The notes beneath the pieces were generated by a model. That model had not been told where the DNA came from. It worked only from the letters and a program-made list of their open reading frames with translations, and did not search any database. Shown in pieces: positions 1 through 64,000 of a DNA stretch of 64,000 nt (the first letter of the stretch is position 1; each line of letters starts with the position of its first letter). The position numbers were made by a program, and so were the translations under genes. This stretch comes from Coptis chinensis (taxonomy: Eukaryota > Streptophyta > Magnoliopsida > Ranunculales > Ranunculaceae), in contig CM027381.1 of assembly GCA_015680905.1 (NCBI GenBank), forward strand, positions 67,631,501 through 67,695,500, read 5' to 3'.

Positions 1-756
1 GTTTGAAAGGCTCAGTAAGAGGCTAGGTTGTTAGAGAGATCTAGAATCTATGGCTCCAGCAGATCTGCTGTTGGATATGGGTCCGGATCACCACCAGGAA
101 CCGTGCAAAGGGAGAGGAGGAACTCTCTGAATCTTCATTCATTCTTTATGGCATTGGAGGAAAGAAAGAATGGAAGACTTCGGAAATAGAAATGAGTAAG
201 GAGAAAGTTGATGGTATAAACTTGAGGCAAGGGAGAATTCCGCTCTTGGAAACCCGGACATTGAGGGGACTTTGAAATGACTCAAGTAGGGGATCGGGAG
301 AAAGAGTAAAGACAGATACTGGATCAAAAAGAGAATGACGAACCTTTAAGTTAAGGTCTTGGTCCAAGCAAAGATGGGAGTCTTTGGGCTGGGCATGAGG
401 GGCTATAGTTCAAGCAATGAAATCAAATGCGAATATAGTAAAACTATATCCGTAAGGAAAGAAAGGCAAACTACTTTGCTTGAGGGAGTGAGCTTAGTTT
501 GAGTTACTTGCTCCTTCTTTTTTTTTTTCTAATACCTATATCCCTGCTGTTCTTGGGTTCACCTAGGCGGGAAAGGCACTTACTTAACTAAACTAGCAAG
601 AAGAAGGTGCACCGAGGCAAGAGGCAAAGTCCAAGAGGAAAACATTACAATAGTGAGACATCGTTAGGGGGGGGAGTCGTTCTCGCCGCTTGATTGGCCT
701 CCCTACCCCGATCGTGCGAGGCTTTCCTTTCTTGCTGGCATACCGGCCCATTCAAC
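1..756. other. Organelle-like flanking DNA, no gene
   Basis: I see no convincing gene here. The sequence is less AT-rich than most of the window and full of short purine blocks and direct near-repeats, a texture that resembles plant mitochondrial spacer DNA. Together with the stretch near 7541-8030 it brackets the minus-strand LINE, so it may be organelle DNA transferred to the nucleus and then split by the LINE. This rests on composition only; no mitochondrial gene was recognised. Confidence 0.3.
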
Positions 757-1039
757 TTTTTTTTTTTTTCGCTAAAAGGTAATTGATTAAAATAATAAAA
801 TGAAAGTTACAAAGAAAAAGAATAAGTAGAGTAAAAGTTGCCTAGTGTGAGTATCATCATATGTGTACCCACCTATTACAGCCCAAAATTAATAAGAGAA
901 ACGAAAGTAGGTAGTGAACCCCGGTTCTCCGTGTTTCTCATGAAAGGGGCCTTGTGCCCCACCATTTACTTTCCCCTTTGTAACGCTGCTCCATGCCTCG
1001 AACAACTCCGTCCGGCTCCTAAGTTAGTTTCTCCCATGT

Positions 1040-4000
1040 TGCGGTGACATTAATCCATGTGGCTTTCTCCTTCACCGCCTCCATTTAGCTCTAACTTTCC
1101 AATGTATCGCGTGTCTCTTGAAAAGCTTTAACCATCGAGGAAGAATCTGATTCAACCCAAATGTATTTCCAAATCAATTCCAAGGCTCTCTAAATACCTT
1201 CAACAACCGCCACAGTTTCTACCATGTAGTTAGTTGCAATGCCCAACCCCCTGCTTAAAATTAAAATGCTGCCCCAAGAAATCTCCTTTGTAGTCCCTTA
1301 GAACTATGCCCCATCCCGCCATACCTGGATTTCCCCTTGAGCTCCCCGTCTGCGTTCACTTTTAGAATCCCTGGGTTGGAGGAAGCCAATAGCATTCAAT
1401 AATTTGGGGGCTCTTCTCGCTTTTATGTGGAAGATTGAATCGTGTGCGAGCTTTCATGTCCGTCATGCAATTGTTCATAGTACGATGAGCGAAGTAAGCT
1501 CTGATGATGGCTCTCCTGGTGAGAAAGCAAATATCCGAAAAACTGGATTTCTTCTCTTCATAAATCACCTTGTTTCGATTTTTCCACAAACTGACCATGC
1601 AAGTCAGCGAGCATGCTTTCCACATGTCCAAGATCAATGCGCTATGATGCTTGCTTTGTTGCAAAATATCATTGAAGGATTCTATACTTGTTCGCATGCT
1701 GAAAATTTGCCTCATCTGATCCCAAACTCGTTTTGCTAGAGGGCAGTGGTATAGGATGTGCTCGATGGTTTCTTCTTCTCGTTTACATATACAACATCTC
1801 GAAGCAAAGGCGTATCTTCCTCTTTTGCAGCTGATCATCAGTCCTCGATGCCCCTCTTACTAGTTTCCATGCAATTCCTTGCGTTTTAGGTAGTATCTTG
1901 GCACTCCATATGAACTCAGATCCCCCAAGCTTCCGCGGCTTTTTTTTTCTATGTCTTCATAATGTCATTGCTACCGAAAAATTCCCTTTCCCATCGAAAA
2001 CCATACTCTTTCGTCGGCCTTGGAATCATCGGGGATGTTGGAGAGAGAAGGTTGATACCGATTGCTTGAAGCACTTGTGCAAAGTTACCGAGAAATCCCA
2101 ATCGACCACTGAATAAACTCCCCGTAGCCTTCCTTGGAATTTCTTGATATCGGTACTTACTTCTGAAGAAGTCACAAATGGGTTTCTTCAGAGCCGGTTT
2201 TTTCTCGCCGGATATTAATAGAGGAGCCATTCCCACTATCCACCCATGGAGTTCGGTCATCTCCTTAAGTGCCCATCGATGCCCCCAAACCGCCGATGTC
2301 TTGTAATTGGTCCAGCGCCGGATCGATTTGTGTACTTTCCTCGCATAAACTTCGACCCGGTCATTCTCCTCTCAGGAGAGCGGTCCCCACGCTTTGTTTC
2401 ATTAGCATGGATAAGTTGATATCTTTAAGTCTTGAATGCCTAGACCACCTTCTTCTAAAGGTTTGCATGTTTTTCCCAAGACACCATAAAAGATTTTCTC
2501 GGCACCGGTTACCACTCCAAATGAAATTCGATGATTCGCTCACATTCTTTGATCACCGATCGTGGCCATTTGTAGATCGCCATATTGTGGACTGGGATAC
2601 TATTTAGAACATGTCTCGCTAAAACAACCCTTCCTTGAAAAGAGAGCATTTTCCCCCCCATCCTGCCGCCCTTTTTCCTAATCTTGTCTACACCAGTATG
2701 CCAATGCCGCCCTTTGTTACCCTACCCCGATCAAAGGTACTCCAAGATAATTCTCCGGTAAGCTCCCTTCTTTGATTCCCATAGTTGCCTGTATCAAATT
2801 CTTCTTTCGGCTTTGCATCGGACTTAGAAAAATCTTGCATTTTTCTTTATTTATGAGCTGCCCTGAGGTGTCTTGATACCTGTTAAGAATCTGCCCTACT
2901 TGCTTAAGACATCTCATATTTGCATTGCAGAAAAGAAAGATATCATCCGCAAACATCAAGTGGGAGGGACTGCAGTATTTGGAGTTTATCACCATCGGCT
3001 GTATCTTGTTCTCCAGGACCAATCTGCTTATGCTTCGGCTTAGGCAATCTTCCGCTATAGCAAAGAGCAGAGGGGATAGAGGGTCTCCTTGTTTAAGACC
3101 TCTTCCCGCAGAAAAATTCCCTTGTGGTCCACCATTTATCATGATAGACATTGTGTTGCTTTGGAAAAGCGCTTGAATCCAGCTGATCCATCTTTCATTG
3201 AACCCCACTTGTCTGCAAACTGCCCACAGAAAGTCCCAGTCCATCGTGTCAAAGGCTTGAGAGATGTCAAGTTTTATCCCAATGCTTCCACCATGTCTAA
3301 GAGTCTGCAAATCATTCACCAGTTCCGATGCTAGGCCAATGGCTTGTTGTGAGTTTCTGTTAGGGATGAAGCCATATTGTTCCTTACTGATGATTCGTTC
3401 TGCTACTGGACGCAGCCTTGTGGCAAGAATCTTTGTGATGATCTTGAAGACGCGGTTTCGAGACATATCGGCGAAATCTGCCTAACCGATTGGCATTTTT
3501 CTCCTTTTGGGATTAGAACAATGAAGTTGGTATTGATACCAAATGGCAGTCTAGATTTTAAGAAGAAATAGCAGATGGCCCTTGTAAGATCATACTCGAC
3601 TATATCCCAACACTGGTGGAAAAAATATCCGGAGAACCCATCAGGACCTGGGGAGCTGTCTGGGTTCAGGTGAAAAATAGCCGCTTTCACTTCTTCTGGT
3701 GTTGGAATGGATGTGAGGAGATCATTATCCTCAGCTTGCAAGTCATGAGTCATAGCATGTATAAGATCCCAATCCATTGTATGCTCCACTCTCCTGAATT
3801 TGGCAGAGTAATGATTGACTATGTGCTTGCCGATCTCCTCCTGAGTGTGAAGGGTGACCCCCTCCTCATTCCTCATTTCTGTGATCAGGGACTTACTTTT
3901 ATTTCTGTTTGCCATTGCATGAAAGTATTTTGTGTTTCGATCATTGTCCTTGTCCCATTTTGTTCTTGACTTCTGTTTCCAAAAATCTTGTTCTTCTGTA

Positions 4001-5009
4001 GCAGCTGTTCCACTTGATTTTCTTGGTCCACCATGTTCATCACAAAATCTTCCGTAACAGCCCCACTCTCGAACTGCTCATGCATCAGATCCAACCTCTT
4101 GGTTTCTTCCTCTACCTTGAACCTGATGTTACCAAAAGTCTCTTTATTCCACTTCTTCAAAACAGCCTTAAGACGCTTCAGTTTCTGAGTGAGAATGTAT
4201 AAAGAATGTCCTGATATTGGCTCCTGCCAAGATTCCATCACCACATCTTTGAACTTTGGATGGGAGCACCACATATTGAAGAACTTGAAGGGCATGTTGT
4301 TGGGTCGCGGGATACTGATACTACCCCCCATTAAAGGTGAGTGGTCCAAGCAAATTCTGCTCACCATCTTGTATTTCCATCCTGGGAATGTGGAATTCCA
4401 GTTCACGTTACATAGCATTCTATCGAGCTTGCCCAGAATTTTAAAATCTCCGACTTGCTTATTCCACCAAGTAAGCTGAAACCCAGAGTTGGGTACTTCC
4501 ATCAACTGGTTGTTATTCATGAAGTCTCTAAAGTCATTCATGGAGGCAGCCGTGGGGTTATTCCCCCCTCTCTTTTCCGAGACACTAAAGTAGGCATTGA
4601 AGTCTCCCATAATCAGCCATGGCAAATTTAGAGAGTTGATGGTTGATAGTTCTAACCAAAGGAGTCTTCTTTGCACGTAAAGGCAGTGGGCGTGCACAAT
4701 TGTGATTAAGACATTGTCAACCATAACTGTAATATGCTGATTCGAGAAGTGAATCAAATTGGGAGCTGAAATTGAATCCTTCCACATGAGCCAAAGGTTA
4801 GGAGTTCTTTTAAGATCCGAACTGGGATTGGAGTAGAAAGCACTACTCATTCCCAAAGATTGTAGAAAACTCCTGGGGAGATCAGTGGGATAAATCATCG
4901 GTTCTGCAATACCCACAATCTCCGGATCCCATTTATTGATAAGCTTGGACAGTCGATTCTGAGACTTGTCGTTTGCTATACCTCTAATATTCCAATATAT
5001 GCACCTCAT
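1040..5009 (-). pseudogene. LINE-1 ORF2 (endonuclease, RT, RNase H), broken
   Basis: The first recognisable block starts at an ATG at 5009. The endonuclease (about 4300-5009) shows WNIRG, the AEP segment, GDFNAYF and LDHSPL. Reverse transcriptase follows, with SSPGPDGF (about 3640-3670) in one frame and then DISQAFDTMDW, GLKQGDPLSP and FADDIFLF at 2717-3466 in another, so a frameshift lies near 3460. A zf-RVT-type segment, CCICKREEETIEHILYHC, lies in 1362-1838. Below it, VNADGELKG and a trace of VESDSSSMVKAF (about 1090-1365) are remains of the RNase H domain, with stops and frame changes. The domain order is that of plant L1-like LINEs. In an intact element the product would nick the target and reverse-transcribe the LINE RNA there. 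This copy cannot make a working protein. Confidence 0.85.
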
Positions 5010-5052
5010 TGAGAATATTGGAAATTTATTCGGTTGGATGGTGAAAGTCGAG

Positions 5053-7035
5053 TTATTCTTCCCGACCCTTAGTCCTAGATCTTGATCTGGACCTGGTGGC
5101 TGGAGGAATGTGAGACTGTAGCTGCCATTGTGGTTTGTATCTTTCTTTGTTGCTTTGGAGATGATCCTCCACATCCTCTTCAATCATATCACTCCAGTTC
5201 GATGATTGCGGAGAGGTAGGATCAGGAGGCTTAGACTCGAGTTCCCTCACCTATTGCTTTTGCACCAGAAGGTGCAGCACTTTCTCCGCCTTAGAGTCTG
5301 CTATGTTTAGTCCCACTGAAGTCTTATGGATACGAGATAGAGACTCAGATGTAGATCCTCCTCTCTCTGAAGACGGGCTGTTCCCATTGCGCATTATGAG
5401 TAACTCCTCCTCTCTTATATGAGGTGGTGGAACTACTGTTGCTACTCTCTCCGTTTGATATATCCCTTGCTCCTCTCGAGACTGCCTCGAAACACAGCCG
5501 TCTCGAGTCTGTCCTGAGGCACATTCCTTTCGAGTCTGTCTAGAATCCCAGACCTCGTTATTCTGCCCATAATCCCAGCCCACATCTCCCAGAGCCATAA
5601 GATCTGATGCTGCTACACTCTCCGTTTGATGGATCCATTCCTCCTCTTGAGTCTCCTCTCGAGTCTGCCTAGAGTCTCCGTCTTCGCGAGGCTGCCTAGA
5701 TACACAGACCTCACGAGTCTGTCTAGTGTCACAGGCCACATCTCCCGATACCAGAAGTGTTTCCCCCGGCACTTGTTCTGTAGGAGTTATCTCATGTTCT
5801 CTGTCTTTTTGCTGCTCCTTACCAGGTTCTACTTGGTCAATCTGAGTATCTCGATTCTCAGCATGTTGCTCATATTCAGAATCTTCTTGCTCCTGCTGCG
5901 TACCTCTAAGAACAGATGCGGTACTTGTATGAGGTTTTGGTACCTGGTCTGGGACCAAAATCTCCTTATCCTCAATAACATGAACCTCCTCCACTTCACC
6001 TAACCCATCAAACTTGTTTTGAATATCAACCCTCTAACCGAGGCTTTAGGTTTCCGGGATAGTCTCTCCTTGCTTGCTCTCTCTCTGTTTTCTTTTCCTC
6101 CCTTTTAAGCTGTGAAAAGTTATCTCCACCCTCCTTCGGGGGTGGAGTGGCATCCACCACCACCTCTTTATCCTTATTTGCTTTATCCTTATCTTTGTTG
6201 TGCTGCATATCCCTTCTAAGCTTCCTGCACTCCGTGACCAAGTGCCCAACAATTTTACAATGCGTGCACATTTTTTGGTAATTTCCCAACCTCGATTTGT
6301 TTGCCGGTTAAAATTCTTAGCTTTGATGTAGATTTGATCCGGGATAGGCTCTGACAGGTCCACATCCACTAAGATGTTAGCGTAGTACCCATACTCGCAA
6401 TTGAGTGTTTTTTCATCTATTTGCATTGGATAACCCACTCCACGTGCAATTGTCATGAGGGATTCGGGCTCCCAGTATTCCCCGTCCCCGCACTTCGACA
6501 AACGAATCCGCACCAAACCATGAGATTGTCTTTGGTCATGCGGATTGAAATTTGGGGACCATTGGCTGATTCACATAGGGTTCTTATCAAAGTCCCAAGA
6601 ACCCTTTGCCCAAACTCTGTTCAGATCATCCGCATTCGAAAATCTTAAGAATAGGAACCCCTTTCCGATAGGTGTAATAAGCCACTCGCCTGTTGGTTGC
6701 CAGATTTGGTTTGCTAAAATACGCACTCTGTCAAGCGAAACTTTTTGAAGGTCTATGCGTCCCACCAAGCAGTGTTTGCAGTATAGTAACCCTGCCTCAT
6801 AAGCCTTATCCGGTATTGTGACAGTGGGGTATTCTCCCATTTTTTCTGGAGTGGTCAGCTCCTAGAATTCCACTGGCTCCCATAGGTGTTGCTTTGTCAC
6901 AGCCGCATATGAAATCCTCTGTGATTCTTTAGGAGCTGAATCTTCAGCTCGAGCCTCGTTGGTGATGTATTGCATTGGTGGTTGAAGCTTTTCGTTGGTC
7001 ACCTTATGGGGGTTCTCAAACTCATAGATGTCCAT
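5053..7035 (-). pseudogene. LINE-1 ORF1 (gag-like, DUF4283, zinc knuckle), broken
   Basis: The likely start is the ATG at 7035 (MDIYEFENPHKV). A DUF4283-like RNA-binding region lies at 6571-6840 (GKGFLFLRFSNADDLNRVW) and a CCHC knuckle at about 6220-6270 (CTHCKIVGHLVTEC, spacing C-X2-C-X4-H-X4-C). A long acidic linker follows at 5251-5994, with repeated Arg-Gln-Thr-Arg-Glu-like motifs, and an Arg/Ser-rich tail (RSRSRSRTKGREE) ends at 5053. The pieces lie in different frames, and a stop at 5251-5253 separates the linker from the tail in the same frame. Proteins of this type coat LINE RNA in the element's RNP particle. The coding is decayed. Confidence 0.78.
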
Positions 7036-7050
7036 GTCTGTCCCTTCCTC

Positions 7051-7350
7051 TCCAGAACTTATACTGTCAGCAGCAAAGGATTTTACCCGAATGAGGAAGT
7101 ACACATGCTCTATTAGGTGAGAGGATCGATTCCCCGGTTACTTTCGTAACACCCACTGTACCACAGTGGTGGATTTTACCTGATAGCAAGGATGAACCCA
7201 AGGTGGCAACTTTCCTGTAGAGACCGGAACACTCACTGTTGATCAGTGAGGGATTTTACCCATCGACAAGAGTGAAAGAGAAGAGAGAAAGAGATCCTAC
7301 TTCCTTGCCCTATCCAGAACAATCACTGTTAGGTAGTGTTGGATTTTACC
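7051..7350 (-). repeat. Four GGTAAAATCC-hairpin modules in LINE-1 leader
   Basis: On the minus strand GGTAAAATCC occurs four times, at 7341-7350, 7251-7260, 7171-7180 and 7078-7087, spaced 90, 80 and 93 bp. Each is followed by a short inverted repeat and then a GTTCYGG-like motif. The clearest stems are CTCACTG...CAGTGAG (7232-7250) and CCACTGT...ACAGTGG (7153-7169). The last module ends 16 nt before the ORF1 start. The LINE at 30 kb has two more copies in the same place relative to its ORF1. Function unknown. Confidence 0.8.
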
Positions 7351-7540
7351 TAAATAGGAAAGGTAATAGGATTGAGAAGATGATAAAGCTTTGTCTAAAA
7401 AAAATTTAACTAAAAGCGGCAAAGTTTTGGAGCACAGGATCAGAAAGGTTACTTAGGTTATGTCACACCCACTCGCCCAACCCTTGGTCCCCATTAAATA
7501 CTTGCTATCGAATCAGACTAATTTACTTGCTTATGAGGGA

Positions 7541-8030
7541 ACCCAAGGAAAGGAGGTCCCATGACTGGATCTAATGAGGGAACTACTGAAGAGGCAAAGC
7601 CATTGAAGCAACTCCATGTCTTCCCTTCACCCGCTAAGCTCCACCTTATTCGCCTCCATGTCCGCTCTCCCCCGGGAAGGAGCTAACCAGCTAACCGAAG
7701 CAAATAGCATCCATTCAACCCGGTGAGCCCCGAACCGATCCAACCTCGGAAGGACTAATGATTCAATTGCTTGCCTCTCTTTTATCCGATCTCCCTTGCT
7801 TTTGTAAAAGGGCCTTCGGATTGCATACGAGAATTGAACTACTCGCTTAAAGTAGTATCCGGGTAGGTAGTTCATCAAGAAAGACAGAATCGTTACCTCC
7901 TTCGTTTCACTCAAATGACTTCGTCCCCTTTATTAGTGGAGCCAGCCTCACTTTATTGCAAATCTGCCTCTGCCTTTCGGTCTTTTGCTAGCCTTATCGC
8001 ATGCTGGTCTACCTCCAGTTACTTTTAGAT
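7541..8030. other. Organelle-like DNA, no recognised gene
   Basis: This stretch has the same mitochondrial-like texture as 1-756. It holds a 95-codon minus-strand ORF (7627-7914) that matches no family I know. Near 8030 the composition returns to AT-rich nuclear DNA. Nothing else was recognised. Confidence 0.3.
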
Positions 8031-8118
8031 TTAGATTTCTGTTATATAATTTTACAGGTCATGATTTGTAGTCTCTTGTAATGTGGATTAAAGCCTTTGT
8101 TGAGTTTGGTTGATGCAG

Positions 8119-8334
8119 GGAAGCGCGAAAAGGCTAATCAAGGCTGCACTACAGGAAGCAGCTAGAAAACGTGAGATGTGATATGCAAACCTTAGAAGCA
8201 CTGACAAGAAAGTCAGACGCCACTTCCATGATGATATAAGTGTAATTGTTTTGTTTCTAAACCATGATCTAATTTCCCAAGGCTTGGTGCAAGGTCCTCC
8301 ATTATCTGTTCGAAGTGCTCTGGAATATGGATAA
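8119..8334 (+). pseudogene. Clade D protein phosphatase 2C, last-exon fragment
   Basis: The segment follows a 3' splice site (TTGATGCAG, AG at 8117-8118). It reads in one frame as the C-terminal exon of plant clade D PP2C phosphatases: KRLIKAALQEAARKREM, then RRHFHDDISVIVLFLNHDL, then PPLSVRSALEYG and TAA at 8332-8334. The HDD motif holds a metal-binding aspartate of the family. One in-frame TGA (8179-8181) stands where relatives have Arg, as expected from CGA to TGA by loss of a methylated C. No other PP2C exons are nearby; the sequence just upstream is organelle-like DNA and a LINE. I read it as a stranded exon of a lost or partly copied gene. Confidence 0.85.
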
Positions 8335-9057
8335 GTTTTATACATTCTTGTTATTTCTTGTGAGAAATTTGTAGGTAGTTATTTAGTGCAGTGATTGGTT
8401 CCAGTCTTTCAATTGCATTTTGTCTTAAAGTAGGAACAGGGAAGAGAAATATATTTTTGTTATTGCAAGCTAGTTGTAACTATTGTTTTTGTCAATATCA
8501 CTGGACATGGATTGAGAGACTTTACTTGGATTGTCTGATGTACTTAACTAAAGGCTCAGAGGCCTTTAAATCATTGAACTGCACACAAAGGAAACAAAGT
8601 GAGGATACATCCAGCAAATAACCCATTAATCCTGAAAGACCTGGCGCCATATGATAAGTGACATGCACATACACAGCCAATGAATCTAGAACAAGTTTGG
8701 AAATTCATAAACAATATCGCACTTCTATAGAAATTGTCATTGTTCACCAAAAAAATGTAAGCACCGGATAGCTCATCAGGTCGATTACTTGAGCTAACAA
8801 TTTATTTGTTGAAGAAAAAAAAATGCATACTCAAAGCATAAAAGCTCAAAATAAAACTCTTCCAAATATGTGGCTGCAAATTTATCTTCCAAAAGAAACC
8901 TTCTTATCTCTCGGCATAGCTTGTAAACTTTGAATTTCAACCTTCAAACTCTAATTATTTGCAACATCCTTTAATCAAACGACATTCCTAGACATTCCTA
9001 CAATAGAAACATGTGAAAATATAAAGCTATGAATTAATGAGTGCTCCACCAAAGGCA
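8335..9057. other. Intergenic, nothing recognised
   Basis: AT-rich sequence with only short chance ORFs. I see no domain, RNA gene or clear repeat. Confidence 0.5.
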
Positions 9058-11618
9058 TTAGTAACAGAAAACAAAGCAAGTGTATGCGAAAGGAAAATTA
9101 CATATTTTACCCGAAGATGAACAAGAATCATCATCTGTGGTAGAGTCCGAAGTTGCGTCTTTGTCGTACAAGGAATTTTTTTCACTGCAAGTCAGTTAAG
9201 ATAATAAGAAAGAATATGCAAATACTCTAATCGAAATAAAAATAAAGAAAGAAAAATTTTCTTACCCATTCTTTAGCTCTTCTTCATTGTTTAGCTCTTC
9301 TTTACCCTTCTTATTAAGCTCCGGACAATTCCTTTTATCGTGTGACACTCCAACCTTGTTACATCCATTGCACCGCCTCCTTTTATATTTTTGTGCCTTT
9401 TTGAGTGCTTTCTCTTTATCTCCTTTAAGTCTTTTTCCACATCCTTTTGGTCTTGCTTGACTCGGTTCATGATAATTAATTGCCAAATTAGAATTCTTTG
9501 CTCCAGAAACTCCTACACTTGTATCACAACCAAACACTTGACTACTTTTCTCATATGGTGTTGCTACACTTGTATCACAACCAACCAACTTACTAATTTT
9601 TTCAAGTGCACCACTTAAAGCATCTGTAAACACTTTAGTTGCTTCTTCACTTTCGAGGGATTTATCAACTACAAGTGTTGACATTTGAATCAATTCATTC
9701 CGCTTCATTATGTATAATTTATTATCTTGAACCTCCATTCCACCATCATCAATGACTGCCCCTGACTTTGCAGTTTTACACCATCTCTTCAAAATGTATT
9801 GATTCGGCAACTTATCAAAATCATGCATCTTATTCAAATAAGCTAAAATATGCCTACAAGGGACCCCTAAGCTCTCAAACTTTTTACAAGTGCATGAAGC
9901 AAAATCTAGATCTTTTTGATAAGAAATTTCCCGCACTTTAGACTTTTTGGCCGCCATTTTTCTATGAACCTTATAAACGCAACACTTCTCATTCTCACTA
10001 ACAAGTACAAATCTATAATTCAAGCTCTCCCATAACTCATCTTGAAATTTAAAGAATAACTCATGTGTATAAACATCAACCATATGTACCAAAAAGCTAT
10101 GGGGCATTTTCATTTTGGTTTCTCAATCATATCTTTGTTATCTGCCATTAATTCTTCATGACGTTGGCGACAAGTCCCCTACCAAACTGAACCATAAAAT
10201 CTACCAAAGAATTTTCTTTTTGAAACATACATTTTGAAAATGAATGAGCTTTCATTTCGTTGACTACTTGACATACTTGCAGAGAAGATGTGATTCACAT
10301 GTGCGGGCACCCATTGTGATCGGATTTCGTACATCAACTCCAACCACTTGTTCTCATGTAAACCACTCTTCTGAAGAATACCATTCCACTTCAAGTCAAA
10401 CTCATCTTTCATTTCAGATCCCCAAATACAGTTTGAAAAACTCGATTAGTACTTACTATATATAACTGAATCTATTTTCATCGAAAATTTCATCAGTATG
10501 TGCCAACTGCAATACCTGTTGACAGAGTACCCAAAACTTTAGCATGTAAAACAAATAAAAAAAAAACATCTGCAAATTAATTATAAAAATAAATAAATAA
10601 ATAAGAAACCTGTGAAAAGTGGTTGGAAGAGTTTGAGAAATGGCTTTTGTCATTGCTGGATCTTGATTTGTAATAATCATCTTTGGGGGATTGCCTGACA
10701 TAGCTTCTAAAAATTGGTTGAACAACCAAATAAATGATTCTGTGGTCTCATCACATAAAAATGAACAAGCAAAAACAACTGTCTGACCATGATTATTAAC
10801 CCCAAACAGCGGTGCAAGAATCAAGCCATATCGATTAGTGTTGTAGGTAGTATCAAAGATAACCACATCTCCATAAAATTTGTATGCTCGTCTCGAGGTT
10901 GCATCAGCCCAAAAACAACGTGTAATTCTCTGTTCATCGTTTGTCTCAATTTTAAAAATGAAAGAAGGATTCCTCCCTTGTTCCAATTCTAAAAACTCAT
11001 AAAACATATCTCCATCATGGCCTTTCATCTTATTACGCTTGTCCCTTTCCTGGTTATTTAAATTTTTCAGGTGAAACCAATATTTTCTATCCCTCCCCGA
11101 CCAACTCCAAGAAGACTGAACTGCTGATGTTGTGGTATGTTTACCATGCCAAGTTGTTGTGTTAAACATTTTTGGGCACTGGAAACACCACGGTGAGATC
11201 TTAGAAGATGTACTCTTCGTGGGGTCGACAACGGGTGAGAATGCCCTTCAACAAATACAGTAACAACAAATGTACCAGAGTTTGACTTCGTCATAGCAAC
11301 TTTTGCTTTACAATCTTCTTTTACATTGCCCCGACACCTTTTTGTATCAACGTCTGCTATTTCTGAACTTTTTCCTTGCTTGTAACACACATATTCCTTT
11401 CTTACACATTCACCATCTTTCTTCCTTTCGGACCAACTACTTAACACCTGAATCCAAATGGCTTTGGCATAATTATTGTAGAAACCGTAGACATCATCAA
11501 GTGATTCAAACTCCTGTTCTTTTCTAGGTTTGGTATCATATGATACTTGGGGATTGTAAATGTGATTGGGTTTCCCACCTACACTCCCACTCTCAATTTC
11601 AAAATCCTCATTTTCCAT
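9058..11618 (-). pseudogene. FAR1/FHY3-type (MULE transposase-like) gene, broken
   Basis: The likely start is the ATG at 11618 (MENEDFEIES), just inside a possible 3' splice site. In order come a FAR1 DNA-binding region (11150-11560: EFESLDDVYGFYNNYAKA, CRGNVKEDCKAKVAM, GHSHPL), a MULE transposase core (10620-11000: FYGDVVIFDTTYNTN, IITNQDPAMTKAI), SSSQRNESS (about 10240-10270), a SWIM zinc finger (about 9850-9900: CTCKKFESLGVPCRH) and a C-terminal knuckle (about 9310-9370: CNGCNKV...HDKRNC). A frameshift lies near 11075, another between 10180 and 10113, and the segment after HRF (10610) is not family-like. A last exon may run 9184-9058 after an intron. Intact relatives are either MULE transposases or FRS transcription factors. 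No terminal repeats were found here, so it could be a MULE remnant or a dead FRS gene. Confidence 0.8.
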
Positions 11619-11740
11619 CTCAATATAACCTAGAAAAAAAATATATAACAAACCCAAGTTTGAATAAGAGGAATAACAGAACAATTGAAATTATAAAAAA
11701 AATTGTCGACATCGACAAGCAAACGCATAAAACAATGTAG

Positions 11741-13507
11741 GAATAGAATAATTACATGACCGAAAATGACAGGACCAATATGTAAAGCTAATATAGCGAT
11801 AGTTTTTTATCTGTAAAATTGAATATCATGTAAGAAGCACCAAGACAGCACCACACTCATTTCGCGGACCTATCACAAAGACGAGCTCTTCCCGATCCAG
11901 GGGTAATGATGCAGCATCCGACTGCTCATGTGGTAGCCATATGACATGGACGTCAAACACCTACACTGGGCATCTCACCAATATATTTTATGCTAAGTGC
12001 TTTATTATTGTAGTACTTAAAATTTGAGCAAATAGCAAATAGCAAATAGACCAAAATTTAGTTCCTAGAAAAGAGTCTACTGAATTTTCTTGATTGTTCG
12101 GTGGGTGATTTAACGTATTCAGCGATCTGAAACAATGTACTCGCATGCTTACTTATCTATTCCCATCCACCACCCTTATCGGGATTTGAGAAACTACTTA
12201 GCCAGCCACCCCTCTATGGGTTTATAGACCTTACAACCAGGCTCTGCAAGACCTGCTACTGGAAAACAACTCCCTCCGCCCTTGTTCTGGTTCTATACCA
12301 AACAACACTCCTTGCTGTCGGACTTGCCTTTTAGTCATCGACTACTTCTGTATATTTGAAAGAATCTTATTCTTCAGGCTTGAGAACCATGAAGGGCTAC
12401 TTACTTAAAAATCGAAAAGTGGGGAGAATTGACACAAACCATAAACGAATAATGTTTAGTAGTGAACCTTACCTAGGAAGGTATGCAGCTGATGACGCAG
12501 AGGTGAGGAGAAGCACGCCTATACATGCAAATGTTATGCCCCAAGCTGCAACTCTTCGCCTCTTTTCCTAATCGGATTCATCTGCAGCATTTATTTCTTT
12601 AATACTGATATAGACCATTGGTAGAAATAAGTATGAATAACGTTGCAATTTACACGGATAACCAAGGTACAAGTTACCTCAATCCAAACTAATGAGGACG
12701 CCACTTTCCCCAGTAAGTGTCAATTTATACCATCTAGTACATCACTTGCATATAAGCTTTTATAGGAAAATGTAATTTCAAAAGAACATGGAAAGAAAAT
12801 AATTCGCTCTCTTTTGTCTCTTGCTAATGAAACCCACTGTAAAACTGGAAAGGTAGAAGTTTTGAAAAGAACCATTGTAAAACTGGAAAGGTAGAAGTTT
12901 TGAAAAGAAAGTCATCCACTACTTCTGTATATTTGAAAGAATCTTATTCTTTAGGCTTAAAAGCCTTATTCCCTCCCTTGAATATAAATGGACGTCTTTT
13001 CCTTTTTAGTGGTGACATCTTTTTCATTTGAAACAATTGATTCATATGCTTTTGTCTAGATACACATGCATTGATTTTGATAAATAAAGCAATGAAAATT
13101 CAATTTACCTGAATCAAATATATTAAATCCGTGACACTGAATCAGGAAAACGAATGTGATGAAAGAAAGAGAGAATCAGTTTAAAGAATTTCAATAACGT
13201 CAAACTTGTGTTGTGCCTCTCTTTTTTTGTTTAGGACTTGCTATAAGATGAGAAGGAGAGAAACAGAAAAACAGGAGATATAAAGAGAAAGAGAGTGCTA
13301 GGAGGGAGAGAGGAGTGTTCTAACGAAATAGATGGGAGAGAGAATAAGAGAAAGAAAGATCGAAAGAGAGATTTTTGGTTTTGAGGGACCGTGAATTTTA
13401 TTTTGGTGAAATTTCAATATTTAGATAAAGTCCGTTTAAGTACATCCGCTTAAGAGCGGGGCTGATATATATATATATATACGGGGCTACGTCGACATAC
13501 TATTCTA
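11741..13507. repeat. Intergenic with short direct and tandem repeats
   Basis: No gene was recognised. A roughly 52-bp direct repeat lies at 12332-12384 and 12910-12962 (core ACTACTTCTGTATATTTGAA). A 38-bp unit is tandemly duplicated at about 12838-12913 (core AAAACTGGAAAGGTAGAAGT). A purine-rich GA tract covers 13240-13375 and a TA microsatellite lies at 13465-13481, just outside the MULE. Confidence 0.6.
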
Positions 13508-13773
13508 ATATACTATCTTGACATACCTAGTCAACCATCAGATCAAACAGAATCTGACCCCAGATCTACCTCTAAAAAAGCCAAACAAATGAATTGAAAT
13601 TGAAAGGGGAGAAAATGTCATTTTGTTTTGCTAAAGAAAAAACTCATTTTTCTTGTTCGTAGCTTTTTCACCCAAAAAAAACTCCTTCTTCTTCTCAAGG
13701 AAATCTCGTTTTATTTTTTTCGACTCCCATCGTAAAGGTTGTTAGGCAGACTCCCATTGTAAGTATTTCTTGT
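13508..13773 (+). repeat. MULE left terminal inverted repeat
   Basis: This is the reverse complement of 18113-18380 with scattered mismatches and small length differences. The shared blocks include CAACCATCAGATCAAACAG, AATGAATTGAAATTGAAA and ATGTCATTTTGTTTTGCTAA. The match stops after GTAAGTATTTCTTGTT, and the captured KNOX sequence begins about 12 bp further in. Confidence 0.88.
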
Positions 13774-13784
13774 TAGGCAGACCA

Positions 13785-14126
13785 GTCAAAGAAGCCATGA
13801 TGTTTTTGTCCAGAATTGAGTGCCAATTCAAAGCCCTCACCGTTTCTTCTTCAAATTCTGGTCATTTTGAGGCTGTTGATTTGAACGAGAAATTCGAGGA
13901 AAATGTTGATGTAAGTGATCACTATATTGATCTATTTTAGCAGAAGACAGGGAACTGAAGCTTAAACTTTTTCGGAAGTACAGTGGGTATTTGGGAGGTC
14001 TTAAGCAGGAATTTATGAAGAAGAAAAAGAAAGGGAAACTCCCCAAGAAAGCTAGGCAAAAGTTTTTACGACTGGTGGAGTAGGCACCACAAATGGCCTT
14101 ACCCATCGGAATCGCAGAAGCTAGCT
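13785..14126 (+). pseudogene. Captured class I KNOX (STM/KNAT1-like) fragment
   Basis: A reading frame from 13785 gives FLSRIECQFKALTVSSSNS, then [10 protein letters not shown], as in the region ahead of the ELK domain of class I KNOX proteins. After a short interruption containing TATTTTAG (about 13930-13940, possibly the end of a deleted intron) it resumes as [20 protein letters not shown] (ELK domain), [19 protein letters not shown], and after a 1-base insertion near 14069 [19 protein letters not shown], the first part of the TALE homeodomain. Homeodomain helix 3 (NWFINQR) is absent. The fragment sits against the inner edge of the MULE left repeat, the usual position of captured host DNA. 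It would encode no working homeodomain. Confidence 0.88.
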
Positions 14127-15322
14127 CAAGGATTGGTAGCATGCCTTATTAGTGACTGGAAGGATTCTACATTTCTAGATAGCTCGACCATAGATGTCAT
14201 TTCTGAATGCGAAAAATCTTGTATATTTAGCGTATCACATTTGGTTGAAAACTTCCACAAACACTAGTTTATGTAAGTAATGTTACATGTGTTCAAGTTC
14301 AATGCTCGGTAAATGGCCTTATAGATGCAATCAAGTACATTCTAATGCTCTGCCTCCCTAAAATTTTCCTTTAAGTACCTATGTCACACTGCATTTGTTT
14401 GTGTAAGTTGTCACCAATGCATAATTTTTTATGAAGAAGAGTTAATTTATACGGGAACTATAAAAAGTCTTGTAACAATTATATGTTGTGTTATAAGAAA
14501 AAGATCAAAACCAGATTTCCATGAGAACTATAATGGGAGAATGGTTAATCTATTTTAATCTTTATATGATGTCCCAGTTGTGAAGAAAAATAATTGTATA
14601 GAAGTAGTCAATAAATTCAATACAAAGCAATTGAAGAGCTTTAGTTACTTTTTAGTGAACTTTTGGTGGTTGCCACTGTTGCAAGCGATGATGTGGTGCA
14701 AGTGTTTTTTCTTTGAATCCGTAGATGGGTATAGCGAGTTGAATACTAGGTGCAATGAGGCATTTTTGTGGTGGCATTTTTGCAACTGTAGACATGTTCT
14801 GGTATATTTTACAAAAACTAGCATGAGATGGGGATATTGTCGTGGCTTCACAAAATTAAGTCTTAAGACCTGACATGTTACACACCTGCATAAATACAGT
14901 ATCCCATGTTCTGTGTACAGTCGTAACCAAATGATGCTTGTGACAACAATTAAAAGAATACTTTAGAACAATAAACAGAAGCCCTTCAAATTAATAAATC
15001 AGTTCATAATGCTCAGGAATATCTCCACTGCAGTAACGCAGCGTCCACAGTCTGAAGTCTGAACACACTTTGTCTACCACATTGTCTCACATAACCAAAA
15101 ATAATTGAATGATTCAGCACTAAAAAAAAAACCAATAACAACACTTCTTATTGCTCGGCACCCCCTCCATGCAAAAAAATCAGTACACCCCTATCAAAGT
15201 TCAACACCGCAACTATCAAAATTCAATATCTTATCCCATTGCTAATTAGTCATTTGCTCACTAAAAGTAGCATGCAAGTAAAATACATGTTAAAAGTTGA
15301 CAACAAATATCCAATATTAAAT
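14127..15322. other. MULE interior, nothing recognised
   Basis: AT-rich interior between the KNOX fragment and the end of the transposase gene. The short ORF at 14580-14873 matches nothing I know. It may be part of the captured DNA or transposase 3' flank. Confidence 0.45.
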
Positions 15323-17634
15323 TTACAAAAAAATAGAACATGTTATTACGTTTTGAATCTTGTCCGGACAATTTCTTGAGTCATGTTTTGTAATCTTTTG
15401 GCACGTTTTACACAACCTTCCATTTTTTTTCTTCTTGGGCTATCTCCATACCAGACTTTATTCTCTTATTTCTCCTCTTTGTTTGAGAAATGTTGGGGTT
15501 CAAAATTAAAACCTGTGAAACAAAGGTTAAGGGGTTAAGCTTAAAATTAAATTTAATCGCGGTAAAAACAAGTGATAAGAAAATACCTCCACTACATCAA
15601 CTTTGTGCTTCTCGTTAGTTGAAGCCACCTCTTTAGTAATTCCTTTAGTAGCTCCTTCAATGAGAGTTTCCTTGCGCTTTGCAACTCCAATTGACAGTTC
15701 ACTCATTTTCTCTATGAAAAATGTGTAACTCTCAACATTAGTTGCTGCATCATATGCCAATTGAGTAGCAATCTTAATGCAATGGGAAACTCTTAAAGCC
15801 TCTTGGTTTCCATGACCATTCACTAATCCACAATCAAACACGACCCTGTAAGTGTTTGCCTTTTGTGTCCACCTCTTCAAAATAAAGTGAGATGGAATCT
15901 CTTCGACGTCATACCGCAGAAAAATCTTCAAAAGATGAGCGCAAGGTATACCCATAAACTTGAAATACTTACATTCACACTCAGCCTCCAGGGTTGTTCT
16001 ATCAAAACTCACTTTCTAAATATTGGTATTATGAGGCTTTCTTGATTTCAAGAAATAAGTTCCATTTCCGTTCCTGTCAACCATCTCTTCAATAATTTTG
16101 TAGTAGTTTCTTGCATTTTCTACCTGAAACTTAAATTTATTAAAAACATTTATTGTGTACATTTTGTCAGCATGCTTCAAAAGGAACTCGTTTCTACCCA
16201 CATTACGACATTTATGTTCAGTGTTGTAATCAAAGTCTCTTTCATGCTTGGCAATCAATCCTAAACTTCTTTCGTTACCATGAACAAATTGCATGAGAGT
16301 AGTCGTCAAACTAACAAAGTTATCATAATAAGAGTTCATTGATTCACTCCATCCAGTTGTGTTCATTCCAGCAAAGAAGGTGTCTAAGTGATAAACCCGA
16401 ACCCAATTTTTTCTTAACTCATACATTTCATTCAACCAACTATGCTCCACCAAATCGTATTTTACCATCAGTGCAGGCCACTTGCTTTCAAAATCATCTA
16501 TCCTATAGGATTTAAGAACGAAATTTAGCTCTGTCGCAAATGTGTTGTTTTTATGGTAGACATACCCCAACTTCTCTGAAAATTTATTTGAAACATGCCA
16601 AAAACAATGACGATGTCGTGTAGAGGGGAATACCTTAGCAATCGCTCCAATCATTGCCCCTGCCTTGATCGGTGAGAATCGGTTGGAGGCGACCACCCAT
16701 AGCTGCAAGCCATGTCTGAAATAACCACACAAATGTTTTCTCAGTCTCATCAAGCAATAATACACACCCAAATTGAATGGATTGCAAATGGTGGTTGACA
16801 CCAGTAAAAGGAGCAAAAGGCATTTCATAAATATTAGTCCGGTAAGTTGTATCGAAAGATACAACATCTCCAAAGTATTTGTACTGCACCTGAGACCGTC
16901 CTTCAATCCAAAAAAAATTCACTGCGGTACCACTTGGATCTAGTTGAACAATGTAGTAGAATTAAGGATTTTCTGCGCTCTTTTGCTTAAAGTAATCAAG
17001 TACAGCCGTCGCGTCATTTTATTTTGGTTTCTTTCTTGTAGCAGAATAGTTTTGACACATCTTTGAAGTAATTCCAATTGCATCCCCAGAGAAAATTGAT
17101 GCAACTTTTGTCACTGGTAAACCCTCATTATCAAAAATCTCTGTCAGGTTCTTTGCTGCTTCTGGCATAGATTTATTCGACCTCATTGAACCCCTCTTGT
17201 ATAGAGAAACCAAGCCATGACTATGGTTGTTTTCAACCAATGTAACTTTGTATATATTGTCGAGTTTTTTCTTTGCCAATCTCATTCTTGCTCTACAATC
17301 ACACCTGACAATCGAAGTGTTTCTTGATGTTCCTGACACTCCAATAGACACATCTTCTTTTTTGTTATGGATCCCCTCACGTGAACAGACCAAGAGATCA
17401 CTAGAAGGTACGTCCATATGTGATTGTCTCTTAACTACACTCCTAACACGTGTTTCAAATCCTTGTTGTCGACCATACTCTTTGTATGTAGTATTTCTTC
17501 GCTTCCTCGAAACTGTTAAACGACATCCCTACATACGGTGCTTCTAACAATTGTATGTCTTCGTTTGTGGCTTCAATTGGAAAAGAATCCACTAGTACTA
17601 AATCGGGAACATCGGAAGCTCCATTCAAAGTCAT
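15323..17634 (-). pseudogene. FAR1-type MULE transposase, broken
   Basis: The likely start is the ATG at 17634 (MTLNGASDVPDLV). The FAR1 DNA-binding region covers about 17100-17540 (GMSFNSFEEAKKYYIQR, then CDCRARMRLAKK and VENNHSHGL). The catalytic core at 16400-16920 shows FGDVVSFDTTYRTN, FAPFTGVNHH and RHCFWHVSNKF in two frames. A SWIM finger lies at about 15915-15985 (CECKYFKFMGIPCAH), and a terminal knuckle near 15363-15415 (CKTCQKITKHDSRNC) is in another frame again. Frameshifts near 17450, 17020, 16650 and 15450 and a stop near 16965 rule out a functional product. Its place between 267-bp inverted repeats identifies it as the element's own transposase rather than a domesticated FRS gene. 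Its divergence from the copy at 9-11.6 kb suggests a different family. Confidence 0.85.
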
Positions 17635-17791
17635 TTCTGGTACCAAAAAAAAAAAAAAATAGAGAAATGGAGGCGAGTACAACTTAGAAAAAACATACAA
17701 TCAGTTCATCAATGACACGAATTTTAGAGCCTGAAAACCTCATTGGATTGAATGGCTAACTACCCTACTGGACTCGATGAGTTCTAGAGAA

Positions 17792-17913
17792 GGCAGAATG
17801 ATGTAAAATGCTTAACATATATACCATGTGCAATTTCTTGCTACACAAATTCGGCAGAATGATGTAAAATGTTTAACATATATAGCATGTGCAATTTCTT
17901 GCTACACAAATTC
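17792..17913. repeat. 61-bp tandem duplication upstream of the transposase
   Basis: Two copies, 17792-17852 and 17853-17913, differ at only a few positions. Each contains GGCAGAATGATGTAAAATG, CATGTGCAATTTCTTGC and TACACAAATTC. They lie between the right TIR and the transposase start, in the presumed promoter or leader. Confidence 0.85.
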
Positions 17914-18112
17914 TCATCAGTACGTAATGTTCAGCTAGACAACTATTGGTCAAAATTTGTTAGAATAATTTAGTGCATTTGCTTAGATCCAAGATACAAC
18001 AGGGGTATTTCTCTGGTTTCCTTCATAATGGTCATTTGGATAGTTACAATGCATCACCTTTTACAGCAGGTAACGACTATACATATATATATTATGGTTG
18101 GATAACTAACGA

Positions 18113-18380
18113 AACAAGAAATACTTACGATGGGAGTCTGCCTAACAACCTTTACGATGGGAGTAAAAAAAAAACGAGATTTCCTTGAGAAGAAGAAGAA
18201 CGAGTTTTTTTTTTGGGTGAAAAAGCTACAAATAAGAAAAATGGGTTTTTTCTTTAGCAAAACAAAATGACATTTTCGTCCCTTTCAATTTCAATTCATT
18301 TGTTTGGTTTTTTTAGAGGTAGATCTGGGGTCAGATTCTGTTTGATCTGATGGTTGGCTATGTATGTCAAGATAGTATAT
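18113..18380 (-). repeat. MULE right terminal inverted repeat
   Basis: Inverted partner of 13508-13773. The outer end reads GATAGTATAT at 18371-18380. The inner end is at AACAAGAAATACTTAC (18113). Confidence 0.88.
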
Positions 18381-18755
18381 CCAGGATTTGATCTTAGAGT
18401 AAAGGGTTAGGAAGGCAGGGTGCGAGCCGCATTTCTTGTACTAGTCACCTGCCAATTCTATAAAATAATCTACAAAAATTGAATTACTTATTTACTTTTT
18501 TTTGTATCTAATATTTATTTATTTTGTTTTGTTTTGGGTGTAAGGGTAAATTCATAGTTATCACATAATTATAAAGGTGAGTCACACATTTTTTTAATAT
18601 TAAATCACTATTGCATCACTGTAGGTGGGTGTCAGGATTTTTAAAATAATTAATAAAAGATATATATCATAGAAGATTGGAGCTAATTAGTAGGATCAGC
18701 AACACAAGCACGCACATTGTGCACATTATACATAGAAGAAAACTATACCAGTTAG
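18381..18755. other. Intergenic, nothing recognised
   Basis: AT-rich spacer between the MULE and the plant-mobile-domain element. No ORF, repeat or RNA gene was recognised. Confidence 0.5.
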
Positions 18756-18954
18756 AGCATCTTTAGGAGAGCTACTAAAAAAATACCAAAATTTTGAACA
18801 AAAAAACACCAAACCAAAAAAACACCAAGCAATTTTAGGAGCAACATCAAATTTTCGCCATCAAACTACGCGGTTTTTCCAAAACCGCGCCACTAAAGCC
18901 CAACTGACAGGTCCAAGCCCACGCGGTTTTGAGAGAACCGCACGGTGTTCTGAA

Positions 18955-18978
18955 CACCACGTGCTACTTCTATATAAT
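18955..18978 (+). promoter_or_regulatory. Predicted promoter of the PMD element gene
   Basis: A G-box core (CCACGTGCTA) is followed within 15 bp by a TATA box (TCTATATAA). The same pair, CCACGTGCTA then TCTATATAAA, occurs upstream of the gene in copy 2 (about 27932-27962, minus strand). Conservation in both copies supports a real promoter; the start of transcription is inferred. Confidence 0.6.
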
Positions 18979-19089
18979 CAGGGCCAAAGCCGCGCGGTTC
19001 AATCACTTTCAACTCTTCTCTCAATTATAAACCCTCTCCTTAGTAAAAACAAAAAAAACAAAAACCTACCGAAACTCTTGAAATTTGAT

Positions 19090-21368
19090 ACGGATCCTTT
19101 TGAACCTTTCGAGGGTGATGATTGGCAGTACACAAACGACATTGGCAATGAAGGAGAAGAACCCGAGGAAGTAGAATACGATAGGGGAGAAGACAGTGGG
19201 GGAGAAGAACCCGAGGATATATGTCGCGTCGACTGATAGACATCCCTATGTACTAGAGTATCAAATGAACGACTTCGATTGGCAATTTGCACCCGGTGAA
19301 GCACTTGATATGGAAGTTGTATCTTCTACACGTGATACAAAACACGTGTCGAGTGCAGTGGCTAATACTCAGGTAATTAATTAGTTTTGATTAAATATTT
19401 TGAATATTATGCATTAATTAGTTGAGTTAGACCAATTAATTATTTATCTTATACTTATTTTTTTTTTTCATAATATCAGCATATTATTGACTACCGAGTT
19501 AGATCGACTTTACATGGTTTTAGAGAGTGGTGGAAGGTTATTAAGAGTTTGGATGAGTTTGTACATATTAGAGATAGTATTTTGTATACACCTTTGGGTC
19601 TTTTGGTTGATGTGGATTATGAAAAGGCTGATTGGGCAGTGGTCATAGCTTTAGTAGAAAGATGGTGGAGTAGAACTCATATATTTCATTTTCCTTGTGC
19701 GGAGTTAGGGTTCACACCACTAGACTTCACTATGATTTTTGGGTTGAGTATCGGTATAGGCCAACCAATACATTTTCATACAAATTATGAGAATATGGAT
19801 AGTATGCTTATGAGTTTTCCTCGCTTAGATGCGGATGCTTATGATTCTTCTGGTATTAAGCTATCTCATATTAAGACTGCATATATGGAACCCCTCTTGG
19901 ATCCTGATACACGAGTGGAGTTAGCTTTGACTGTTCTACCTGGTAGTGAGGGTGCTGATGTATATGTTAGGGCTTTTTTGATGTTTTTTATTGGGCATGT
20001 TCTGTTTCCCAATGGTTATTCTACAGTACGACTGGAATATTATGCTTATGTATCTGATTTGCATGTTATGAGAGATTATGACTTGAGTAACTCAGTATAT
20101 CCCACATTGATAGCGGTGTTAGATAAAGCTTCACAGATATTCGGAAGTAGAAGTCCTCAGATTGCAGGATTCACAGGACTTTTAGAGATTTGGTTTTATG
20201 AGTACTTTCGAACTCTTTGTCCTAACATAGACATGATTGTTGATACTTGCCCTAGATTTGGTAGTTGGTCAGGGCCTCACTTGACATGTAACAGGGGGTA
20301 GATTAGAAATAATGTCTGTATGGCTCGTGCTCAAATTGATATTAGATCATTGTCATCTATTGAGTGGAGACCTTGGCGTTTGACTACTGCCTTTGACGAT
20401 CCAGTTGTGCAACATGCTTGTGTGTTGTCACGTCATAGAGTTGTTTTTACCGCACGTGACTGTATGGTTTGGTACTGTGGCAACAGATGTTGGAGGCAGA
20501 TGACTGGACGTTATGGAGTTCCATGTGCTCCCATGCCAGATGTTAGTGATGCGAAGTTGTGGGGTAGAATTCAAGTTCATGAAGTTTATGCCAGTGATAG
20601 TCCTTGGTCAGATGCGTCTTCTTTTGTTGTTGAGCAGACTGCTGATCAGTATTATAGATGGTGGAACCGTGTCTCCATGGGTCCGTTGTTACCCCCTGTT
20701 GGTCGGGCTAGCAACTTCGAGTTTGTGGGCCTGGAAGGGATGAGACGTGAGCTGCGTTTTCTCATCCGCCACAGCCTGTTTACAACCCACAACCTCTGAA
20801 TGCATATCATCCAGCTCCTGTGTTTGCCAGTAATCCTCATATGTTTGCCGTGTGTGGACCTGATAGGGAGGCTACTTACATTTTCATTCCTGAGGTGCCT
20901 CGTGCTCGTTGCCATGAGTTAGAGCCGCAGATTGATCAGTATACCACGGTGAGTATAGTTATTTTATTTTTCTTATTCATTATATATATATAATATGTAC
21001 TCACAATGTATTTTCTTAGATTTTCAGGCTGAGATTCGGGAAATATATGAGAACCAGATTTGTATGTTTGATGGGATGAGGACTACCGTGTATCATTATA
21101 GCCAAGAAAGGGAGGAGGCATATTCTCAACATATCAATAATCCCAACGTGCGTATGACAAGACTCGAAAAGTGTATGAGGATATTCAGCAGGTGTACACG
21201 CAACAACATCAGGGATATGAGGAACTTCAGGCTGAGGTAGTTAACCTTCGTGCAGATAGAGAAGATCTTGATTCTCAGGTTAGGAACTTAGAGGAGCAGC
21301 TTAGGAATATCCAAATAGAGAGAGGAGAGGGATCGAGTGGTAAGGGGCGTAAGAAGAGAACTAAATAA
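19090..21368 (+). pseudogene. PMD (MAIN-like) protein gene, broken
   Basis: Exons appear to be 19090-19372, 19480-20948 and 21028-21368, with GT-AG borders. Exon 1 is acidic (GEEPEEVEYDRGEDSGGEEP). Exon 2 is the mobile domain: WWKVIKSLDEFVHIRDSILY, PCAELGFTPLDFTMIFGLSI, FLMFFIGHVLFPNG and IDIRSLSSIEWRPW. Exon 3 is a coiled coil ending in basic GRKKRTK. Damage: the start codon is ACG at 19090, where copy 2 has ATG (27831); a frameshift near 19217; TAG at 20299-20301; frameshifts near 20765 and 21170-21240. Host MAIN/MAIL1 proteins act in silencing and genome stability, but the role of element-borne versions is unknown. Confidence 0.78.
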
Positions 21369-21549
21369 ATTTTATATAATATGATAGGTTTTGGATCATT
21401 TTGGACTGCATAATCATAATCATAATCATAGGTTTTTAATTTCTTTAATTTTTTCGATTTTGAATCACAATTCTTAATTTCTTTAATTGCACAATTATTA
21501 ATTTCTTAACTTCTATGCACAATTCATAATTTCTCAATTTTGCACCAAA

Positions 21550-21705
21550 ATTTTCACACGGTGTTGGCAAAACCGCACCCATAGAAGCCCAAGCCCACGC
21601 GGTTTTGGAAAAACCGTGCAATAGAAACCCATTTAACAGCCCAAGCCCACGCGGTGTTGGAAAAACCGTGCGGTTTTGCCAAAACCGCGTGAGTGATTTG
21701 ATACA
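21550..21705. repeat. CGCGGTTTT palindrome array at the PMD element 3' end
   Basis: Repeated segments of the form CACGCGGTTTTGG...AAAACCGTGC occur at 21596-21618 and 21647-21689, with a further AAAACCGCACCC at about 21568. They mirror the copies near 18870-18960 at the other end and could be protein binding sites or hairpin-forming RNA. Confidence 0.6.
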
Positions 21706-21946
21706 GCACCAAACCTGGAACCAAATATTGGCCGATTTAGTGTTTGGTTTGGTGTTTTCATTTTCCGAAGTTGAAAAAATACCAAATTGTTGGTTTTGAT
21801 GCATCAACATGTGACTCAAACCCGAACCAAATATTGGTTGAAAAACACCAAATTTTTTGTGTTTTCATTGTGACTCTCCTGAAGTTGAAAAAATACCAAA
21901 TTGTTGGTGTTTGATGCTAGGTTGATATCACTCCTAAAGATGCTAT

Positions 21947-22504
21947 TACCACATGAAATTATAGATTACTACCAAAAACATCAATAAGGCCCACCGTTTT
22001 TCTGTTTAAGACGTTTACAATCAAATAATTATCATTATGCCATCAGCGAAAGTACAATTCTACTCTTAAAAAAAAAATCACAAAAGTGTGAAATGACGAA
22101 ATTGATCCCTGGGACATACACCAAAACACTATTTATCGTACCCCATATTTTCTAATTAATATATATAGTAAGATAACATCACAAAGTTACATAGTCACAA
22201 AGAAGTTATTTATCATAACCGCACCACACAGGTGATTTGTTTGTGTGGTTATTTGAGAGTTTTGTTTGTTATTTGTTAATTTTTTATGTTTGTTGTTTCT
22301 GTTTTGTACGAAAGGTTTAGAGTTTTTATTTTATTTTTATTTTTTTGGTTATTTCTTCCTTATGTAGGCTTTGGCGAAAAGGGTAGAATAGTAAAATTAG
22401 TGATTTTGGCTTACATGGACTATTTTGTAATGGATCTTGACCTAATTCAAAGGCTCATAACTTCGCTCCAATATATAATTTCGACCCACATGAGTAAAAC
22501 CCTA
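21947..22504. other. Intergenic, nothing recognised
   Basis: AT-rich sequence. The ORF at 22286-22552 has no recognisable domain. Confidence 0.45.
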
Positions 22505-22921
22505 AGGGGGTGTTTGGATCCTATTTATTTATTGTCAATAAACATTTATTAGTGAAAAAACATTTTTTGAGAAAACATTTTTGTAGAAAGTAGTTTTTCA
22601 CCCAAAAAACATTTATTAGTCCAAAAAACATATTTGATGATAAATAGCAAAAACTTGTTTTTCAAGTTAAAAAACAGTTTTTTCTTCTCACTTTCTCATT
22701 CAGCTCCAAAGGCATATGGATTGCCTATTAGTAAAAAATGCCGAGATATGCTAAGATATTTCGAGAAATATCACAAAATTTACTAGTTTGATCAAATAAC
22801 TTTTAAGAAAAAATCTCAACCAAACATGTTTATTTAAAAATTGTTTTTAGAATAAATATTTTTTCAGAAAAAATACTTTTGAGAAAAACTAATTTTTTGA
22901 AAAAATGAGATTCAAACACCC
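22505..22921. mobile_element. MITE-like element
   Basis: It starts GGGTGTTTGGATCC and ends ATTCAAACACCC, a 10-12-bp terminal inverted repeat around an AT-rich, non-coding 417-bp core with imperfect self-complementarity. No target duplication could be fixed, so the superfamily is open; the GGGTGTTTGG terminus is common among small plant DNA elements. Confidence 0.55.
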
Positions 22922-22922
22922 A

Positions 22923-23045
22923 CTAATTGTAATCTATAAAATATCTGTGAGAGCAAAACCCTAATAATCTAATTGTAATCTATAAAATCAGTGTGAGAGA
23001 AAAACCCTAATCATCATGTTAGTTAGTTTTGTTTCTAGGGTTAGG
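22923..23045. repeat. 46-bp tandem duplication with telomere-box motifs
   Basis: Two adjacent copies (from 22923 and 22969) carry CTAATTGTAATCTATAAAAT and AAAACCCTAAT. TAGGGTTAGGGTTAG follows at about 23036. AAACCCTAA is the plant telo-box. It may be a promoter relic of the gene fragment just downstream. Confidence 0.6.
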
Positions 23046-23289
23046 GTTAGCCTTCGTACCATTGTCATTTTCTTCAAGCTTTAATTTATTCAATAAAAAA
23101 AATCCATTTTTTACTTATCAATCCATCTCTATTTCAATGTCTTCGTTATTATTTCACGACTATCTTCTAATGATCCTGGGGTAAACTCTCTCAATAGAGA
23201 GAATTATATATATTTTTATAGTATTTTTGTGTTTGGGATCAAAAGAAATTTTATTCTAATAAAATTTTGAAATATCAATTTATTTGCAG

Positions 23290-24723
23290 ATAACTAGTGT
23301 TATGCAATTTTCTCATATTGATGAAGAATCGTTCAAGAATTGCCCTTGCTAAGATTGAGAAATATGTACGAGCTGAACCTAGTCACTTTGTAAAAAGAAT
23401 GATGGATGCAAAACTCAATGCTGCAGGATACATTATGGAGATGATAGGTGGCATAAGGTATGTCTGCAGGCATTTTTCATAAATATATTTGTCATTTTTT
23501 ACCTTTCTAATTAATTATTTCATTTATTTTACCCAGTTTCATGCATGGAACGTCTAAAGGAGTTGGCATTGAGAAGTGATGGAGTGGATTGGGTTAGAAT
23601 ACATTCTACTCTGCGAGAAATGAGTAATTCTGTATTTTCAAAGGAAAGATGTGTTGTCCATGTTGTTGGCAACAAAAGATCACTCACCAAATCCGAATTT
23701 TGGATTAGATCTTTTTTCTCTACTCTTCCCAGAACTTTCTTATAGACTGATATGTTAAATGTCGAACTTCTTAGAAGTAATGAAACACTTGTTCTCCCAA
23801 CAAAGGTCAATTTCCTTCTCTATTATATTATATTCTTTAGCTTTGGACACCTTTTGTGTATTTCTTCGTCTAATATAATGTTTTTTTTTTTTTTTTTTTG
23901 AAGTGTCAAAGTAAAAAATCGATGTAATGTAAATATAATTAAAAAAATACCTTATTTTGGATGTTGGGGTTTTTCTGTCTCTTTGGCAGTACCGACAATG
24001 GATTTTGCATTCTTTTAACCCCATCCAGTATTTCCTTTTCTCAAGCTTGCTTAGCTTCCGATGCTAGCAATAGTAAAAAAAAAATGGTCAACATAGCAGG
24101 AAAACTAAATTAGTGCGAGTAAGATGCAGAAACCTATGAGCGAAGTCTAACTGAGTTTTCACATAAGTAGATAAAGAGATCATTCATAAATGCTATAAGC
24201 AAAGAAGAAGAAAGAGAAAATTGTCACTGGTACCAAATGTCGATCGATTAGAAAATATCATTACTCAAAATGTCTTATTGGTTTTTTACTTATAAACCAC
24301 CAAACATTATACCGAAAGTAGTTGTTCGGTTTTCGAACACTATTGGTGTATATCTTTCTCATGTATTATTATTTCACAGGTTAACTATGTAGGTAAAGCC
24401 AATAACCTTTATGAGACAGAGTATCGGTTTAATGGCAGTGCATTAGTCATTTCTAGACACCTCAATGATGCATGGTTGCTAAACAATGTCAGATCCATCG
24501 GAGGTGCCTATGGTGCAAAGTGCAATTTCAACCCATACAACGGCTTATTTTCCTACCTCTCGTCCCATGATCCCAGCTTGCTTAGAACGCTGGATGTTTT
24601 TTATGGATCTCCAAGCTTCTTGCTTGAGAATGAGTTGGATGCCGACTCTCTTACAAGAACCATTTTTAGCATTGTCAAAGGGTTGCAAAATAAACCATCC
24701 TATGTTGAAGCTTATTTTGCAAG
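23290..24723 (+). pseudogene. Presequence protease (PreP, M16C) gene fragment
   Basis: Three exon-like pieces read as the C-terminal half of the organellar presequence protease: about 23290-23456 (KRMMDAKLNAAGYIMEMIGG), 23536-23805 (LRSDGVDWVRIHSTLREMSN, VGNKRSLTKSEFW, ETLVLPTK) and 24380-24723 (NYVGKANNLYETEYRFNGSA, SIGGAYGAKCNFNPYNG, SYLSSHDPSLLRTLDVFYGS). Splice borders fit (23805/6 GT, 24378/9 AG, 24724 GT). Exon 2 has an in-frame TAG at 23743-23745. The N-terminal half, with the inverted HXXEH zinc site, is absent. Intact PreP degrades targeting peptides in mitochondria and plastids. The divergence and the stop argue for a dead partial copy. Confidence 0.82.
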
Positions 24724-25690
24724 GTAATTAGTGACTGCATCACTCTTTGCTCTTTGTACTAGTTCGGTATATGTTAGTTATCATAGCTTAATTATTAGTT
24801 CTTTTGTTGCTACATCCATTCACTTGAAATAATATTCTTCAGCAAGAAAAGGTTTTGAATGCCTATTGACAATCGCATTAAAGCTAGGGATTTCGTTATA
24901 CTAATATAGATATTATGCCAACGAAATTCAACATACTTGGAATCAATTATTAGTGATAATAACTCAATTTCAAGGGATCAAATTTATATCGAGTTGTCTA
25001 TGATTAGATATAGCAATTAAAGTAGTGAAATTTATTTTGTTAGACCAATTCTTTGGTGTGGATTTAAACTCTCTTTATGTTCCTCTCGTTAAAAACTCTT
25101 ATTTCAAAATTGCGGTTTTTAGTTAACAATTTCATTTTCATATGATTAAGTAGTTTAAACAAATCCAAAATAAATCATTTTCCATCACTAGTTTTCCCAT
25201 TGATTCAAGCCATCATTGTGTCGTACCAAAAAAAATATGAAGAAACTCAATAAATAGAGCATCTTAGAGAGGAAAAAAAATAAATGAGGCGATGAAGAAT
25301 ACCCTAATCTCTATTATATAGGGTAGCTGACTTGAAGAAACCATTCACTTTGCAGCTGGTCAGATAGGTGGAAAATACTAATAGCTAGGTGTGAATGTAA
25401 AAAGTTGAGAATTGATTAAGTAAGACAATCCTTAGTGCACTGAGTACATTTTTTCAAGGACGATAACCCACTTAAAATTGACTACGCACAAATGTGATTC
25501 AAATAAAATTAAAAGAAATAGGGCTGCATATTATGTTGTAAACAATTGTAATCCAGAAAAGGAGAAACTAGTTTGTAATTTAGGTCCTTTAGAGGAAAAA
25601 CTAGATGCAATAGTACAAGAGGATGCTAAGCTAGTGGTTGTACATATACTAGATTCTAATGAATACAGATTGGGGCATTAGTGATTTAAA
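24724..25690. other. Intergenic, nothing recognised
   Basis: AT-rich. The 67-codon ORF at 25478-25681 has no recognisable domain. No further PreP exons were found. Confidence 0.5.
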
Positions 25691-26330
25691 AAATTTCTTA
25701 AATCTCTTTTTAGTTCGTCAATCAACCTCATCACGAGATTGTCTGAATTGTTTCCATTCTCCTTGAAGCTCGAAAATTGTTAGTGAGAACAAGTGCCCCA
25801 CCAACCCATGAGTATTCTTTCTAATGAACCTCTTAACTGCATTGTAGCAGCAACTTCATTTTCACCATTCAAGGTGATCTTCTTCCTCTTATGTTTAAAA
25901 GTCATCTATAGCTTATTAAGATCGAGGACAATAGGACCACACTTTTTAAGCCAATCTCCACCCAATACCATATCGCAGCCTCCTAGTGGCAAAAGTCTAA
26001 TTTCATCTACAAATTGATGTCCATGCATTTCTCACTTCAGCTTTTGACACACAGCCTGGCTAACTATTCCCTCTCCATTAGCCACGGTAACTACCAATTA
26101 AGTTGTTGGGTCCACCTTACAGTACACTTGCTAAGCTACTTCGGGATCCATGAAGCTATGAGTGCTACCACTGTCAATCAATATGGTAATAGTTTTTGTC
26201 TTAATCAACCTTTGAATTTTTTTGAGTGCGACTTTGTTGCACACACTGAATCCGTGTGTTTGTTGACACTCCATCTGAACCGTCCACGTATACACTTTAC
26301 AACAATTGCTTTGACTTCCCAAATTAAATT
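25691..26330 (-). pseudogene. Ty3/Gypsy pol fragment (aspartic protease)
   Basis: On the minus strand 26131-26322 ends with ITILIDSGSTHSFMDPEVA, containing the D-S-G catalytic motif of retroelement protease. Downstream DNA (25793-26130) continues with EIRLLPLGGCDMVLGGDWL and KKCGPIVLDL, the segment that follows the protease in plant Gypsy elements. Frames are broken and no RT or LTR is attached. It lies against the truncated 3' end of PMD element copy 2. Confidence 0.78.
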
Positions 26331-26417
26331 ATAAAAGTTGCTAAAAAAAAAAGAAAAAAAAAAGAGAGAAATAACAGAAAACTAAAATGAACAATCAAAT
26401 CATTCAAAGAGGTTCGC

Positions 26418-28155
26418 CTTTCTTCTCCAACATTTGTAGCCACAGTACCAAACCATACAGTCATGTGCGACAAAAACAACTCTGTGACATGACAAAACAC
26501 AAACATGCTACACAACTGAATCGTCAAAGGCAGTAGACAAACGTCAAGGTTTCCACTCAATAGATGACAATGATCTAATATCAATCTGAGCACAAGCCAT
26601 ACACACATTATTTCTAATCTGCCCCCTATTACGAGTCAAGTGAGGCCTGACCAACTTTCAAATCTAGGGCAAGTATCAGCAATCATGTCTATGTTAGGAC
26701 AAAGACAACGAAAGTACTCATAAAACCAAATCTCCAAAAGTCCTGTGAATCCTGCAATCTAAGGACTTTTACTTCCAAATGTTTGTAAAGATTTGTCTAA
26801 CGCCGATATCAATGTGGCATATACTGAGCTACCAAGGTCATAATCTCTCATATTATGCAACTCATAAACATAAGCATAATATCCAAGTCGTACTATATAA
26901 TGACCATTTGGAAACAAAACATGCCCAATAAAAAACATAAAAAAATCCCTAATATACACATCAACACCCTTACTACCAGGTAGAACAATCAAAGCTAACT
27001 CTGCTCGTGTATTAGGATCCAAGAGAGGTTTCATGTATGTAGTCTTAATATGTGATAGCTTAATACCAGAAGAATCATAAGCATTCACATCCAAGCGAGG
27101 AAAAATCATAAGCATACTACCAATGTTCTCATAATTTGTATTAAAAGGTATCGGTTGGCCTATACCCATACTCAACCCAGAAATCATGGTAAAGCCTAGT
27201 GGTGTGAACCCCAACTCCGCACAAAAAAAAATGAAATATATGAGTTGTATTCCACCATCCACCATCTTTCTACTAAAGTTATGACCACTGCCCAATCAGC
27301 CTTCTCATAATCTATATCAACCAAAAGACCCAAAGGTGTACACAAAATACTATTTCTAATATGTACGAACTCATCCAAACTCTTAAGAACCTTCCACCAC
27401 TCTCTAGCACCAAGTAAAGCCGATCTAACTCGGTAGTCAATAACTTGCTGATATTATGGGAAAAAAATGCATATAAGATAAATAATTAATTGGTCCAACT
27501 CAAATAATTAATGCATAATATTCAAAATATTTAATCAAAACTAATTAATTACCTGAGAATTAGCCACTACACTTGACACGTGTTTTGTACCACGTGTAAA
27601 AGACACAACGTGCATATCAAGTGTTTCATCGGGATTAAATTGTCAATCAAAGTTGTTCAATTGATACTCAAGTACATAGGGATATTTATTAGTCGGCGCG
27701 ATATCTTTGGCTTCTTCTCCCCCATCGTCTTGTCCTTCCTCGGGTTCTTCTACCTTTACATCATCGCCAATGTCGTTTGTGTACTGCCAATACTCATTGT
27801 CATCACCGTTGAAAAGTTAAAAATGATCCATATAAAATTTCAAGAGTTTAGGTAGGTTTTTGTTTTTTTTAACTAAGGAGAGGGTTTATGAATTGAGAGA
27901 AAAGTTAAAAATGAATGAACCGTGAGGTTTTGGTCATTTTTATATAGACATAGCACGTGGTGTTCAAACATCGCACGGTTTCTGGAAAACCACATGGGAT
28001 TGGGCTTCAAAGATGGGCTTCAGTGGCACGGTTTTGAGAAAGCCGGGCTATACAGTGCGATTTATCCAAAATCGCGTTATTTGATGTCAACTATTTGATA
28101 TTGCTCCTAAAGTTGGTTGGTGTTTTCTTGGTTTCTCTCCTAAAGATGCTCTCAG
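26418..28155 (-). mobile_element. PMD element, copy 2 (truncated)
   Basis: It is collinear with copy 1 in reverse orientation. Its 5' terminus at 28140-28155 is AGAGCATCTTTAGGAG on the minus strand, matching the copy 1 end. The homology runs out near 26418, at the position equivalent to about 20480 in copy 1, so the last third and the 3' inverted repeat are missing. CGCGGTTTT-type palindromes are present near 27975-28080 but more diverged than in copy 1. Confidence 0.78.
26500..27831 (-). pseudogene. PMD (MAIN-like) protein gene, copy 2, broken
   Basis: Exon 1 is 27831-27553 and keeps the ATG (codons for Met-Asp-His) lost in copy 1. Exon 2 begins at 27447. The mobile domain is readable as FVHIRNSILCTPLGLLVDID, CAELGFTPLGFTMISGLSMG and FFMFFIGHVLFPNG. 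Damage: an early TAA in exon 1 near 27822, a TGA where copy 1 has Trp near 27640, a frameshift near 27240, and TAG at 26759-26761 where copy 1 has CAG (Gln). The rest is lost with the truncation of the element. Confidence 0.78.
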
Positions 28156-28379
28156 GCTGATTTAGGTGGGGCTAGCCCCAAGAGATGTCAGGTAACAAAA
28201 CAAAAAAGTGCAAAGGGGCGGAAGTACAAAACCAAAAAACTGAAAAAGCGGGTGTAATACAAACTGCATATAGAAAGTTACACACATGTTCTCTAACTTT
28301 GTCTTTAATACCTCTGGATCCATCTACTTACTCCCTTTGCAAAAAGATGGTCATAAAGATACTGCTTGCCATTCTATCA

Positions 28380-28982
28380 CCTGCCAAGAACTAACACATC
28401 TTCTAGGAGCATTGTTAATGCAACTGGAACTGGAGTTGGCACTCAGAGGCAACAAATACAGAAGACTACTACTGCTTGGGTAAGAAGACCTATAAATGTT
28501 GAAGCACAAGCTACTGATGCAACAATTGTGATTCTTGTTACTATAGTATGTACCTGATGATGTGGTCTGTCATGTACAAGATCTTCAAGGTATACGCATG
28601 CTACAACCACTATAGTGGAGGAGAGCCTAGCTGCAAATCACTTAGCCATTGTTGTATGTAGCACCTGATAGGATCTTTACCTCAAACCAATTTCAAGCTT
28701 TAGCAGATGAAGTTGATATGGATTCCTGTCAAGATTTAGAGGTTGTAAACCTTTTCAAGTTTCGATCACCACCAAGAAATAGCTGCTGAAGGAGACTTCC
28801 ACATTATGTTTCCAGAAGCCCAGAACCACAAGTCTCAGAAGCAGTAAATGAATTATATGTCAACAACTTGGAGGAGTTCAGTAATGTAATTAAGGAAAGA
28901 GCTTGAAGACTGAGAATAATTTTTGGTATGTATTCTTCTCATCAAAGAGATATAAGTAGATAATTACAAGGCTATAGAGATA
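28380..28982 (+). mobile_element. Old LINE fragment, ORF1 part (left half of split element)
   Basis: Broken frames contain TAWVRRPIN and NQFQALADEVDMDS, which resembles the linker after the zinc knuckle in plant LINE ORF1 proteins. The matching ORF1 tail and endonuclease start lie at 36176-36830, on the far side of the Copia LTR and its inserted LINE, so the two parts probably belong to one older element split by the later insertions. The ORF1 assignment of this left part is the weaker of the two. Confidence 0.5.
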
Positions 28983-28987
28983 ATTAC
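28983..28987. repeat. Target duplication of Copia solo LTR (left), ATTAC
   Basis: ATTAC lies directly before the LTR start (TGTTAG at 28988). The same five bases follow its end at 36171-36175. Five bases is the usual target duplication of LTR retrotransposons. Confidence 0.8.
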
Positions 28988-29121
28988 TGTTAGAAAAATG
29001 GATTTGCACAAATCCATTGAGATATGAATGAGTAATTTGTCTCCTAAGTTATCCCACATTGAGATGAAATGGGTTTCTCTTGAAACATTACGTAAAGTGA
29101 GAAAAATCTTTTCAAAAGGAT

Positions 29122-29280
29122 GCACTGGTTCGAAATAGTGCATTATGCCAAAAAGGTGCAACATTTCGAAATGTGCACTGGTTCGAAACAGTGCATCATG
29201 CCAAAAATGTGTGACCTTTCGAAATAGACACTAGTTCAAAACAGTGCTTTATGCCGAAATGGTGTGACCTTTCGAAACAT
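29122..29280 (+). repeat. Three 53-bp tandem repeats in the solo LTR
   Basis: Units start at 29122, 29175 and 29228. Each carries CACTGGTTCGAAA-like, CAGTGC, ATGCC and TTTCGAAA motifs. They lie about 70-230 bp upstream of the TATA box, where enhancer repeats occur in LTRs. TTCGAA palindromes recur in the array. Confidence 0.85.
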
Positions 29281-29615
29281 GTGACTTTTCAAATAGTTGT
29301 TTACTTTTTACCAAGAGTCACTGTGTTGTTTCGAAGAGGCACCACTCACCTATAAATAGTGGATGAATTTGGAGAGAAAGACACACCAGATCACACAGAG
29401 TTCTGATCTTTCTCCCCCTGTTCTTAGTCAAATACTATGTTGTGTTCAATGATTCTATAGAATTGAAGTGCTAGCTTTTTATAGAAGGAAATCCGTTCTA
29501 TCTTGGGAGACAGTTTTCCATCAACCTTCAAGCACCGTGAGGGGGAAAATATGTCTTAAGGACATAGTGATCATCACTAGGCTTAGATTTAATAATTGGT
29601 AAATTAAGTTCATTC

Positions 29616-29631
29616 ATTGAACTAAAAGATT
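29616..29631. repeat. Target duplication of the 5S-LINE (left)
   Basis: ATTGAACTAAAAGATT at 29616-29631 matches ATTGAACTAAAAAATT at 36050-36065 in 15 of 16 positions. The left copy abuts the first base of the 5S sequence; the right copy abuts the LINE's A-tail. Confidence 0.88.
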
Positions 29632-29751
29632 GGGTGCGATCATACCAGCACTAATGCACCGGATCCCATCAGAACTCCGCAGTTAAGCGTGCTTGGGCGA
29701 GAGTAGTACTAGGATGGGTGACCTCCTGGGAAGTCCTCGTGTTGCACCCCT
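29632..29751 (+). rRNA. 5S rRNA, full length, fused to a LINE
   Basis: The 120 bases match plant 5S rRNA from GGGTGCGATC to GTTGCACCCCT. The internal control regions are intact: A box AAGCGTGCTTGGGCG, intermediate element GTAGTA, and C box around GGATGGGTGACCTCCTGGG. The ends pair (GGGTGC with GCACCC), as in mature 5S. It is single, not part of a tandem array. It lies inside the LINE's target duplication, beginning at the base after it, so it is part of the inserted unit. It could still be transcribed by RNA polymerase III, as its promoter is internal; a TTTT stretch follows at 29753-29756. Confidence 0.95.
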
Positions 29752-29957
29752 ATTTTGGTTAACATCAACAGAGCATGTTAAGATAAAGCAAGTAGAGAAG
29801 AATAGTTAAAAATGGGGACCAACTCTTGGGCGACCAGGAGTGCTATAACTTAAGATGCATCTGGTTCCTGTGCTCCTTTTTCCTTCCCGCTTTTAGTAAA
29901 AACTGGTTTGGTGCAATTATCTTATCTTTTCTGCTTTCTAAGTTCCTTTCCTTATCA

Positions 29958-30113
29958 GGTAAAATCCTCAACTGAAGACAGTGTGAGTTCTGGTAAGGAG
30001 AGATTCTAGGGGCTTAGCTTACAAGTTCAGTTCTCCGTGGATAATATTGTTTCTCATCTTTGGTGGTTGCTTGCTGGTAAAATCCTCAAGTGTTAACACC
30101 GCGTGAGTTCGAG
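29958..30113 (+). repeat. Two GGTAAAATCC-hairpin modules in LINE-2 leader
   Basis: GGTAAAATCC occurs at 29958-29967 and 30076-30085. Each is followed by an imperfect palindrome bounded by CTCA and TGAG and then GTTCTGG (29987-29993) or GTTCGAG (30107-30113). The second ends about 53 nt before the ORF1 ATG. They match the four modules of LINE-1. Confidence 0.8.
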
Positions 30114-30166
30114 TAGGAAGATAGCGCACTACCTCTTTGATAACGTAGTTGGATACGCTTCTAGAG

Positions 30167-31819
30167 ATGGATTCGCAGCTAGATAATCTTCAGAGTTTTC
30201 CCCCACTCACAGCTGCTCGCGAGCAGGGATGTAATCCATCCTTGGGTAACAATCAGATGCAATATAATAATGTGAAGGCTACATGTAACCAGGCGTCGAA
30301 TTGGAGCTCGCTTTTCCAGGGAGGAAATGCATCTACATCAGATACCTCTCTCCAAAGGTTTGAGCTTGATATGATTGAGAGGGTTACACAAGTGCCGATG
30401 GACTTGAGGTGGAAAGGTCTCAATGTGTGGAAAGAGTATGTTGTGGGTTTTTTTTTCTGGAACAGAGGCTTCCATATCCGGTGGTGAAGGAGTTCTTGAA
30501 AAAAAAATGGAAAACAAAAGGTGTATATGAGATGGTTGCTGATGCTGACCTGTTTTATTTTAAATTTTCTAATGAGGAAGATAAGAGGAAAGTGTTAGAA
30601 AATCCCCAGATATTCATGGCAGGGAAATGCTTCATAGTTACTCAATGGACTCAGGACATTGAGAGGAGGAAGGATGTTGTTAAAGCTATACCAATCTGGG
30701 TTAATCTTTATAATGTACCAAAGGTGCTCTGGACTGGAGAGGGGTTGGGTTTTTTAGCCAACAGAATAGGAGAGCCATAGAGGATGGATGAAGCCACAGC
30801 AGCACGGAAGAGATTACTGTATGCGAGGGTTTGTGTTCTAGTGGAAATTACAGCAGAGATGCCAGATTCTTTTGAAATAAATATGGGTGGAGAAGATGTT
30901 AGGAAAATCTCACATAGAATATGGGTGGGTTCCAAAAATGTGCGACTATTGTAAAAGGTTTGGACATAAGACTGTCGACTGTAGCAGTATAGGGCATATG
31001 CCTAGGGTTGACTCTCGTGTGGAAACTAGGGTGCACACAACTGAGATTACAAGTGTGATTAGTACTACTTCAGGGGAAGAGAACACAGTGCACAATGCGG
31101 CACCAGTCACAACCTCAAATAATGAGATAAATCAAGAAGACAGAGGTGCTCAAACTGTGGAGGGTGCTACTGGGGGAACAATGAATGTCATAAATCTGGG
31201 AATTGGAGGTTTAAATGTAGCTGGGGTGGATTTGAACAGTCCAGAGAATACCATGGGTGAAGACAATGGAATGAGAGTGGATGATAGTGAGGAAACAAGG
31301 ATAAATGCAGAGGATTCAACAGTGGGATTGGATGAGATGAATGCAGTAATGGAAATGGTAGAGAATGAAGTGAGGGCTATAGTGTTAGCAACATCAGCTG
31401 AAGTACCAGAAGAAATTGAGAAGAGGAAGGAATATGAAAGCGACAGTGAATCAGATGTATGTCAGAGTAATATGTTTGCGGCCTTAGTACCTTTTGAGAA
31501 CACTCGGATTGATGAAATGCAAACAAATCCAGATCCACTGATGCACTATGAAGTTGAGCAGAATGAATATAACAATCTCCTTGTGGCAGCCAGAAATGGG
31601 GACTTGTCTGATGAGGAGTCTTCGGAGGAGGAAACTATCTATTTCAAGGATAAGAATAATATCCCCCTGTCTGTATCGAATTCACCTGCTTCTCCAAAAG
31701 GTGGTGTGACAACGAGGAGTAAAGGTCAAACAACTAATAAGTCTAGTGGTAAGAAAAGCAAAGGAAAGAAGAGTAGGGGACGCCCCAAGGGTTCAAAAAA
31801 CAAAAACTCCAATCTATAA
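30167..31819 (+). pseudogene. LINE-2 ORF1 (gag-like, DUF4283, zinc knuckle), frameshifted
   Basis: Translation would start at the ATG at 30167 (MDSQLDNLQSFPPL). A DUF4283-like domain follows (FYFKFSNEEDKRKVLENPQI, about 30555-30615), then a CCHC knuckle at about 30939-30981 (CDYCKRFGHKTVDC), an acidic low-complexity region, and a basic tail (GKKSKGKKSRGRPKGSKNK) ending at 31819. A run of eight T near 30450 marks one frameshift. TAG at 30778-30780 ends the second segment, and the knuckle segment resumes from about 30887. Its role would be LINE RNA binding. Two or three point changes separate it from an open frame. Confidence 0.82.
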
Positions 31820-31821
31820 AT

Positions 31822-34800
31822 GATAGGACCAATTTAAGGCCCGGAATGTGAGAGGAGCTAATGACCTGTTGAAAGCAAATGGAAATAAATAAGGTCGACA
31901 AAGTAAGAAGTTGTGTATATTTGGGCTGCTAGAAAACGAAAGTGAAGCAAGCCAAGTATGACCTCATAAGACAAATATGTTGCCCTACATGGGAACATAC
32001 TAATAACTATGATCGGAGTCACTCGACGGGCGACGGATATCTTTGATCCGTGCTCAGAGTCGAGTTCTTCTTCGAACGGACACATCGGATCAGTATATAC
32101 ATTGTAGAGTTACATATCTTCTAGAACCAGAAGAGTTCTTGCTCACAGTAGTATACGCTAGTAATGCTCCACGGGAAAGACTAGTGTTATGGAAGGATTT
32201 GCATGGTATACACAAATCGATTCAGATGCCATGGTGCGTAGTAGGAGACTTCAATAACATTTTGGCTGCAAATGAAAGGATAGGAGGAGATCCTATGCAT
32301 CCGAATGAAGTGACTGATTTTAGTATATGCATACAGAATGCGGGACTCTCAGATATAAAATCCACTGGGTTCTTTTACACTTGGTGGAATAAATCCATCG
32401 GATCAGCCAGAATCATGTCGAGGATTGATAGATGTTTGGTTAATAGCCTGTGGCTATCTCGATACCCGCAAACTATAGCTGATTTTCTGCCACAGGGTGT
32501 TTCAGATCACTCCCCTATTCTCATTACATGGAACGATTTTAAGAGAAAGCCAACACCGTTCAGATTTTGCAACTTTTGGGTTTATCAGGATGAGTTTAAA
32601 AGTATGCTAGAGGAAGTGTGGGCAACTCAAATCTATAATAACCCGATGTATAAACTGATGCAGAAACTCAAGTTACTAAAGGAAAGGCTTAAACCATGGG
32701 CAAGAAGGAACTTCTCCAATTTACATGAGAGAGTAATTGTTGCTAGGCAAAATTTACAGGATGCACAAGTCTTTGGTCCAAAATAAGTCCGATGATCGAT
32801 GTTGGGAGCACAGAAAGGGCTGCAATGCAGCGTACATAAGTCTTGCACGAAAGCGTAAGGAGGATATGAGGCGTAAAGCGAGGAGGAGAAATGGATGATA
32901 GGCGGGGATAGATGCACCAGTTTTTCTTCAATTCATTGAAGGAAAAAGCCGCCAAGAAAGGTATTTGGGCAATTGCAAACGACCGGGGGTTACATTTAAA
33001 ATTCGAGGCGGATGTATCGAGATATCATTGTTGAGTATTTCGAGAAAAGATGATGGGTACCGAGGCTCCGCCCGCAGAGAGAAAAGTTTTTCATGGATTT
33101 GAAAGTCCGAAATGTCATCGAGCGAACATGAGATTTCTACTTGATCACGAGGTTCTGAGGAGCAGAGATTAGGCAGGCTATCTTTGAGATGGAGAATAAT
33201 AAAGTGCCTGGTCCGGATGGGTTTAATCCGTTCTTCTTTAAATATTGTTGGGAGACAGTGGGAGAGGATGTAATAAGTGCCGTTAAAAATGTGTTCAGAT
33301 GCTTTAAGATGCCGAGGGGTATCAATGCTACCTTCCTTTGCCTCATCCCAAAGGTGAGCAACCCTTCAAGAGTGGAGGAATTTCGACCCATAGCACTGTG
33401 CAACACGATATATAAGTGCATATCGAAAGTAATCACCAATAGAATACAAATGGTGATATATGAACTTGTACATGAGAACCAGTGTGCTTTTATCCCAGGT
33501 AGATCTATTCAAGATAATATTCTCATGGCCCATGAAGTGTTGAGAGGATATGATAGGGCGCATGGCACACCCGGATGCTTTCGATTAAACCGGATATCGA
33601 AAAGGCATATGATATGGTTAGTTGGAAAACGATCCTCCTCTTGTTGGAGAAATTTGAATTCCCTCGAGAAGATCACGAAGATGGATTCATATGTGTATTA
33701 GTCTTATTATTTCTGTCTCCGGTGAATGGGGCTCGAAAGGTTTTTTTGGGAGAAGAGGTTTGCGTCAAAGGCGACCCTATGTCTCCGTATATTTTGTGCT
33801 AGTCATGGAAATTTTGGGAATTGTGATCAGGAAAAGCATTGGATCCAGGCTCATGCAATATCACTCTAAATGCAAAAGGAATATGTTGACACATTTGGCC
33901 TTTGCTGATGACGTTCTCATCTTCTGCAAAGGGGAAGCAACCTCTATAGAAGGCCTTAAGGACTGTTTACAAATATTCAGTGAAGCTACTGGACTCAGCA
34001 TTAACCCGCATAAGACTACTATAATGACGGGAGCTATGTTTCATGATGATGCACGAGCGCTGGCCTAGATACTGGGTTTGGAACTTGTGAAACCTCCAGT
34101 AAGATATCTCGGTCTCCCACTCATTTCTGCTCGACTTGGAATCAAAGAGTGCCAACCATTGATTGAAAAGGTCACAGGCCGCATAAAGGACTGGAAAGCT
34201 AAACTACTATCTCACGCAGGCAGACTACAGCTGGTCCTCGCTGTTTTGAGTTCTCTAAACATCTATTGGGCCAGAACTTTCATACTTTCCTCAAAGCGAT
34301 CTTTGGAACAAATTGAGAAAATATGTGTCACCTTCCTATGGAGCCGAACCCGAATCCAAAGGTGTGTACATCAAGCAAGCTTGAGTACCATATGCAAAAC
34401 AAAGGAGGAGGGTGGCCTAGGGATGATGAGTATGGAAATATGGAACAAGGGCGCGCATTGTGGGCTGCTGTTCAAGATCGCAAGTAAAGAGAGTAGCGTC
34501 TGGGTCGAGTGGATTTGGAGAAATCAGTTGGAGAATAAATTCTTGTGGACTATGCCGATTCCCAGAGATTGTTCTTGGTCATGGCGCAATATCTTGAAGT
34601 GCAGAAAGGAAGCAAGAGAGCTAATCTGTTATTCAATCTCAAATGGGGAAGACACACTCTTATGGCACGACATTTGGTGCAGCAGCAGTCCTCTCTTACA
34701 CAATTCACAAGCGGTAGCTGAAATCATGCTTCCCCTCAATGCAACAGTGAAGGAGCTATTGACTAATGGAAGATGGAATGACATTGTAAATAATATATAG

Positions 34801-35848
34801 TGCAGTACCCTCAGAGAAGATATCTTGAGTACCAAAGTGAATCGACACATAGAGAGAGATCGAGTAGTATGGACACCGCATCATAGTGGATCATTCACAC
34901 GACGAGCGGTCGCATCACGCCCACGAGAAGACATGGGGGTAAGGTTAGATGGCAACGTATGGTATGGGGCCGACTGGTTATCCCTAGTCATTCCTTTACT
35001 GCCTGGCAATTATTCTCGAACAGCCTCTCCACTCAAGATAGGTTAGTTTACAAGAAGATTCTAACACATTCATCTTGTTGCCTGTGTCAGCAAAGTCGGG
35101 AATTCTCAAATCACCTTTTCTTTGAATGCTCCTTCTCTCGAGAGGTGATCAATGGCATTAAGATAGTCTTGGGTATTGGAACTGATTGCAGAAGCTCAAA
35201 TAGAGAATGGTCTTCACTGCTAAAACTTTGCAGAGGGTCGAGCCAGGTGGTGGAAATCTATAAGAGTTACATATGTGCAATAGTTAATGGGATTTGGAAG
35301 GAGCGAAATGCACGTAGGTTCTCCAATCATAGTAGGCCAGCATCAGCAGTGTTGAAATGCATTCTGAGAAAGATGAGAAGGTATCTACAGGTGAAGGTAT
35401 CGGAAATGGAGGACACGGACGTCGCCCGAAGGCTAACTCAGGATATCGGGATCCAGGTGAAGTTTAAAAGTGCGGCACAACAGTTTTGTACCTGGGAACC
35501 ACCTGAACAGGATAGATTCAAATTGAATACAGATGGGGCTGTTGCAGATAATGGTACGGGTCATGGGGGAGCAATCAGAAATAGTAAGGGTGAGTTATTG
35601 AGAGCATTCACTGGTAGTGGAGGAGAGAGGTCAGTACTCTTCCAAGAATTGAAGGCCATCGAGATTGGGTTGAGTATATGTTTGGAAATAGGTTGTGTAC
35701 AAGTGGATGTGGCATCAGACTCTCTACAAGCAGTACAAATGAGTAACAAGGGAGCCAAGCCGCCATGGAACTGTCAAGATGTGCTAAACCATATTTTAGA
35801 TATAGCGTCCACAGTTGTTAAGTTGTACTTTCTCAAGATATGTTTTTA
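31822..35848 (+). pseudogene. LINE-2 ORF2 (endonuclease, RT, zf-RVT, RNase H), frameshifted
   Basis: The endonuclease starts with NVRGAND and LLETKVKQAKYD near 31845-31950 and continues in 32043-32786 with VVGDFNNILAANERIGG, TWWNKSIGSARIMSRIDR and VSDHSPI. Reverse transcriptase shows NNKVPGPDGFNPFFF (33189), EEFRPIALCNTIYKCISKVI, AFIPGRSIQDNI, KPDIEKAYDMVSW and LAFADDVLIFCKG (33895-33930). zf-RVT (CCLCQQSREFSNHLFFEC) lies in 35078-35140. RNase H has NTDGAVADN, QELKAIEIGL and VASDSLQAV at 35525-35730, so the D-E-D residues are present. Frameshifts near 32000, 32790, 33600, 33750 and 34800-35000 break it. In intact relatives ORF2 nicks DNA and copies the LINE RNA into the nick, the step at which a switch to 5S RNA could occur. 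Confidence 0.85.
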
Positions 35849-36049
35849 GGGAGTCTAAACAGAGTGGCCGACCACCTAGTCAGGCCTATCTATTGACCAT
35901 GGTTGTAATATTGTGTATGTTGGTCCTCCAATAGGTAGGGAGTTGTATAATTTCATTGAGGAGGATGCAAGAGGAACCATATATGTAATGAGTTGGATGA
36001 TGAATACAGTGAGGGTCATCACTAACCCTATTTAATAATTTAAAAAAAA

Positions 36050-36065
36050 ATTGAACTAAAAAATT
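36050..36065. repeat. Target duplication of the 5S-LINE (right)
   Basis: ATTGAACTAAAAAATT follows the A-tail (36042-36049; its first A may belong to either). It matches 29616-29631 with one G-to-A difference. Confidence 0.88.
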
Positions 36066-36175
36066 TGTTTGTTTGTTGAAATTAAAGGTTTGCTCATGAT
36101 ATATTTGTTATATCAATTTGATTTCTTGTTTACTTAACAATAAGTATATTTTTGGAATAGATTTCCTACAATTAC

Positions 36176-36830
36176 AACTAATACATTCCTAATTAGTATA
36201 TGGAGAATAATACAATATGCTCACTAATATAGAAACACAAGCTATGGCTTAACAGAGCTTACATTCCATGAGGTTTCCAATGAGTTTGAAGATGACATAG
36301 AGATTTTTTTCTTACCATCATGCCACTGTAGAACATCAGGAACCAGATGACGCAAACATGGTTGCAAGTAAAGTAACTAATAAGAGGGAAACTAGATCCT
36401 CTAAACAACAAAAACAATTACCTTTACATAGTAAGAACACAAGTTCGAATAAAGGAAAGAAGTAGGTGCAACAGACTACTCAAGGCACAGGACAAGGAAG
36501 GGGGAAAACCAAAGGAGGTAACAAAAAACTACCTTTAAAGTTTTAATGATAGTTTTAGGATCCTGGAATGTTAGGGGAATAAATGAGCATCATAAAGCCA
36601 ATGAGGTGAATAAGATTAGACTGTAACACAAGCTATGTATTTTAACTCTCTTGGAAACGAAAGTTAAGAAAGAAAAGTTCGATACTATAAGAAATATTTG
36701 ATGTCCCTTTTGGTCTTATCTCAGAAATTATGCAAGTAATGCTGAAGGGAGAATTTGGTTCTGTTGCGATCAAAGTTTTGTACCAGTGAAGCTAATTAAG
36801 TTGACATCTAGCTAATGAGGTTTGATTATA
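36176..36830 (+). mobile_element. Old LINE fragment, ORF1 tail and endonuclease start (right half)
   Basis: Broken frames give TNKRETRSSKQQKQLPLHSK and GQGRGKTKGGNKK, a basic ORF1 tail, then an ORF2 start at the ATG at 36546 with VLGSWNVRGINEHHKANEVN and LCILTLLETKVKKEKFDT, the endonuclease N-terminus. Several TGA and TAA stops follow, and homology ends near 36830. It is related to the LINE-2 family but older. With 28380-28982 it probably forms one element interrupted at ATTAC by the Copia LTR. Confidence 0.72.
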
Positions 36831-37726
36831 AGAAAAAAAAAAGTATTGCCCCATTGTGAATTATAAGTTTCCAGACTATTGAGTGAACTGCTTTGAATTG
36901 GTTTGTTCCTATTCCATAGTCAGGACTATTTCAGAGAATTTATAACTTTTTTAGGCAAGTGATTTTTGTCACCTATGTTTTTAAAATAGCTTAATTACAT
37001 AAATATGCAACGTATTTAGGTCCTTTTAATATTTGTATCAGCATACAATTTTTTTTAACAAACATATCAATGTACTATGTCTGATTTCACAAAAATAGCA
37101 ATCTGTTAACATCCGTTAGTTAAGTGATGTTGTATATGTTTTTGTTTTTTTCAATTTCATTTTATTTGTATTTTCCACACGAAATAAAAAAAAGCTTAGG
37201 TGGCAAATTTATACCAACTTAGCGCCGCACGCCCTAAAACACGTGATCTACAAGTCATATATAAACTTGCCTTCTCCCAATTTGAAAATCTGATTTCTCA
37301 ATGTTTATCTAATGAAGAAAATCCTAAATTGAAAATTTTCCCTAAAAAATATGATATTCGTTAGAATTGGTGAAATCGATGAACAACCGAACGAAATTGA
37401 AGACTCGGCTGAAAAAGTAATGCATTTTCCTTGACCAAGTAAGTTGATTTAACAAATTACTGTTGTTTGGAATCGTCTATCGAATAAATAATGTATTTAA
37501 GCATTTTCATTAAGGCCTTTTCAAATAACAAATTACAAATTGTTATTTTTATGAAATCGGGCATAATACATTGATATGTTTGTTAAAAAAAAAAGTATGA
37601 GACAGCATACTTTTGTAATTAAGTCTTTTTAAAATCTATCAAGGCCTGTGCTGCTGGGCCTCTCAGGCTCAATTAATCTTACATTAATTTGCAAAAGCCC
37701 AAAGTGAGCAAGTTGCGAAATAATTA
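36831..37726. other. Intergenic, upstream of TENA_E
   Basis: AT-rich. No ORF or element was recognised. The region just upstream of the TENA_E start presumably holds its promoter, but no clear TATA box was identified. Confidence 0.45.
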
Positions 37727-40652
37727 ATGGCGATAAAAAAGGAGGAGGAGGTCGGAGGGGGAATACTAGAAACGTGGCTGGACAAACACAGTTCAATGTA
37801 CAACAAAGCAACAAAGCACCCATTTATACTCAGCATTAGAGACGGAACTGTAGACCTCTCTTCCTTCAAACGTTGGCTTGTAAGTTTTACTTAATGCATG
37901 TCTTGAACGCTCGACATTCTTTTTCTTCTCTGTATATCTATACATTAATCTTACTGCAGGGACAGGATTACTTATTTGTTAGAGAGTTCGTCCCTTTTCT
38001 GGCTAGTCTTTTACTAAAAGCTTGTAAGGAATCTGATGGTGATATGGAAATACTACTAGGTGGAATGGCTTCCCTGAATGATGAGATTTCATGGTTCAAG
38101 AAAGAAGCATTCAAATGGAACATTTTGCTATCTACTATTGCCCCTCAAAACCCCAACAAGGACTACTGCAGGTATACATATCTGTTTTAACTTTTTTGCC
38201 CAAGTTCAAACTCATGTTCTGCTTGGCCTATTTAATGTACAATTTGGGTTTGATCTTCCATCCTGTTATTGTTCTTTTGATATTTATGTACACATCGATA
38301 CTTACTTGTGATAGTTCAAGTGACATTACTTTGATTATGTATGTCATACTAATATAGTTCATAGCATTTGATACTTATTTGTTGGATTTTTATTCATCTC
38401 TTGGCACTTGGTCCACACGAGTATTGGTTAGAAGTATCCTTTGCGCTGTCCAACATAACCTGATTCATAAGTTTTACTGAATGCCCAAATAGAGCGTGAG
38501 GCACAAGACTGCATCCAACATGAAAACTTCCTAGAGATTGAGTGTCCTTATTACAAAGTCTGGCATTCTGGCCTCGATTATCTCCCTCACAATCCTTTCA
38601 CTGTGAAAGTTATTTTAGTTTGATGTTTGACAGTCATCCGTTTTCATCTGATTAACAATAAAATCAAAGGGGCTTAGTGTTAATTTGCATGAATTTCCTG
38701 TTTTTTTTTGGACTGTCAAATATATTAGCTTTCAAAAGTTGCAGCAATTCTATCTCTCTCTAGTACATCCATGAGCCAGTTTGGTGGGTAAGCCACCATT
38801 CTGTATCATTAGGGAGAGATTTGCCATACTTAGCTAATAGATGTGCTACTGAGTTTTGGAATGTATTGACCCACTTAATACAAACTAGTTGAAAAGTTAA
38901 TAATAACATCTTCCAAAATAGCTTTCGTCTCTTCGAAGTCCAGGAGATAATTGATGTCATCTCCCCTAAAAGTTATATATATCTTTTGCATCCACTGTAA
39001 CCTCTATGCATGAGGTGGTGATTTTCCAGCTTCACTCAACTGCCCTTCGAACAGCTTGGCATTTGGCTTCTTCCGCTGTATGCTCTTCCTTGTCCTGTGC
39101 CTGCAGCAACAAAGAAGCCCTTTGAATCCCTTAGTACATAAAAAAAACTTGATGTAATGTCTTTTGTTGTAAAGCTTGCAGTGATTTGCAGTTGGTGGTG
39201 TCCTACTAAATGGAGTTGTCTGAATAGCCACAGTACTAGACAGATTTACATTCATTTACGGATCCAGCGAAGTTTCATTCAAAATATCTTTGGTTCTTTT
39301 TCTGTAAGTCGTATGGTATTGGTGACACATATGGATATCTCACATCTTTCAAGCCAAATATGCAATGGAACTGCATGCAGAAATGTGTCCATTTTTTCTT
39401 ATCTATTGGCCATTGGTTTTTTTTGGGGTGGTTACACTTCTGTACCTGCATATGCATATGCTGAAATGCAGTTAGTATGAGATTCCATGGAGTATTAAAC
39501 CCTAGTGCTCTAGTGCCGTGACAATCTAGGAGAATATGGTGTAGTGATTCTCTATCCATACCACACAGTAGGTAGGTTTTCTTACTAATGTGCATAATTC
39601 TAGCAAGGTGATCTCTGATTCTCTGGAGGCACAATGTTATGGTGACATTTCCATGCAAATAGAGTGGCTCTAGGGAGTCTAGGGTACAGATCAATTTTGC
39701 CAGGACTTGTTTTTGGAACAACAGCAGTCTGTGATATGAGAACACCTAGTTCGAGTGTTTGGGAGGAGGATGGGGAAGTAGGGACAGAGGATTAGAGATG
39801 GGTGGTGGCGACAAGAAGTTAGTCTGTTGTCTAGATTGTATATAGGGTGTTTTACCCCATCTGGGGATTTATCTCCTTTTTGGGTAGCTTAGATTTTCCT
39901 TGTTCTTTATTTTTGGGACTGGCCCTGCCTAGGTAAAGTGGGTTACCTAAGCAAGGTATTCATGTAATAGCTTTGCTGTTTAATCAACATAAGTGACTTT
40001 TACTTATCCTGAAAGACTAGTTTGAATGTCAAACAGTTGGTCAGGGATATCAACTCCTCATGTTCGAGTTTCGTGGTCAGTGAGTTAATCGCTTGATATG
40101 AGTTAAACACTTGAGTTGGTGGTCTATGATTTAAATACTTTATATGAGGATTAATGACATGCTTTAGGTTTCTTTTGATTCAGAAAAAGGGATCTCAAGT
40201 CCGACATTTTAAAATACATTAGAACAACATTACTAATAATTGAGGTATTCTCACTCAACATTTCATCCTGCAAATGAAATCCTCTTATCTAGTCAACGTC
40301 TTAGATCTGAGTTTCTTATGAACATGCTTACGTCAGGTTACTTGAAAGTTTGACAAGTCCGGAGGTCAACTATACAGTTGCCATCACGGCATTTTGGGCT
40401 ATTGAAGCAGTTTATCAAGAGAGCTTCTCCCTCTGCCTCAGAAGTGGTTCCAATACTCCAGCAGAACTAATGGATACCTGCCAAAGATGGGGCAATGATG
40501 GTTTTGGACAATATTGCTGTTCCCTTCGTACAATTGCCAATAGAAATCTTCTGAACGCACCAGAGGATGTTCTGAGGATGGCAGAAGAAGCATTCTTGCA
40601 TGTACTTGAACTTGAAGTTCGTTTTTGGAACATGAGTCTTGGTGAGATGTAA
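37727..40652 (+). CDS. TENA_E: TENA_E-type thiaminase-II-like protein (thiamin salvage)
   Basis: Three exons, 37727-37879, 37960-38171 and 40337-40652, join in frame with GT-AG introns and give 226 residues, close to the roughly 220 of Arabidopsis TENA_E. The TENA/THI-4 fold is seen throughout: [60 protein letters not shown], then [16 protein letters not shown] and a C-terminal [11 protein letters not shown]. Plant TENA_E proteins hydrolyse amino- and formylamino-pyrimidines from thiamin breakdown so that the pyrimidine can be reused. The E type lacks the active-site Cys region of TENA_C, so I assign this subtype. Intron 2 is 2.2 kb and hosts a LINE remnant. No stops or frameshifts were seen. 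The ATG choice rests on similarity and gives no targeting peptide. Confidence 0.92.
38700..39745 (-). mobile_element. 5'-truncated LINE remnant in TENA_E intron 2
   Basis: A run of nine T at about 38702-38710 is the A-tail seen from the other strand. Moving up in coordinates come an RNase H C-half ([20 protein letters not shown] at 38815-38905; [14 protein letters not shown] near 39040-39080, in another frame) and a zf-RVT region ([19 protein letters not shown] at about 39515-39570). Nothing of RT or endonuclease remains. It is antisense to the gene, so its internal signals would rarely disturb splicing. The DNA from 39790 to 40020 may be further LINE 3' sequence but was not resolved. Confidence 0.75.
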
Positions 40653-41772
40653 ATACTCTAATGCTGTGAAACACAGGGATGCACCCTCAATAAATTGTGT
40701 CATGTGTCTTCAGAATGTTAAGATAATCAAATGTACTTCCGAAGTAATACTTATAGTGTTATCTGTTCCTGGTTTTGGTAAGTTGCCCAACTGAAGATCA
40801 GGAAAGCATGGCATCATACGGTTATAATGAATCATCAGATTGATCCAGGCCTGCATTCTCATCGTCTTGAAATCTTGCGGTAATCTTGCTTGCCTTTGCA
40901 CACTGTAGACAATGTGAATGGTATATTTGTTACAATAACTATTAGTAAATCTGGAAAGATTAAGTAGGCCTTTTGTCAGTAGTTAATGACACTTTATACC
41001 CAATCTTTCTAGTTTGATTGTTATCTCTTGGGCAGGTAGGTAAAAGTTCCTTAGGTTGGTTGCAGTCATGTGCTGTACTTATGGTTGTTTCACATTTCCT
41101 TCGTTAGTATGGTAAGTAGTGATAGCCTATGATAGCTACTTCGTATGCGCTTAGTAGCGATGTTGAGAAGTATCTTCTTGAGTTTTCCTCAAGTCTTGCA
41201 AAGGTTCTTCATCAAAATTTTAATTTTGTGGGCATTTTTGTACTGGGCAAACTGGAGGTCCCTTTAAATCCCCCCCTCCGTCTATCTTTTTGCGTGCAAA
41301 AGTTCAAAGTTATTTTGGACGCCAAATCCTAAACAGGTCTCCATGTCTCGTTATGCAAATTGCCGCATGTCACAAGTAGATGTGAGGTTTTTGAACCTTG
41401 GTTTTGCTACTTGCAAAATCCAAATTCTGTCCACACTGGTGACCCCAGACACCTGAGGAAGGCACTCTAACTCTGAAGCCACTTTAGATTAAGGACAAGT
41501 TAGTCAACACAAGTAACTTTTGGACGGTTGGACGAGTAAACAACTGGACATGTGAACTGTGGTCGAATATCTCCACAGATTCTAGACGAAAGGAAAATCT
41601 CTCTACAGATTTTTATTTAGGTGCTGATGTGGAGTCATATGATTGGTTCTCAAATGATAAGAAATGTGTGCCTTCAAATAATTAGATACCCCCATCAAAC
41701 TGCCCATTCTCCTTATCACCATATCTAGAGTGTCAAAGTTGCCAATCTTGTAACATTCCATTCTCTACAACA
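40653..41772. other. Intergenic, CP12 upstream region
   Basis: No gene was recognised between TENA_E and CP12. The last 150 bp hold light-gene-type motifs, listed separately. Confidence 0.5.
41645..41725 (+). promoter_or_regulatory. I-box and CCAAT-type motifs upstream of CP12
   Basis: GATAAGAAATG (about 41658) and, inverted, CTTATCACC (about 41713) contain the GATAAG I-box found in promoters of light-regulated photosynthesis genes. GATTGG (41641-41646) is an inverted CCAAT core. Such short motifs can occur by chance. Confidence 0.4.
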
Positions 41773-42162
41773 ATGGCAGCAACTTTGGCTGGTGTAAGTC
41801 TCTCTTCTACAGCTGTGGTGGCAAAGGCAGAATCATTCAGGTTCCAGTCCCTTGGGTCCCCATGCTTGAACTACCCATGGAGGTTGAACCACTTTAAAGG
41901 CGGTCGCATGCACGTCCGAACCATGGCTGTACCAGAGAGTACTATCTCTGATCAGGTGGCCAAGAGCATTAAGGATGCGCAGGAGGCTTGTGCTGATGAT
42001 CCAGTGAGCGGTGAATGTGCAGCGGCATGGGATGAAGTTGAGGAGGTTAGTGCAGCAGCAAGCGACGAAAGGCTTAAGAAGAAGCAAACAGATTCTGATC
42101 CATTGGAGACCTACTGTAAGGACAACCCGGAGACAGATGAGTGCCGCACATATGAAGACTGA
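41773..42162 (+). CDS. CP12: Chloroplast CP12 (GAPDH/PRK redox scaffold)
   Basis: A single-exon ORF of 129 residues. Residues 1 to about 50 are a Ser/Ala/Arg-type chloroplast transit peptide. The mature part has the CP12 core AWDEVEEVSAAAS (85-97) and both redox Cys pairs, Cys73/Cys82 and Cys115/Cys124, each C-X8-C; the C-terminal CKDNPETDECRTYED is the GAPDH-binding tail. Oxidised CP12 forms two disulfides and holds GAPDH and phosphoribulokinase in an inactive complex in the dark, and thioredoxin reduces it in the light. All key residues are present and the length is normal, so the gene looks intact. The lack of introns is usual for CP12. Confidence 0.97.
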   Translation: MAATLAGVSLSSTAVVAKAESFRFQSLGSPCLNYPWRLNHFKGGRMHVRTMAVPESTISDQVAKSIKDAQEACADDPVSGECAAAWDEVEEVSAAASDERLKKKQTDSDPLETYCKDNPETDECRTYED

Positions 42163-44556
42163 AGATATTTTTTTCTTTTAGTCGTAAGGCTGGCATATCT
42201 TTCCACCAAATCAGATGTTTGTTTTGTATTAAGTTGAACTGATTAGATGCATACTCATTACAGAATATGTATAATCATGCTATGCCTAGATTGTGTTTAC
42301 CTGGCATACCACATCATGGTTGTTTCTTATGAAGAAGATTGTTCTAGTCTATGCTATAGGACCTTGTTCTAATGTTCTGGATTTGCGTAAACAAAACAAA
42401 GCAAGATGATAAGATGAAGGCTTTTCATAGGCTTTTAATTAGTTTCGGAATTTGAAGTATTTTTTGCATCACAATCGCTCACAGTGCTAACTTTTCATTT
42501 GTTACGTTGCATCCAGTTATATGAAATGGCTTGTAGTTTGCAAATGATAACCAATCTACATCCCATTCTGCTTGTGTTTCTAGCAGGGAATTCAAAACGT
42601 TTCTCGTAGTGCTGACCGCTTCGTTTAGTCTGAACTTTTTCAGTCTTTCTTTTAGGAGTAATGACGAGCAGTTTGAGAGGACACGCAGAGTTCTACGCAG
42701 CAAAAACTTATAACAAGGCGTAGTACGTATTAATAAAAGGCTAAAATCCTAAAGGACAAATATGATTTGCAGGGCTAAGAATTACCAAATTAAAGCAGCT
42801 GTAGTAATCGGTAAGTCTTACGTGTGGGGACGCTGTGATGTGCCCCTGAGGTCAGGATTTCTTCGCCAATTTTTCCGTGTTTCATGTATTTCGGCTGTAA
42901 CATTGTCTTTGAAAAAGCGTATCTTTCCCGACAATTCTGCAACTGACATTGCTGTAACAAACTGCATTTACCAAGATGGATCTCCTTTCGTCTAACTTAA
43001 AACAAGAAGGCGGCGATTCAAATACATGCCAGATGCTGAGTTACCGACTTCATGCAAGATTTAATAATTTCCATCCCCTATTGAATAGGATTAGTGAAAA
43101 AGTATGAATTATGTACTCTAATTCCTGGTCTGCTAAGGCAACAATCTGCACGATTTCCTAATCAATCTGTTTTAGGACAAGTTCATTGACCTTATGCTGC
43201 AGAGTAACAAAACAATTTCGGAGGACAATGAAAATTCAGCAGCAAAATAATTATGTATACACACATACAAAGGGGGGTGAAATTCAATCACAGCAAGTGG
43301 AGCGTCATTATGCTCAGTCTCGGCTCGTTTGTTAAACAAGCTTTAAAATATATTTCTGCATGACTCATATATCTACCTGAACGAGCCCGACCTGGTCCCA
43401 AAACGAACCAAGCCCCAGTGCCGGCTCATCCTTAAGGCCAAAAAGCAACCGCCTAAGGCCACACTTTAAGGAAGGCCTCATGATCTCCTATAACTTTACA
43501 AAATCTCCAAAAACTTCCTTAAAAATAGGCCTCAATTTACCCATATTATGAACCCAAAGATAGGCCTCTCAAGTGAACATAATCTTATGAACTATTCCTA
43601 CATATTTGGCTAACAGCTAGTATATTCCTAACAAATAGGCCTCCTATAATATTCCTAAAACAAAGGCCTATCTTCTTTATTTCAGTTAATAATTTTCACT
43701 TTGTAGAGTTTTTTATATAGTTAAGCTTCCGCCTTAGGCCACAAGTTGGGTCGAGTCGGAGGCCACAAGTAGCTTGACTAGTTTACCATGCGGGGATAGT
43801 TTTCGAGCCGAGCTACCCGAATACCAACCCATGGGATACTTCAAATTAGATCTTTTACTAGACTACTTTTAACAGTTCAAACAAAAAACAGAAATGTTAT
43901 GTCATTAATTAGTATGGGAACTAAAGATGGATAAACATATGGCAACCTAACATTAACTTTATTCTACTAGGAGTACTAGCACAAATACGGTCGAAACGAA
44001 TATCATCCGTTAAACCACAATTAAAATTGCTTTGACAGTGTCACATAATCAATTGCCAAATCAGATAGCAATATAACCATCCTAAGGTGCTATGTGTTGG
44101 AAAGAATCAAATGGAGCCTCAGCAGTATCTAGCCGACCAGACACAGTTAAGGCAAGGCACTCAGTTCTCAACATAGTGTAAGAATCCATACACAGATAGA
44201 CAGGAATATATCCATTAATGTTTATAGGTTTACATGTATGTATGTACTTAACAGGTGAGTTATCAATTAGTGGTGAATTTTGATCCAGGTTTATGGTAAC
44301 AAAGCCCACTAATTCTAAGCTAAGCTAGCACCTACATCCATACATTAATAGTATCGAATACTAAAACATTGTAAAGATTCAAGGACATACAATGATCATA
44401 ATAAAGAGTAGCAACATAAAACATAAAGTATCAACAAACACTGAACAACTCCTTAAACTTAAAGACACACGTCTACCTGAGGAACATAAACAACACCATA
44501 CTAGATTAAAAACTCAGGAACCTTAATTATTCATATAATAGAGCAGCATATATAAA
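42163..44556. other. Intergenic, possible hAT terminus
   Basis: No gene was recognised. At 43416 CAGTGCCGGCTC resembles the terminus of the hAT element at 50795 (CAGTGCCGGCCC), followed by DNA with repeated ATAGGCCTC-like motifs up to about 43690. No matching right end was found, so this may be a truncated element. Confidence 0.35.
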
Positions 44557-45060
44557 TCAAAACTTAAACATGCTTGAAGAAGCCGTTATAGGCAGAGATG
44601 GGCAGGGAAGTTGCCATGGTTTCAGCAGAGGATCTGGTATTTCAGGGATATCCATAGAAAATCCACTAACCTCCTCTACGACATGCAACACTGAATTCAA
44701 AGACAGTAACCTATCGCTCAATTCCGACATCTGAGCCCTCAAAATACTGTTCTCCGATTCCACATTGACATAAACCTGTGAAGTGGCATTAACTCGCTGT
44801 AATATCTCAACATTTTCCTTTTTCAGCTGTTCCACTTTGTTTATCAGCTCATCCAAATGCTGTTGCTTTCTCATCCGTGACCGCCTCGCAGATTCCCTAT
44901 TAGAGATCATTCTTCTTTTCTTCCTCTCATCAATAACCACATATTGTGGATCTCCTTCGGATCCTGAACTCATAGGCAGTACAGATGACACTTTCCCTTG
45001 ATCATTCGATCCTGAACTTGCAGAAACTTGTAAGGATGGTGACATTTTTTTCAAAATCAA
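44557..45060 (-). CDS. bZIP53: Group S1 bZIP transcription factor, bZIP53-like
   Basis: An intronless ORF of 167 residues. The basic region (46-67) contains ERKKRRMISNRESARRSRMR, with the N-X7-R signature Asn54/Arg62. The zipper heptads are at 72, 79, 86, 93 (Thr), 100, 107, 114 and 121. The C-terminus, MDIPEIPDPLLKPWQLPCP, matches bZIP53 rather than bZIP11 or bZIP44. In Arabidopsis, bZIP53 heterodimerises with group C bZIPs and activates seed-maturation and amino-acid metabolism genes under low energy. The leader contains the sucrose-control uORF, so translation should fall when sucrose is high. Met6 (MSPSLQ) is an alternative start. No damage is seen. The gene has its 5' side at higher coordinates and converges with CP12. 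Confidence 0.93.
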   Translation of the reverse strand: MILKKMSPSLQVSASSGSNDQGKVSSVLPMSSGSEGDPQYVVIDERKKRRMISNRESARRSRMRKQQHLDELINKVEQLKKENVEILQRVNATSQVYVNVESENSILRAQMSELSDRLLSLNSVLHVVEEVSGFSMDIPEIPDPLLKPWQLPCPSLPITASSSMFKF

Positions 45061-45127
45061 CGCTAATCGGAGTAAATTATTTGACGCTAATTAACTAATT
45101 ATACGGAATTAAGGAAATGTGGATTGC

Positions 45128-45214
45128 TCAGGATACAACATAAAACCAGTAAAGGAACACAACAGAGAAGGACTGAAGAAGGCGAAATCGACGCAGAAGA
45201 GTTGAATAGCCCAT
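45128..45214 (-). CDS. Sucrose-control conserved-peptide uORF in the bZIP leader
   Basis: A 28-codon ORF opens at ATG 45214-45212 and stops at TGA 45130-45128, 67 nt before the bZIP start. Its C-terminal part, QSFSVVFLYWFYVVS, closely matches the SC-peptide (SFSVVFLYWFYVFS in Arabidopsis S1 bZIP leaders). An in-frame TAG lies just upstream of the ATG, which fixes the start. The nascent peptide stalls ribosomes when sucrose is high, so the main ORF is translated less. The N-terminal part (MGYSTLLRRF) is shorter than in bZIP11, which is tolerated because only the C-terminus acts. Confidence 0.93.
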   Translation of the reverse strand: MGYSTLLRRFRLLQSFSVVFLYWFYVVS

Positions 45215-45450
45215 AAACAATAAACACTAGAGATGACTTGTTTTACAATCTAGACTCATTGAAATCATTCCCTAAATCACAAATACACCTTAAAAATGTC
45301 TTCTTTGAATTGGAATTTTCAATCCCAACACCAAATCTGCTAAATTACTTTAACCAAACCAAATGAAAACTCAAAATATCAAATATTTCGAGATGGGATA
45401 GTCTCAAATCAATGAAATAACAATAAATTCACGAAAATCAGGGAAAATCC

Positions 45451-45770
45451 AACAATTTAAACAACCCCATCCCCAAAGACTGAAAAAACAGATCACAAAA
45501 AAAGAAATAGAAAATAAAATTGGACCAATGAACCAAAACGGGGATGTATATAGAGATTAGGTAAGCTGAAAAAAAGGAGAGAAATGAGAGGAGAGAAAAA
45601 TATAGGTGAATAAAGGAGGACAAGTGACTTTTTGTTTTTTCTTTGTATAAGGCAAATTATAGCACGTTCAATCAAAGGTTTGTTTTTGAGAGGAATCTAA
45701 TTTTGTGGTCGTGGCCAACTCTACTTGGTTGGCGGCCACAGCCTAAAAATTGTCATTTATTTTTGGTATA
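45451..45770 (-). promoter_or_regulatory. bZIP promoter and leader start, duplicated at 52.6 kb
   Basis: On the minus strand AACGTGCTATAATTTGCC (about 45650-45670) holds an ACGTG core and a TATA-like TATAAT. A pyrimidine-rich stretch follows, as in plant 5' leaders. Upstream lies an inverted repeat (TGTGGTCGTGGCCAAC at 45704-45719, against GTTGGCGGCCACA). The whole 320 bp recurs at 52594-52894. Confidence 0.6.
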
Positions 45771-46413
45771 ATTTGTGTTTATGAATTACTGATTTTCTGC
45801 ATTTTCACTTGCTAACAAATATTCCGTATACTAAGTCTGATGCACGTTTTATTAAACTTGGTGTCATGGTGACAACTCATCACTAAGAGTAAATTGGGGA
45901 CTGTTATTTTAACTCCACTTAAACGGACTCCCCCCTAAATACAATGAATTATAAATTGATTTTTAGTGGAAATGTTCTCTAGACATTAAAGATCGTTCTC
46001 ACAAAAAAAAATTAGTTCATTTAAAGATGTACAATCTCATCAAAAATCAATTATAACAAACAACTAAGATTTTTTTAAATTTCATAACAATTTTTGACAA
46101 GATTAAATATATTCAATTGAGCCGATTTTTTGTAAGGGTGTATTATCACAACTTATTTTATGTTGTAAGTCCACTTTTCGGAGTGGTGTAACTTTAGAGT
46201 CACTATAAGGTGGCATTCATATAACCATTCCCTCCAAAATTTATTGCCATCTTTTTTCTCTCGGAGTTTACCTCTATACTAAATTTAAAACAATTATCAA
46301 ACTAAATTTATGGTGTTCCAATTTAAAAATTTTACAAAGACAAAAACGTCACAAAAAATGATGGTATAGTTCCACATGTTGCTCAGGCAAGCCACATTGA
46401 GTAGTTCTACTAA
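45771..46413. other. AT-rich spacer, nothing recognised
   Basis: No gene or bounded element was recognised. Motifs such as AAGGTGGCATTCAT near 46210 resemble the subterminal part of the foldback element to the right. Confidence 0.4.
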
Positions 46414-47101
46414 GACTCCCTCAATAATTTTTTTGGGACTCCATTTTTTAAGTGGCATCAAATTATATTCTCTCTTTCCAAAATTCAAAATGCAAATATA
46501 TAAACAAATTAATTATAAATAACTTACCTAATTATATAGCTAATACAAAAAATAGTACCACATAATCTTATTTTTTATTTTATTTTTTTTAAAACTTGCT
46601 TATATTTCCACAAACAAATAAAGAAATAATAAACTTTAACACCTAAAAAAAAATGAATCGGGCGCCCAAGTGCGAAACAAATCATCATATTTTTTGACAT
46701 TTATATACACCATACATGTTAACTATTTGTTTAAGTCAATAGATAGAAAACCATTCTAAATTAATATAAACTAAAGTAAAGTGATAAAAAGTGAAATTGT
46801 GTGAAAAATAAATAAATAGAGGATTGAGAATGTGGAAGGTGAATTTTTTAGGGCGCCTAACTTTTTTTTAGGCCTTGGGTTTTTCTTTTCTTTCTTTTTT
46901 TGTTTGATTTGTTTGTGGAAATATAATTAAGTTTTTTGTTATTTATTTGTTACTATTTTGGGGTTTAGTTATTTAATTGGGTAAGTTATTAGGTGTTTAT
47001 TTGTTTCTTTTTTTGCTTTGTTTTTTTTTTTTTTTTGGAAAAAAAATATAATTTGAATGCCACATGAGATATGGAGTCCATAGAGAGTTATTAAGGGAGT
47101 T
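46414..47101. mobile_element. Foldback/MITE-like element with ~70-bp imperfect TIRs
   Basis: The left end (GACTCCCTCAATAA, GGGACTCCAT, GTGGCATCAAATTATATT) is complementary to the right end read inward (ACTCCCTTAATAA, ATGGACTCCAT, GTGGCATTCAAATTATATT). Secondary complementarity continues inside, with GGGCGCC at about 46660 and 46850. It is non-coding and AT-rich. No target duplication was resolved. Confidence 0.65.
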
Positions 47102-48793
47102 TAAATAGATTTTTTGAGCCGCATTATACGTAGTCTAGATATATTACATCACTAGGCATTACCCGTGCCTTTGGCACAAAATGTCTTAGATGTTGTTGAT
47201 CTTTTTTTATTATTATTATTTTAGACATAACATATAGCAATGGTATTGGCGGAGAGTTCGCATGGTGTGTACCAAGATAGTTTAGATTTGGATATGACTA
47301 AGTTAGATTGTTATTGCATGTGGCTATTCATTCAGGGCTGCGGTATTTACACCCCAAAATGAGAGATTGGCACCCCTTTGGTTAAAGGGTACAACAAAAA
47401 TGGTTATACTGCCTATATCCCTTATCAATATGGGCTTACACCCCATTTCTTAATTTTTTTTTTTAGACAGCACTGAATTCATGTTTTCGATAGAAATCAC
47501 TTGTCGCGAGAATATCGAAATAACAACAATCAACCACCGTGACAACCAAGGATGAACAACAATTTACTGGCGCTAGACACTTTGAAATTGTTCTATCTTC
47601 TAGTTTTCCATGAAACCACATGTTTGTACGTTCCACAATATATTACCCACTTTCTTCAACCACCATCTATATAATAAAGCAGCTAGATTTTTTCATGTTG
47701 TTATATCAAGCGGTCAAGGAGAAAAGTGTTTTGGGATGATCTAACGGTGATTATAAGACTTTTTAATTTAAGAAATAACTAAAGACTTTTTAATTTAAGA
47801 AACAACTAAAACAGCAACAAGGAAATGAAGAAATTGAGACTACGAGCTCTATCTCTTATTCTTTCGGTCTTCTCCCCTTCTTTGATCTATCCTCTTCCAC
47901 TCACAACTCGCTCACAAAATCTTACCATCTCTCGCTCGCTGCAAATGCCTACATATATGTTTCCATATGGCCTTCTGTCAAATGCATCTATCATAGCCTC
48001 ATAGAGGTTATAATATGCAAGGCCTTGATCATAAAAGACTGGAGTTTCTTATTCGAATATTGCGTACTTCAATCCAATGTTGTTAGGATCAGCATCCAAG
48101 GCAAAGTACAGGTAGACATTGATTATGAGAGGGAATTCATCACGTCAATGACTTCATCTATTTTTCTTTTAGATTTTTCACTTGCCCCGGTACGTGGATT
48201 TCCTTTATGAAATATTTGATTGGTTGATAATATGTGTGAAAATTCTGACAATGGTTACATCAAAATGTAGATTGGCATGTCTATAGAATGTTTGTTAGAC
48301 TATTATTGGGGTATGAAAGGAAACTAAAGTTCCTCAGTTTGCCTAGGCAATAAACTGCAACCTCCTCAAACCATGATTTTTTTATTTTCATAATGCATTA
48401 TAACCAACAGTAAAATTTATACTTTGTATACAGTTGCCATTATAGTCTGCAGAGTGTTGCTGATTATCAGCACCCATATCGATCATCAAGTATGGTAAGA
48501 GTTTAAGTAAGCTCTGCATTGGAATAACATATATTATCGGGAAAAAAAACATAGGAATAATACAACATATATTAATAACCATCAGGGTGCAATTGTTGTA
48601 CGTAGACTTGCATGAGGTCACACATTGAAACGCTAAAATATAGATTAAAATTGAAAGTGGAAAAGAGTTTGAACCTTTCTAAGTATATTTTTTTCGAATT
48701 TCAATCAGAAGCCTATTCCTTCAAGGAAACTAATTAACAAATGATTTTGTTAAGCATGTACATATCATGGAATCATGGTACGTATTTCTACTA
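47102..48793. other. AT-rich spacer, nothing recognised
   Basis: The ORFs at 48025-48210 and 48388-48621 have no recognisable domain or coding signature. No RNA gene was seen. Confidence 0.4.
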
Positions 48794-49195
48794 AGGAGGG
48801 GTTCTAGGGACATATTTTATCTTAACATGTAAACAAACTCAAAATCTTTAGGACATTTATTAGTTTTGGATTAGGCTAATTTTTTGTAGATACGATCTCC
48901 TAACTATTCTAAACATTGTCACAAATAATAAAAAAAATCAAAAAAATTCAAACTTGCCAAATGTAATTAACAATTTACAAATTTTGGCTAATTGTAGACC
49001 GTTCATTTTCACCATTTTTGATACTATATTTCACAAGTTTAGAAATTTTTGATTTTTTATTATTATTTGTGACAGTGTTTAGAATAGTTAAGAAATCATG
49101 TCCACAAAAAATTAGCCTAATCCAAAACTTATAAATGCCCTAACGATTTTGAGTTTGTTTACGTGTTAAGATAAGATGTCCCTAAAACCCTTCCC
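48794..49195. mobile_element. MULE-type MITE (hairpin) with 9-bp target duplication
   Basis: A 402-bp near-perfect foldback. The arms, about 170 bp each, share GGGACAT, TCTTAACA(T/C)GTAAACAAAC, TCAAAATC and TTTTGGATTAGGCTAATTTT, separated by a loop of about 60 bp near 48975-49035. TTTCTACTA occurs directly outside both ends (48785-48793 and 49196-49204). A 9-bp duplication points to the Mutator superfamily. A transcript would form a long hairpin suited to small-RNA production. Confidence 0.85.
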
Positions 49196-49204
49196 TTTCT
49201 ACTA

Positions 49205-50786
49205 TTGCTCCCAGAAACATGCTCATAAGGAGTCATGTAACATGCATTTCTCTATGAAGTGATTTCTCAACAGCAATGTATGAACATCAATATCAAAACA
49301 CTTTGAAGTAGTACTACAATTGAACTTATTAGAAGATTAATATTTTCAAAGTGACATCCATGATATGAAAAAAAGGTTGCATACTCCCATTCAACTATAG
49401 GAAAACCGATTAAGTGATTGGTGGTTTCTCAATGCCATGGCATGCACAACAATATCAAAAGAGCTAGCAAAAACACATTGAAACTAATTAGTAGCACAAC
49501 AAATTCAACTTAATATAATATTATTCTCAAGTGGCATCCAAGCTATGAAGAAGACATGTGGACTATGGATGAACAAATTGTTCTCAAACGTAAATATAGT
49601 AATCCAAGATGATTTTCTATTGCATATTTAGCTAAGGGTATCATAATGACACAAACAGGTTCAATTGGCATGAGGGGCATTTGCTATTAGGTTTCTTGGC
49701 ATATTTGGTTTTAAGTTGAGCAGTTTTGTTCCAAAGGATAAAATGTATGATTCTACAAGTGTTAGCAAACTATTAAATACACAATTTTAGAGTAAGGATA
49801 GGGAGAGAAACTCAGCCACACTGTGATTGAGCAGAGCACATAATTTAAAAGCAATAGGTGAATAGCAGTTTCAGAGGATGGTGTAACACTCTGTTCATTT
49901 TTCTAACATATATTTGCCTTAGTGTCTTAGGAGTGAACATTCATCCTACTACATATTCTATTTTGTGGTTCAGATGCGTGTAGCTTTATGGTTTAGTTCA
50001 AGTATAACTATATATATTTAATTTGACAAAAATTGACAAAATCAAATTGGAGGTACTAGCTGACATGATTTTACCAATATTTTACTTTTCTAAAGAATTT
50101 GTTGAGTGCAGAATTGATTGGATTAGTTTTCTGGAAGTCCCATGTATGCGGGATTGCAAAATCATCTTGATGAATATGACATATTTGGGATGTTTAAGAG
50201 TATAAATGAGTTTGTAATTAAATATTTGGAGAAGGAAAATTAGCATGCATAGACACTTCAATATCCTTTCAATTCCTAAGATGTGTGCATAATAATATAT
50301 GGAGGTCACCATTTGTAAGTAAGCAAAAGAAGAAAAAGGTTAAAAACATGGTCAATAGGTCACCTAGCTTAGTGGTAATTCTAACAGGCTTAAGAAAACA
50401 TACCTATATGGTTAAAGCAAAACTCCATAATTGGTTAATCAATTTGATAGCAGTAGTTGTACCCTTTTTATATATCCATATATAGATCCATAGTCCATAG
50501 GAATTGATAACATATATGCTTCCATTTCAATTGATTTTAATTTTAATCACATGGAATATAATAATTGAAAGAATTGGAGTTTGGCTCTTATTCAATTTCC
50601 CCAAAATGATGTGAGGATGGAACGTTCGTTGATGTAAAATAATAAGTTCACACATAATGACTCGAGTGGCGTAGCCACGAGTTAAATTCTAGTTTCAAAC
50701 ATATTAAACATAAATTCCAACACTCATCTCACCTAATCGTTGCGACTTTCTTTTCTTTGCATTCGAAGGACCACAATAATCCGGAA
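49205..50786. other. AT-rich spacer, nothing recognised
   Basis: Only short ORFs without domain similarity. No RNA gene or clear repeat was seen. Confidence 0.45.
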
Positions 50787-50794
50787 CATTAGCA

Positions 50795-52353
50795 CAGTGC
50801 CGGCCCTGATGCAAAGCCAGCCAATCAACCGCTTTGGGCCACCAAGTTAGTATTAAATTTAAAGACCACATTATACACGCCCACAAAAGGGAAGTTTATT
50901 ACTTTTTCAAACAAAGGTCAAAAGGCAACCTACGAAAAGATAAAAAACCCCACACCGACCCCACTCATTATATACAAATACAAAATAGGAACTAAAAAAG
51001 TCAATTAATAGTAAATTTTACTATTAAATAGGGGTGTCCACGGTTGGTTCGGTTCGGTTCCCAATTAAATTTCAAACCGAACGGAAACACTCGGTTTTCA
51101 AAAACAAGAACCGTAACAGAACCAACCAGTCCAATAAACCGATTTGAAACCGAATCGGGAAATCAGTTCGGTTTTCGGTTATTGCCACAGTTAAACAAGG
51201 AAAAAAGCAAAAGAAGTTGCAGAGAAAATAGTTTATTCACCAAATATTATGAACTAAAAAAATCTCTTTTATTAAATCATTTACATATGAAACCCAAACC
51301 AATTATTAAACTCATCATAGAAAATGAAAAAAAAAATGATGTTTTTTTTCACGAAATAGCACTTGGTTTAAGTAAATAAAGAGTTGAAAATGCGATCTTC
51401 TTGTCCTCCAAACCTACCACCTTTTGATCTTCTTTCACAACAAATGACGACCCATAAGAGAAATTTAATAACTAGAAAAGAGAATAAGGTGAGATAAAAA
51501 GATATTACTTTTGTTATTGTAAATGGTTATTGTATTCTTAGTTTGAACTTTGAGAGAGAGAGGCAAGGGTAGAAATAGATGGTAGCTGGGGAAAAAAAAT
51601 ATAGCTAGGACATAGGGTTTGTTGGTTTAAAGTTTATATGACTCATTGAAATCCAATGGTCAGAAACTTTTCACTTTTAGATCTAAGGGCTTTTATAATA
51701 CAAATCTTAATACTATTTTACTGTTTACTTAATTCGGTTCGGTTCGGTTAACCGAAGGTAGAAACTATGAGCCGAACCGATTATAATCAGTTTAGTAATC
51801 TAAAATTGAAAACCGAACCGGATATGTCAAAAACCTAAAAAATTGGCCGATTCGAATTGGTTCGGTTTGGTTTTTCGGTTAGTTCCTCGGTTTTTATGAA
51901 CAGCCCTATAGTAAACTACCTCTTACCCAATTCCCAAAACCCAACTTCTACAAAATAAATAAATAAATAAACTAGGTCGTAAGAAGTAAAGTCGTAAAGG
52001 AACAAAACTCACTCACTCTACCGCTTTAAGCCGAAGTACAAGGTATAATTTTTTTTTTATTTGTGGTTTTCGGGCTTTTTTCATCTAATTGGATTTATGA
52101 TTTAGTGGTTGTTTAGTTGTTTAGAGCATTATGTTTATATTTACATTTCCTACAATTTTGAACAATGATCTGGTTTTATTGTGTGCTTGCTTAAAAGTTA
52201 TATATTGAAAAGGCTGACTATTCAAGTGTAATTAGTGAATTCGTATCTAAAAATGTGAAAAGAATAATTTTTAAGGTATAGTTTTTTTTAACGCATATAG
52301 GGCCACATTCTAGTGCATCGCTTTGGGCCATGAAAATGTCAGGGCCGACACTG
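50795..52353. mobile_element. Non-autonomous hAT element with 8-bp target duplication
   Basis: The left end CAGTGCCGGCCCTGA and right end TCAGGGCCGACACTG form a 15-bp TIR with one mismatch, typical of hAT elements. The flanks CATTAGCA (50787-50794) and CATTAGTA (52354-52361) agree at 7 of 8 positions. GCTTTGGGCCA-like subterminal repeats occur near both ends. No transposase ORF is present. Another small element (51029-51908) lies inside. Confidence 0.82.
51029..51908. mobile_element. Nested element with GGTTCGGTT/AACCGAACC subterminal arrays
   Basis: It starts TAGGGGTGTCC and ends GAACAGCCCTA, an imperfect 10-bp TIR. Direct and inverted copies of GGTTCGGTT and AACCGAAC cluster at 51043-51180 and 51733-51890, as subterminal transposase sites do in hAT-type elements. 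No protein-coding capacity was recognised. No clear target duplication. Confidence 0.6.
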
Positions 52354-52593
52354 CATTAGTAACATAAGAAACACAAGAGTTGACGACCTAAAGAATTTGG
52401 TAAGCTTGAGTTGATCGTGAAACATCTTTTATTTGTTTTTGGTTTTCCTTTTCAATTGGTTGAAAAAAACAACACAAACAAACTTAAGTGAAATGGGGGT
52501 GCTTTCTCTATGGATAAATGGAGGGGAGTGCAACATATGTGTTGGTTAATGGAGGGGGTGTCATTGCCATAGAATAAGGGACTTGAATTACTC

Positions 52594-52894
52594 AACAATT
52601 TAAACAAACCCCAAAGACTGAAAACAAATCACAAAAAAAATAGAAAATAAAATTGGACCAAAGGATCAAAACGAGGATCAATGTAGAGATTAGGTAAGCT
52701 GAAAAAGAGGAGGGTGTATAGGTGAATAAAGGACAACTGACTTTTTGTTTTCGTATCAAGGCAAATTATAGCACGTTAATGGGTGGGTCAAATCAAAGGT
52801 TTGTTTTTGAGGAGTCTTATTTTGTGGTCGTGGCCAACTCTATTTGGTTGGCCACGGACCACAGGCCTAAAAATTGTCATTTATATTTGGTATA
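52594..52894 (-). repeat. Second copy of the bZIP53 promoter segment
   Basis: It aligns over about 300 bp with 45451-45770 in the same orientation, sharing AACAATTTAAACAA, TAGAAAATAAAATTGGACCA, GTAGAGATTAGGTAAGCTGA-like blocks, GGCAAATTATAGCACGTT and CCTAAAAATTGTCATTTAT. It keeps the ACGTG-TATAAT pair and has the better palindrome (TGTGGTCGTGGCCAAC...GTTGGCCACGGACCACA, 52823-52863). No bZIP coding sequence or uORF lies beside it. Confidence 0.82.
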
Positions 52895-53355
52895 GGGGTA
52901 TGGTTCAAAGGGGACATATATCATATATGTTTGACACATAATTTCACTCACGTCCACAACCACACAAGAAGTAACGACTAAGACACTCACACGTAGAGCT
53001 CTACTGCGGCTGAAAGCATATCTTCTCTCTCTCTTTCCCCCTAGCTCTTCTTCCCCCCAAGTTTCCTTTTCAAAATTCAAATATCTGTTTGGGATTTTAC
53101 TATAAGTCATCTTGGGGTATATGGTCACGTTAGGATAGCTAAGCTATATGTTGCCTTTGAAAAGGCTCGTAAAAAAACTTAAGGCTTGATAGTACTGTTG
53201 ATAGTTGGTTGATTCTTTCTTGTCTAGTAATGCTTAATCCTCTCCCACAACCTCTTCACTACCCTCACCCCCCTCTTTTTGTATTGTTTTCCTGGTTTTT
53301 TTTTTTTTAAAAAAATGTTTTTCTTTTGCTGTATAGACCCCATCTAGCTTCCTTG

Positions 53356-55725
53356 ATGGAGGAGGCTCTAGGGGATAATGCTAGCTCAGATGAGCAAGCA
53401 GATCACACTAAAGGCAAAGATAGAACAGCTTCAGGTGGATATGCAAAATCTGTTTTGCTCAAAAGAGAAACGGATGGTGGCGATAGGCTGCAAGAATAGG
53501 ATAGAGAAACCTATAGAGAAAACAACTTTATTGGGTAAGTTGTATGGAGGAAAACATATTTCTCTATAGGAGCTTGCAGATGAGTTGCATAGATGTTGGC
53601 AGACAAGGGGCAAGACAGAAATAGAAGTGGTATCAAAAAGAATTTACAAGATGAGTTTTGAAAATGTGGAGGAATACAGACATGTCAAGAAGAATGGTCC
53701 TTGGGTGATACAAGGATTCATTCTGTCCATTAAAACAGCCAAACATTTTGATGCTTTGGAGGAAGAACATAAGTTTAACCTGGTGGATTTATAGATTCAA
53801 ATTTATGGGCTTCCAAAAGATCGGATAAATAAGGAAAATGTCACCACAGTGGGGTTAAACCTTAGTAAAGTGAAGGAGGTGGACCTCTGCTGTTCCTCGG
53901 AATTTAAAAAGCCTGTAGCAAGGGTTAGAGTCAGGCTGGATATCAAGGAAAGATTGCTAAAAGGGATAGAGCTGTGTACAGAATTGGGGGAAGTGCTTCC
54001 AGTATCTTTTAAATATGAAAAACTGGACATCTTTTGCTACTTCTGTGGATGCATTGGTCATGACTTGCATTACTGCAATCTCATGGAGAAATTCAGTGTG
54101 GAGGTGAGGAAGATTGGTGGATCTCCCAGGGATATCAAAAATAACTTCTCGTTCATGCTGAGAGCCAACGTGTTCTACAATGGGGTTGCTACCTCGTGCC
54201 CAAACTCAGTGATTATCTCAGGTACTCCTCAAAAACCTAGGTTGGATTAGATTCTAGCTAGGTTTAAAGGGTCACCAATACAGAAACACTAGCATGGGGA
54301 TGGGCTGCTGACTACACCGCCAAGGAGATCACGGGTGGTTTCTGGTAATGAGGCAAGGACCAGCGGTACAGAGGAAAGAGAAGCTGGGGTGGCAGAGATC
54401 AGAACGGTTAGTTCAGAGCATGTGGGCACTGTGCAAGGTAACGTTGGTAAGTCAGATTAGAATGTTGGTAAGTCAGGTTTGGGAGGCCCAAGTTGTGAGG
54501 GGTTAGACCAGCGGACTATTGGGTTGGACCAGGCCACATGTCTACAGGCCCAAGGAGATCAGATGGTGTTAGATTGTGGCCCAGAGGATCGTGGGGCGGC
54601 TCTAGTGGTTTGGGGCCCAAGCCTTTTATATTCGGACCTGGATCAGAGCATGGCACATGATGAGGAGGGATCCGACCCATGCGAAAAGGATTTGTTGGGG
54701 TATCTGGAAGATGCTGTTAATGGGATAGGGGATCTAGGTCAGAAATGTGACTTCTTGGGAATACGAACCACTCCTGTGGAAGATCATGCCTCGCCGAAAA
54801 ATCTTTCCACCCTTTCCAAGGTAATCATCCCGTTTCTTGAGAATTCCAAGGTGGGGGTGAGTAATCATATGATGCTAAAGAGTCTGGAGTTGGACAACCA
54901 AATTTTCGATTCATTGGGCTTCCCCCACGTGGAAGGGGGTTTAAAACCTTGGTGTCTAGAGGAACAAGAAAGGGGGGGGTCGAGAGGTCTTAGATCTGAT
55001 CAAAGTACTTGTGTGGGAAACAAACGGAAATTGCTTACAACAGTGGAACAACAGCTGGGTAACATGGGTGATGGAGGTTGGGTGAGGCATAGCTTGAGAT
55101 TGGCTGCAAAACAATCTAAGAGAGCAAAAAGGGAGGTTGATGATTTGAGGGCTAGAGGTTTGGGGTATTTACTCATTCCTGAAGAAGCACCTGTAATAGA
55201 GATTTCAAGTGATACTGCAACTTCTAATGAACCATCCCTTTCAAACCACTCTCTGGATCCAAGTGAACCATCAGAATACTATGGACAAGATATACCAGAG
55301 GATCAGATACCTTCAGATGCATTCACGGAGTGGGGGGAAGATTATTTCTCTTATGAAAGTAACCTGCACTTGGGGGTTAATCATGGGACCATTTAGGAAG
55401 AAGTGTCTATAGGTAATGCTCCTTTGGATATTGTTCAAGGAAGTAATGAAGGTGCTGGTTATGAATCTGAGGATAATATCTCTTTGCCTTTGATACCTCA
55501 GCCTAAGCCTTTGGCCATGGATGATTCGTTAGTGGTGAGTAGGCAACAATCCAAAGGCAAGCAGATATGTTTGGGGGAAGGGGCAAAAAGGCCAAGAGAG
55601 TCAGGTAATGGTTATTGTGGGGATGTAAGTTCAGGTGGTGCTAGTGGTGAGTCTGCAAGTAGTGGAGGTTTGTGTGGTCTTCCTCCAGGGTTCGCGGTAG
55701 CTGTCCCCAAACAGCTGCCTAGTTA
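53356..55725 (+). pseudogene. LINE-3 ORF1 (gag-like, zinc knuckle), broken
   Basis: An ATG at 53356 (MEEALGDNASSDEQADH) is a possible start; the frame then changes. DUF4283-like sequence spans about 53585-53980 (RIYKMSFENVEEYRHVKKNG, GPWVIQGFILSIKTAKHF), followed by a CCHC knuckle at 54034-54075 (CYFCGCIGHDLHYC) and a long acidic tail to 55725. In-frame stops include TAG at 53567-53569, at 53792-53794 (where Trp is expected in VDLWIQIYGLP-type sequence) and at 54248-54250. The role would be LINE RNP formation. Confidence 0.78.
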
Positions 55726-55733
55726 GAAATGAT

Positions 55734-58700
55734 ACACACCTGAAATTGCCGGGGAATTAGTTCCTCCATGGCAATTCAACAACTAAAGGACTTGGTATGA
55801 AGGTATGACCCTAATATAGTTTGTCTCTCAGAAACTAAGGTAGGCTATGATAGAATTAGTAGGATCAGCAGAATGGTTAAGTACAAAGGTTTCTTTAGTG
55901 TTCCAGCTGTGGGGATTAGTGGTGGGCTGGCTATTCTGTGGAAGGAAGATGTGGATTTGGTTATAATGGGAGCAACTCAGAACCATGTGACAGGTAAACT
56001 TAATAATTATCTGTGCAATGAATCTTGATATTTCTTCTTTGTGTACGGTGAACCTTTAGCTTGTAATAGACATAAAGTCTGGACGGAGCTCAGGGATGTA
56101 GCTTCTCTGATCCCTGGGCCTTGGTGCCTATTTGGGGACTTTAATGCTATAACCTCTTTGGATGAAAAGATAGGGGGTAGAAGTATTTTTAATAAAAGCA
56201 TGATAGAGTTTAATGAGTTGATTAATGATCTGGGGCTTATTGATATGGGGTTTAAGGGTCCTAAGTATACTTGGAGTAATAATATAGCCCCACAGGACCA
56301 TATTATTGAACGGTTAGATAGAGCTATGGCAAATGATGCCTGGCTTTTGATGTTTCCCCATATGCAAGTAAACAATGTTGTGAATGCTACTTCTGACCAT
56401 CTGTCTATTATTATTAATCTTAGAGCAAAGGATGATAATATATCTGAGCATGGAAAACCCTTTAGATTCTATAATATGTGGTTCTCTGATAAGTCCTGCA
56501 TGTCTGTTATTGATACTGCTTGGAAGTCTATCACACATAACATGCCTGATATGAATGTGATTATTAAGCAAAAGTTGACACAATAGCATCTTGCCATTTG
56601 GAATAAAAAAGTTTTTGGCAATATTTTCACCAACATAAAAAAAGTGAATAAAGAGTTGGAGGATGTGCTGAAAAAACCCTTCTCTCCAATCACTTATGAG
56701 AGATCAAAGGTTTTAAAATCTGAACTCTTTGATTGGCTGGTTAAAGAGGAGAGTTTTTGGAAGCAAAAATCCACTACTCACTGATTGAAAGATGGAGGGA
56801 GAAACACTAGATTCTTCCATCTCTCAACCATATATAGGAGAAGGAAGAACATGATTGAGAAGTTAAAAAAGCATGATGGGGGTTGGAGCATGGGGAGAGC
56901 TGAAGTGGGGGAGAACATTAACACCTACTTCAGAGATCTCTTTAGCTCTGACCATCCTAAAAAAAATGACAGAATGCTCAATTTGTTCCATCCTTGAATT
57001 TCTAAAAAGGAAAATAATATCCTGACTGTAGTTCCTACCAATGAGGATATTTGGAGAGTGGTAAAGAAAATAGGGAGCTTGAAGGCTCCTGGGCCTGATG
57101 GGTTCCAAGATTGTTTTTATCAACAGACTTGGGATATAGTGGGGACTAGTATCTTTGCCTTTGTGAATGATTTTTTCATTAAAGGGGTTTTGAATCCCAC
57201 TTTTAATGAAACATTTATTGCTCTCATTCCCAAGATGAGCAACCCTGAGGCTGTGGAAAATTTTAGGCCTATAAGCCTCTACAACTTCTGCTATAAGGTG
57301 ATTTCAAAAATCTTAGCCAATAGGCTTAAGTATCATTTGAATAAAATTGTCTCCCCTTTCCAGGGGGCTTTCATAAAAAGAAGAAACATAGGGGATAATA
57401 CTGGTTTGGCTTGTGAGTTGTTTCATCAAATGAAAAACATGAAGGCTAAGAATAAAGGCTATGTATCCTTAAAGATGGATATGGCTAAAGCCTATGATAG
57501 GGTTGAGTGGTCTCTGATAGATAATATTTTTGAGAGGCTGGGGTTTAATAATAAATAGAGAACCATGATTCAGCAATGTTTGTCTACTGTGACTTTTCAA
57601 GTTCTTCTCAATGGTAGCCCTTTAAATAAGGTTAGCCCTGAAAGAGGTCTCAGACAAGGGGATCCCCTGTCCCCTTACCTTTTTATTATCATGTCTGAGG
57701 CTTTGTCCAGGATGATTGCCAAAGCTAAGATGGAAGAGAAAATTCATGGGATCAAGATTAGGAGATCTTCTCCTTCTATTACTCATCTTCTCTATGCTGA
57801 TGATCTTATTTTATTCACTAGAGGCAATCTTGAGGATGGGGGATATCTCAAGAATATCCTCCAAGAGTACTGTGATGCATATGGACAACTTATCAATTTT
57901 GATAAGTCTAGCATGTTCTTTAGTAGAAATATCAATTTTAGAAACAAAATAAAGCTCAAGAGATTCTGGAAAATGAGAGTGTTTGACCCAAAAGATAAGT
58001 ATCTGGGGATACCTATTATGCTTTTACAAAAGAAGGCTGAGGACTTTGACTACTTAGTAGACAAGATTCATAGTAAGATCAAAGGGTGGAAGGCTAAGGT
58101 TCTATCACAGGCTGGTAGGGATACCCTGATCCAGTCTGTGGAGCTATCCCTTTGTATGCTATGGCTACCTATATGCTCCCTGTGTCTATTTGTAATAAGA
58201 TAGACAAAGCATGTAAGGATTTTTTCTGGCATGGAACTGAGGACTCAAAAAGTGTCTATACCATTGGGTGTGACAGCTTATGCAAACCCAAGTCTCAAGG
58301 AGGCTTAGGGTTCAGGAGAATGAAGGATATAAACATAGCTATGCTAGCCAAGCTTCCTTGGAAAGCAGCTACTAACATAAACTCTATATGGACAAAAACT
58401 CTAGCAAGCATATATGGAAAAAACTGGATTGGGGACATTTGGAAACCTCTTGGGTATGCCTCCTATTTCTGGAAAGGCATACACAGAACTTTTAATATGA
58501 TAAGTGGGGGTTTGATATGGGGGATACATAGTGGAACCTCTACTTCTATCCTGGATGATTCTTGGGTTTTAATTAATGGAAAACCTAAGACTCTAAGGGA
58601 GTTAGGAGTGGAGAATTCCAGGCTGAATGACCTTCATGTGGCTGACTTGTTTAAGGAAGATGGGACTGGATGGGATGAGGCTAAGATCACAACCTTATTC

Positions 58701-59807
58701 CCTCCCCATCTGGCTCTGAGGATCAAAGAAGTGATGATTAGACCTTTCGGCCTTGGCAAGGATATGATGGTGTGGAGTGAGGACAAGGCTGGGAAGTTTA
58801 CTGTGAAGTCTGCCTACAAATTTATTACTAAAGATAAAGATGTAGGGCAGAGCTCCAGTTTCAATTCCTAGACCTCTAAGCTCCTCTGGAAAACCAAACT
58901 ACCAGCCAATGTTCAACTGTTCCTATGGAAAGTTTACACGTATGCCTTACCTATGGGGGATAGGCTGGAGATAAGGAATATGGTGGGGATTTTTTTGTCC
59001 CTTGTGTCTAAAGACTATAGAGACTGGTAACCACCTGTTCTTTGAATGTGAATGGGCTAGAGCCATGTGGTTCACCTCAGGTTTAGGGTTGAGAATGGAG
59101 AGCCAAGGCAGCAATAATACCAAAGCATGGGTTACTAAATTCATTAGCTGGTGCCATAGCAAGAACCAAGTGATAGTGTAGGCTGGCATTAAAGCTTGCT
59201 ACCTGTTGTACAACATATGGATAACAAGGAATGAAGCCAAGTTTGAGCATAGGAGGCCTAACAGAGAAATGACTATCAGAAGAAGTGAGGTGGAGGCAGA
59301 CAAGTGCTATGCAGGACTGGTTGCAGAAAACTCTGATACTAATCTTTCTAAACACCCTAGCAATTACTTAGAACAAGTTGAGCTAGACTCTTTAAATTCC
59401 TTATTTCCTATTATCCCTAATGATTGTATTATCATCAGGTTCAATGCTTCCTTCAAGACCACAACTGGATGGGCAGCAGCTGGCACCATTGCCTGGGACA
59501 ATGAAGGCAAGATAGTAGGAGCAGCACTAAGAAGATTCAAAGTTAGGTCATCAGAAGAAGTCGAAATGGTGGCAGCTGAAGTGGCTATTTTGCTAGCAAA
59601 AGCCAAAGGGTGGAATGCAGTTCTGATTGAAGGAGACTGTGTAGAGGTTATCAAAGCTTTGAATAGTCCAACCTGCTCTTGGGTTTTTGCATTTTAAGGG
59701 ATTATGTGTTAAACTTGAGTTCCTCACTTTTGTTTTGTAAATTTAGCTGGATCAATAGATTTGTTAATGGAGAGGCACACAAGCTGGCGAAATGGACTTA
59801 CCAGTAG
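55734..59807 (+). pseudogene. LINE-3 ORF2 (endonuclease, RT, zf-RVT, RNase H), broken
   Basis: The endonuclease runs from about 55740 (NCRGISSS, VCLSETKVGYDRI) through LFGDFNAITSLDEKIGG, IIERLDRAMANDAW and ATSDHLS. Reverse transcriptase has SLKAPGPDGFQDCFYQQTW (57076), ENFRPISLYNFCYKVISKIL, KMDMAKAYDRVEWSL, GLRQGDPLSPYLFIIM and LLYADDLILFTRG (57790-57828). zf-RVT (ETGNHLFFECEWARAMWF) lies at about 59020-59075 and RNase H at 59430-59807 (IRFNASFKTTTG, EVAILLAKAKG, LIEGDCVEVI, NGEAHKLAKW). The first catalytic Asp of RNase H is Asn (FNAS). Frameshifts occur near 58140 and in the T-run near 58990. Nearly all stops stand at expected Trp codons. Confidence 0.83.
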
Positions 59808-60279
59808 TAGCTTGTGAGTTAGCTACCAAACTGCCTACTGACAAACAATGATGCGCCGGTTATGCTTTAGTTTTTCATGATATATCAAAGACCATTAATA
59901 CTGAGTAGTGGAAAATGCTCCCAGTGACCCACGTCAGCCCCCCTTTTTTCTCTGAGACTGACACATCAGATTTTTCTTAAAAAAGGTAAATCTACGCCTT
60001 TTTTTTCCATATTTCAATTGTTCATAATCCAAACAAAGATAATAAAACAAAACTCTTCGCCATACAAAAAAAAAAAAAAAAAAAAAAAACTAATGGAACC
60101 ATCGATCCAATGCTAGCACTGTTTCTTCTAAAGCAGAACTCTCTCAGCATCAAAGTTGTCCATGAAGTTCTCTCATTTTAGTACCGTGTTTCAGTAATGT
60201 GAATCTTGAAGCAATCTTACACGAATTGTCCATATTGATCTCATTTCCAGGTACGTTGACATATTGTTAGTGGTGTTAC

Positions 60280-60723
60280 CATCTTTGAGTTGGTTCTCCC
60301 CAACCAGTGTTGCATTTGTTTTGGCTAAATTTTCCTCTGTAATCGCATTCGGCAGGGCACTCCTCATGAATAGAACTTCTTCTAGGCCAATATCTTCCTA
60401 TCTCTTGACCGTTCAGCCAAGCTACGCCTTTTCCCATGTCTATCATGTCCAGACCAATCGGTTCATCTCCAGATGGGGGATCCACAATGGCCTGCAATAT
60501 CAACCAAGTTTGTTTTCTTAAAGAACCGAATAATCAATTTCTTAAACAGGCTAGAGAGGATTACTGCATCATCAATTTCTTTACTATTCCATATACACGT
60601 GGTAGAGTCCTTCATTGTGTTATTGTACTGCATTATTACTGCACTCACCTTATACCATGTGAGAGACTGATCTTTAAGTGGCTCTGAACTTGATTGCCAC
60701 TTGACACTATTCAGGCCAATTTC
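60280..60723 (-). pseudogene. Beta-galactosidase (BGAL, GH35) two-exon fragment
   Basis: Two exons on the minus strand, 60723-60649 (GLNSVKWQSSSEPLKDQSLT) and 60491-60280 (AIVDPPSGDEPIGLDMIDMG, KGVAWLNGQEIGRYWPR, AECDYRGKFSQNKCNTG), join in frame across a GTGAGT...TTGCAG intron. They match the galactose-binding-like C-terminal part of plant apoplastic beta-galactosidases. No stop interrupts them, but the catalytic GH35 domain is absent from the flanks (the next sequence is an aspartate aminotransferase piece on one side and the LINE-3 tail on the other). It is therefore a fragment. Confidence 0.85.
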
Positions 60724-61091
60724 CTGGTGATGATGGCCGCGTTAAACGAACTGGTATTTTTATAATTAATTTTTCATTATGTTTTTTAACTAGTTGTTTC
60801 ATTCTTTGTTTTACATGTATCTTGATTTCTTATGGTGACTGCGTTTGCATGTTTTTGGTGAAGGGATCTAGAGTGCATCACCGGAACCTAGTTGCTTTGT
60901 GGGATATTGCGAGGAAGAAGGTCAACAGATACTTTCTCAGTTTTTCCTCAATTCCTGGATTAATTTACCCATTGATTACCATTTGATGTCCTATTAATCA
61001 CTTTACATACTTTTCACATTAATCTCTTCAATTTGTCAGAGCACATTGATCTTCAGGGGAATAATCTCAATTGCACATATTCTGGCAACCG
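60724..61091 (+). other. Exon-like piece of unidentified origin
   Basis: GSRVHHRNLVALWDIARKK can be read at about 60861-60920, after a 3' splice-like GGTGAAG and before AAGGTCAAC. It looks like coding sequence from another gene but I cannot name the family. The rest of the interval shows nothing. Confidence 0.3.
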
Positions 61092-61196
61092 CTTGCCAGA
61101 CCTATGTACAACAACCCGCCTGTCCATGGTGCTCTTATTGTGTCAACCATCCTTAGTAGTCCGGACTTAAAGAGCCTGTGGCTGAAGGAAGTCAAG
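61092..61196 (+). pseudogene. Aspartate aminotransferase exon fragment
   Basis: Thirty-five codons read [20 protein letters not shown] and [14 protein letters not shown] up to a GT donor at 61197. This is the segment around the PLP-enzyme R-P-M-Y-x-N-P-P motif of plant cytosolic or mitochondrial aspartate aminotransferase. No neighbouring exon was recognised and the upstream splice site is unclear. It is a gene fragment. Confidence 0.85.
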
Positions 61197-61864
61197 GTAA
61201 CCCCTAAGTTCTAAGCGTTTCACAATATTATCTTAAATTCTTAATTGTTAACTATGATATTTTTTCTCAAGTGCAGTGAACATAAGCTGTTCTATTCACC
61301 TTTTAAGGATTTAATTTGGAATATATATCATTCAATTCATTTAAGTGACGCTGAGTGTTATTAGAAATTAACAAATACGAATCCCAATAATAATAATGGT
61401 TTGCGGTTTTATTTATAATGGTAGGAAATTGCAACATTTTTTTTTATCCCTGTCATTGCTTTGCAAATCTGTTTTAATTTGAAAAAGTGGCAAATTTCTA
61501 CTCATACGTTTTCCACTGTTGCTTTGTCCATAGGTATTTTTCTTCAACTTTGTTTCATGTCGTTTACATAAGTTAATAACTTAATATTCTTGACCTCATT
61601 TCTAAATGCTTAAATACAAGTTGAAGTAGGTTTCGTTCACTAGAATTAAATCTGAAATGTATCCACTATCAATTCGGTAAATCGCCACATTATGTACACA
61701 AGCTCACACAACGTAATTATTAGAAACCAGTACTTACTAACAATGAAAAAGACGGTATTTGTTATTAGACTTCTCATTGCCAAACCTATACAAGTATATG
61801 TATATTCTTATTTGCTATAAATTTCTGATGTATATATGAATTTCTAAGGATTCATTGTGATTTT
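61197..61864. other. Spacer between gene fragments, nothing recognised
   Basis: AT-rich, intron-like sequence without a recognisable exon. Confidence 0.4.
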
Positions 61865-62300
61865 GTTAAGTGTGAGGTTGTGGGGCAGAGTTTTATGCTT
61901 CATCAGATTAGGAAGCTGGTCGGGCTTGCAGTTGCTATCATGAGGGATTGCGCACCGGAGTCTTTGATTGAAATAGCTCTGCAGAAGTAAGTACTTTTCG
62001 GTTATGTTTTTGGAACTATGAATTTCCTATTGTTTGCGATGAATTTGTTGTTTCGTGAAATTTAGGGATGTAAGGATTAATGTGCCCACACTCGAGGTTG
62101 GGCTTTACCCGAGGAGTGTTTCTTTACTTCATATAATCAGAAGTGGAAAGACACGATGAAGAAATTTCAATGGAAGCCTATGTGGAACAAGCGGAAGACT
62201 TCAAAATGAAGCAAGTGTACTCTCATATCGCTTCCATGGAGCGAAGGAGGGTTACGTGGCTGGCTGTTTGGCTTCACTCCCTAAACCTTCAAACTATCCC
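61865..62300 (+). pseudogene. tRNA pseudouridine synthase (PUS1/TruA-like) C-terminal fragment
   Basis: Exon 61865-61986 reads KCEVVGQSFMLHQIRKLVG and LAVAIMRDCAPESLIEIAL and ends at GTAAGT. The next exon from 62066 continues in phase with KDVRINVPT and EVGLY. A frameshift near 62110 then moves the similarity to EECFFTSYNQKWKDT, and another near 62150 to EISMEAYVEQAEDFKMKQVY and SHIASMER. The catalytic Asp domain is not present. It is the C-terminal end of a nuclear Pus1-type enzyme, now broken. Confidence 0.85.
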
Positions 62301-62970
62301 GATTTTATGCTTTTGTGGAGGATAACTTGCACCATTGGAGAAAATGTTCAAGTTGAGAGCATTGGCGCAAAGTATGATTGGCTCTGCTACATCATCTATG
62401 AGGAAATATCAATGTTCCAAAGTGGATGCCAATCAAGGGCGGTCAATGAATCGTATAATGCCCTTACATTTACTTTTGGATACTAATTATCCTCCACCGA
62501 GCATGCATCCGGACTCGAGTAGATTTTGTCGGAAAAACAAATATGGATCCAATTTGTTGCAATTAATAGTTACAATTCTTGCCTTTTGTTAAGGATTTTT
62601 CTTTGGACTTGCTTGACTTTCTCAAATCATACTATGAATTGGTAAAAGGTTCAAAATACTCTTCTTGACCCGTGGACATTCCGATGTTGGGAAGGATTCA
62701 TACTTTGAGCATGCCTACATGAATATTGAATCTCACCACTTTATTTGAGCTTCGTTTATGCTTTTACCGCTTTGTTATGCAACCCGATCCATTTGTTTAA
62801 TTTTGTGGCGATCCTTAGTTGGTTGGATATTTACATGTGACCGTGCATTTGTAGGGATTCATCGTGGTAAATGAGGAGAGAAGTCTCATCGCAATGCATG
62901 CCACTTGCATCCATCAATAACTGTGACACCCCTGCTCAAACTAGCATGGTTGCACCATTCACTGGCCTCA
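62301..62970. other. Unassigned sequence between the PUS1 fragment and the LTR
   Basis: A frame at 62335-62592 has no recognisable domain; it may be more captured exon material. The remainder is spacer. Confidence 0.35.
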
Positions 62971-64000
62971 TGTCACACCCCGAATTTCGACAGAATTCGG
63001 AAAAAACATTATTTGTCCCCGACTCTTCGATCTCCGAGGTGTGACGCACTCTCCACTCCCAAAAGCCCATAAACAATTTAAAATATGCGGATAATTAAAA
63101 CCAATAAAATTTTTAACTTAAACAAAGTCCTCTTCATTATAAAACAATTTACAAATGAAAATGCAAATAATATTATCTCAACTGAAAATCTATATCACCT
63201 CAAGGGAAAACAAAACACAACCTGAGATGCAATGCTAACGCAAACCACAAGCAGCAACCAATCTTCTTCATCACTAAACCTGTCAAAACTTATCAACTAT
63301 GTTCATTGAATGAACACACCCGATAAGCAAACATGCAAATCCCGGTTGACATTATAAAATGCTGGTGTGAGTAGCCCTAAAATACAACATATAATTATAC
63401 ATATACATACACAATCCATATGGCAGTTAGTTCCTCCATCGAGGCGCCTTAACTTTCAACGACTAATACAACATCCTTAAGTTCAATAACTAAGGCAGGT
63501 AGTTCCCACCGAGGCTATAACTTCCCACTAACCACACAACAACCTATACTCATAATAAATAAGGCATGTAGTTCCTCCATCGAGGCCTTTAGGTTCTAAC
63601 TAAACTATAACCAAGCATATACAATCATCTATCTAAAGATACATCATTAACTAACATATTACCATAATTAGATTATTTCGGGGCTTTCTTTGTGTGTCCC
63701 TAAAATCACGTCAGATCTATGTCTTACCTAGTTTCCGGCTACCACAATCGCAGAACCCAACATGTACATGTACATCCATGCCTCCCTTACATAATGAGCC
63801 ACTCCGTGCGTAACCACCACGGCGGGATGCCGACGCACCGTAAATCCTCACCACGGAAGCCAAATCTATGTAAGCACCGCCACTATTCGGCATAAAATAT
63901 TATGCGCATCATCGTTCTATTTTATGAGCGGAATAATCAAGCCACTATTCGGCTTCGCCCGGGAGGGCCATTCAGCTTTCTTGAAGCGCCCGGTTCTTCG
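62971..64000. mobile_element. LTR-like sequence, runs off the window
   Basis: It starts TGTCACACCCCGAATTTCG, a terminus common in plant LTR retrotransposons, with an inner palindrome CCGAATTTCGACAGAATTCGG-type. No coding sequence follows within 1 kb. TAGTTCCTCCATCGAGGC recurs three times at roughly 70-bp spacing (63427, 63500 in altered form, 63568). The element's other end lies outside the window, so strand and family are open. Confidence 0.5.

Follow-up and report, generated by a model that had tools for sequence, protein, structure and literature searches.

A complete 5S rRNA copy and an L1-type LINE joined within one insertion in Coptis chinensis

How does a complete 5S rRNA copy come to stand at the head of a LINE, and did the two enter the genome of Coptis chinensis together? 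The pair lies in a window of 64 kb, the whole stretch of DNA analysed here, whose positions are used throughout (+ strand, except for two short pieces to which no strand is assigned). The 5S copy (29632-29750) matches Rfam RF00001 over model positions 1-120 of 120 (113.9 bits, E 2.4e-24) and is the only Rfam 5S match in the 64 kb. Comparison with the genomic arrays, proposed in the initial annotation, found exactly this sequence in 5 of the 33 distinct full-length array copies compared. As that annotation had observed, the 5S begins at the base directly after a 16-bp duplication. Its other border had been placed at the mature 3' end, which is ruled out by the presence of a trailer, TATTTT (29751-29756). 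This trailer stands directly 3' of the 5S in 30/33 distinct array copies, the same end recurs in two dispersed loci (L008 and L002), and we read it as the Pol III terminator. The copy thus runs from the first base of the 5S through an intact T4, as a Pol III transcript would leave it.

The LINE occupies 29806-36041 and starts with TTAAAAATGGGGACC. Its four closest copies among the matches listed (93-98% identity) match from 29806-29812 onwards and lie next to unrelated flanks; judged by these relatives, the start is the family's own 5' end and not a 5' truncation. The element carries an ORF1 remnant with DUF4283 (30484-30777, Pfam E 3.1e-18), remnants of an ORF2 endonuclease (Exo_endo_phos, 32088-32510, E 6.3e-5, 23.3 bits against a cut-off of 24.5) and reverse transcriptase (33345-34029, two broken frames, RVT_1 E 3e-9 and 5.5e-12), a zf-RVT domain (34926-35147, E 2.4e-17) and an RNase H-like domain (RVT_3, 35526-35810, E 2.2e-9), and ends in an A-tail (36042-36050) whose final A is common to the right duplication. 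A DUF4283 ORF1, an endonuclease/reverse transcriptase ORF2 and an A-tail form what we take to be the plant L1-clade set, and by its domains, the endonuclease match being just under the Pfam cut-off, the element is classed as a decayed LINE of plant L1 type. The ORF1, ORF2 and A-tail reported initially are therefore recognizable, but both frames are broken in several places and the tail has just nine bases. Rfam and Pfam positions place 5S and LINE in the same orientation. A Cassandra-type LTR origin is ruled out by the single 5S in the 64 kb, the non-LTR domains and the A-tail.

Between the trailer and the LINE lies a spacer of 49 bases (29757-29805). The initial annotation had a LINE leader follow the 5S directly; such a leader is ruled out by the common starting point of the four relatives, and an origin as 5S array spacer is likewise rejected, the arrays mostly reading GCAA after TATTTT. 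The claim that the 5S is joined to a long LINE thus holds in that the LINE reaches its own 5' end, but with foreign sequence in between. The spacer opens with GGTT (29757-29760), of which the first G could be 5S-derived (29/33 array copies read TATTTTGCAA or TATTTTGCAT). The following 33 bases (29761-29793) are identical to C3:80334168-80334200 (-) (E 4e-8), their single match beyond the window itself in a genome search that skips very common words. No LINE was seen in the 2.4 kb inspected by eye at this C3 source, where, by our reading of the context (L064), the piece runs antisense to a putative 3'UTR. Twelve further bases (29794-29805), with no second copy found in the genome search, lead to the LINE; a source was found by this search for all but 16 of the 49 spacer bases.

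The unit sits in a dispersed repeat, as the left flank (29400-29631, reaching the 5S border) has copies elsewhere in the genome and the right flank (36066-36170) continues the same repeat. Forty copies were scored among 1664 candidates, the window included, and the other 39 show 91-95% identity to the left-flank repeat. All nine of these 39 that were examined are empty sites: the joined flanks align as one block over the join (303-341 bases, 87-96%, with small gaps in some), and the 16 duplicated bases are present once per site (14-15/16 match). In the window they stand on both sides of the unit, as ATTGAACTAAAAGATT (29616-29631) and ATTGAACTAAAAAATT (36050-36065), which agree at 15/16 positions; none of 300 shuffles reached 15/16, and no other 16-mer within two mismatches of the left copy was found on the + strand of the whole 64 kb. 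Shuffles and empty sites agree with the initial annotation that this near-identical duplication bounds the unit. The nine empty sites mean that 29632-36049 came in as one insertion and that the 5S, absent from every one of them, was not part of the target DNA, a possibility that the initial annotation had put forward against its own reading. The 5S, spacer, LINE and short A-tail within one duplication are a single insertion. The target site, C/ATTGAAC, differs from the TT/AAAA stated for the L1 endonuclease in the available part of PMC13174262.

Separate 5S junctions occur elsewhere in this genome. From the matches listed we assembled a set of 16 dispersed 5S copies, leaving out L063, a tandem pair of 5S copies on C6 that was taken as an array remnant. 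Their partners are a LINE in sense in six cases (unrelated LINEs being included), a SINE in two and a short A-tailed stub in one, with none assigned in five (L053, L058, L059, L060, L062). By our reading of the 3' ends, nine of the 16 reach T4, five end inside the trailer and two go no further than the mature end. That the terminator is so often the endpoint suggests that freshly transcribed 5S RNA is accessible to the enzyme. One of them, L008, is a second 5S-LINE, in which the same 125 bases of 5S and trailer precede a different LINE, likewise starting at its own 5' end and ending in A25; 33 to 49 bases, with no second copy found, separate trailer and LINE, and a perfect 17-bp duplication lies one base from the 5S, two A being common to the tail. 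The stub locus, L057, has a 17-18-bp duplication. In L002, L052 and L017 the duplication and the 5S are separated by 17, 21 and 81 bases, so the 5S was in some cases not the template copied last (the duplication match lies partly in an A-run for both L002 and L017). Twelve loci were tested for duplications by script, which found none in L051, L055 and L083 and missed L057, where the A-run is interrupted and the match was found separately. No duplication was found in the sequence stretches examined of L054 and L056, the one of L082 is weak (9 bases, 4/300 shuffles), and that of L077 (0/300 shuffles) is ambiguous owing to its repetitive flank.

The partners themselves were assigned in several ways, L052 by BLASTP against another LINE within the window and L056 and L054 by short nucleotide matches. 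At E 0.1, Pfam gave no domains in L052, L053, L058 and L054 and for L061 nothing beyond one weak and improbable name, and L058 had no match to the window LINE. A scan for the junction pattern returned 58 matches against 8 for the reversed control pattern; since 8 of the 17 loci examined from it had no 5S alignment, and in view of this control, these loci were kept out of the count of 16. A query made of SINE plus 5S, biased by its own 5S part toward 5S-bearing copies, had 40 copies scored of 1423 candidates, among which just L051 and L055 cover the whole 5S part; the match of C4:63983751 starts within the 5S, 14 bases before its end, and that of C8:97440470 starts 6 bases before it. A 5S-headed SINE family was rejected on this count, and a small one is possible. 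With U6 joins of a similar kind (L102, L099), the RNA-joining process seems to recur in this plant.

Could the parts nevertheless have come together at the window locus in some other way? Dispersed 5S copies being present in this genome, a 5S pseudogene might have inserted first and the LINE landed alongside later. Both parts, however, lie inside one duplication, neither is found at the nine empty sites, and a LINE arriving later would have duplicated the bases immediately preceding it, whereas what follows the A-tail is a repeat of the bases preceding the 5S; such a succession is very improbable. Still harder to credit is an active family of 5S-headed LINEs with the 5S as their Pol III promoter. 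The initial annotation had suggested that new copies could be launched by Pol III, and identity to array copies does leave the internal control region intact, but a T4 terminator stands at the join, the LINE frames are broken and no daughter copy was found. In addition, the 5' flank in the window lacks the upstream features of the arrays (over 45 bases, ATA[CT]AAA in 30/33 and C at -1 in 26/33; TATAAA occurs in 24/33). A genome search, skipping very common words, found no second copy of the junction (29745-29830), and none of the 29 other LINE copies examined (of 40 others listed) has a 5S within about 1.5 kb upstream, in a test that included a positive control. No junction common to two loci was seen except in a near-identical fragment pair (L074/L081). 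There is thus no sign of a 5S-headed LINE family from this junction. The initial question of a family or a one-off has a divided answer: this junction is single-copy in our search, and other 5S-LINE junctions exist separately.

It is also unlikely, if less so, that an RNA in which 5S, spacer and LINE were already joined was reverse transcribed in one pass, its source being either read-through from a 5S copy into a LINE that had inserted downstream, or RNA ligation. The 49 bases of spacer might be the flank of a source copy since lost; in L008, too, bases with no second copy found separate trailer and LINE. Against this, the junction was found once, the spacer carries 33 bases of a distant locus with no LINE in the part inspected, an intact 5S terminator stands at the join, and different partners start at the same 5S end. 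For ligation of the RtcB type, the 3' end has to carry a cyclic phosphate and the 5'-OH has to be free; 5S and capped LINE RNA do not have such ends. For U6, RNA ligation is an open alternative according to the available part of PMC13174262.

We therefore regard the locus as very probably a tripartite retro-chimera, now decayed, that arose in one insertion by template jumping of an L1-type reverse transcriptase. L1-type LINE machinery would have nicked one copy of the dispersed repeat, and target-primed reverse transcription would have started at the poly(A) of the LINE RNA and copied the whole of it. The growing cDNA would then have passed through a short foreign piece, of which 33 bases are known, and landed, by a jump, on the U-tailed 3' end of a primary 5S rRNA transcript. 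This transcript would have been copied up to its first base, before joining of the second end gave the 16-bp duplication. The switch between RNAs proposed initially agrees with the nine empty sites, which show 5S and LINE to be one insertion; the join is best explained at the level of RNA, and we infer that the reverse transcriptase made the joins by jumping from one RNA to another. The 33-base piece presumably also came from RNA rather than from a DNA patch; as it is antisense to the putative source gene, it sits poorly with a plain RNA jump, and a DNA patch would account for it too. Also counting against the template-jumping reading are the target site, the 16 spacer bases for which no source was found, the loci with bases between duplication and 5S, those in which no duplication was found and the five 5S copies with no assigned partner.

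Such joins offer a route by which Pol III heads might come onto plant retroelements, and their number can be determined for any plant genome that has been assembled. More tentatively, and falling slightly short of what we would call probable, U-tailed primary Pol III transcripts, chiefly 5S, may be a habitual landing place for run-off L1-type reverse transcriptase in this plant, complete 5S heads in sense being added repeatedly. Habitual landing on 5S would thereby put complete, promoter-bearing heads on LINEs, SINEs and other transcripts time and again. If true, new 5S-headed elements would be in constant supply in plants, and the heads would document end-to-end template jumping as it occurs in nature.

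Among the open-licence papers listed by our searches, no plant 5S-LINE chimera was found in titles and abstract openings. The 5S-derived SINEs, of the SINE3 type, have the 5S at their 5' end and are moved by LINE machinery, as here; these are propagating families, whereas the junctions seen here are unshared outside the one fragment pair. The 5S is named as a SINE component in the available part of PMC13174262. The Cassandra TRIM, as described in the accessible text of PMC10853983, is likewise a plant retroelement with 5S promoter sequence, but it belongs to the LTR elements and has the 5S within its LTRs, in contrast to the single 5S heading a non-LTR element here.

Template jumping itself is known from mammals and fungi (PMC13174262 and PMC2104539, from the portions available), and the empty sites show a 5S and a plant L1-type LINE entering together, like the RNA-LINE chimeras of mammals and a fungus. 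In the WEIRD/Mg-SINE/MGL chimeras of Magnaporthe grisea (PMC2104539, available part), different transcripts are fused in sense, as here, and a tripartite chimera lies inside 14-bp direct repeats, comparable to our 16-bp duplication. The partner RNA there is WEIRD instead of 5S, the jumps are reported from GCC sites inside the first template whereas the present LINE was copied to its 5' end, and the middle piece here, unlike that of the fungal tripartite case, is 33 bases from one other genomic place. The human U6/LINE-1 and 5S/LINE-1 chimeras (PMC13174262, available part) resemble our plant case in having a small RNA 5' of an L1 within one insertion and target duplications, and in being separate events that usually propagate no further. 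Their U6 segments are typically full-length and in sense, as is the 5S here, but the L1s joined to U6 are frequently 5'-truncated, a truncated LINE being the usual though not sole form of the 3' part according to the same text, while the LINEs of the window and of L008 both start at their own 5' ends. The human 5S segments (27 cases in that text) are typically antisense and truncated, unlike the full-length sense heads that habitual landing on 5S would add. The present chimera is distinct from those of mammals and the fungus in that its 5S is in sense, complete and still carries the tail of its transcript.

The 5S rRNA and the L1-type LINE at 29616-36065 entered the Coptis chinensis genome (assembly size 935.6 Mb; the window sits on contig C5) as one insertion. 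The full-length 5S (29632-29750), the sole RNA found in the 64 kb by Rfam at gathering cut-offs, directly follows a 16-bp duplication (29616-29631, ATTGAACTAAAAGATT), the other copy of which comes after a short A-run (36050-36065, ATTGAACTAAAAAATT). Their match was equalled by none of 300 flank shuffles, and no further 16-mer within two mismatches occurs on the forward strand of the window. The left flank is part of a repeat scattered through the genome: of 1664 candidate copies 40 were scored, the window's own among them, and nine of the other 39 listed were used for an empty-site comparison. In all nine, a single alignment runs from the left flank into the sequence past the right duplication; it covers 303-341 bases at 87-96% identity, has small gaps in some copies, and holds the duplicated sequence just once (14 or 15 of 16 bases). 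The 5S and the LINE were therefore both absent from the target and came together, as the initial annotation had proposed in describing one unit within one target duplication; the pre-existing target 5S that it had named as the contrary case is found at none of the nine sites.

Some 350 bases before the insertion lies a 53-bp tandem repeat (3.1 copies, 29120-29281). The window also holds LINE remnants with reverse transcriptase and endonuclease (2717-5183, reverse strand) and with reverse transcriptase (57559-58871, forward strand), a Mutator-like transposase remnant (MULE, SWIM; 9262-11247, reverse strand), a sub-threshold MULE trace (16016-16918, reverse strand) and a plant mobile domain frame (19474-20301, forward strand).

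Both borders of the 5S had been described as RNA ends, the second being the mature 3' end; the first stands, but the second has to be moved. The tandem 5S arrays (C6 51.34-51.52 Mb, C8 and C9; 16 of loci L003-L020) vary in sequence, the 33 distinct full-length copies having 29 different bodies. TATTTT follows the gene in 30/33 of these copies and is itself followed by GCAA or GCAT in 29 of these 30 and by more T in one. Because the window 5S keeps the TATTTT (29751-29756) and loses the array sequence after it, its 5S part ends at the T4 run, which we read as a putative Pol III terminator. Nor does the LINE leader follow immediately: matches to the four closest LINE relatives (93-98% identity, flanks unrelated) start at 29806-29812, and a 49-base spacer (29757-29805) intervenes. 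Within it, the 33 bases of 29761-29793 recur without a mismatch at a single other place, C3:80334168-80334200 (E 4e-8 in a search with 29745-29830), about 85 bases beyond what may be a stop codon and in the orientation opposite to that putative frame (frames read by eye); no source was found for the remaining 16 bases. With this foreign piece between 5S and LINE, the element is therefore three-part. Its LINE, annotated with ORF1 and ORF2, does carry DUF4283, reverse transcriptase, zf-RVT and RNase H-like domains, but its reading frames have several breaks and the endonuclease match is sub-threshold.

As to whether this was a one-off or a family, the junction is single and the process recurrent. 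A genome search that skips very common words found no second copy of 29745-29830, and none of the 29 other LINE copies tested (of 40 listed) had a 5S in the ~1.5 kb upstream, the window copy being positive in the same test. Separate 5S joins are nevertheless present elsewhere. Searching with the 5S gave at least 400 matches, and among those listed at least 16 are dispersed copies outside the arrays (the window and 15 others; L063, a tandem pair on C6, was left out). Of these 16, six have LINE sequence in the same orientation as their partner (window, L008, L017, L052, and L054 and L056, whose LINE partners were identified from short nucleotide matches), two have a tRNA-like SINE (L051, L055), one has a short A-tailed stub (L057) and two have other transcript-like sequence (L002, with an A-tail, and L061); no partner was recognised in the surroundings of five (L053, L058, L059, L060, L062). 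The alignment runs from the first 5S base in 12 of the 16 listed, and the 3' end falls at the T4 run in nine, inside the trailer in five and no further than the mature end in two.

Several other loci carry 5S fragments. In the upstream part of L053 (C2:105010650-105011650), 5S nt 11-38 precede a SINE of the L051/L055 type and adjoin a second full 5S. SINE matches at C4:63983751-63983903 and C8:97440470-97440614 reach back into the final 14 and 6 bases of the 5S, respectively, and are possible further truncated 5S-SINE joins. L074 (C3:7068720-7069600) and L081 (C9:66182950-66183830) share a fragment from the 3' part of the 5S (nt 61-125), and the sequence around it is almost the same at both, so that this join was duplicated or is repeat-borne.

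Of the other loci, L008 (C2:17499429) is the strongest case. Its 5S with the TATTTT agrees with the window over all 125 bases. Next come 33 to 49 bases for which no second copy was found (alignments to its seven closest relatives start at query 50-56 in six and at 34 in the seventh), then a LINE that starts at its own 5' end, and A25. The perfect 17-bp duplication at L008 stands one base from the 5S and has two A in common with the tail. When 12 loci were tested for duplications (n=300 shuffles), the scores of L017, L052, L002 and L073 were reached in at most 2/300, with the match partly within the A-run in L002 and L017; L077 (0/300) has a repetitive flank and was left out of the count, L082 has a weak duplication, and L051, L055 and L083 have none. 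A 17-18-base match was found by inspection at L057, where the A-run is interrupted. Between duplication and 5S lie 17 bases in L002, 21 in L052 and 81 in L017, pieces that might be further templates. Each of the three ends in a T run.

The joining process probably extends beyond 5S. Among the best 20 of 43 U6 matches, a TCCCACATC-like element, which we take to be the plant U6 promoter element, is present upstream of 12 and missing from eight (by eye), and it is because apparent U6 joins occur among these eight that a wider process seems probable. L099 (C5:65732155-65732689) and its near-copy L104 (C5:65704016-65704549) have U6 without the promoter-like element, a short A-tailed stub and, past it, 16 bases that nearly repeat the left flank; they look like copies of one event. 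L103 has U6 followed by tRNA-like sequence, while L102 (C6:6433516-6434057), with U6, the L051/L055 SINE and an antisense 5S 3' end just upstream, is possibly a three-part U6/5S/SINE chimera.

The single insertion, its borders and the recurrence are observed; a jump between templates is the most likely origin. Target-primed reverse transcription would begin on the LINE poly(A); the enzyme would copy the LINE RNA up to its 5' end, cross the short third template and jump onto a primary 5S transcript at the 3' terminus, copying it through its first base, and second-end joining would yield the duplication. That the RNAs were ligated before reverse transcription is less likely, as the known ligase can only join a cyclic-phosphate end to a free 5'-OH, neither of which 5S or capped LINE RNA has. 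For the 33-mer, a DNA patch is a possible alternative source, which is somewhat favoured by the 33-mer's orientation, opposite to the putative gene at its C3 source.

Launching of new copies by Pol III, as had been suggested, finds no support. Compared with the genomic arrays, the whole window 5S is identical to 5/33 copies. Elements ahead of the gene are important in plant 5S genes, and of those seen in the arrays both ATA[CT]AAA within 45 bases (30/33 array copies) and C at -1 (26/33) are missing from the window flank; the putative terminator lies at the join, and no daughter copy of the 5S-LINE was found.

Events of this kind appear in two reports. One, a catalogue of chimeras formed by human LINE-1 (2026, PMC13174262), has 27 5S/LINE-1 insertions, in which the 5S is typically antisense and truncated; in its U6/LINE-1 insertions the U6 is typically in sense and full-length, and the L1 is frequently truncated. 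The other, on Magnaporthe, has 33 bipartite chimeras and one tripartite (Gogvadze et al. 2007, PMC2104539). The event here is of that kind, in a plant; no published plant 5S-LINE chimera was found in the open-licence literature, surveyed mainly by title and abstract. By comparison, the plant 5S behaves like human U6 rather than human 5S, whereas the LINE's own 5' end, frequently lost from U6-joined human L1, is kept in the two best plant cases (window and L008).
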